Source: Crambe crambe
Lineage: Eukaryota > Porifera > Demospongiae > Poecilosclerida > Crambeidae
Length of the DNA stretch: 64,000 bases
Direction of reading: 5' to 3'
NCBI GenBank assembly: GCA_963924555.1
Contig: OZ004590.1
Coordinates: forward strand, 5,758,001 to 5,822,000
The number at the start of each line of letters is the position of its first letter. Position 1 is the stretch's first letter. Below, in pieces: positions 1 through 64,000 of this stretch. The notes beneath the pieces were generated by a model. That model had not been told where the DNA came from and made no database searches. It saw only the letters and a list, made by a program, of their open reading frames with translations. Both the position numbers and the translations under genes were made by a program.

Positions 1-310
1 TCGATTTCACAGAAAAGACAAAGTTCTCTATGCTTAATTACACTTTACTCTGTGGCATGCAGTTATAATAACAGTCTGGAGCTTTCCTCAAGGGTAGGTG
101 TCCGAAATTAAATTCTTATTCTAATGAGTAATGGACACTGACTGCATGCAGGGACTTTGCCCTGGATAGCCATAAAATGTGTGGGTGTTTCGTGAGGAGT
201 AGTTAGTCATCACTCAGAGTCTGTTTTGCAATTAAGCCTGCTCTATATAAGTCCTGTAATAGATTGGTGACACCCTGTTAAACAAGCTTCGTGAATAAAC
301 ATGAAATGTG
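1..310. other. left flank, no gene recognised
   Basis: AT-rich sequence between the window edge and the possible last exon of the kinase gene. I see no convincing exon, repeat or RNA gene. It may hold the 3' untranslated region of the kinase gene on the minus strand. Confidence 0.4.
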
Positions 311-2187
311 TTAGCAGATTTGATTAATTGTATTGCATGTCTACAGTTTACCTTCATAAAAAGTGTTTGGCAAATGAGATTTATGTTACCTCGGTTTGAA
401 TTTGTGCTGCATTTTGGTGTTGAAGTTGTTCATTCTTCTCTGAGATTTCGCTCTGTAAATGCACAAGTTGCCTCTCACTGGCCTCCACCTCACTTTGCAG
501 CTGCCTGAGTTGTCTGTCTCTACCTTCCACCTCATGCTGTAACTGCTGGAGTTGACTATCCTTTGCTTGAACCTCACTCTGATGCCGCCTGAGTTGTGTT
601 TCCTTGGTCTCCACCTCTCTCTGTAGCTGTTGGATTTGATGATCTTTATTGAGAATTTCCTTGGCTTTGATCTCAATTTCTTCTGTTTTCTTGGTCTCCA
701 TCTCTCTCTGTAGCTGTTGGATTTGACGATCTTTATCGAGAATTTCCTTGCCTTTGTTCTCAATTTCTTCTTGATATCGTCTATCCCTTACCTGTAAAGG
801 TGTATATGAAATACTCACTCCACTCTCTTCTAACTGTCTTATTTGTGTGTCTTATCTTATCCCCATGCATTATTATGAAATACTCACTCCACTCTCTTCT
901 AACTGTCTTGTCATTTCTTCCAATTGAACTCTGTTCCTTTCCAATCGAGTTTGGTGCCTATTCTGTTGATAAGAGATACAAGAGCATTATGTCTATCGAT
1001 CTTGGAAAGAATTTGCCTTACTTGTTCTTCCCTCATTCTTGCTATCGTATCATCTTTCATTTCCATTTCTTTGGCCAGTCGAAGTGTGGAAAAATCAATT
1101 TTTACTAAGCAGCTGCCATATTTTCCCTTAATTTGCTCCCTCATCCTCTGGAGTCTGTCCAGCACATCATCAGTGGTCGGCCGTTTAGCTGGAGCATTAT
1201 GCAGACACTCCTTGACCAGCTGGACTAGAGCAGGATACCCTGTACCTACTTGATGCTCCAGTATTTCTATATATTCCCCACGACGTTCAAGCTCAGATCT
1301 TGCAGCAAGAGTTTCTCGAGGATTATCAAAATTATCAGGAGTCACAAAAGTACTATGGAGAAGTTTATCTGGGGATTTCTGATGAAGCAACACTTGTATC
1401 ATTCTTTGTTTACAAAATTTGCATTGTGCTCACCTGTGTTATGGTGTAGAGGGCAAGGTGACCAAATGAGAAAATGTCAAGGGCTAGTCCATAGCGATGA
1501 GTTTCATCTATAGCTTCTGGTGGCATGTACTGTAACGTCCCTGGGTATTTTGAGAATGTCCTGGCCATCTGACCAGGTCTCATGTCAGTGATGCGAGAAT
1601 TACCCATGTCAGTGATCTTGGCCACCAGAGAGGAGGTAAGGAGGACGTTCTTGGCAGTCAGGTCCCTGTGTATGACTGGAGGTGTCCTCTTGTGGAGGTA
1701 GACCAGTCCACTGGCCACGTCCTCCAGGACAGAGTGCTTGAGGGAGAGAGGGAGGCCAGGCATGTGCTCAAGCAGGTAATCAAGGTTAGTCTCTAGTCGT
1801 TCCATCACCAGTAGAGGCAGTTTAGTCCCTGGGAGGAAGCACAGGCCCAGAAATTGGGTGATATTGGGATGGTGGAGGCTGGACATTAACTGGCACTCTT
1901 GCTCATATTTTTGGACAAGTTTAGGCACTCCTTGATTGCCAGGATCAATGAGAGTTTCATGAATCTTCTTGCCAGCACAGATGAGATGCCGGTACTTCAC
2001 CTGTTGAAGAACAGATCTCACTAACATGCATTCAAATCTATTTCACTATACTGACCTCTTCCACTGTACCATAAGAACCTCTTCCCAGAACATTTCCAGT
2101 TGGAGTGACATCAGTCAGCATAAACTGCTGTAGGTGACGGTTGTTCCTAAATGCCTGAGCTACATCTTGTACTCTGAAGGATTCCAT
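311..2187 (-). CDS. protein kinase (TK/TKL-like) with C-terminal coiled coil
   Basis: Read as exons 2056-2187, 1434-2000, 1022-1378, 888-962 and 390-791, all joining in phase 0. A small last exon at 311-340 also fits in phase but is uncertain. The start is ATG at 2187 (MESFRVQDVA). The kinase domain has a glycine loop (GRGSYGTV), a probable VAIK-type lysine in AGKKIH, a catalytic loop HRDLTAKNVLL, a DFG position that reads DMG (ITDMGNSRI), an APE-type PPEA, and the end signature RPTTDDVL. HRDLTAKN suggests the tyrosine-kinase-like group, but the tyrosine versus serine/threonine choice is not settled. After the kinase comes about 200 residues of heptad-rich coiled coil (repeats of IQQLQRE and QLQSEV). 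No signal peptide or membrane segment is visible, so it is probably cytoplasmic. Introns are 55-97 bp. The coil contains EMEMKDD, very like the start of the kelch gene nearby. Confidence 0.75.
805..909. repeat. 36-bp direct repeat spanning an exon end and splice donor
   Basis: Two identical 36-bp copies at 805-840 and 874-909, offset 69 bp. The right copy holds the 3' end of kinase exon 4 (coding LEESG) and its GTGAGT donor. The left copy lies in the following intron and so offers a second donor, preceded by a possible AG acceptor. Confidence 0.85.
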
Positions 2188-2480
2188 GACCAACTATCTC
2201 GATGTGTAACTGTCTGGATGTCAAGTCCATGCACTGTAGGTAATATTATTCTGTGCATACACAGGATATTTAGTTACTAGTTACTGAAGGATATTAATTA
2301 TGAGGAATAACTACGTAATTAAGATATTCTTATATCTGTGAACTAACTCACACTTTGCAACTCACTTATCTTTGTGGTCTAATCACTATTATGAATAAAC
2401 ATTCTGTGTGGCATTAATTATTGATTTTGCTGATCCAAAACTAACTTTAGTGGTTTGATTAAAGACTAATAATTGCATGC

Positions 2481-2557
2481 CCTGTAGCACCAGTGTTACA
2501 TTGATGTTACACTGACTTATATAGACTTAACCCCCCTGTAGCACCGGTGTTACATTG
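2481..2557. repeat. 23-bp direct repeat next to the FCF1 scrap
   Basis: Copies at 2481-2503 and 2535-2557 differ at one base. The second copy is the splice acceptor plus first codons of the FCF1 fragment, so the first is a short stray duplicate of the same boundary. The rest of 2188-2541 shows no gene. Confidence 0.8.
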
Positions 2558-2857
2558 TGGCCACCTGTGATCGAGACTTGAAGAGACGCCTGCGCAAAAT
2601 CCCTGGAGTGCCCATCATGTATGTGACACAGCACAAATACAGCATAGAGAGGCTCCCAGACGATTTCTCAGGTGAGTTGTAATAAAGGCAATACATGAAG
2701 TAGAAAATTATTCACAAGTGTAATTTTAAAACAATACACAATTTGTATTTCAATAAAAAACAATTATAATTATGAACACTAATTATATAATATTGTATGT
2801 AGCTATAATTATGGGGGTTCTACTCTTTTTACTCTTGCAGCACCAAAGCAGAGATGA
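2542..2857 (+). pseudogene. FCF1: 3' fragment of FCF1 (PIN-domain rRNA-processing protein)
   Basis: Two exons: 2542-2671, preceded by an AG acceptor, and 2841-2857, after an intron with GT..AG ends. Together they encode the last 48 or so residues of FCF1/UTP24, including [20 protein letters not shown] and an ending SAPKQR before TGA. FCF1 is the PIN-domain endonuclease of the small-subunit processome that acts in early 18S rRNA processing. The rest of the protein (about 150 residues) should lie upstream on the plus strand, but the 350 bp to the left show no matching exon and then run into the start of the oppositely oriented kinase gene. It therefore looks like a truncated copy that kept an intron, so it was copied as DNA rather than from mRNA. 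A distant upstream exon outside the window cannot be excluded, nor can an assembly join. Confidence 0.65.
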
Positions 2858-3096
2858 TGTTCAGTCTGTTCTTGTAGTAACACTATTGTAGCTGGATCAA
2901 TACCTACTCCTAATTATTATTTTTTGTCAAAAAAAAAGAAGCAAATAATCCATGGTTAGTCTATATACCCACAAAGAACCCTTACACAGGATGTGGTACA
3001 TTTCACCATAAAATTTGCATAAAAGCGCTAAAAGTGACTTCAGTTTTGAAGCATGCACTTCATAGCTTTTTTTTTTTTTTTTTTTTTTTTTCAACG
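2858..3096. other. short intergenic gap with a poly-T run
   Basis: AT-rich gap between the FCF1 fragment and the astacin-like gene. It holds a run of about 26 T at 3066-3091, directly before the astacin start codon. No other feature seen. Confidence 0.5.
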
Positions 3097-5602
3097 ATGA
3101 ATTCATTGATCCCAACTCTGATCTTTCTCAACTTCTTCACGGCTGAAGTCATACCACTGACAACAGTGCATTCCCCTGATGGTCAAAACTACAATAATGA
3201 CAAAGGTAACCAGAATACAAAACAGTTAACAGGTATATAGCTAGCTAGCTGATATGAAGGAGACAGGGGTATATACTGTTAAGGTTATGTGATTAGGGTT
3301 GGGTGTGTCCATGCTGCCATGTATATAATGTCACAGCAAAGAACCAGCCTGCTAACATTTCAAAACATTAGTAGGTAAGGGAGAGGAGGAAGAACACTTA
3401 TATGAAGGGGATATAGTTCTTTCTACTCACGAGATATTGCAAGTGCATGGAGAAGATGATGCATTGGAAGTGCAGACTATGGACGGGCTAGAAGATGATA
3501 CGAAAGTGAAGAGGATGGCTGGAGAAGATGTTGGTGAAAGTGGAGCAAGACCTCTTGACAGTGATGCCACTCAAGGCTTAAGGTCCTCTAACTTCTCGTA
3601 CCACATTTGGTCGACTACAATACCTTACAAGTTTGATCAATTCTTAGGTATAGATAATATGGTGCATCTCCTTCATTGTAGATGACTTACTATTCTTGCA
3701 GATCATGATCAAAGGCTCATTATTGCTGGGGCTATGGAGCTGTGGATGAATGGGACTTGCATTCGTTTTGTAGTAGCCACCAGAGCTGACCAAGACTACC
3801 TCTTGTTCAGGGAAGGACAAGTGTAAGTCATATAATATTCCCTCAGCCCATTATGTAGATTATGTCTGTGGCATTCTATCGGTTTCTTTCATATCTACTT
3901 TGATGTCTGACATGTAGTAATTTGTCTGCTGTAGTAACTAGAGCAACTGCTGGATTCTGTCTACACCTAATCCACTCTGTCTAGCAACACTTGGGAATTA
4001 ACGAGTCCACTCCAGGCCACAATCTAATGCATGCAAATCAAGGAGCCAAACTCTACTTTGTTCTGGCTTTGAGGCTCTGGCAACACTTGGGAATTAACGA
4101 GTCCGCTCCAGGCCACAATCTAATGCATGCTAATCAAGGAACCAGCCATGGTCCAAACTCAATCAATAATGATCTTTCTTCAGAATGTGACATACTTTGT
4201 TCTGGCTCTGAGCTCTTTCATGATATCCTTTTTATGCACCCATTATTGGCTCTGTTCCAACACTTGCAGCTGTGGTTCCCGCATTGGACGTGTTGGAGGT
4301 GAACAAGTAATCTCCATAGCTGATGACTGTTTGTCAGTGGGGAAGGTTGCTCATCTGATTGGTCACTCACTGGGACTTTGGCACGAGACTTCAAGACCTG
4401 ATCGAGATGACTACATCGAAATCCTTGAAGAGAACATTGCTGATCCTGCAAATGTGGCAGCGTTTTCGAAAATCAGCAAGAAATTATTTGAGCTGATGCC
4501 TGATGTAGGCTACGATGTACAATCCATCATGCACTTAAGTGAATACGCTTATGGCAAACCTGGCAAGAAAACCATTCGGATAAAGGATAATGCAGACTTG
4601 GATGAAGAATCACACTGTCCAAATCGCCTGCCAATAGGTCAAAGGATGAAGCTTTCATCAAAGGATAGGAAAAGAATCAATTTACTCTATGGATGTAATG
4701 GTAAGTTAAACAACAAGCAAGCTATTTTCTTGGATAGGACTCTCTTTTGTGTTTTGTTAATAGCGAGTTTGGCAGAAGATTTTTGTCCCACACCTCCTCC
4801 AACTGTCAGTAGTGAAGCTCCTCCCACTACCACAGCCGCAATCACTCCACCTCGGCTCAAGAAAAGACTCAGGACACGTAAGGATATGCATGACACTGGC
4901 TACTAAACAGGCTACATGATACATACAGTGGAAAGTGGAACCCCTCAACTCACGAACCTCTAATATATTTAAAGTGTCCAAATTGAGTAGGATAATGTCA
5001 ACCAAGTGAGATATGGCATGCAGAAACATGACATGAATGTTATTATAGAAGATTTCTCTTGCTCAGGTAATGTTATTGCATTGACGTTTCATGGTGGTAG
5101 ATATGGCATTGAGTGCAAGTTCCCTTATGGCTGTACACCTCGACAGTGTTTCACACATCACTTGTCAGGGTACAACACGTGTGAGGAAGAATATCACCAG
5201 TTTCAAATCATTAACCACAAGAACATCACCAAGAAAGGGATCAGGAGTGGTAACACAGTGCTTCTGAGATCTATGGCCTCCCCTGGAAAATGGTTGGATT
5301 GCTCTTCCAGACGATGTCGTGTCTCTCAATGCTATGAAGACGGCATACAAGACCCATATAATTCCACATGCTCCCAACATCACTTTGAAGTCTGGGGTAT
5401 GAATAGGAGGCATGGTAAAATATTATCGTCACATCATAAACTACAGTTTAAAGGCAGGTCTGGTGATTTCATGAATTGCAATGGGCGGTTTTGCACTCTG
5501 TTAGAGGAGGGAGAATGCCAGCGGGCAAAGTACCAGACGATCAGGAGAGATGAACCCTGCCCTATTCAAGGATTTTCTGTTATAAAATTGTCTGAGATTT
5601 AA
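3097..5602 (+). CDS. secreted astacin-like protein, probably catalytically dead
   Basis: Exons read as 3097-3205, 3375-3647, 3702-3822, 4270-4700, 4764-4877 and 5049-5602. The ATG at 3097 gives a signal peptide (MNSLIPTLIFLNFF). A prodomain follows with the EGDIVLS element, then an astacin-type M12A fold: STTIPYKF, GTCIRFV, GRVGGEQ, HSLGLWHETSRPDRD, SIMH and LLYGCN. Astacins need HExxHxxGxxH for zinc and catalysis. Here the motif is HLIGHSLGLWH: the zinc histidines remain but the catalytic glutamate is leucine. The Met-turn reads SIMHL where SIMHY is usual, so the tyrosine is lost too. The inference is a non-proteolytic, perhaps binding, protein. A Pro/Thr linker leads to a Cys-rich C-terminal domain of about 185 residues with repeats of a WLDC/MNC type, possibly a beta-trefoil; I cannot name it. 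Confidence 0.75.
3982..4230. repeat. tandem repeat in an astacin intron
   Basis: Two imperfect units of roughly 95 bp, starting near 3985 and 4080, each opening with caacacttgggaattaac. A partial third start (caacacttgcag) at 4259-4269 supplies the splice acceptor of exon 4. The repeat therefore reaches the exon edge and explains why this intron (447 bp) is longer than its neighbours. Confidence 0.75.
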
Positions 5603-5728
5603 TTAGCTAGCATGGGATGCAATGAGACACCATATTTATAGCTAGCAGGATATTTTATATTGTATTGTGGTTTGAAGAGTACTTACAGTATCTGTTTTCC
5701 ATAAAGAATGATGTCCAAACATACAATT

Positions 5729-7223
5729 TCATGTGCAGACTAATTTTTTGTTTAACTGCTTCTTTCCACGTTCACATCCTCCGATCACTAAAAACTTCCT
5801 CTCAGCAATCATTACACAAGTGCAGTCTTCTCGTCGATGAGGTAAGTCTCCAACTTTTTCCCACCTCCTTTTCTCCGGTTCATAAAGTTGAATCATAGTT
5901 GTATTTTCCCCACCCACTACAAGCAGATGCCCATTAACGGTGAGAGGAGCAAAATTGCAGAGATAATGGCTTGATAGGTCCTTCCAGATCTGTCTGTCAT
6001 GCTTGCCAGAGACTAGTTGAGATATAAGAGATGAGAGTGACACACTGTACACTCTATCAGTACAATCTTCTGCTTCTCCTAGAACATACCAAATACCATC
6101 TGTTGTAGCAGTCTTCATCTTTATGCTACTCCAGCCAATTGGTATTGGAAGTGCTGCATACCATTGTCCATCTGTGGTGTTTAGGGTCTCGACAGTTATT
6201 TCATAGTCTCCAATATCTGAATAGCCTCCAGCAATTACTAGCCATTCTTCATACGCAACTGCAAAGCAGTATGAACGTGCTGTGGGCATATCAGGATAAG
6301 GGTGCACCCATTTCTTGCCTGTAGCTCTCCATATTCCCACTGTCTTACTTGTAGCATTATCCGCTTCCACTCCACCCACTAACACTAGTTGGTTGTTGAG
6401 CACTGCCATACCAAAGTAGCGTGTTTTATATGGTGGCAATGTGGCCCATTTTCCCATGTGAATGTCATATTCCATGACTGTGTACTTATTAATATCTGAT
6501 CCATTCCAACCTGACTTTCCACCTCCAACGTACACTTTCCCCTGCACCACAACTGACTGTGTTGAAATATACATATCAAACGGCATATCTGGACCACTCT
6601 TCCACAATAACTGGAGAGGAAATTTCAACTGAAGGGGCACCTATCAGAGAAGATGTGTATACATCATGTTGTACCCAGACCCTGCTTTTTTTGTGGCCTA
6701 TGAAAAAAGCGCAAGGTTACATGTGCACCATAGCATAGCTAGTCACTGACTTTCTCTGCTCCCTCTTGTTCATATTCCTTTTCCTGCAGCATCCACAACG
6801 TTTTGTTTAGTCTGCTCATCTCGGTATCTTTAGCTTCCAATTCCTTCATCAGATATGATTCTCTTGATTCAAAGTCTGAATACAATGTCTATAATTAAGG
6901 GCAACAATAATCTGAATTAGTCGTGTGAAGAAGAAAAGCTGGCTAGCAATGCCAGACTAGAGTTCAAGCAGGATATGGTTTTAGCTACAAGAATGTGCAG
7001 TAGAGTATGACTCACTTCTAAGTTAAATCCGTGTAGGAATCTTCACAACTTTTCAAGTCAACTTGGAGGCTTTCCTTTATGAAATTACAGCATTATAATA
7101 TAGCTGCTTGTTCCAATGAAAACTACAGCTACATACCACATGTTGAGTCAGTTCTCTGATTCTTTTATCTTTCATATCTATTTCCAAAAAGAATGCGTCC
7201 ACGTCCACGTGCTCAATAAGCAT
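5729..7223 (-). CDS. coiled-coil plus kelch-repeat protein, one frame break in exon 2
   Basis: Exons read as 7137-7223, 7016-7074, 6751-6888 and 5729-6640. The first codes for a 29-residue coil start (MLIEHVDVDAFF...[15 protein letters not shown]). The third is a coiled coil (MKELEAKDTEMSRLNKTL). The last codes for about 300 residues with five or six kelch blades (KVYVGGG, LVLVGGV, LVIAGGY, LLVVGGE, FLVIGG), a beta-propeller usually used for protein binding. Exon 2 has 59 bases and meets a stop; one more base in its AA run would give 60 bases, an open frame and phase 0 on both sides. That points to a single-base deletion or a sequence error. If real, the long exons could still be used from the internal ATG in exon 3 (MKELEA). 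The start lies 228 bp from the stop of the left BIRC6 copy. The first exon and most of the second are inside the 4-kb duplication. Confidence 0.7.
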
Positions 7224-10200
7224 AAGCTCATGCGCATGCGTGACATCACTCTCGGGCCTTTATTGCCTCCACAATATCACCATCTTTGTTCTCACACTGT
7301 TTTTGTGTCTATGCCTATGGGCTTGTTGGTACACATTATTTTGGTACACTTGTTCATAATTTATTATTATAATGGCAATTTGATTTTATATGCACTGATA
7401 ATAAATAATCTCATGAGCTCTGCATTCTTCCTATAGTTTTCAATATTATCCTACTGCCTTCCTCCTCCTCCACTGTCAGTTAGTTGAAAGTCCTCCTCTT
7501 TGATCTTATCCAGTTCTATCTTTAAAGTCTCCATGGACTTGTCCAAGGAATGGAGGTGCTCCTTGAGCAGATGAACTGAAGCACCTCCCTGTTTGATCCC
7601 TTCCTCTAGTTCCACCTTCCATGCTTCATACTGTGAGAAAATAGAGTCCTTTCTCAAATAGAAATGCTGCAAGATCACCTGAATAATTGTAAATAAACAT
7701 TTAGTGAACTGGGGTATCGTGGGTTTAAAGTGCAAACCATATAAATTTCATTAATCTGTGCACTATAATTATGGTACAATGAAAGCCTGTATTAAAGAGA
7801 CCACCCCACCTCTCTTTGAAAACCACTTGGTTACGTCCCACCTCTGGTAACGAAGACCACCTCCACCCATGAAGTGGTTGCTACAGACAGGTTTCACCGT
7901 ACTGAGATGTTTGCATACTGGGACTATGGACAATAACATACTTGTCTGAAGTAAGGGGTGGGGTTCCTGATCTGGTTGATCATAGCCCACATGATGGTGG
8001 CCACAGATATATTGGAGCTGTAGGCAAGGGATTTCTGATCCCCATAAAGCGTTCCTCGAGACTGCTCGTAACCAGGCTCATTGAAGTAGGGCTCTGGCAC
8101 CAATATGAGTGACTGGATGGACACCAGCACCTATGAAATCAAGGGGACTTAACAAACATAATCATATCAATATAAGCTACGGATCAATATGGATGAACGG
8201 CCCCACTCTCTAATCGCATTCTTTTTTAATTCTTTTTTATTATAATTATATAAGAATGCGCGAAATTAAAAAAAATGCGATTAAAGAGTGGGGCCGTTCA
8301 TCCATATTGATCCATAAGCTACTTTACTCACCTGCAATAAACTTGACGTTTGTCCATTCCACTTTTCTTCTGGTCTTCCATGCCAAGTATTCAGAACACT
8401 AAGGCATACCTAAAGAAAATACATAGATAGTAGCGGGCACAGGGTGGTGGGCACTAATTGAAATAATGAGGGTGGGCACTATTTCATACTTTGCCATCAT
8501 TGTAGAGGTTTGGGTTGAATCTGACCCTGCCATGGCCTGTGGTCTTGAGGTTGACTAGCATGGGAGATTTAGGGTAGTCAGTAGGGAAAAACACATCAAA
8601 CTCAAAGCAGCCATTGGCGTAGGGTGTATCTGATGGTCCAGTGATGAGAACCTACAAAAATAATAATAATAATTCGTAAGTGATTATGTAGTGATGTGGT
8701 TTCACCCCCAATGAATTCCCTCAGCAAGAAGTTACTTTCATGATGTCCAATCTCTCCTCATCACAACGAGCAAATACAGAAGAGGAAGGAGAGAGGGGGA
8801 GGGAAGTGGAGAGTGTAGAGATCTCTTGGGCCAGGCGTCTCGCACGAGCTGCATCATGGGTGGCAGCCACTGAATTCTCCACTTGAGACTGGTAATGAAA
8901 AGGGCAGGTGAATGTCACCCTCCCATTCTCATCCTTGCGGGTGATCTGATAGGTATCTGGAGAAATATAAATCACACACACACCTGTTAGTAATTGAGGA
9001 GTTCTCTCTACTGTATCCATCCATACACAATATCTCACCAAATTGTAGAGGTTTCATGGCCTTCATGTATGAGGCAGCTACCCCTTCAGATGACTCAGCG
9101 AGTGGAGTCAGAGGAGCACTAGAACTTGACTGTCTGCTATAACTCCCTGCTTCTCTCTTCAGCTCCTGCACCACACCAGCCACAATTTCAGACACCGACA
9201 GAATCTTGGTGATCAACTCTGCTAAATCTGCTTCATCTGCCTCATCCTTGGCTGGTGATTTCGACGTTCTCGAATTCGACAAGTGAAGCTTTTTGATACC
9301 CATTACCTTACTGTGGCTTTGGGAGGGAGCCAGGGGTACAGTCTGTGGAACCGTTGGTTGTGAAACTACTGGCATCATAGGAGGAAGACTAGAGGGATCC
9401 AAAGTCAAAGCCAGTTCCTCCAAGATGCTTTTATACTCTGAAAACTCAGCAGCTCCTGATTTGAGTTCTTCCGCTGTATCTTTGGCCTGGTTTTCACCTG
9501 TAGCTGCCTGCTCCTTCACGCAGTCCAGTGTTGGCACACCACTCTTCAAGTCACCTTCAACTTGAACTGATGATTTCTTCTCTTCCACTTCTTTCAAATC
9601 CTCCTCCTTCCCTGATTCCTCAAAAATTACGTTTTCACTCGCTATCGAATCTCCAATATCCTTCTGGTCATCGTCCTTTGACTGAATAGACGCTGTAGAC
9701 ACATTTTCTTCTTCATCTTTGGTGTCAGGAACTTCAATTTGTACACCTTCATTCTCACTGGCTGGTACTGTCACGTCATACTCTTCCAAAACATCAAACT
9801 GCACAAGTGTTTGTTCTTCAGTGGAGGTCGAGAGAGGGATATCACTGCCCACACTCTGTGACATTAGCTGTCCCACTGCCGTCGACGAGCTGATGGTGTG
9901 AGTGCTAATGGTAGTAGTGGCAACTGAGGGTCCAGTATCTTCTTTGTCTTGGGGGTGTGGTGGACTAGGAGTTCCACTTGTTGGGATGGTCACTCCAAGA
10001 CTAGCAGTTCTCTTTGGTGGCAGGGGGATACTGTCTTTCTTACTCCCAGCTTTAGGCTCCTTTATCCTGCACAGAATGAAAAACATTGTACCCATAAACA
10101 AACTAAAACAATTATTATCCATTCTACTTATTCTTACTTGGCAGTTCTCTGGTAGATGATAGCAATTTCTCTGAGTTTTGCCAGTAGCGATGCCAGTGAT

Positions 10201-11098
10201 GTGACTCCCTCAGAAGACGCCCCTCCCCCTTCCACTGAGAACACAGGCAGTGTCAACAGGTGCTGAGTGGCAGGATTGGTGGCCAGGGAAGAGACCAGGC
10301 TAAGGGTCATCTGATACAGCTCTATGTGCTTGGATATATCCAATACTAAAGGCAACAAGAGACGATATGATCACCAATAACTCCAATTGTCTACTACTCC
10401 TGTACCTGAATCATTAAGAAGATAAGAAGCTAGAGCTGGTAGCACACACGATTTACAGAGCAGTTCGATCAACTCGATATCAAAGCATTCGCTGCCATCA
10501 GAGGGTAGGAATGCATCCTCATCTCCGGCCCCTCCTCCTTGGCCAACCACACCTCCTTCCTTTTCCCCCTGACCCCCAGTGGAAGGCATACCACCAGCAC
10601 GGAAGGAGAAGAATTCAGAAAGGATTGCAAAGCAGATACTGACGTATTTCTCTTCCAACTTGTGCTTAGCCCTGACAGCAACCATGTTGTATGAGGTGGT
10701 GGTTGAACCAGTACCGAACCCAGTACCTTTGGGCCAATACTGCCTATCAACTGACGATGCTATTTTCTTTGGTTGTAGATTGCTATAGTGCAAAAGAAAC
10801 AATAGTTAGTATAATAAAATAGTGAAATCCCTTGGATATTTTACTCCATTGTGGTTGTGTTAAATACAGACAAAAGTTTGGCTTTACTTGCCTTTCTGCT
10901 AGGGATATTTGGTTGGTGATGGAGGCGTCAGTTTCCAGACGTGGGGAGTGGTGTCCTGCTGAGGCCAAGCATTGGAGGACAAGTTGCAGGAGACCCACTT
11001 GGTGGACTTTCCTCCGAAGACTCCTGCCAGCCACGCAGTGGCTTGGGAACTTGCGCAAGCTCTCCAGAAAGACAAGGTAGGGAAGGTAGGAGAGGTTC
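7043..11098. repeat. tandem segmental duplication, left copy (A)
   Basis: About 4056 bp, nearly identical by eye to 11099-15060. It contains the 3' end of BIRC6, its 3' flank, and the first exon plus most of the second exon of the kelch gene. The left edge falls inside kelch exon 2 (shared from tcacaactt). The right edge joins copy B within BIRC6 coding sequence at a short shared tctc. Differences from copy B include a 133-bp foldback insertion, in-frame coding indels of 21 and 9 bases, a 6-base in-frame insertion in the coil exon, and an 8-base loss at one splice donor. Confidence 0.9.
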
Positions 11099-11273
11099 TC
11101 ACAACTTTTCAAGTCAACTTGGAGGCTTTCCTTTATGAAATTACAGCATTATAATATAGCTGCTTGTTCCAATGAAAACTACAGCTACATACCACATGTT
11201 GAGTCAGTTCTCTGATTCTATCATCTTTCATATCCATTTCCAAAAAAAATGCGTCCACGTGCTCAATAAGCAT
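7451..11273 (-). CDS. predicted chimera: coiled-coil start fused to BIRC6 C-terminus with UBC domain
   Basis: The copy-B version of the kelch first exon (11193-11273, 27 codons, [10 protein letters not shown]...ELTQHV) has a GTATGT donor in phase 0. The next acceptor, at 11130, opens an exon that starts with the kelch-type coil [11 protein letters not shown] and crosses the duplication junction, in frame, into BIRC6 sequence [17 protein letters not shown]. All following BIRC6 C-terminal exons of copy A are present and open: the Gly-rich segment, the acidic linker, the UBC domain with [20 protein letters not shown] (active cysteine kept), and the end GGGGRQ. The product would be roughly 900-950 residues, with a coil in place of the N-terminal three quarters of BIRC6 and no BIR domain. 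One donor (after LDIMK) changed from GTAAGT to GTAACT. It could equally be an untranscribed partial duplicate or a haplotype assembly artefact. Confidence 0.5.
8181..8313. mobile_element. 133-bp foldback MITE, Mutator-like by target duplication
   Basis: Near-perfect terminal inverted repeats of about 40 bp (ends ggatcaatatgg / ccatattgatcc) and a largely palindromic AT-rich centre. It is flanked by the 9-bp direct repeat ataagctac (8172-8180 and 8314-8322). The matching place in copy B (near 12225-12240) has one ataagctac and no insert, so the empty site is seen directly. A 9-bp target duplication is typical of Mutator-superfamily elements. It sits in an intron between UBC-coding exons and has no coding capacity. 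Confidence 0.85.
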
Positions 11274-14200
11274 AAGCTCATGCGCATGCGTGACATCACT
11301 CTCGGGCCTTTATTGCCTCCACAATATCACCATCTTTGTTCTCACACTGTTTTTGTGTCTATGCCTATGGGCTTGTTGGTACACATTATTTTGGTACACT
11401 TGTTCATAATTTATTATTATAATGGCAATTTGATTTTATATGCACTGATAATAAATAATCTCATGAGCTCTGCATTCTTCCTATAGTTTTCAATATTATC
11501 CTACTGCCTTCCTCCTCCTCCACTGTCAGTTAGTTGAAAGTCTTCCTCTTTGATCTTATTCAGTTCTATCTTTAAAGTCTCCATGGACTTGTCCAAGGAA
11601 TGGAGGTGCTCCTTGAGCAGATGAACTGAAGCACCTCCCTGTTTGATCCTCTTGATCCCTTCCTCTAGTTCCACCTTCCATGCTTCATACTGTGAGAAAA
11701 TCGAGTCCTTTCTCAAATAGAAATGCTGCAAGATCACCTGAATAATTATAAATAAACATTTAGTGAACTGGGTATCATGGGTTTAAAGTGCAAACCATAT
11801 AAATTTCATTAATCTGTGCACTATAATTATGGTACAATGAAAGCCTGTATTAAAGAGACCACCCCACCTCTCTTTGAAAACCACTTGGTTACGTCCCACC
11901 TCTGGTAACGAAGACCACCTCCACCTATGAAGTGGTTGCTACAGACAGGTTTCACTGTACTGAGATGTTTGCATACTGGGACTATGGATAATAACATACT
12001 TGTCTGAAGCAAGGGGTGGGGTTCCTGATCTGGTTGATCATAGCCCACATGATGGTGGCCACAGATATATTGGAGCTGTAGGCAAGGGATTTCTGATCCC
12101 CATAAAGCGTTCCTCGAGACTGCTCGTAACCAGGCTCGTTGAAGTAGGGCTCTGGCACCAATATGAGTGACTGGATGGACACCAGCACCTATGAAATCAA
12201 GGGGACTTAACAAACATAATCATATCAATATAAGCTACTTTACTCACCTGCAATAAACTTGACGTTTGTCCATTCCACTTTTCTTCTGGTCTTCCATGCC
12301 AAGTATTCAGAACACTAAGGCATACCTAAAGAAAATACATAGATAGTAGCGGGCACAGGGTGGTGGGCACTAATTGAAATAATGAGGGTGGGCACTATTT
12401 CATACTTTGCCATCATTGTAGAGGTTTGGGTTGAATCTGACCCTGCCATGGCCTGTGGTCTTGAGGTTGACTAGCATGGGAGATTTAGGGTAGTCAGTAG
12501 GGAAAAACACATCAAACTCAAAGCAGCCATTGGCGTAGGGTGTATCTGATGGTCCAGTGATGAGAACCTACAAAAATAATAATAATAATTCGTAAGTGAT
12601 TGATTCGTAAATGATTATGTAGTGATGTGGTTTCATCCCCAATGAATTCCCTCAGCAAGAAGTTATTTAACTTACTTTCATGATGTCCAATCTCTCCTCA
12701 TCACAACGAGCAAATACAGACGAGGAAGGAGAGAGGGGGAGGGAAGTGGAGAGTGTAGAGATCTCTTGGGCCAGGCGTCTCGCACGAGCTGCATCATGGG
12801 TGGCAGCCACTGAATTCTCCACTTGAGACTGATAATGAAAAGGGCAGGTGAACGTCACCCTCCCATTCTCATCCTCACGGGTGATCTGATAGGTATCTGG
12901 AGAAATATAAATCACACACACACACCTGTTAGTAATTGAGGAGTTCTCTCTACTGTATCCATCCATACACAATATCTCACCAAATTGTAGAGGTTTCATG
13001 GCCTTCATGTATGAGGCAGCTACCCCTTCAGATGACTCAGCAAGTGGAGTCAGAGGAGCACTAGAACTTGACTGTCTGCTATAACTCCCTGCTTCTCTCT
13101 TCAGCTCCTGCACCACACCAGCCACAATTTCAGACACCGACAGAATCTTGGTGATCAACTCTGCCAAATCTGCTTCATCTGCCTCATCCTTGGCTGGTGA
13201 TTTCGATGTTCTCGAAAAAGAGATTTTTTCTGGTTTTTTCGACAAGTGAAGCTTTTTGATACCCATTACCTTACTGTGGCTTTGGGAGGGAGCCAGGGGT
13301 ACAGTCTGTGGAACCGTTGGTTGTGAAACTACTGGCATCATAGGAGGAAGACTAGAGGGATCCAAAGTCAAAGCCAGTTCCTCCAAGATGTTTTTATGCT
13401 CTGAAAATTCAGCAGCTCCTGATTTGAGTTCTTCCGCTGTATCTTTGGCCTGGTTTTCACCTGTAGCTGCCTGCTCCTTCACGCAGTCCAGTGTTGGCAC
13501 ACCACTCTTCAAGTCACCTTCAACTTGAACTGATGATTTCTTCTCTTCCACTTCTTTCAAATCCTCCTCCTTCCCTGACTCCTCAAAAATTAAGTTTTCA
13601 CTCGCTATCGAATCTCCAATATCCTTCTGGTCATCGTCCTTTGACTGAATAGACGCTGTAGACACATTTTCTTCTTCATCTTTGGTGTCAGGAACTTCAA
13701 TTTGTACACCTTCATTCTCACTGGCTGGTACTGTCACGTCATACTCTTCCAAAACATCAAACTGCACAAGTGTTTGTTCTTCAGTGGAGGTCGAGAGAGG
13801 GATATCACTGCCCACACTCTGTGACATTAGCTGTCCCACTGCCGTCGACGAGCTGATGGTGTGAGTGCTAATGGTAGTAGTGGCAACTGAGGGTCCAGTA
13901 TCTTCTTTGTCTTGGGGCTGTGGTGGACTAGGAGTTCCACTTGTTGGGATGGTCACTCCAAGACTAGCAGTTCTCTTTGGTGGCAGGGGGATACTGTCTT
14001 TCTTACTCCCAGCTTTAGGCTCCTTTATCCTGCACAGAATGAAAAACATTGTACCCATAAACAAACTAAAACAATTATTATCCATTCTACATATTCTTAC
14101 TTGGCAGTTCTCTGGTAGATGATAGCAATTTCTCTGAGTTTTGCCAGTAGCGATGCCAGTGATGTGACTCCCTCAGAAGACGCCCCTCCCCCTTCCACTG

Positions 14201-15060
14201 AGAACACAGGCAGTGTCAACAGGTGCTGAGTGGCAGGATTGGTAGCCAGGGAAGAGACCAGGCTAAGGGTCATCTGATACAGCTCTATGTGCTTGGATAT
14301 ATCCAATACTAAAGGCAACAAGAGACGATATGATCACCAATAACTCCAATTGTCTACTACTCCTGTACCTGAATCATTAAGAAGATAAGAAGCTAGAGCT
14401 GGTAGCACACACGATTTACAGAGCAGTTCGATCAACTCGATATCAAAGCATTCGCTGCCATCAGAGGGTAGGAATGCATCCTCATCTCCGACCCCTCCTC
14501 CTTGGCCAACCACACCTCCTTCCTTTTCCCCCTGACCCCCAGTGGAAGGCATACCACCAGCACGGAAGGAGAAGAATTCAGAAAGGATTGCAAAGCAGAT
14601 ACTGACGTATTTCTCTTCCAACTTGTGCTTAGCCCTGACAGCAACCATGTTGTATGAGGTGGTAGTTGAACCAGTACCGAACCCAGTACCTTTGGCCCAA
14701 TACTGCCTATCAACTGACGATGCTATTTTCTTTGGTTGTAGATTGCTATAGTGCAAAAGAAACAATAGTTAGTATAATAAAATAGTGAAATCCCTTGGAT
14801 ATTTTACTCCATTGTGGTTGTGTTAAATACAGACAAAAGTTTGGCTTTACTTGCCTTTCTGCTAGGGATATTTGGTTGGTGATGGAGGCGTCAGTTTCCA
14901 GACGTGGGGAGTGGTGTCCTGCTGAGGCCAAGCATTGGAGGACAAGTTGCAGGAGACCCACTTGGTGGACTTTCCTCCGAAGACTCCTGCCAGCCACGCA
15001 GTGGCCTGGGAACTTGCGCAAGCTCTCCAGAAAGACAAGGTAGGGAAGGTAGGAGAGGCT
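11099..15060. repeat. tandem segmental duplication, right copy (B)
   Basis: About 3960 bp matching 7043-11098. At its right end the sequence continues into BIRC6 exons not present in copy A (coding [17 protein letters not shown]), so this copy is contiguous with the rest of BIRC6. Its left end, at 11099, abuts the right end of copy A. It lacks the foldback element. Confidence 0.9.
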
Positions 15061-18000
15061 CTCTGTGAACACTTTCGGGAAGGAATCTACAATGGAGCAG
15101 ATACAGTCATGCTGATACTGTATAGTTGGAAACTTTTGTGAGGTGAACTTGACCTTTGACCTCAACAAGAGAAAGCCTACATTAGGTACCACTTTTAAAG
15201 AATGAGTTGTATAGTCAAGCCTATAAGGCTTTCCAAAAATTGATTCGATCTTCCGACCGCGATATACGCATCAGCACTATTCCCAGGTGGAGCGACTACT
15301 GTTTATACACATACCATATCACAAATTCTTCATTGGGTTTATAGTTTGCATTCCTTCTAGAATAATTGTGGTCATAATGAATACCACCATCTTAGTGGCA
15401 AAAGGCACTATGATAACAATTTACTGGTTACTGCAAACTAAAATACACATACAGGGTTTTGCAGAAAGATTGCAATGGAGCTTGAAGACTGAAGACCCAA
15501 GAGTAGTGGTAGCTAGAACAATAGGCCTGGACCACAGCAGTATAGCTCTAGCACAACAATTTGAGCATATTCTTGTTGCAAAGATTCTGCAAAACCCTGT
15601 ACATCCCTGGGGATATATAACCACCTCTATAACACACCTCTTATTGCTTTCTCTTCCCCGAATAGCAGAGATAATAGCATGAAAGCAGCAGATGGATTCT
15701 CACCAAGAACCTTTCCGAAGCCCTCCAGTTGCAGACACACACCTAACATGAGAACTGAGCGAAATGGAAGTACACTTGGAGGATTGAATATGGTGTGAGT
15801 CTTGAAAATTCCCCTTGGGGTAGCATCTGAGCTGGATTTGCTGTTGCCATTTGATGCAAAGAAACTAGGCCAGTGGTATGGATAGAGAGCTGGGATGCTT
15901 TGAGCCAGTGGTAAAAGCCCATTGTGCAGTATGAAGAGGTTGTACATATCCGGAGGTCTTTTTGTGGAATGTTCTGCATTGAAGAGCATGACTTTATTAT
16001 CCATCACTACGGTCAACGGATACTTCAGTCCCTTCGGAACAATATCACCAAGAATGTCGTAATCCATCCTTTTCCGTTTCTCTTTCTTCTCTCCTGCACA
16101 CGATAAAGAGAATAATGCTCAAATTAAATGATCCTACCAGAAATGCTACTACCATTGTGCATTCATTTTACTCCTTGGGAACAGAAAAAAGTAAATTTAA
16201 AATTTTTTTGGAGGGAGTCTTACTATATTGAGGTCCATTACATTTTGTGCCCTAAATGTTCACTCACCCTTTCCATCTTTAGCAACTTCCTTGCCTGGTG
16301 CTGGGATCTTCCAATGCTTCAACTCAAAGCTGGCTACATCTAAATTACTGGTACTTGAAGGAGCGAGTGTGCTTTTAGCAACAGCACTGGCAGTAGAAGT
16401 TGAAGTGGTAGTTGAAGTAGTCGGTGGTTTAACAGATGCACCACCCAATCCTTTCCTAACAGTCTTCTCAGTGGTTTTAGGCTCAGGTTTGCTAGGTGGC
16501 GGTTTTGTCATTTTATGGCTCAGTACAAGAGACTCAAACTGAGAGAGAGATGATGATCCAGGCACATGGAGGTAATAACACGATTCTCCAATGGGGTAAG
16601 AAGGGTGGAACTCTTGTGATTCAGTAGTCGAGGGGAGAGAGAGCGGGAAAAGAGGACTCTCTGTATCCACATTTGAATCGGAAGGGGCGATGACCCGAAG
16701 GATAATGGGAATGGTTTCGTGTTGGAAAATGATTCCCACTAGGAGCTTATGGAGAAAGGGAGTGAGGATACGATCACTTGAGATATCCGAGTTGAAACTG
16801 TACTCATTGCGCAAAGCATTGCATACGAGCTTGACAAACGCTTCCTTGGTATCATCACATCCTAGAATGCACACACTAAAGAACTCGTAGGATACTTCCT
16901 GAATGAAAGAAATTTCGAGAGGGGATACAATGGATGTTTCCATGGAGAGGAACTGAAGCATGGGTGACCAAAATCGATGATTATCACTGGAAGCCATCCA
17001 TGTTTTTCCAGGTCTCCAATTTCGCAGAAAATCGGTGAAAAATGCCAATAAACTGCACAGGTATAAGATGACATCCTGAGCGTTCTCTTTCAAAGGAACA
17101 TCAGATTTTTCATCATTGTTGGCGTCTGATGTCACAGGGTGGCATACCAGATGCAACAATTTTTCAAATCCGTTGGTCAATCTTGAAATCATCCTTGAAA
17201 GTAATTCAGACTCTAAAAGTATCTTGGTACTGGAGACAGACTGCGCAGCTTGAGCCAGAGTGTTGAGGCGGTGACCAGCCTTATCTATCCCAGTGATGAG
17301 AACATCCTCACAGGCTGCCAATAGTAGAGAAAAGTGTTGCTGATTTGAAGAACAGAGAGAGCACAAGAGAGCATTGAGTGATGCTTTGTATCTGGAGCCT
17401 GGCTCTAGAGAAAATGCAAGCTCGACTAAGGAGCGGAAGGTTTCTTCAGAACAGATAGACTCCATGGATTTGCCGTGCCAGATCATGTGACTGAGAGCAC
17501 ACATGAGACGAGGGAGGTGACTGCCTGGAGGGGTCTTGGACGGAGGGAGGTTGGACAACAGCCGTAGTGAAGTGGACAGTCTGGAGGGGAGAAATACAGA
17601 ATTCAATATTAGATGTGCCACATAATGGATCTGTTCTTAATCACATGCATATCAATACTACAGTTACCTTTGCCTGCTGACATTAGATGTTGGCTTGCAT
17701 AGCTCTGATAACAGGCGGAAAGAAAAGGTGATATCTTCACTTGACATGTTCTGAGGGTCTTGGCCATCCAAAGACTTGTTCAGGGAGAAACCAAATAAGT
17801 AATGGAGCACGGTCACGCCATGGTCTGCAGAATCTTCAGCCAAAGCTATCAGCAGGTTCTCCAACTGGGAGGCAAACTTCCTACTACAAACAAGAAAAAT
17901 AATTATGTAAACAAAAACAAAATAAACAAACAAAAATGGAGTACACAGTACATATAAGGATTAAATTTGGGAGTTTGAGGTTTTAGACTTACTCAGTGTG

Positions 18001-21000
18001 CTTAGTGGAGTTCAGTAGGGCTAAGCAACTAGGGAGGAGGTCAGGTAGGTCACCAAACAGAGATTTCACAGCTTGAACCGTCTCCGGTGAGGAGGAGCTG
18101 AGCCACTGATCCACTATATCCAACCAACCTGAACTACAGTACATAAATTATACATAGTGTGATGAAATGAGTACTAGGGTATATGTATCATCACCACACA
18201 ATGTAAATCACTAGTTTGTGGAGCCCCTCTATGTGAACTATTGGAAATAAATTTACTCTTAAAGTAAGAAACACGCCCTTTAACCAGGACATAAATTTAC
18301 TCTTAAAGTAAGGAAACTGCCCTCTAACCAGGACATCTTAAAGTAAGGAAACTGTCCTCTAATCAGGACATCTTAAAGTAAGGAAACTGCCCTCTAATCA
18401 ATCAGGACATCTTAAAGTAAGGAAACTGCCCTCTAATCAGGACATCTTAAAGTAAGGAAACTGCCCTCTAATCAGGACATCTTAAAGTAAGGAAACTGCC
18501 CTCTAATCAGGACACTTTTTTTTCTGGCCCTAAACCGTTAAATTCCAGCAATGACTAACCCTGGCTGCTCCCGATCTTGCTGAGTCAGTGATGGAGTAGA
18601 TACTGAGCTGGCTACGATGGTTTCGGCACTATTACCGAAACTGGTTCCTAATATCTCCACTCTTGACAACACAATGGAAGCGGAGAGCAAGGGACGGTGG
18701 AAATGAACCACCATGTGCTGAACTAACACAGGTAGCTGGAAGGCGACATTGACGAGTTTGAGACTGTCTGTTTTGAAGACAGGAGTCACCGGAACAGCGG
18801 AGTTTGGTCCTCCATGGAGAGAGCAATCAATAGTGAGCATGGAGGGTGTGGCACTACCACTTTCGACAGGCAAATAACATATGAAATTATGGAGGAGAAT
18901 TGGATGAGGAAGTACGACATGAAGTTGAACCCATTTTTCATTTTGCTTGAAGGTATACTGAAACAAAGGTGTAGTGGTTTTTGAAGACTGTGTAACTTTC
19001 ACCATTCCTTTGCTTGAGTTGAGGTAACAAGTAGAAAGAGAGAAGAAGTCCACTAAGCTGCAGGAGTCGCTGATGGTTTTAGGAGGCGAGTCCTTATGTC
19101 CCAGTTTACTGATGGCATGGATGAATAAATCTTTATTGCTGGACATGGATGAAGTCTGTTTTGAGCATCCCATCAAACCCTTCAAGACCATCAACCCACC
19201 TCCACTTAGAATGAATTCGTGCATTTTGGAGAGACCATGTTTCTGGCCATCGGTGAGAGTTGGGTGTTGTGTGATGAGGGAGATGAAAAGTTTGGAGAGT
19301 CTGGCGTCCCCCGGGGAGTGGTCAAGCACGCGTTGAATCGGCTGAAAGAAGCAGGACAAGTCTTCACAGCTGTTGTATAGGAAGAGAATGAAGTCATGAA
19401 ATGAATTCACTTGGTCAGGTTTTGGCTTTGCACAATGACACGAATGAACCTGATCGGGTCCGGTCTTGTTGGAATGGGCCGATATCAAATTGAGGATTTG
19501 CAAGTATTTAAACAAGAGATTTGAGTCAGCATAAACAACTGCTAAAGGGGATAACGATTTCGTACGTGCCAATTTTGAATAATCAACATGTTTTTCAGCT
19601 TCTTTGCAAAATTTTTTGTGACAATACTGCTGTAAAGAGTCAGTATCTGTGGTTCGTAGATCAACAGAAAGGATGCTCGTCAGGAGATGGAAGAGCTGGG
19701 ATGAGAATTCTTTAAGTCCGATGGTGCTTGTTTTTGTTGGGTTCCATGTGCGTTTGTGTAGCTCGTTGATGAGTACATATTGCTTACGTCTGGACTCTTC
19801 GACTTCAGCTCCGAATAACTTCACTCCTACACATTTTGAGGCATAATATGATGCATTACAACCATATAAGGGGGAAACCATCCTATGATTAGATTTCATT
19901 CTCTCCTAGCTAAAACACTGGCGATGTTAGTATATTCCAGTAAACTGTATGTATACACTGATAAGTGGGGACTTTCATATACCTGGGAAAGAGTTTTCAT
20001 TGAGAGCGTCTGGCACCAGCTCAGCCACCAACTCACACAAGGCATGAACCAGATGCAAGACGTGAGAGAGAGAGTCCTCTGGATAAACCCGCAAAGCCTC
20101 ATGTAATTTTTCTTCTCGCATAGTCTTGGACAGGTCAGAGAGAAAAGAGTAATCCTGGATTGCTGTGTCCCTATAAAGAAAAATCATTTTGCAGGTGGTA
20201 TTGAAGGAGAAATCTGCAATTCGGAAAACCTGATTTTTAATTTCTTATAAGGAAATCTGATTCTTAATTTGCAATTCATTATAAGGAAGCACGATTTCTA
20301 GGAAATAATTAATTGTAAGCAATTCCGATTTCTCAATTCGCAATTCCTTATAAGGAAACCCAATTTCTCAATTTGCAATTCCTTCCAAGGAAACAGCTTT
20401 GCTACTCACTACTCACTGTATATACACAAGACATACCTTTTCTGCAAAGCTGTGATGAACACCTCTAAGAGCAAACAGCTTCCAGAGAGCTTGCTAGTCT
20501 TGGCTGTGCTGAATAGCCCCACCTTCAGGTCTATGAGGGAGCGAACTATCTTCCTGATCAAGTCTGTCACATTGAAAGGAGAGAACAGAAAGAACTTGAC
20601 TAGAAGCAACACCAGTTTATCATAATCAACACTTTGATCTTCCTTCTGGAAAGCACCAAGACTTGTCAGAATATTAACCAAAGATAACTGCCACATGGCA
20701 GGCGAAATGCAAGTCGAAGAGATAAGAAAATCCACCAAAATGTGATAGCAGTTCCTGGAAGCAATAGGTTGTGCTGCCTGGTCCTCTTTACCAGACGCCA
20801 GCAGCACAGTATTCAGTTCATGCCAGAGGGATAAAACTGTTAACAAATCGGTGTCGTTTAGCAATTGGTGTTGGTCAGTTGCACTTTTCAGGAGATTTTC
20901 CAAAGACTGTGAAAGCATGGAGATTGTATCTTGAAAAACAATGCCATGATTAGACCCTGCTGCTGTCTCTAAATACATATCATCGACTGTTGATACATCC

Positions 21001-24000
21001 TCTTCCTGGGGTTTAACCAGCGAAGGTGAGAGAGGTTTTGGACTCAAAAGAGTTGAAAGGATAGATCTGTAAACTTCTCTTGCAACTTTCTGGAGCTGTA
21101 GCTCTGCTAAATACTGCGGCATACACAAACTCCTATACTCGATAGTGCTGGAGATGATAAATGTGTGATAGTGAACTGACTTCACTCTAGAAACTTGCTT
21201 CTTTTCTTCAGTCAAGCTTGTCGAAGACTGATTTCTGTGGTAGGCAAATCGTTTCAAACGAAAAGAAGATAGAGACATGCTTGTAGATGGAGTTTTCGTC
21301 TTCACCTTGAATATAGCAGCTGGCTCTGGTTTCTCGCTCTCAATTTCACCAGTTTTCTGTTTTTCCAGCTTCAGAGAAGGTCTGACTTCCCCATAGTAAA
21401 GCATGGACATGCAGAGATTTTGCAGTGTCCTTCGATGCCATTCCAGGATTGATGCTTGGCTAGCAGAGTCATTTGAAGACGTGTTGCACAAGACGTTGGA
21501 CGTAGCATAGGATAAGAGGACGTTGAGTTCCTGCTGGGTGACCAGAGTGTGCAGAGGGTATGACCACTTGGTGGATGATAGAAGCAAAGAAATCAACTGG
21601 AAAAATTATAGATTTTTTTCTTACAGTATGCAAGACAGGAATACACAGTGTCTGTATTACATATTCATTATCATGGACTGACCTTGCTGAGAACGGGTAT
21701 AAAGTCACTGTCAGCCTCGCCCTTGCAGAGGGCCAGCACATACTTGACTAAGCCTCTTATCACTGAATGACACAGATCTTGTGGCAAGTTAGCGAGGACA
21801 GGATCAGGCTTGGTCTGCTCTTTGGACGGGGAGGGGAGCAAATCATTGACAGATGCAGTGGACGGACTGCACAATGATTCCCTCTGTGACCACAAAGCCT
21901 CCAGTTTCTTGTTAAGTTCATGTTGCTAGTGATAATAATAATGCATAGAATTGGAACCCTAAAATGCAACAACCAGACTACTACTGGGATAATCTATGGA
22001 TATATACAATAACAAGGGAATCTGTAAGGAAGGAAATACCAGTATGATCACTGAGGAAGAAAGGAAAGCAAACGAGTTGTAACTATTGCCTACATCATAT
22101 CAAAATTCACACCTAAAATTCTGCACTATACAGTACCAGTTCCTTCGTGACCTGTCCCCCATTCAAATTGAACTATCATATCTCAGCCAGCTGAAATCTT
22201 TTAACTTACATAACTTACAGATATATATTGAGATCTGGTGAGTGTTTCCTTGATATCCACTTTATCTGAAGCCATGTCAACAGTTGGAGGATTTATGGGG
22301 AGGGGCACAAAGAGATTGGAGAGGGAATTGGAAGAGACAACGGAGGAGAGGAAATGGGAGAGCAACATGATTACCCAACAAAGCAGAGAGTGGTCAGAGT
22401 TTTGGTTGTGGAGGACTGTCTGATCTGTGATTTCCATAAAGTGAGAGAGCTTGTCCTGTAGGAAGTGGAGAATGCGAGGAAGAAGATCACTGGTACTGTA
22501 TGTGTGTTGAGATAAAGCTGACAACTGCAGCAGTGCTCTGCAAGCAAGGAATAGAGAAACATAGTAAATCCATTTTTAGTGAAGTCAACTCAAAAAATAA
22601 CCATCACCAATACTTACTATATCACCAATACTTACTATAGAGTAGGAATTTTCATGGATTTAGATTATTGAAAAACCACGTACATGAAAATTTTTTCGCA
22701 CTACCATACCTTTCTTTGTTAAATATGGCTGTCTGCTGTGTCCCAAAGAGATCAATTGCCATTTTGATGACAAACTCTCCCCACCAGTTCTGAGAGCCAC
22801 CAAACTTGATGAGGAGCGCAATAGCCCTGGCATGCATCTTTGGGATCCCATGGATACAGAGTGCATTAAACAAGACCTTGCACTCATCCTCCGTCAACAT
22901 GGGCAGCTGATCAACCAACACTGCATCCAAACTAAATCCTTCATCCTCAGCTACTCCATTCTGATCCAGTTCATTTTGTTGAGCTGAAGTAGGTGTTAAA
23001 TTGTCTGCGCTCTTTTTCGGTGGAGTGCTATTGAGTGCCAACAGAGTATCCACTAGACATCCGATCAGCTTGCTCAGTTTGCTGATTGAATACTGCTGGT
23101 AATCAATGTCAGAGACGTCAGGGAGCCCAAAAGCACCACTTTGATCATCACTCCCATGTTTTGTCTCGTTCAAGGATTTCTTGAAGTTCCTGAGGCGTGC
23201 TAAGCAGACTTGCGTCTTGTAGCACTGCTGGTAATCCCTGTTCACCCTCTCCTCATACTGCTTGGAGCAGGGGGTGTTTCCGTGCAGGTTAGTGTAGGAG
23301 AGGAGGGCAGAGGTCAGACTATCACGATAGAGGTAGTACTGGGAGAGAAGACGTTCCTCCAAGGACTGGAGTTGCTCCACAGAAGGTGATTGGTCGACAC
23401 TGAAGAAGGGAATGCCATAAAAGGCACCAATGAATACCTGCGTCATTTCCTTAGTGTTCACCAATGATCCCAGAAAAGTTACCTGTATGTGGTACACCAT
23501 AATAGATCCATACATGTACAGTGTACATATCATATACATGTAGCATGCATGTACATACAGCATACATGTACATGTCACTATGTAACTTCATGTACATGTA
23601 AATCAGTACAGTATGAACAATGCATGTGTTGTGTTCTCACCTTAACGTACTGACAGAGAGGGCGGGGAGTAAGACTGCCCAACATCAAGGATCTGGTCTT
23701 GATCTCCAGAGACTGGGCCACTCGTACCCCTTCGCTCTTCTCCCCTCCCTCATTCAACCACACGTCCACCGACACAGACGACATAGACCCAGTGGCGGGG
23801 ATGCTAATATCAGTCAACAAAACAGGCTGAGGAAATTTGAGCAGAGCAGAGTAAGCCACTCCTGATTTGAGAGAATCAATTTGCATCACGAGTTCTTTGG
23901 GAGAGGCACTGATATCAGCAAGTATTTGAGGTATGGGATTGGAGGTGGAATTCGAAATGCGATTTTGGAATGTCTTTTCTTGGTCGGTGTGAACAATCGG

Positions 24001-27000
24001 GTACTTGTATCCGGATGTCTTGGAGATTAGGGAGACTTGTGGCTGCTGTGATTGGTTTTCAGGCACGTGTGGAAGAGTGTGAATGCTTGGCTCCAGGACA
24101 GTAGCATTTCCTGATACGGATAAACACATGTAGGCCAGCGGGAGAGTTTCCAGAAGACCCCGTTGACTGTACAGCAAAAACGAACCATGTTTATAAGTTG
24201 TGAATTCCTCAATAAACTTCTTTTCCTGATTCTTTTTCGTCTTTTTGGATGAATCCAGTAAGAGTTGGAGTTCAGAGTCATAAATAGTGTGCCCACTTTT
24301 GTCAGTTACAATGTGTGTAGTACCGGGCGGAATGTTGCTCAGTGAAGAGGCCGAAAATGCCGATTGGTTTGAACTTGTAACGGCACCTTGGGTCGATGGA
24401 AGGTACAAATAACCTGTTGATGCACCTGGTCCAAGAACAGTAGGGGCTGACCAATTAATAGCACCAGCGTCAGCCTCAAGAGGGTTAAAGTTCAAGTCCA
24501 TAGAGAGGGGAAGGGCAGTGCCGGGGGGAAAGAACATTTGGGTGTTCCCACCATATGGATTGCCGCCACTTTGCACTGGTTTTGCCTTTGTGGTGAAAGA
24601 GCTCTTTTGGCAGTAGGAGAGGTAGATATCGAATAGTTCCGGCTCGAATACTGACCCTTCATGCTTGAAACTGCAAAGAGAGGGAATGCATGCAGATAAA
24701 GAAATGTATTCATCATTACTGAAAAAGGAAGTTAATCTATGAAATGGGGGCCACCTCTCCTATTAGAATACTATTTTGTGTCCCAAAAATGCAATTTTTG
24801 TAGGGTAAAAAGTTTGTGGTTTATGCAAAAATTGCTTCAGAATTGCAAAAATTTCCCGCTGTAAGTAATTCTGATTCTTATGCACTGGAACTGACTTTGT
24901 TTGTAGGATCTGTGCAGGTAGGGAGTTCTTCATGCTGAGGACCCGACTCAAATCCACCAGCAGCTGCTTACAAATGTTGGAGATGCAGGGGGTATCAGGG
25001 GGTGTGGTCAGGGTGGAGAGCAGACGCAGGAACCAGTGGACACAGGAGGCAGAGGAGAACAGGGGGAGGAGGGGTAGCAGGTGTGTCAGGGACTCGGAGA
25101 GCATGAAACGAAACTGGTTGGTCAGGTCAGACTCATCTCCACTCCTGCTGGCATGAAAAGTTAGCACATTTGAGTGTTATTGGTATCATGAAAAAAAAGG
25201 CCATTTTTTGACATTTCCCAAGGCGGCGACCTGGTAAAAGTTGTGAAAAATGGTCTTGTTTTTTTGTGTCAAATTTAGGATTTAACTGACCGATTTAGGT
25301 TTTAAATGAATCTAGGCAGGCATCATGCCAAAGGGTTAGATTCACATTTGAGTGTCATTAGTATTGTGATAAAAAAGGCCATTTTTTGATATTTTCCCAA
25401 GGTGGTGACCTGGTAAAAGTTGTGAAAAATGGTCTTAATTTTTTGTGTTAAATTTAGGATTTAACCGACCAATTTAGGATTAAAATGAATCTAGGCATCA
25501 TGCCGGAGGGTTAGAGTGTCATTGGTATCATGAAAAAAAAAGGCCGTTTTTTTTTTGACATTTTCCCAAGGCGGCGACCTGGTAAAAGTTGTGTTAATTT
25601 TCTGTGTCAAATTTAGAACTGACCAATTTAGGATTCTACGTAGGCATCATGCCGAAGGGTTAGATTCACAGTTGAGTGTCATTGGTGTCGTGAAAAAAAA
25701 AGGCCATTTTTTGATATTTTCCCAAGGCGGCGACCTGGTAAAGCTGTGAAAAACGGTCTTATTTTTTTGTGTCAAATTTTGGATTTAACTGACCAATTTA
25801 GGTTTTAAATGAATCTAGGCATGGTTAGATTCACGTCATTGGTATTGTGAAAAAAAAGGCCATTTTTCCCAAGGCGGTGACCTGGTAAAAGTTGTAAAAA
25901 ACGGTCTTATTTTTTTGTGTCTAATTTAGGATTTAACTGACCAATTTAGGTTTTAAATGAATCTAGGCATCATGCCGAAGGGTTAGATTCACATTTGAGT
26001 GTCATTGGTATCGTGAAAAAAAAGGCCGTTTTTTTGACATTTTCCCAAAGCGGCGACCTGGTAAAAGTTATGAAAAACGGTCTTAATTTTCTGTGTCGAA
26101 TTTAGGTTTAAACTGACCGATTTAGAATCTAGGCATCATGCCAAAGGGTTGAATTCACATTTGAGTGTCATTGGTATCATGAAATAAAAGGCCATTTTTT
26201 TGATATTTTCCCAAGGCGGCAACCTGGTAAAAATTGTGAAAAATAGTCTTAATTTTTTAGGATTTAACTGACCAATTTAGGTTTTAAATGAATCTAGGCA
26301 TCATGCTGAAGGGTTAGATTCACATTTGAGTGTCATTGGTATCGTGAGAAAAAAAAGGCCATTTTTTTGACATTTTCCCAAGGCGGCGACCTGGTAAAAG
26401 TTGTGTAAATAAGGACTTAATTTTTTTTTTTGTCGAATTTAGGATTTAACTGACCAATTTAGAAATAAAATGAATCCAGGCATCATGCCAATGGGTTAAA
26501 TTCACATTTGGGTGTCATTGGTATCGTGAAAAAAAGGCCATTTTCCCAAGGCGGCAACCTGGTAAAAGTTTTCACGGTCTTAATTTTTATGTTATTAAAT
26601 TTAGGATTTAACTGACCAATTCAGGTTTTAAATGAATCTAGGCATCATGCCGAAGGGTTAAAATTCACATTAGGTATTGTGAAAAAAAAAAGGCCGATAT
26701 TTTCCCAAGGCGGCGACCTGGTAAAAGTTGTGAAAAATGGTCTTAATTTTTTTGTGTCAAATTTAGGATTTATCTGACCAATTTAGGATCTAGGCATCAT
26801 GCCGAAGGGTTAGATTCACATTTGAGTGTCATTGGTATCGTAAAAAAAAGGCCATTTTTTTGACATTTTCCCAGTAAAAGTTGTGAAAAATGGTTTGTGT
26901 TAAATTTAGATTTTAAATGTATCTAGGCATCATGCCGAAGGGTTAGATTCGCATTTGAGTGTCATTGGTATCGTGAAAAAAAAAAAGGCCATTTTTTTGA

Positions 27001-30000
27001 CATTTTCCCATTAAAAGTTGTAAAAAACAGTCTTAATTTTTTGTGTCAAATTTAGGATTTAACTGACCAATTTAGATTAAAATGAATCCAGGCATCATGC
27101 CAAAGGGTTAGATTCACATTTGAGTGTCATTGGTATTGTGGGGAAAAAATGAATATATTTTCTCTAGGCGGCGACCTGGTAAAAGTTGTGAAAAATGGTC
27201 TTAATTTTTTGTGTTAAGGATTTAATCGCTGAAAATGATCTGAGAGAACTCAGTACATAAGCAGTAAAACTAACCTGTACAACATCATAATCAGCTGAGA
27301 ACACTTATGAGCCAGCAGTCTATTCCCTTCCAAGTAGCAGGAATACATAAGAGAGAGCAATAGCTGACTGACTGCGCCAGACATCACTGCATACCCACCA
27401 TCCTCAGCACTCACACAGTGCACACAACCCATCCATAGCAGCAAATCGAAGGCCTTTTCTTGGGCTTCCTTGGAGAGAGGTACTTGTCCTTCCCTCACGC
27501 TGGACTGGAGGGCTGCAGGTAAGTTTCTGAGTTCGCTATGTTCGATCTTTGCATTGCAGGCGGCCACGGCAACTCTGAGGATGAAGGAGGGGTCGCGGAT
27601 GCTGGCAGTGAGGTGGCTAAAGCCCAGGGGAGACTGTTTCAGAGAGTCAACACTGGCAGTCACTGGAAACACATTCACTATCAGATTAGCCTATAATAAT
27701 CACATCAGAACATGATATTTTTATACACCACAATCTTTGTTTAGTTTGAGAAATTTTGTGGGTGTGGACTTTGTGGTTTTGAAATTAATTTTAATATACT
27801 AATGCAAACCACAAAAATTTGACCCCACAAATTTTATGCCATACATCCTTACCTGAACTGGAACAGAATATTTATTAGAATCGGATTGTAAAGACTGCTG
27901 GACGTGGTGCCTGAAGGCTCGATGCTTCCATGCCTGTCTGCGAGAGTTAGCCTCACTCCCTCCAGGAGCATTGACCTCAAAAACAGCAATGTCCTTATAC
28001 TCAGAAGGGAATAGGTGCTCAAATGTCAATAAGAGGACTTGTGTCTGTGAAACCAACAGCAATGGGTGCACGAGGTATAGCTGTAAAGATTGCTCGGTGA
28101 CACTGATAAGTGGTTTCAGTTTCATCGGTCCACAGAGCAGCTTCCTTGGAGTTGTTTCCTTGCTCTTTGCTGAGCTGGCACTTTTCTTCGTTCCCACCTC
28201 CGGCAGGAAGAGGGAGAAAGTGGCATTTTCGCTGATGCAGCAAGCATTTGCAAATGAGAGCTTGATGCTCACACACCCCAGGGGAACAGGTCGAGGACCC
28301 TCGAGAATCACTTCAAATTCATACCTTCAAGGAGAAAATGACAGAATACACTATTACACTAAGCAAATGCAAAAATCCATGCTATTATAACTTGAAGGAC
28401 ACCCCTACAACCAGAATACAGTTTTCTCAACCCCCAAAAAGGTTTCATTCCGATCCATGTACAAGCTGATACCTTTTGAGGAAAGAAGGAGTAACAGGTG
28501 GTTCATATTGCAAGATCCTGGAATTGTCCACATTCTTTTTCTTTCCAGGGCCCTTCCAATGACAATGATGCAACTGTTCCGGAGGTGTGTTGATGTGAAG
28601 TGGACTCTGTCGGTTCAATTCCAGCAGCGAGATCTCCTTCCAGTGAGCAGGTGTCATGCACCTAAAGGGAACACTAAGATGGGAACACCGCATAAGATTC
28701 AGTAAGTTGTCAAAATCTTCTAAGTGTAATATCCGATCGATAACATAAGATGAAGCATCAGATGATTCCTCAACATCTTCTTTGCTCTCTGCAATGTCTT
28801 CTTTATCGATCCATTTCAATTTGAGCAGCTTTCCACTTTTTGAAGAGACGAACAGGTGAGATGTAGTTGGGCAGTACACGCAACTTGTAAACTGGTCATC
28901 GTCTCCGACCCCTTTGCACTGATAGGTACTTAGTTTAAACAATTCCCCACCAGCGCAATCACAAATGACCAGTTCCCCGCAACTGCTAAGAGAGGCCAGC
29001 AAAATCCTCCCTGTTTCATTATCGTTGATGATGGGAGAAAAATGAACTCTAGGAGAATGGAATAGGGTACCAGCTGACGGCTCTGAAATGATGCCTTTCA
29101 TTCCAGGACCAATTTTGTAGAGATGAAGGAACGTGTTTTCTGGATTGGAATTATCATTGGATGCAGTGCATGCCACCGCAAGCAATCGTCCATTATCCAG
29201 AGGTATAATCTGACTCACTTCAGGTACCAACCCGCTATCCAGATCGCACGCATATTCCATAAAAGGCATGATGGAAACCACATCAAAGGTCACAACAGCA
29301 TTTTCCTGTGCCTGAGTTGGAATGGGCATGGAGAGATTGCTAGGAATTGGTTCGTTCATCTCCAAAAAGTCGGCATTTTGGACAAAGGCTCCCCCTCCCA
29401 TATTAAGTGGCTTAGTCTTGGCTAATGAGTGTTTCTTCACCTTGACCTGATGAACAACAAGCATTGGAAACAAGTGACGGTTTTGAGTGTCTCTCATTGT
29501 TACCCCTGTAATTAACATTGAACAGGAAGTTTCTGCTGAATCGGGTGTGGCAGGGGTGCCCAGAACCTGTTTGAAGACTGATAGAGATGTGATATGAAGA
29601 TCGTGCTTGCTAGTTGGTGTCTCACAGTCCAGAGTTGCAGATGGCTTTTGCTTTATAGTATTATCATCATCTGGAGCCAATGATGGAACGACCTGATCTT
29701 CCTTTGAAGGTTCTGTGCTGGTACTGGGTGCTTTCAAGTCAGTATCACCGTCAACATTGTCATTCTTTGCAGCTGAAGTGTGATTGTCAGCGAGTGTTTC
29801 ACTGGTGCTGTCAGGAGAATGGTTATGTGTGTGTTTTTCCAACCACTGTTGGAGAATATTGGTTGTCAACTGCAAGGTAGCACACTCCTGTGAAGAAATT
29901 CAAACAAAGAGATACAGTCAAATTGATTGTGGGTCTGAAAAGTGTACTCAGGGAATTTTTAACTCACTGTTATTAGCAGTCCATGATCCATGTCCATTAA

Positions 30001-32262
30001 AATAACGCAGCCCCGTTCCGTTCCAACCGCAACCAACTCTGTTCCAATACTAGTTCCAATGCACATGATCCTGTCTTCTCTGTCCTTTAGGCAGTGATGG
30101 GCCGGGTGAGAGGCCTCTGTCACCACTAGGGGGACATTGTCCGTGTATTCTCCCCTTATGTATGGACACTGCATGGCATGTCGCTCATGTTCAGACCTTG
30201 GGAAACAGAATAATATTAAGTATTGAGCACCACTTAACAGGAACTCTAAATTACATTATATTAGTTACCATGGTTCATCCATAGGCTCCCAACTGTAGAG
30301 GTACACACGACAGGAAAAGCAGGTCACTCTGTCTGCTTGTGCAGCATTACCATACGCTAAACCCTAGTATATACGGTAAAAGGACATCAATATCAAAAGC
30401 TACAATATGTTGGAAATTGGTAAGAGGTCAACAATATTATAAGTCACATCATATGAAACATACCAAGAGATAGAATCCAGCTTCAGCCATGGCACGAGGA
30501 ACGGCCCACCTAGAAGAACATAGTTAGGTAACAGTATAGCTAACTTGCTCTGGCAGATCATATGACCTATCACATGACCCTGGACCTTTAGCATGCACTT
30601 ATCATCATCATGACTCACTCATAATTGTGTGGCCAGTCAGAGAGACTTAGCACTCTCAACCCCTCCACGTTCATCATGTTGTGGTTGACATTGGAGACAT
30701 TGACTCTGAGTTCCCCTTTCTCTATCTTGCTGATCTTGGCATGTTGCTCAGAGTGCAAGAGATGGAGACGGAATGCCAGTCGAGCTGCCAGGGGGAGGGA
30801 AGAGGAGGAAGAAGAAGAAGAACTGGTCTTAGATGACTGGCTAGATGGGGCTTTCTGTCTCGTAACCACCATGTCGTTGAAAAGCTCACTGAGCTTGCCA
30901 AGACTGCCCTTGAAAATGGTTGTGCAGCACTGCATTACAATAAACATAAACAGTTGTGATACAGTGGTCTTAATTATTAACACCCACAAAACTATAAATA
31001 GTTGATAAGTACTGGCAGAAGTCATACTGGAAAAAGATGAACGCTAGGGAAGTACACCCACAAACTACAATTAGTTGACCCCATAATCATTTGTATTGTA
31101 GATGATACTATCTAGGGAAGTTTCACCTTAGAGGCCTGAAGTGGATGGGCCTCAGCCAGTTTGGTAGACGAGAGCTGTCGTATGAGATCCTTTGCACAGT
31201 TACTCAGTGAAGATGAACGCAGAGTGCTTTTACGCAACTCTCTCAAAAGAGGTTCCACCTGAAGGGAATATAATTCCTCAATAAGCATACAAAAGAGAAC
31301 CAAACATTAATTTTGTATACAAAAGAGAACCAAACATTAATTTTGTGTATACAAGTATTGTAACAACAACCCAACCTCTTCTGTTGGAATTTCAATCATC
31401 ACTTCATCATTTTTGGTCTGAACTGGAGTCTGGAGTATTGACTTCAGAAGGACACACCCCTTGTGAACACACCTCCCTCCGATGAGACCAGATGAGGCTA
31501 CTACGACCTTGTTGGTAAATGGATGAAAAGTAACATGCACAGGAGAAGGCCGAGAGGAAGGAGGGAGAAAGATATCTAAAAAAAGTTCAGAGGTTAACAG
31601 AAACTGAGTCAATGTCTAGCAAGACGTAGTAATAAAACAAGAAGTGATGCAATACCACCAGTGACCAAATTTCTGGGCTCCGTGAAAGAGTATTACTGTA
31701 CAATAAATAAAAGTGGGGTGAATTTTTTTTTGTATGAACCATATAAGTTCCCCTAATGTCCACACGAAGTTCAATTGGCTGCTACTTGTAAGTGGGTAGT
31801 TAAGGAAAAATTTCTCACATACTTTACAGCTTAGATCACAGATCTTAACGATGTGACATATATCACACATTACAGCTGTGCTTTTTTTTTTGGTTGGGGG
31901 GTGAAATTTAGTGCCAGAATATTGTAATACAGAGATTGAAGTCTGAATGATTGTCATGTTTTGGCCACACAAACCACATCAGATATCATATATATAGGAC
32001 AGTTCTTGAACTGAATACTATGATATGGGTGGCTTAACGTGGTATGACCTAGTCATGATACCTCACTATCACTATAATATGGCTGGTTAGCCAGCTAACT
32101 ACACATACCAGGGCATTCCTGCACTTCTCCCGAAACCAAGTCTACATATCGGATTTTCCCACACCTATCTGAAGCCAAGACACAGTTCAAGTCAGGGATA
32201 AACGTCAGGGATTGTGGGGAGAATTGGTGAAGGAAGAATTCTCCTTCTAAGCTGGTATCCAT
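11501..32262 (-). CDS. BIRC6: BIRC6 (BRUCE/Apollon), giant BIR-UBC ubiquitin ligase
   Basis: Starts at ATG 32262 ([14 protein letters not shown]) and ends at TAG 11501-11503 (GGGGRQ). Dozens of exons, mostly split by short introns. In order: an N-terminal WD40-like part (exons to about 30.6 kb); a BIR domain near 29.97-30.65 kb; a large WD-like exon at 28.4-29.9 kb; a very long middle region of helical repeats with large exons at 22.7-24.6, 20.4-21.6, 18.5-19.9 and 16.3-17.6 kb; an acidic linker at 13.0-14.05 kb; and a C-terminal UBC domain at 11.9-12.9 kb with [20 protein letters not shown]. In animals BIRC6 is a membrane-associated E2/E3 hybrid that ubiquitinates and restrains caspases and SMAC, so it blocks apoptosis; it also acts in cytokinesis and autophagy. 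Only the right duplicate supplies its 3' end. The expected length is near that of other animals (about 4,800 residues), but I did not total it. Long introns hold satellite-like repeats. Confidence 0.93.
11940..12850 (-). other. UBC (E2-like) domain of BIRC6, true copy
   Basis: Four exons code for [19 protein letters not shown], then LDIMK, then [20 protein letters not shown], then the active-site exon [16 protein letters not shown], then [20 protein letters not shown]. These match the long, conserved UBC domain of animal BIRC6. The catalytic cysteine (VCLSVLN) is kept. The donor after LDIMK is a strong GTAAGT here. Confidence 0.9.
15452..15599. mobile_element. 148-bp MITE with Tc1/mariner-like ends
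   Basis: Inverted ends cagggttttgcagaa / ttctgcaaaaccctg, extending imperfectly to about 25 bp, flanked on both sides by TA (15450-15451 and 15600-15601). A CAGGG-type end with a TA target fits the Tc1/mariner group. It lies in a BIRC6 intron of about 450 bp. The centre is not palindromic and codes for nothing recognisable. Confidence 0.65.
18253..18512. repeat. minisatellite, about 35-44 bp unit, seven copies
   Basis: Each copy contains cttaaagtaaggaaactgcc and ends in caggacat. The first two copies carry an extra aaatttact. Copies start near 18258, 18300, 18337, 18372, 18411, 18446 and 18481. It fills most of a BIRC6 intron and stops just short of the exon ending at about 18557. Confidence 0.9.
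20210..20400. repeat. short tandem repeats in a BIRC6 intron
   Basis: Four or five imperfect units of about 45 bp built on caattccttataaggaaa and gatttctcaattc. The units are diverged. No other feature in this intron. Confidence 0.7.
25166..27240. repeat. satellite-like tandem array, about 163-bp unit, 13 copies
   Basis: Thirteen units can be counted from the recurring gacctggtaaaag block (first near 25230, last near 27175), with a mean spacing of about 163 bp. Each unit holds, in order, gtgtcattggtatcgtg, an A run, ggccattttttgacattttc, the gcggcgacctgg block, cggtcttaattttttgtgtc, and gaatctaggcatcatgccga. Copies vary by small indels. The array fills one intron of BIRC6, the longest seen in the gene. 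Two further units lie in opposite orientation at 56051-56352. Confidence 0.95.
27745..27838. repeat. imperfect inverted repeat in a BIRC6 intron
   Basis: Arms around aaattttgtggg...tttgtggttt and aaaccacaaaaatt...cccacaaatttt can pair with a few mismatches. It may be a degraded MITE; similar tttgtggttt blocks occur near 24820 and 49130. No clear target duplication. Confidence 0.35.
29968..30650 (-). other. BIR domain of BIRC6
   Basis: Four exons code for SDWPHNYE, then [13 protein letters not shown], then [20 protein letters not shown], then [17 protein letters not shown]. The zinc ligands follow the BIR rule: C-x2-C-x16-H-x6-C. Spacing and flanks match animal BIRC6, including the continuation NVPLVVTEA. 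Confidence 0.93.
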
Positions 32263-32365
32263 GCTAGAAAATTTTTTGCTTATTCATCATGCTTACAAAA
32301 TAGAGCGCATGAAGGGTTAAAAAGGGAATCATGTGAATCGCGCGCGCGGGCTTGGATTAAAGATA
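32263..32365. promoter_or_regulatory. shared BIRC6/AVEN-like intergenic promoter region
   Basis: Only 103 bp separate the start codons of two divergent genes. The gap holds a CG-rich stretch (cgcgcgcgcggg near 32339) unusual for this AT-rich window. No TATA box is evident. It is presumed to hold both promoters, unless untranslated exons lie elsewhere. Confidence 0.5.
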
Positions 32366-33274
32366 ATGCAAAGCTCTCGTCAAAAGAAGAGGTTTTCACA
32401 GCAGAAGAAGAGGCACCATGATCATATTAAGGCCAAGAAGGGCGGATCAGGCAGCAAAGAAGGAAAAACTCCTGCTGACCCGCAGATTACTACCCCAGCA
32501 ATGAAGGAAAAAGCAAACAATCCAAAGAACTCGAAAGTTGAGCAGGAAGACCTGGGTAGCAATTTTGATCAATTACAAGATGATCTTGAAATAGACTCAT
32601 TGCAATATGAAGAAAATGAAGAACATTTGGAACAGCGACTGATTCAGCTTCTCAACCTACCAATTCACCACCATACACCTCCTTTGCCCAGTCACACAGT
32701 TGTTGTTGAGAAGACTATAGAACCGTCCTTTTTGAGTTTGGACTGCAGTACACTGGCAGACACCCTCTCTTCTCTGCCACTCCACAAGAAGCTAGATATC
32801 AGTCTTGAACTACTGGAGTTGGCAGAAGAAGCGCTTCTTGCTGATGATGGTGAGGGCTATGCATATCAACACTTGGCTACATCATCTCTAGCTAATGTGG
32901 ATCTAAGCAGATGCAAAAAGAAAAAGGAAACCTTCTCCTTTGAGTTTAGGCCAAAGGATTCATTGCAGACGAGTGATGAAGGAGACAAGAAAGAGGAAAA
33001 GGAAGAGATCAATTCTGCGATGAATGTTGTACCTGAAATGACAATGAAACATCAAGAACTCTCGGAACAGATGCTACAGCAACATGATTCTGAAGAGGAC
33101 GAACAGTTGGATAAATTACTTGGGGACAGTTTTAAGGGTAGTGGTGATAAAGAAGTACCAAGTCAGAGAAGTACCATTGCAATACCTTCACAAGTTCCAT
33201 CCAGAACAGTCAAACAAGTTAACAATAATGATACTGCTGAATTAGATGACATGTTGGATGAATTGTTAAGCTGA
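32366..33274 (+). CDS. AVEN: AVEN-like apoptosis inhibitor
   Basis: Single open exon, 302 residues from ATG 32366 (MQSSRQKKRFSQQKKRHHDH). The basic N-terminus, the segment SFLSLDCSTLADTLSSLPLH (compare the AVEN block with ELPLCLRLNVAAEL), the acidic EDEQLDKLLG and the last residues TAELDDMLDELLS (compare EEELEDWLDSMIS) match the order of motifs in vertebrate AVEN. AVEN binds Bcl-xL and Apaf-1 and blocks caspase-9 activation; it also activates ATM. Most of the protein is predicted to be disordered, so the call rests on short motifs and is moderate. An AATAAA lies at 33383-33388. The 3' end converges on SLC30A6 with 139 bp between stop codons. Confidence 0.62.
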   Translation: MQSSRQKKRFSQQKKRHHDHIKAKKGGSGSKEGKTPADPQITTPAMKEKANNPKNSKVEQEDLGSNFDQLQDDLEIDSLQYEENEEHLEQRLIQLLNLPIHHHTPPLPSHTVVVEKTIEPSFLSLDCSTLADTLSSLPLHKKLDISLELLELAEEALLADDGEGYAYQHLATSSLANVDLSRCKKKKETFSFEFRPKDSLQTSDEGDKKEEKEEINSAMNVVPEMTMKHQELSEQMLQQHDSEEDEQLDKLLGDSFKGSGDKEVPSQRSTIAIPSQVPSRTVKQVNNNDTAELDDMLDELLS

Positions 33275-33382
33275 TTCAGTGTCTTGGCTCTTGCTGAGAT
33301 CTGGTTTGGGCTCATTGGAGGAAATCTGCCCCAAATTGCATCATTCTTTTATGCTTTTTAATCCTAAGTTTTATGTACTGTT

Positions 33383-33388
33383 AATAAA
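33383..33388 (+). terminator. polyadenylation signal of the AVEN-like gene
   Basis: AATAAA, 109 bp after the TGA/TAA region of the AVEN-like gene, in a short convergent interval. Confidence 0.5.
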
Positions 33389-33413
33389 AATGAATATAGT
33401 TGATCCTATGAAC

Positions 33414-35946
33414 CTATTGTGCTGTATCATTAACAGTTGCTAAGTGTTTGGGTTCAGGGTTCAGATTGATGGAATAGTGACCTTCCATTAGAGGCACAGT
33501 AGGATAACTGCCATGATGAGTGTGGCCAGAGGCAGCATGAACTTGAGAAGGGAGAGTCATTTCACTTGAAACTTTCTGAGCAGCGGGCAATTCATGCTTC
33601 TGTGTTGGTGTGATGGGAATTGTGGCTGGGTTAGGTAAAGGGGGACCATGATGACTGGTGACAATTTCAGGGCTAGGGAATGGGGTATTCGGAGAGGGGG
33701 TGAGAGGACTGGAAGCAAGTGTCCAATCCTCTTTCACCACCTGAATGGTCAAATCGTTCAGTTGACTGGCCAGACGGGATGTCAGCTGAGTGAGCACTTT
33801 CTGTTATAAAGCAACAAGCACTGATGTTATTATACTGTGCTGGTTGTGTTAACAAACCAACCAACCTGTTCATTGGCATCTCTTCTCACTCTTACATGCA
33901 ATGATCCTGCCTGCAATAAACATGTATAGTATAACCTATGTCTGATAGGGATTCATAAGTACTCACATAAACACCAAATGTGATAGACCAAAAGTGTTCG
34001 TTCTTCATCCCCAAAACTCCATCCAGAGTCGATCCCTACACAATTGGCAGATACAAGAACTTTCCAGGGGGCACCTCTTGTGGTGCATTCAGGTGCATAG
34101 CATCACATCAAGGCTAAATTGAGGACAATTACAACACACATACCTCTCTCAGAGATTTGTCCAACAGAGGAAGGATATGCTGAGGAGCAGTCTGCATAAA
34201 GATAATGAAAAGTATGGTTGGTACCCTAAGATTCAAGCCTGGTGAGAACATTATCTCAATGTATACATGATCGATCATAAAATGCCAGTTATAATACTCA
34301 ACTATATCAATTTAGTGATTCATCCAGAGTGTTATCCTTCAGACTGCTGGCAAAGCTAGGTGATTACATAACACTACATCACCATCCTAACTAAAGGTAG
34401 TGTGCTGGAATCCAGCCAGAAACCAGCTGTTTCCCCTTCAAGTTTGCCCGAACTTTGACCCACTACAACTATGAATCTCATTTAGAGGTGACTAGACACT
34501 ATATTATGTCTTGGGAAAGCTCTATTCAATAGGTTTCTGTTATAATAATAATACCTGCAACCTTCAGCCCTAGATAGAATACATTAATGACAGCGACCTC
34601 TTTATGGTGTGAACGAAAGAAAGAACAAAAAACACTTGCCTGCAGCAGTATCTTGGCTGAGTACACACTAAGGGGCAACATAGTGCCACATATCAGAGCA
34701 GAGATGAACAAGGCTCCGGAAACATCGGCTATATAAAGCTGACTGTGAAATGATAATGGTTGAGGTAGGAGGAGGAAGAGCCAGTTAAATTAGTAGCCTG
34801 TAGGTTTCTTTCAACTTACTCGAGATCTATAAGCAACTGGGTCACAGCAAGAGAAATTGCCCCGCCAATAACGAGAAGAGTGACAGGATTGAGTCTTGAG
34901 AGAAGTATTCGACCAACAGAGGGAGAAATAGCAGACACGGTGTGACCTAGATCATTGAGTGCCCTTTGCATCCAGTTGCGACTGGCAGCTGTATCAGGTG
35001 CATATAAGAAATCATATTATACATTCAAACATTTTTCCTACTTTACCTTCAGATCCATGCAATAGTGGCATGTTGGTAACTCCACAAAAGATGATCAGGT
35101 GGACTGTGACCCCCATCACCAAGGCAACAAGCATGTTCTCCCTGGGAATTTCAAACACAAAGTGTGTACATCGGAATGGATACTACAGCTATTAGGATAG
35201 ACTTACGTTGAAACTACAGGAGGTGCAAAAACTCTCACCATGCTGTGTGGGGGTAATGTAAGAGACGACATGAATGTGCATATGAAATAAGGAGTGTTTT
35301 AGAGATCATGATTTCTCTACTGAGATGAAGAGACCTGTTATGTGCTAGCATTTTATATACAGTGATATTTAATACATACCTGTGTTTAATGAGGTTCAAG
35401 CCAAACATCATAAGGAGGACAGTGATGGAAAAAACTGCTAAAACATTGACACGATCGAATCTAGTGGATGGAGAATCAAGTGGACAAATATGAATGAAGT
35501 GGTGAACTAGACTTGGAGAACATTACCCAAATGAAAATTTTGGTGTCGGTTGCTGTTTAGAAGTCCAGATGCCAATGAGAGATGTAGCCAAACTAAAGAG
35601 CATGTGCAAGTTATACAAGCAGAAATACTAAAGTGTTGGAATACAGTGAACCACTTACCTCCCAACATTAAAGAAAGTCAAGTAACCGAATGCAGTCAAA
35701 GCTGAACAAACAAGTCAATATAAAAATGTTTAGTGTTTCATGTGATATGCCATTAGTGAAGTACCTAAACTGTTTGTAGTGTGGCACCAGTAGAATATTA
35801 CCAGTGACAAGGGAAGAGTCAGACATATCAGGAGTACGACCTTCAGAGCCTACGAGAATGCAAATAAATAATAATCTGCTACCCACTAATTGTTTTACCT
35901 TTTTATATTGGATAGACGAGCTTAAGATACCCTTCAGGATGGCCAT
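33414..35946 (-). CDS. SLC30A6: zinc transporter ZnT6 (SLC30A6)
   Basis: ATG at 35946 (MAILKGILSSSIQYKK), stop at 33414. About a dozen short exons. Recognisable blocks are the first membrane helix ending IFYWCHTTNSL (ZnT6 has LMWCSSTNSI), LTAFGYLTFFNV, GTMLPLSVYSAKILLQ (ZnT6 has GTMYPMSVYSGKVLLQ), and VLTQLTSRLASQLNDLTIQV with KEDW. A Pro-rich C-terminal tail of about 90 residues follows. ZnT6 is a cation-diffusion-facilitator member that lacks key zinc-binding residues and works as a heterodimer with ZnT5 to load zinc into secretory-pathway enzymes. Consistent with this, the helix that carries His/Asp in active ZnTs here reads LTAFGYLTFFN. It shares a 105-bp start region with the small gene at 36052. 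Confidence 0.9.
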
Positions 35947-36051
35947 CCAACTCACTCTTAACTTCTAATTAATGCACACTTAAAATTCTAAATAACGCTC
36001 GCCAAAGAAGGAGGCGTTTTTAATTCCACGATCTGAACTTGCAGCGCGTTT

Positions 36052-36417
36052 ATGCCACTGACCAGGATTGGGAGATGGACACTGTGGACAGGGGTGGCAG
36101 TTGTAGAGGCTGTTAGCTTAGGTGCATCATATATTATCTGGAAGAGATGTAACAACAGCCAAGGTACCCTGGTGTCCCTTCTGATGTAATTTCCATACTA
36201 CCCTTTCTTCCCTCCTTCAGAATATAGAAGATGGATGTATGATAACCACCCCCACATCCTTAACAGTGAGTGAAGGGGAACGTACAAATCTGTTCTAGTC
36301 TGTATGATAAATATATTTGCAGTTTTCTACTCATCGTGCGAGTTGGCTGGAGTTTACTATGCTAAGCAGAATGATTTAAGAGATTGGGGTATTCAAGAAG
36401 ACAAGAAACATCGTTAG
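36052..36417 (+). CDS. small CEBPZOS-like mitochondrial membrane protein
   Basis: Exons 36052-36163, 36221-36265 and 36323-36417, with GT..AG introns of about 57 bp, give a protein of some 83 residues from ATG 36052 (MPLTRIGRWTLW). One N-terminal membrane segment (VAVVEAVSLGASYIIW) is followed by RRWMYDNHPHILN, FYSSCELAGVYY and DLRDWGIQEDKKHR. This order resembles human CEBPZOS (one helix, then a YPFILEVYYKS-like block, then a GMYGIRELD-like block), a small mitochondrial protein of uncertain role. The resemblance is short, so the assignment is moderate. Head-to-head with SLC30A6. Confidence 0.6.
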
Positions 36418-36920
36418 TATTCAAAAGTTATTCAAAATAATAATTATGGTTACAAAGGTGAATTCAACAAAAATAGTATCTTGCTATGCTTGAATAAAGC
36501 TGAACACCTTACTTCCACTCTACTGCATGATATTTCTTTGGCTCATTACTTACTCTGTTCTGAATAAGCACAATCTCTGCTTCCATATACATTCACTTCA
36601 CCAGCTCATGGATTCAAACGCCCTCTAAGAAGATGGGGACAATGAAGGACGCTTACTTCCCATGGACAAAAAAGCTGGTCCAATGTTAATCGAGGTTCCT
36701 AACCAACTCTCCTGAGATGTTCACTACCAACTGTACCTTTTACGAAAATAGACTAGATTAGGTATTCTATTCTATCATGTATAATGCAAATCACAACACA
36801 ACGTATACTAGAATAATATACAGTAAATGTTAGAGGTCCAGTTTTGTTTGCGTGCACTAAATTAATGTTATGATTATCTTAAAAATAACAATAAAACACA
36901 AAAATAGAGAGAAGAAGAAT
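36418..36920. other. convergent 3' interval, nothing recognised
   Basis: About 500 bp between the small gene and the zinc-finger gene, whose 3' ends face each other. AT-rich, with no repeat, exon or RNA gene that I can support; probably untranslated ends. Confidence 0.4.
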
Positions 36921-39069
36921 TCACTCAGGTCTCGAATCAATGCGATGGAAAGATCGGCCAATCTTTTTCTTACTAGCAGGCACCATACCTTTGAGAGCTT
37001 GCTGTCTGCCTCCTTCTTTGTGATCGTATATGCAATTGTGTTGTTCAGGTAAGCGGTGTGTGAAGCAAAATACATATCCTGTAGAAAGAGTGAGGTGTCA
37101 ATTCAGCCCAAGAGTTTGTATAGCCAACATTCAGAAGAGGGGGGAATGGCATTCATGCAGTGACCTCACAGGAATTGCTGGTGTAGAGGCAACCCTGTAG
37201 TGGTTCACTTTCACAGAGAAATGTACACTGAAACTTCAAATGCACCATTTTTAAGTGGCTTTGTTGCTGATCCCACATTTGGGATAGAATTGAGTAAACA
37301 CCATGTATACCTAATGCAGTTCAGATTCAACTCTAAATAGTGCACATCAAAGTAGTGAATATCCACCGCCTGAGTGCAGGTACAATAAGTGACTACCTGT
37401 AAACACTAATCACTTCTCTAGTAAATGTAAGAGCAGTGTTTCCAGACCTAACATGCACTATGTACATGTCTTTTTTAATATGATCCTTCTATATAGTATG
37501 CTCTGTACCTGACAAACACGTCACAAGATCATAGTGAACATTAATTTTTTTTGTCAGCAAGGACATGTTCAAATGTCAGTTGACAGCTTATGACAGTTTG
37601 AAGGCTAAAGCTGAAAGCTAGATCATGGGGAAAAATAACTGCACGAAATCTAGGCTAACATGCTATGATCACAGGGACTGTTCTAAAAATAGTAATGATT
37701 CTAGTTGATTCACCCAATGAATAATAATAATCTGTCAGCAAAAAACCTATCAGCAAAAGATCTTGTTATGACTTTAAAAGTTAAAGCTGCATTTTGAAAG
37801 ATACCCCCACTCTAAGCCTACCATGACTATGTACTCTCTTTGAAGATGCTTTGATTCCAAACTTTATAAAGTTATGCATTATTGCCATGACGATATAATT
37901 GCCAACGAGACCAGTTTACTGAATAAAACTCGGCCATTAAGCATTCAATCCCACACACGGACTAAAACAAAACATACCACATTTGCAATTCCCAAGCTCT
38001 CTCTGTGCCAGCTCCAATTTAGTCCTGCATATCCAACATTTCTTTTTGTTTTTCTGTTGGGGTCTGTTTGCAGGTAGGAATGGATCTACAGGACCATCTA
38101 CTTCTTCACGTTTCTCGCCTTCAGCTTGATTATCTGATTTTTCCTCCCCCGTTGAGGTATCATTGCTTATGTTCCCATCAACTGATGAAGCTACAAGACC
38201 AAGTTGCTGAAGTAAAGTATTTTTCTCTGAATTGCTGCTTTCCACTTTAGATTTCATTTTTTGCATATGCTCTATATACGAGATAAAAAGATACAGGTGG
38301 GAAATGAAAATATTGTGTTAACAGAGCCATACAGTTAGTCAACTTCCAAGCCTTCTATACACTAAAACTCAGTTCATTACTGGATTCCAATTATTAAGGA
38401 ATACACCTACAACACACATAACATCACTGGTTGATGGGATATAGCAAGTTGAGGCCTTAAATATTCAGGACTCTGGAATAATATTGCTCAATGAAATGAA
38501 GATATCCCTCTCTCTTATAGGGTTCCTAACTGGGTTTCTAAGAACACGTCTCACACACAGTAACTTGAATAGAGGAGTTCTATTGGGCACAATAGCTTAC
38601 TACAGTGTCAAAAAAAAGTTTTATGTTTCATGTGGTGACAGTTTAGTGGCCTGATTGGCAGTCAGAGGGATATTTAGACATCACACAACAAAAGAATAGA
38701 TAGTCTTCTCACCTTTATAACATTTTGAGCACATGTTCATTGTCTGAGGTGACCTGAAGATAGAATGGACACAACATTCAAGGAGCATCATCAACACAAT
38801 CTTTTCATGAGTAGATATGGTCTAAGAGTGTGGTACATCTAGCTACACCTTTATGATGAGAAAGCAGGAACTTGTGTCATGCTCTCAGAGTTAACTCTAG
38901 AGTTGCTATTAGAACATTATAACTGTATTCTTGAGCTTTTTAACATAAATCACACTTGAGAATTATGTAGCTAGTTAGCTACAACTACATGCCAAACTAG
39001 AGTCATAGACATTTACCCAAAGAATCCACATCTACACATTTTAGGTTCTTCTTCGCCTGCTTCAGCCAT
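36921..39069 (-). CDS. A20/AN1 zinc-finger protein (ZFAND5/6 type)
   Basis: ATG at 39069 (MAEAGEEEPKMCRCGFFG), stop at 36921. Exons: 39017-39069, a second near 38715-38755 (SPQTMNMCSKCYK), a third near 37980-38270, and the last at 36921-37078. The N-terminal A20 finger reads C-R-C...C-S-K-C; the first cysteine pair has one residue between instead of the usual two to four. A Ser/Asp/Glu-rich linker follows, then an AN1 finger CWICRTKLELAQRELGNCKC and GYVFCFTHRLPEQHNCIYDH, and a basic end KKKIGRSFHRIDSRPE. In other animals these proteins bind ubiquitin through A20 and link ubiquitinated cargo to the proteasome or regulate NF-kB and peroxisome import. Total about 175 residues, close to the family. 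The 860-bp and 440-bp introns show no nested feature. Confidence 0.88.
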
Positions 39070-39408
39070 TAGCACTACTCCACTACTCTTCCGTACTGAC
39101 TCAATCACCACCTCTTCAACATACACTGCTCCACAAACAACACGTACTCTACCTTTTCCGGGTGGTCTGGCAGCGCTGGTGCATGAAATCACAAGCTTCT
39201 GGCTCCACCCATAATAATCCACTGTACGTGTAACTCCACCTACGTTCCCTTAGCAACCAGCTGAGGCGTTACAAGGCATACGTCAGAGTGATTACCCTTA
39301 GGGCTATAGGGTACGCTGCAGCTGTGTGGCACCCAATACCAATCCGATTCAGAAGGTAAGAACATCTATTTATATCCACACCAGCCAGCTGTTTTTCTTT
39401 AAGGTGCA

Positions 39409-39969
39409 ATGGAGAATTCAAGCAATCATATAAGGAGAGGTTTTGGCGGTTATTCAAAACATTTTTGGGCGACTTCTATTCCCAGAAAACCTTACAACAA
39501 CCTGACATGGGTAACCTGCAGGTACACACCAGAAGACCTGAGACCCACTGCACCAGCTCAGTCTCAAAAATTTGGGACTGAGCCTCAAATATTACCAAAT
39601 GTTCCTTCATACTGGGTACCTGCCCCTGAAGCTCCTCCCAAATCTTTCTCTAGAGCTTCAGAGGATGGCACCTATGGGTCTTCTCCTGCCACTCGATCGG
39701 AAGAATGGTCCACCCTCAGACAGATGTTGCCTTCCAGAGGATATCACATAAGCAGAAAACCGCCAAAGTGGGGAACTTCGGATACACTTGCACCACCCTT
39801 GATTACTAAAGCTCGACCCAAGCGCTATGCAAAGATAAGCAGTATAATGGCAAGGTATGGCATATGAAATAGACAGGACAGGCTCTGGGTTTATTTATGC
39901 AATTTTTTCTTTCATCGCAGCTATGTGGACGATATGCATTCTACTAATCCACGATTCAGACTGCATTAA
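39409..39969 (+). CDS. unrecognised protein of about 165 residues
   Basis: Exon 39409-39854 joins to 39921-39969 across a GTATGG...CGCAG intron, replacing a short read-through end. The start is ATG 39409 (MENSSNHIRRGFGGYSKH) and the end NPRFRLH-stop. It is rich in Pro, Ser, Tyr and Arg, with no signal peptide, membrane helix or known fold. Motifs include PRKPYNNLTW, PSYWVPAPEAPP, SRGYHISRKPPKWGTSD and ITKARPKRYAKISS. The Pro/Tyr-rich, basic style recalls small ciliary microtubule inner proteins, but that is only an impression. Its start lies 339 bp from the divergent zinc-finger gene. An AATAAA is present near 40055. Confidence 0.7.
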
Positions 39970-40095
39970 TTAAGACCCCTCTTTCCTTATAGCACTGAAA
40001 ATTTTATTTATGTACATATGGTATGATTGCAGAAGGGTGAATATAAACTAAATGCAATAAAAAATATCTGTGTTGACCTGTAATATATTTTGAAG

Positions 40096-50119
<10,024 letters not shown>

Positions 50120-50309
50120 CCCTATCTTACTCTCTAGAGCATGATAATAAAAGCTTTAAAATTTGAAATTTAATATAATTCGAAATGAAGCGCACTAGAT
50201 CTACACCCACGTGGTTTATAAGTTGTACAACAAAACATTCCCCCGTCGTTCAGATATTAGTGAATAGGAGATGGTATTGTAGCGATAGTGTTACGCCAGA
50301 TTTCCTTCA
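50120..50309. promoter_or_regulatory. shared PPP2R3C/SLC35B2 start region
   Basis: 190 bp between divergent start codons. No gene fits inside. It is presumed to contain both promoters; no classic TATA box at a useful distance is visible. Confidence 0.45.
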
Positions 50310-51884
50310 ATGGACGGAGTACGAGACACCGGTGAAGAACTAAAAGATGGCCTCGACCCCTTGCAGGTTCTCCAACAGATTCAAGACCACTGGCTGGGTA
50401 GTTTCATCTTAAACCTCCTCGGATATGCTCTCATCATAGTCCCAGCGGCATTCCTTATCAGAAGGTGGAAAAATGATCCACAGATCAAAAGAGGTTGGTC
50501 AGTGATTTATGTAATACTTTAATATGTAAACTGGGTCCTTCTGTTGGTACTTCAAATTCAGATACTCTAAAGCACCTAATAATGGAATTTCAATACCCTT
50601 TAGGTAGTGGACTAGTGAATTCTCTTCTGAAGCTCTTTGTATTTGGGGACACAGAAGATGACATGGAAGATGACGACCCAGCCTCAAGAGCAGAGAAAGG
50701 GGATGATTCTAGTAGATCTGCTCCTCCTGAAGTATCCACAACACAGTACTATGGCAGATTGATATTGTGCATAGCTGGTCTTCAAGGATCTTACCTTACC
50801 TGGGGTGTGCTTCAGGTTATAATTAGGGACTAAGACGGGTGTATCAATAGTAACTACATCTTAGCATAGATATACTACTCTACTACATAGTATGAACAGA
50901 ACATGTACATGTTCTAACCTGTACTCCTTTTCCAAATGAGGAATTATCTGAAGCCCTTAGTGTCTGTGGACTTAGCATGAGACTGTGGTAGTTGTGTCAA
51001 ATTACTGCAATGGTGTTCAAATTTTTCCACAGGAGAGAGTAATGACACAGACATACGATGGAGAGAAATTCAAAAATTCTCAATTTCTAGTATTCATGAA
51101 CCGGATCTTAGCTCTGTTAGTGGCAGGAGTGTACATTCGAGTGACTTCTCAGCCTCGTCAGAGAGCTCCTTTCTACAAGTATTCCTTTGCATCAATAGCC
51201 AACACTCTCAGCAGCTGGTGTCAGTACGAGGCACTCAAATTTGTCAGCTTCCCAACGCAAGTGCTAGCAAAAGCTTCAAAGGTCATCCCTGTGATGTTGA
51301 TGGGGAAAGTGGTGTCCAATCGAACATATCCATGGCATGAATATTTCACAGCTTCTCTGATTTCAGTAGGTGTAGCCCTCTTTCTCTTAGCAACTGATAT
51401 GAGGACAAGTATTCGTACAACAGAAACGACATTTGCTGGAATTATCATTCTCATAGGATATATGGCATTTGACAGTTTTACATCAAATTGGCAGTCTGAA
51501 ATATTCAAAACATACAAAGTATCATCCATTCAGATGATGTTTGGCGTCAATGTGTTCTCTTCTACTCTAACCCTTGGTTCCCTACTGTTCAGAGGTGCTT
51601 TCTTCCCTTCGGTGATATTTTTCTTCAGTCATGCAGACTTCTCTTTCCATGTTACCCTCATCTCCATATGCTCGGCAGTGGGTCAGCTTTTCATATATCA
51701 TACCATATCAGTATTCGGGCCCATGGTCTTCACTCTGATTATGACTACCCGTCAAGCCATCAGTATTCTATTGTCTTGCATCATATATGGACACACATTG
51801 GGCTTTCAGGCAGTAGCAGGAGTGCTGGTCGTCTTTCTGGCACTGTTTCTGAGGGTTTATTTCAAGAGTAGTAACAAGAAGTGA
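50310..51884 (+). CDS. SLC35B2: PAPS transporter 1 (SLC35B2)
   Basis: Exons 50310-50493, 50604-50815 and 51033-51884. The product is a multi-span nucleotide-sugar-type transporter of about 415 residues. It moves PAPS, the universal sulfate donor, from cytosol into the Golgi for sulfation of glycans and proteins. Diagnostic blocks are [101 protein letters not shown] and [14 protein letters not shown], each nearly identical to human SLC35B2. An acidic, Ser-rich loop ([13 protein letters not shown]) lies between the first and second helices. Its 3' end converges on the UQCC3-like gene within 130 bp. In this window SUMF1 also serves the sulfur-ester pathway, though on the breakdown side. Confidence 0.95.
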
Positions 51885-52012
51885 TCTGATATGGCATTTC
51901 GTATCTCATTCTAAATAATTTTATCATTATAACCATCTTTTGTATTGACAGGCTTTTGAATTGAACATGGTGTTTAAAATAAAATTTTAAAAAGTGGTTG
52001 GATGTCAGCTAA

Positions 52013-52313
52013 TTATTTCTTCTTCATCCAGAAGGGTTCATCACTAGAGGCACTTTCCTTGAGGGCTTTCATAATCAACGCATTGTTCTTTTGGGTTTCT
52101 TTTATTGATTTCCTCTCTTCAGGATATTTCTATGTAGGCCGTAAGAATGAATTTGTGTGCACAAAGATGGGCATTAAATGGAAACTACAGTTTGGTAATT
52201 AGCACCTTCAACATGTCTTCTCTGGTAGGAACGATTGATTGCATCAGATACCATGCGAGACCGACTGCTCCAATAAGACCACCCCAAGCCAGTATCTGCC
52301 TTCCTGGCGACAT
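52013..52313 (-). CDS. UQCC3: UQCC3-like complex III assembly factor
   Basis: Two exons, 52206-52313 and 52013-52129, both phase 0, give 74 residues. The first codes for MSPGRQILAWGGLIGAV with one membrane helix, then SIVPTREDMLK. The second codes for KYPEERKSIKETQKN and ESASSDEPFW with a basic end MKKK. The layout (short N-terminus, one helix, then a PxxRxxEMLK-like block and a charged helix ending in a Trp-containing motif) matches animal UQCC3, which helps assemble cytochrome b into respiratory complex III in the mitochondrial inner membrane and binds cardiolipin. The first donor (GTGCTA) is weak, but the join restores a full family-length protein. Confidence 0.72.
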
Positions 52314-52502
52314 TTGCAGCTAGCTAGCTAGCATCTAGTACAGTGCAGTACAGTATACATACGTACGTACATACACAGATCATGTACCAATAAGGTAGCC
52401 GATCCTTTACCGATTCGAGACAAACAGCACCCCATATTCGAGTACCTCAACGGTATTCCGATTATAAAAGAGACTAGTAATTAGAACTACTACCTATTAT
52501 TA

Positions 52503-53182
52503 TCACAGTTCTTCTTTTCTCTCAATATTCAAAAGTTCCACTTCAAAAATCAATGTAGCGCCACCTAAAAATAATCGGTAAAGGATCATCACAATAAGAG
52601 AACATTTTCAGCAATATTGCAACCCACCTGGTATTTTTGGTGGAGCACCTCTGTCTCCATATCCTAGATCAGATGGAATGATAAGTTTCCTCTTCTCACC
52701 AATGCACATACTTCAGTTCAAAGAAGAAGAGGAAAATGGATTTTTTTACATGTTGCAATAATCAACTCACTTCAACAATCCCTGATCCCACCCTAAGGAA
52801 GAGATGAAGGAAATAAAAGAATTGGGTCATGAAATTGGGCTGGTTCACACCTTTGATGACCTGTCCAGCTCCCAATGTAAAATCAAAGGGGGTATTGCGA
52901 GAAAGACTGCTGTCAAATTCCGTTCCATCCTCAAGTGTCCCCTACATAATAAATACACAAAGAAGTACAACCTCACAGTTCAGTATGTCTATCTTAAGGG
53001 GCCATCACTGTATAGTGCATTGAGAGTTTATCTCCTTTCTTTGAACGCATATCACATGTTTCTGGTCGCTTCTTGACTCCTATCTGAAGGCCAGCCTTCT
53101 TCTCGGCGCAGTACACGGCCGCTAACACCATCAAACAAGCAAGCAGAACCCAGAACTTCATTTTCATTTGATCGACTGACAT
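52503..53182 (-). CDS. FKBP2: ER peptidyl-prolyl isomerase FKBP2 (FKBP13)
   Basis: Five exons. The N-terminus has a signal peptide ([20 protein letters not shown]) with three in-frame ATGs close together (53182, 53167, 53161); the true start among them is uncertain. The FKBP domain follows: [70 protein letters not shown] and [15 protein letters not shown]. The two cysteines typical of FKBP2 are present (ETC..., KMC...). The C-terminus ERKEEL ends in a KDEL-like tetrapeptide, KEEL, consistent with ER retention. It speeds proline isomerisation in secretory proteins. About 140 residues, as in other animals. Confidence 0.93.
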
Positions 53183-53335
53183 CGACAGCTGACCACATTT
53201 AAACGCTCACTGCGCATGCTCATTGATCACGTTTAGGTTGCGTTTTTTGAGCAAGAAAAAAAGCTGGAGTAGACGGAATAGACTTGTGCCTTTGGATTTG
53301 TTGAGCCGTAAGCACCGTGTTTGAATCACTTCACC
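53183..53335. promoter_or_regulatory. shared FKBP2/SNRPD2 start region
   Basis: 153 bp between divergent start codons, with no other feature. Presumed bidirectional promoter. Confidence 0.4.
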
Positions 53336-53847
53336 ATGTCAGCGTAAGTTTAATCAGGGTTTTGACAATATTAACCTGAATATGGTGCGCATTATTTCAA
53401 GTACTGCATGCATGCATGCATGGAGTGGAAAGTATTAGAGCTTTTATTGGTGCTATTCTAGTTAAATTGATTAAAGGAAGATTAGAATTACTTTATATTT
53501 ACAGTAAACCCAAATCAGAAATGTCCGAGGAAGACCTCAAGAGAAGAGAGGAGGAAGAGTTTCAAACAGGACCCCTATCTGTTCTCACACAATCTGTCAA
53601 ACACAATACTCAAGTGCTCATCAATTGCCGTAACAACAGAAAGCTCTTAGCACGAGTGAAAGCCTTTGACCGTCATTTCAACATGGTCCTGGAAAATGTC
53701 AAGGAGATGTGGACCGAAGCCCCTAAAACTGGGAAGGGAAAAGCCAAGGCCAAACCAGTGAATAAGGATAGATTTATCTCCAAAATGTTCTTGCGTGGTG
53801 ACTCTGTTATTCTAATATTGCGTAATCCAGCTGCCACTGCTAAATAA
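53336..53847 (+). CDS. SNRPD2: spliceosomal core protein Sm D2 (SNRPD2)
   Basis: A tiny first coding exon, 53336-53343 (ATGTCAGC), joins across a 161-bp intron to 53505-53847, giving [20 protein letters not shown]. The Sm fold is nearly identical to human: [59 protein letters not shown], and [20 protein letters not shown]. SmD2 is one of seven proteins that ring the U snRNAs. About 118 residues, as expected. Very short spacing to FKBP2 on the left and SUMF1 on the right. Confidence 0.96.
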
Positions 53848-54067
53848 TTTGTATGTATTTTTGTGTACAACGTTTTGACTTTTTATTTACTGGAAGTCTT
53901 TCTCACCTTACATATCTCATTTTTGTTATGTACTCTCTATCTACATGGTATTGCTTGCACTATAGCTGTACAACTTGTGTATCACGTGTAAAATGAATAA
54001 TTCACGGATCCGGAAAGGGGGCGTTGCTCGTGGTATGCTCTAATTCGGACCATCCTTTGCCTGAATA

Positions 54068-55258
54068 ATGGGCTTATTTACTGTGCTGCTGGCAGGCTCT
54101 TTATTATGCAGTTTGCAGATAAGCTCAGTAGTAAGTTCTAATGATCCCAAGGCAGTATCAGAGGCAGATTCCGCTTCCAAAGAGGTATTGGACGACTCTT
54201 TCTGCACTGCAGAAGGAAATGAGGAAGGCACTCCTTGTGGAACCAGAGATGGTAGAACTGAAACGGAAAAACCTCAGGTCCTTGATGGAGAAGAACCAGA
54301 TGATGGAGACATGGAAGTGTCTGATGAACCTGATTCATCATCATCAGTATCTGAGGATACCAAACTCCAAAAACCAAGATTTCCCAGTTATTCTCTGAGC
54401 AATGAATACATCTTCATCCCTGGTGGTACTTTTACCATGGGATCAGACAATCCCCCGTCTAGCACGATGGAAGATGGAGAAGGACCAGCTCGACAAATAG
54501 AGATATCAGAATTTTATATTGAGAAGTATGAAGTGAGCAATGCTGACTTTGCACGATTCGTCAAGGAGACGGACTATGTAACAGAAGCTGAGAAATTTGG
54601 CAACTCATTTGTGCTTGATGTTCTATTATCAGAGAACGTGAAGTCTGAAATCCTTCAGATGGTGAAAGATGCTCCATGGTGGCTGCCAGTAAATGGAGCT
54701 TATTGGCTCCAACCTGAAGGAAAGGACTCCAATGTTGATGAACGAGGGGATCACCCTGCAGTTCATTTATCCTGGAATGATGCTGTGGCTTATTGCGAAT
54801 GGAACAATGGGGGAAGGCTACCAACAGAAGCTGAGTGGGAGTATGCGGCCCGAGGGGGCATGGAGGGACGTCTTTTCCCCTGGGGTAATAACCCCTCCCC
54901 TAAGGGGGAACACTGGATGAACATATGGCAGGGGAAATTTCCTCTTGAAAACACTGTAGATGATGGATTCTTAAGCACAGCACCAGTGAATACCTACCCA
55001 CCTAACAAGTATGGGTTGTATAATACAGTTGGTAATGTGTGGGAATGGGTATCTGATTGGTGGACCGTTGGACACAAGAGGACTCTTCTGAAGGACCCTC
55101 AGGGGCCTTCGTCAGGGACGGACAAGGTGAAGAAGGGAGGGTCGTACATGTGTCACAGGGACTACTGTTATCGCTATCGCTGCTCTGCTCGGAGTATGAA
55201 CACACCCGATAGTTCTGCTTCAAATTTGGGCTTCCGGTGTGCAAAGAGTTCAAAATAG
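54068..55258 (+). CDS. SUMF1: formylglycine-generating enzyme SUMF1, single exon
   Basis: One open frame of 396 residues from ATG 54068. A signal peptide ([17 protein letters not shown]) precedes an acidic, Ser-rich linker and the catalytic domain: [140 protein letters not shown]. Both active-site cysteines (in MCHRDYC) that bind copper and oxidise substrate are kept. In the ER the enzyme converts a sulfatase cysteine to formylglycine, switching sulfatases on. Vertebrate SUMF1 has several introns; none is needed here, so this may be a retrocopy or simply intron loss. Confidence 0.97.
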
Positions 55259-55439
55259 GTGGTATCGATCAAGTTGTGTTCACTTGGGTTCACTTTTCTA
55301 TATTAAAATCACATTATTTTGTATAGAAACTGATAATGAAGTAGAGAGTTATAATGGATCAAAAATAATTATAAGTTATTATCAGAGAGTGCTAGCACTC
55401 TCTATTTGAGCATAGGAAGAAGAGTAGGAAGTTTATTCA

Positions 55440-62127
<6,688 letters not shown>

Positions 62128-62274
62128 TGTGGCTAGCTAACTGACTGACTTTTTTTGCAAGCAAACGCAGTGGGTGGGGCATGTAGTTATTTTATAGCCA
62201 TAATTGTTATCATGAATATCATTAAATTTTTCATGCATTAATTATATTGGGTGTGACTTCATGAAATGCCAGTA
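62128..62274. other. gap between the two Delta-like genes
   Basis: 147 bp of AT-rich sequence; the first Delta promoter and the second Delta 3' end must share it. No other element seen. Confidence 0.5.
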
Positions 62275-64000
62275 CTAGGTGTTCTTGCACGAAAACTTGG
62301 ACCTTTTCCCGACTGTCTCTTTGCTGGATACTTTGCAGCCAATGACCATTTGAGGTTGTGGCAGTGAGCACCCTTTACTACTAACAGTTTCAAGGTCTGT
62401 GGTTTGTGATGTGGTACGATGGACATTTCTTGATGTATCCAAGATGCAGTATGGTAGTATATTGTATGATTCACTCAATACAATTGGTTCTTCTTCCTCT
62501 TCCGATAGCAAGCTATCCCGTTGAGCATTTAGTGCTACAGAATCGATGTCCCCTTTTGGACTATCATCAAAATACCTTTCACATTTGTCACTATTCTCAT
62601 CCACATCTTCATATTGGTGACACAGAAACCTGTTTTCAGCTCCATTCTCCTGCCTGTAAGCACTGATGGCGAGAGATGAATAACTACTGCTCTGTGCTGG
62701 GCTTGAGGACATCTCCACATAAAGTTGTTTTGATTTTGTACTGCTTATGGAACCAAGCTTCGAGTAGTTCTCCACTTTTTTACTCTTAAAACCAGCCATT
62801 TCTCTCTTTGCTAAAGAAAGGGGCTGATCGTAGATAGGGTTATCGAATGTTTCAGTTAGCCTCCTCTCTTTGTTCTCCCCTGGCTCAGTCATAATGATGA
62901 CTTCATCGTAACTCTGAGAAGAGGGCACATCATTGATAGCACCTTGCTGAGAATGATTGGTGATGGTTGATCCTCCATTCATATCTTTAGAGAATAGCAG
63001 AATCAATTAAATACACACTGTGTGTTTACTGCACGCCCAATACACACACTGTTTTTTGGGACAATTTAGTGTGCAGTACACACTTTCATTTTTACAGTGT
63101 GCACTGTATATATGGCCAGAAGTAGTTGAAGTATTTTGATTTGTTATGGAGAGGTACATCCATGGTTACTAATAATTACAATTATAGAGATTTTTGTTAT
63201 AATTATTAATGCACCTGCAACTGCTCCTGTATTGCGATGATTTGTCCTAAGTCTCTGTTTCCACTGGTGAATGCTGTATGCCAGGATCATTACCAGTGCA
63301 ATGATGACGAAGAGAAGCAGAGCCATAGCTATTGCAGGTCCGATAAAGGGACCCAAAAAATCTAAGAGTTTATTAGACACAACTGTGCTGATCAATTTTT
63401 TAAAATTAAGTCCCTTACTAATTTCGTTATCACAGTTTGTTCCTCTGAAGCCATATTCACAAGTGCACTTGTATCCTGCCACTTCATCCTGTTAATATAG
63501 AAAGGAGGAAAATGAAACAAAATTCAGCCATGCATGTTTTCGGGAAGAGAGTTAAAATAGTTATTATCCAAGAGTTGAAGCAACAATATTATTATTACCT
63601 GACAAGTGCCACCATTTTGACAAGGGTTAGGAGAGCATTGGTCCACATCCACTTCACAAAGTCTTCCCTCGTAACCATCGGTACAGTTGCAAACATAATC
63701 CACTTCGGACGCATCTGGAGATAAGATGTTGCTGCAGGTAGCTCCATTCTGGCAAGGCGAAAGCTTATTGCAGGGATCCTTAACTGCAAACGAAGAAATG
63801 TTCATTCCTATGAATCCTAATCCATTTCCTATTCCTCACATTTTGTGCAATTTGTTCCAATGTAATCATCTCGGCAGATGCAGCGGTCAGTAGAGTTACA
63901 GAAGCCTCCAACTGGTGCTATCGTACACAAATTGATACAATACATTAAATTTTCAGTGGTAAAAGACACTCCGAAAGAAGATGGCCACATGCACCTCTGA
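62275..64000 (-). CDS. second Delta-like ligand, cut by the window edge
   Basis: The 3' part only: exons near 63840-63920 ([20 protein letters not shown], the EGF type that follows a DSL domain), 63605-63785 (two EGF halves, [10 protein letters not shown] and [12 protein letters not shown]), 63215-63488 (EGF end [17 protein letters not shown], then membrane helix [20 protein letters not shown]) and 62275-62984 (tail). It has only about four EGF repeats after the expected DSL region but a long cytoplasmic tail of roughly 270 residues with DNPIYDQP, many Ser and acidic residues, and a basic end [10 protein letters not shown]. The N-terminal MNNL and DSL parts should lie beyond 64000; without them the Delta identity is an inference from the neighbour and the EGF pattern. 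A short-EGF, long-tail form contrasts with the neighbour's long-EGF, short-tail form. Confidence 0.75.

Follow-up and report, generated by a model that had tools for sequence, protein, structure and literature searches.

Tandem duplications that cross gene boundaries have given rise to chimeric genes in Drosophila yakuba, and tandem-duplication chimeras are already a known kind (PMC5460883). In these chimeras, as at the locus described here, the upstream exons of one gene are followed by the 3' end of a neighbor in the same orientation (PMC5460883). The neighbor in our case is BIRC6 (BRUCE/Apollon; 8atm, 8e2d, 3ceg), and the candidate chimera resembles it in its tail and E2 domain, which align to approximately positions 4213-4804 of the 8atm chain. 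Among the matches listed in literature searches on BIRC6/UBC duplications, chimeric genes and tandem-duplication chimeras, no title names a fusion of a BIRC6 tail with a coil. Here, we analyzed a 64-kb window (the whole stretch of DNA under study) on chromosome 10 of Crambe crambe, an orange encrusting sponge, and we conclude that the candidate is probably a recently duplicated BIRC6 3' end left as an orphan, a decaying leftover rather than a working new gene.

Results

The window holds two head-to-tail copies of a ~4-kb unit in the same orientation.

7043-11098, no strand: tandem copy A, a truncated BIRC6 3' end, then two small exons of the kinase/coil/kelch family
11099-15063, no strand: tandem copy B, the 3' end of BIRC6, whose gene extends further upstream, with the same pair of small exons
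11096-11100, no strand: A/B junction, with a 2-bp microhomology (TC) at 11099-11100 and no N
8181-8313, no strand: 133-bp TIR element with a 9-bp target duplication GTAGCTTAT, in an intron of copy A only

Copy A (7043-11095, 4,053 bases) and copy B (11099-15058, 3,960 bases) differ at 35 of 3,904 aligned positions and by eight indels of 21, 2, 9, 15, 142, 1, 9, and 6 nt in the alignment; homology extends a few bases more, to 11100 and 15063, with one further mismatch. This identity of 99.1%, together with a gap-free join in a window that contains no N, bears out the tandem duplication proposed by the sequence-only reading, and the duplication itself is certainly beyond chance. Part of the divergence between the copies may be older allelic variation. 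Copy B holds the empty site of the TIR element, which occurs at 24 other places in the genome, with most of its length present in 12 of them (91-98% identity). Elsewhere in the assembly there are also matches to window positions 7774-7901, a repeat (73-94%), and to the E2 exons.

It is very unlikely that the two copies are an assembly artefact in which both haplotypes of a single-copy locus were laid side by side. A divergence of ~1% falls within the allelic range of many invertebrates, and the A/B divergence would fit such an origin. The assembly report also describes the C. crambe assembly as not fully phased, with 18 haplotypic duplications removed by curators (PMC12166358), and false duplications are a known assembly problem (PMC9516828). 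Against this reading, the gap-free join unites non-homologous sequences that have just 2 bp (TC) in common, and the mean HiFi read of 6.9 kb, computed from counts given in PMC12166358, is longer than the unit. Furthermore, a search of this assembly for a third copy of the unit or a second junction found none besides A and B. Finally, P0241, an unspliced frame on an 864,564-base ENA contig, is 99% identical to a BIRC6 exon and adds a third version of that exon, which would be unexpected from a single-copy locus if all three came from one diploid animal; this makes an artefact slightly less likely.

On the minus strand, an open frame leads from the two small exons of copy B into the BIRC6 exons of copy A.

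11193-11273, minus strand: candidate chimera exon 1, phase-0 donor GTG/GTATGT
10892-11130, minus strand: candidate chimera exon 2, in which coil-exon and BIRC6-exon sequence are fused in frame, with the weak acceptor AAAG/GAA
7451-10782, minus strand: copy A BIRC6 exons (10782-10406, 10345-10138, 10066-9039, 8956-8736, 8651-8490, 8409-8332, 8130-7942, 7678-7451)

The frame comprises 936 codons and a stop, with no internal stop. As previously claimed, the small coil exon reads straight into BIRC6 sequence near 11098, within exon 11130-10892, and all downstream BIRC6 exons of copy A are open; there are eight of them, including the intact UBC active-site Cys exon (8409-8332), and they end with the stop at 7451. 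Pieces of two genes lie in the same orientation on either side of the junction, as in a tandem-duplication chimera. However, the BIRC6 part is open because copy A is a ~1% diverged copy. Upstream of the join, the three reading frames stay open for 1, 4, and 17 codons, and BIRC6 continues the longest of them; an in-frame fusion is about a one-in-three event, hardly beyond chance.

A functional new gene, in which the small exons of copy B, spliced to the BIRC6 tail, would provide both the start and a short coiled coil of a BIR-free E2 that may dimerize through the coil, is an unlikely explanation of this frame. In its favor are the matching phases of the open 936-residue frame and a UQ_con domain (PF00179) that scores 88.1 bits against a Pfam cut-off of 27. 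UQ_con is the sole Pfam domain of the chimera, in which no BIR domain was found. The active-site context, identical in copies A and B and aligned with human NDGKVCLSILNTWHG, is likewise intact, and we take its Cys to be the catalytic one. The heptad spacing of I20, L23, V27, L30, L34, and C37 points in the same direction.

Exons 1 and 2, like the kelch gene at 5729-7223, come from a family of kinase/coiled-coil/kelch paralogues in this genome.

5729-6640, minus strand: kelch-repeat exon of a 5'-truncated kinase/coil/kelch paralogue (kelch gene 5729-7223)
6751-6888, minus strand: coil exon TLYSDFESRESYLMKELEAKD..., sharing 48-53% identity with six paralogues
7137-7223, minus strand: copy A counterpart of exon 1, from the A/B alignment
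7016-7074, minus strand: complete coil exon (59 nt) that corresponds to exon 2 in copy A, frameshifted, with an in-frame TAG and the donor GAA/GTGAGT as in L031

The small exons share their phase-0 acceptor (/GAAAG) and their donor (TTAGAA/GTGAGT) with one paralogue, L031. Because of these matching splice points, we consider both small exons to be real by descent, which favors a functional gene. We had also entertained the ESLQ exon as a chance open stretch and rejected this, since L031 shows an exon by descent. The unit was earlier said to carry the first exons of the kelch gene, with 11193-11273 as an intact first exon. The splice phase of its donor (0) does match, but these are internal exons of the family: what lies at 11193-11273 is the 3' end of an internal exon and no known first exon. 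Its 3' part has its homologue at the end of the kinase-linker exon in the paralogues, and exon 2 aligns with their coil exon, both at shared splice points. Six of the seven family members examined (L031, L032, L033, L034, L036, and the gene at window positions 381-2193) keep a Pfam kinase domain, and a motif filter found no kinase frame in the seventh, L035. By contrast, the member at 5729-7223 has lost the N-terminal kinase domain and its coil exon is frameshifted. A search with the kelch protein gave a top identity of 53% among the best 120 of 470 matches; 11 of these 120 are 95-100% identical to the assembly's own paralogues, and the protein database includes frames from genomic contigs of C. 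crambe or a nearly identical sponge.

Only 227 bases separate exon 1 from the stop of BIRC6, which leaves no room for kinase exons upstream. With these exons missing, the chimera inherited no ancestral start, which argues against a functional gene. Since the parent gene is 5'-truncated, the upstream part did not bring a parental start or promoter. The 227 bases do contain a TATAAA match at 11440, which would suit a functional gene, and TATAA at 11421; given these matches, a new promoter may have arisen ahead of exon 1. The weak acceptor also stands against a functional gene: it is AAG with 50% pyrimidine, compared to CAG or TAG with 67-83% in the BIRC6 introns of copy B (8/8) and 72% in L031. 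We infer that a chimera transcript, if made, would splice poorly.

The same interval bears on a read-through isoform, in which a BIRC6 transcript would pass the terminal exon of copy B and splice into copy A, giving a repeated or swapped tail with no coiled-coil fusion. Both copies run in the same orientation and have compatible splice sites flanking their E2 exons, which is consistent with this; however, the BIRC6 terminal exon and the AATAAA/ATTAAA matches at 11415 and 11314, between the BIRC6 stop and exon 1, would have to be skipped, and we regard such an isoform as highly improbable.

The tail in copy B belongs to a much longer gene.

11501-15058, minus strand: copy B BIRC6 exons (15058-14855, 14745-14369, 14308-14101, 14029-12981, 12896-12676, 12567-12406, 12325-12248, 12188-12000, 11737-11501)
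11501-32270, minus strand: approximate span of the BIRC6 gene, with its 5' end placed by eye

The frame of exon 15058-14855 runs on upstream to 15270. Solved BIRC6 was matched by the tail and by two of five upstream pieces, one a frame at 18.5-19.9 kb and the other at 30.0-30.2 kb; the three other large upstream frames had no match in solved structures at E 0.01. The 30.0-30.2 kb piece aligns with BIRC6 chain positions 377-446, presumably the end of the BIR and beyond. A Pfam BIR profile found no match at the BIRC6 locus and one place genome-wide, on another contig. BIRC6-like E2 exons gave 13 matches in the genome, eight at the window locus and the others at ≤62% identity.

We compared the copies for signs of drift or selection. 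Copy B shares the human BIRC6 residue at three positions that differ between the copies (P/A, K/E, and Y/C). A search with chimera residues 620-930, which admitted only proteins of a length near the query's, returned 1,460 matches, with a top identity of 73% among the best 120. In the BLAST-aligned part of these 120 homologues, the residue of copy B is also the commonest at all three: A outnumbers P by 65 to 3 and E outnumbers K by 62 to 5, and C occurs 59 times vs G 29, A 12, and Y 6, so that the Tyr of copy A is shared with six homologues. Copy A has also lost a seven-residue segment, KKPEKIS(F), which is aligned in ~24 homologues with few gaps at its start. These rare residues at conserved positions and the lost segment argue against a functional gene. 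P0241 has the state of copy B at all five substitutions of its exon, retains KKPEKIS(F), and differs from copy B by one residue and from copy A by more; it may be an allele of copy B, so this agreement polarizes the changes weakly. Its 90% cluster has three member sequences, and the facts given here come from the representative. P0241 runs into an intron; database entries of this kind are therefore genomic frames without splicing, in which a spliced chimera could not show up.

The nonsynonymous/synonymous ratio between the copies is 0.24 (11/2,066 vs 14/628 sites), lower than the ~0.5 that a free copy A and a frozen copy B would give (P = 0.049), a mild lean toward selection. Both coding indels preserve the frame, for which the chance is 1/9, and together with the ratio they favor a functional gene. 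With introns and flank as the yardstick (12/1,209), however, 10.3 nonsynonymous changes are expected and 11 were observed. Synonymous sites diverge more than introns and flank (P = 0.038). In neutral simulations of 907 codons, scored for stops only and with a range chosen from the A/B divergence, 13-30 substitutions left 65-39% of runs without stops. The open chimera frame needs no selection to account for it.

Discussion

The decaying leftover that we favor would have arisen by a recent local tandem duplication of ~4 kb, with just 2 bp shared at a junction made by end joining or template switching. Through this event, the middle of a coil exon belonging to a 5'-truncated kinase/coiled-coil/kelch paralogue would have become attached to the middle of a BIRC6 exon close to the 3' end of BIRC6. 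Copy B probably retained the working 3' end of BIRC6, and the copy A tail would be an orphan 3' fragment that inherited no known promoter and is drifting. That the 936-codon frame has stayed open would be due to its youth and to a breakpoint that lies in frame and ahead of the frameshift in the coil exon. At most, a rare transcript may be made, encoding approximately three coiled-coil heptads and the last ~650 BIRC6 residues including the E2 domain. That this is a newborn gene, with a BIR-free E2 of the BIRC6 type made from the chimera by transcription and translation and a short coil borrowed from an expanding kinase/kelch family, appears quite improbable.

If expressed, the chimera would be a young and structurally clear case of exon shuffling in an early-branching animal, with a ubiquitin-conjugating domain placed under new control. 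If it is not expressed, it cleanly illustrates how tandem duplication leaves fusion frames that are open yet decaying, and is a caution for the annotation of C. crambe genes.

The locus differs from the D. yakuba chimeras in that its upstream part consists of internal exons of a gene without a 5' end, so that a promoter was not obviously carried along (PMC5460883). It differs from BIRC6 itself in that the chimera is without the BIR and scaffold, and the longer BIRC6 gene adjoins it. None of the best 120 of the 1,460 chimera matches, many of them fragments, has a BIR among its precomputed Pfam domains. Among them are short models such as a BIRC6-like isoform X2 of Corticium candelabrum (913 aa) and a 'probable ubiquitin-conjugating enzyme protein 17' of Oscarella lobularis (881 aa), both of which, like the chimera, carry a BIRC6-type E2 in a protein of similar length.

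A very likely real, recent tandem duplication with a gap-free junction

We searched a genome of 143,139,886 bases in 119 contigs; the published Crambe crambe assembly comprises 143,197,480 bases in 124 scaffolds (PMC12166358). The head-to-tail copies A (7043-11098) and B (11099-15063), each holding the BIRC6 3' end and two small exons, differ in pairwise alignment by 35 mismatches over 3,904 aligned bases and by 8 indels, the biggest being a 133-bp element on the copy A side. The A/B junction contains no N bases, and the parent sequences have just 2 bp in common there. These data bear out the tandem duplication proposed in the sequence-only reading, and the event is very likely both real and recent. 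Side-by-side assembly of two haplotypes of a single locus is an unlikely source of this arrangement, as it would require a false overlap of unrelated sequences.

8181-8313, copy A only: terminal-inverted-repeat element, 133 bp, with a 9-bp flanking repeat (target duplication)

Copy B carries a single GTAGCTTAT at this site and no element, indicating that copy A acquired the insertion after the copies separated. The element has matches at 24 further places in the genome, 12 of them across most of its length, and its 9-bp target duplication is reminiscent of Mutator-like elements. Other repeats in the window include a copy A intron segment (7774-7901) resembling repeats on contigs C20, C3, C1 and C16 (73-94% identity), a 35-bp repeat array (18266-18544) and about 12 repeat copies spaced ~130-180 bases apart (25199-27289), probably inside a BIRC6 intron.

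The fusion frame is open but most likely not a working gene

The minus-strand chimera joins the small exons of copy B to the BIRC6 exons of copy A. Exon 1 (11273-11193) ends in phase 0 at the donor GTG/GTATGT (slashes mark splice points), exon 2 (11130-10892) begins GAA and reads in frame into BIRC6, and all 8 further BIRC6 exons of copy A are open as far as the stop at 7451. The open fusion frame, 936 residues long, is real, and the predicted in-frame junction, matching splice phase and open downstream exons, including the active-site exon, all held. E2 was the only domain detected by Pfam, and the active-site motif is that of human BIRC6 except for V/I. Both copies have a GC donor (AAG/GCAAGT) in a BIRC6 intron, at 14855/14854 in B and 10892/10891 in A.

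The chimera intron is of ordinary length (62 nt; BIRC6 introns, 59-262 nt). Its acceptor, ATTTCATAAAG/GAA, is 50% pyrimidine, compared with 67-83% in the BIRC6 acceptors of copy B (n=8), where position -3 is always C or T, and with 72%, ending GTAG, in the paralogue L031. Between the BIRC6 stop and exon 1 lie two AATAAA/ATTAAA matches and, as promoter candidates, one TATAAA and one TATAA, which may be chance matches given the 35% GC of this stretch. Judged from sequence, the chimera is most likely not a working gene.

The small exons descend from a kinase/coiled-coil/kelch family

381-2193, minus strand: kinase/coiled-coil/kelch family gene, neighbour of the duplication; kinase domain by Pfam

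The kelch family is large (at least 107 matches) and arranged in large arrays, with two dense stretches on the locus contig: one spans 2.19-2.45 Mb, and the other, 5.741-5.765 Mb, contains the BIRC6 duplication. An upstream kinase domain is present in 6 of the 7 members examined; in L035 the motif filter detected none. Exon 1 aligns with the MKDRRIEELTQQQ/ that closes the kinase-linker exon in paralogues L034 and L036, at the same donor point, and exon 2 with the L031 coil exon, /ERYQADLERLQAE, at the same acceptor (/GAAAG) and donor (TTAGAA/GTGAGT). Because the paralogues align with identical splice points, both are real exons by descent. They had been read as the first exons of a kelch gene, but kinase exons are absent upstream of exon 1, where the next feature is the BIRC6 stop, 227 bases off.

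The complete coil exon of copy A is 59 nt long with an in-frame TAG, so the kelch gene it belongs to must skip it to reach later exons; exon 1 and the exon starting at 6888 are both phase 0. The chimera remains open because the breakpoint precedes this defect. Among the 120 listed kelch matches in the protein database, 11 are 95-100% identical to the Crambe crambe genome; the database includes genomic contigs from this or a near-identical sponge. The entry at the duplication locus, P0241, is an unspliced frame, making the absence of a spliced chimera from the database uninformative. Open frames at 4124-5602 (plus strand) look, on inspection by eye, like a putative astacin-type metalloprotease.

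A longer BIRC6 gene lies upstream

The first-exon frame of copy B runs on upstream past the duplicated unit. Its BIRC6 tail aligns with positions 4213-4474 and 4468-4804 of the solved BIRC6 structure 8atm. Further along, a frame at 18.5-19.9 kb matches positions 3230-3358 of 8ivq (E 4e-5), and positions 377-446 of 8e2d are matched by a segment at 30.0-30.2 kb. The BIRC6-matching pieces stand in correct gene order, and large frames at 16.3-17.6, 20.4-21.6 and 28.4-29.9 kb had no solved-structure match at E 0.01. As far as these matched pieces show, BIRC6 is likely intact upstream of the duplication. Apart from this locus, an inverted pair of E2 exons on contig C11 (5284767, minus; 5287675, plus) is 56-57% identical to those of BIRC6.

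Copy B has the commonest homologue state at polarised positions, and substitutions do not require selection

Coding changes between the copies comprise 14 synonymous and 11 nonsynonymous substitutions and two frame-preserving indels, one of 7 codons and one of 3. Using human BIRC6 and those of the best 120 of 1,460 homologues that BLAST aligned at the site, we polarised shared-tail positions 85, 620 and 826; positions 18, 153 and 889 fall outside this set. The commonest homologue state matched copy B at all three (A 65, P 3; E 62, K 5; C 59, G 29, A 12, Y 6). The 7-residue segment absent from copy A is aligned in ~24 of these best 120 homologues. As a weaker hint, the 3-residue indel, a gap in 9-12 of ~70 homologues among the matches listed, may point the same way. 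The long BIRC6 exon exists in yet another version, P0241, whose source is an ENA contig 864,564 bases long. P0241 matches copy B at five of five further substitutions and in the 7-residue segment, differs from it by one residue (V to M), and is A-like in its intron end and intron length. Since P0241 is possibly allelic to copy B, it shows that the B form also occurs outside this assembly, not the direction of change.

With synonymous sites as the yardstick, the nonsynonymous fraction (11/25) is below what would be expected if one copy evolved freely while the other stayed frozen (P = 0.049), which counts mildly against drift in copy A; with introns and flanks as the yardstick, drift fits (10.3 nonsynonymous expected, 11 observed). 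In neutral runs scoring stops alone, with indels and splice sites left out of the model, 39-65% kept the frame at 30-13 substitutions. The substitution data are undecided, and there is no need to invoke selection on the fusion. Chimera formation by tandem duplication is itself a known kind of event (PMC5460883).
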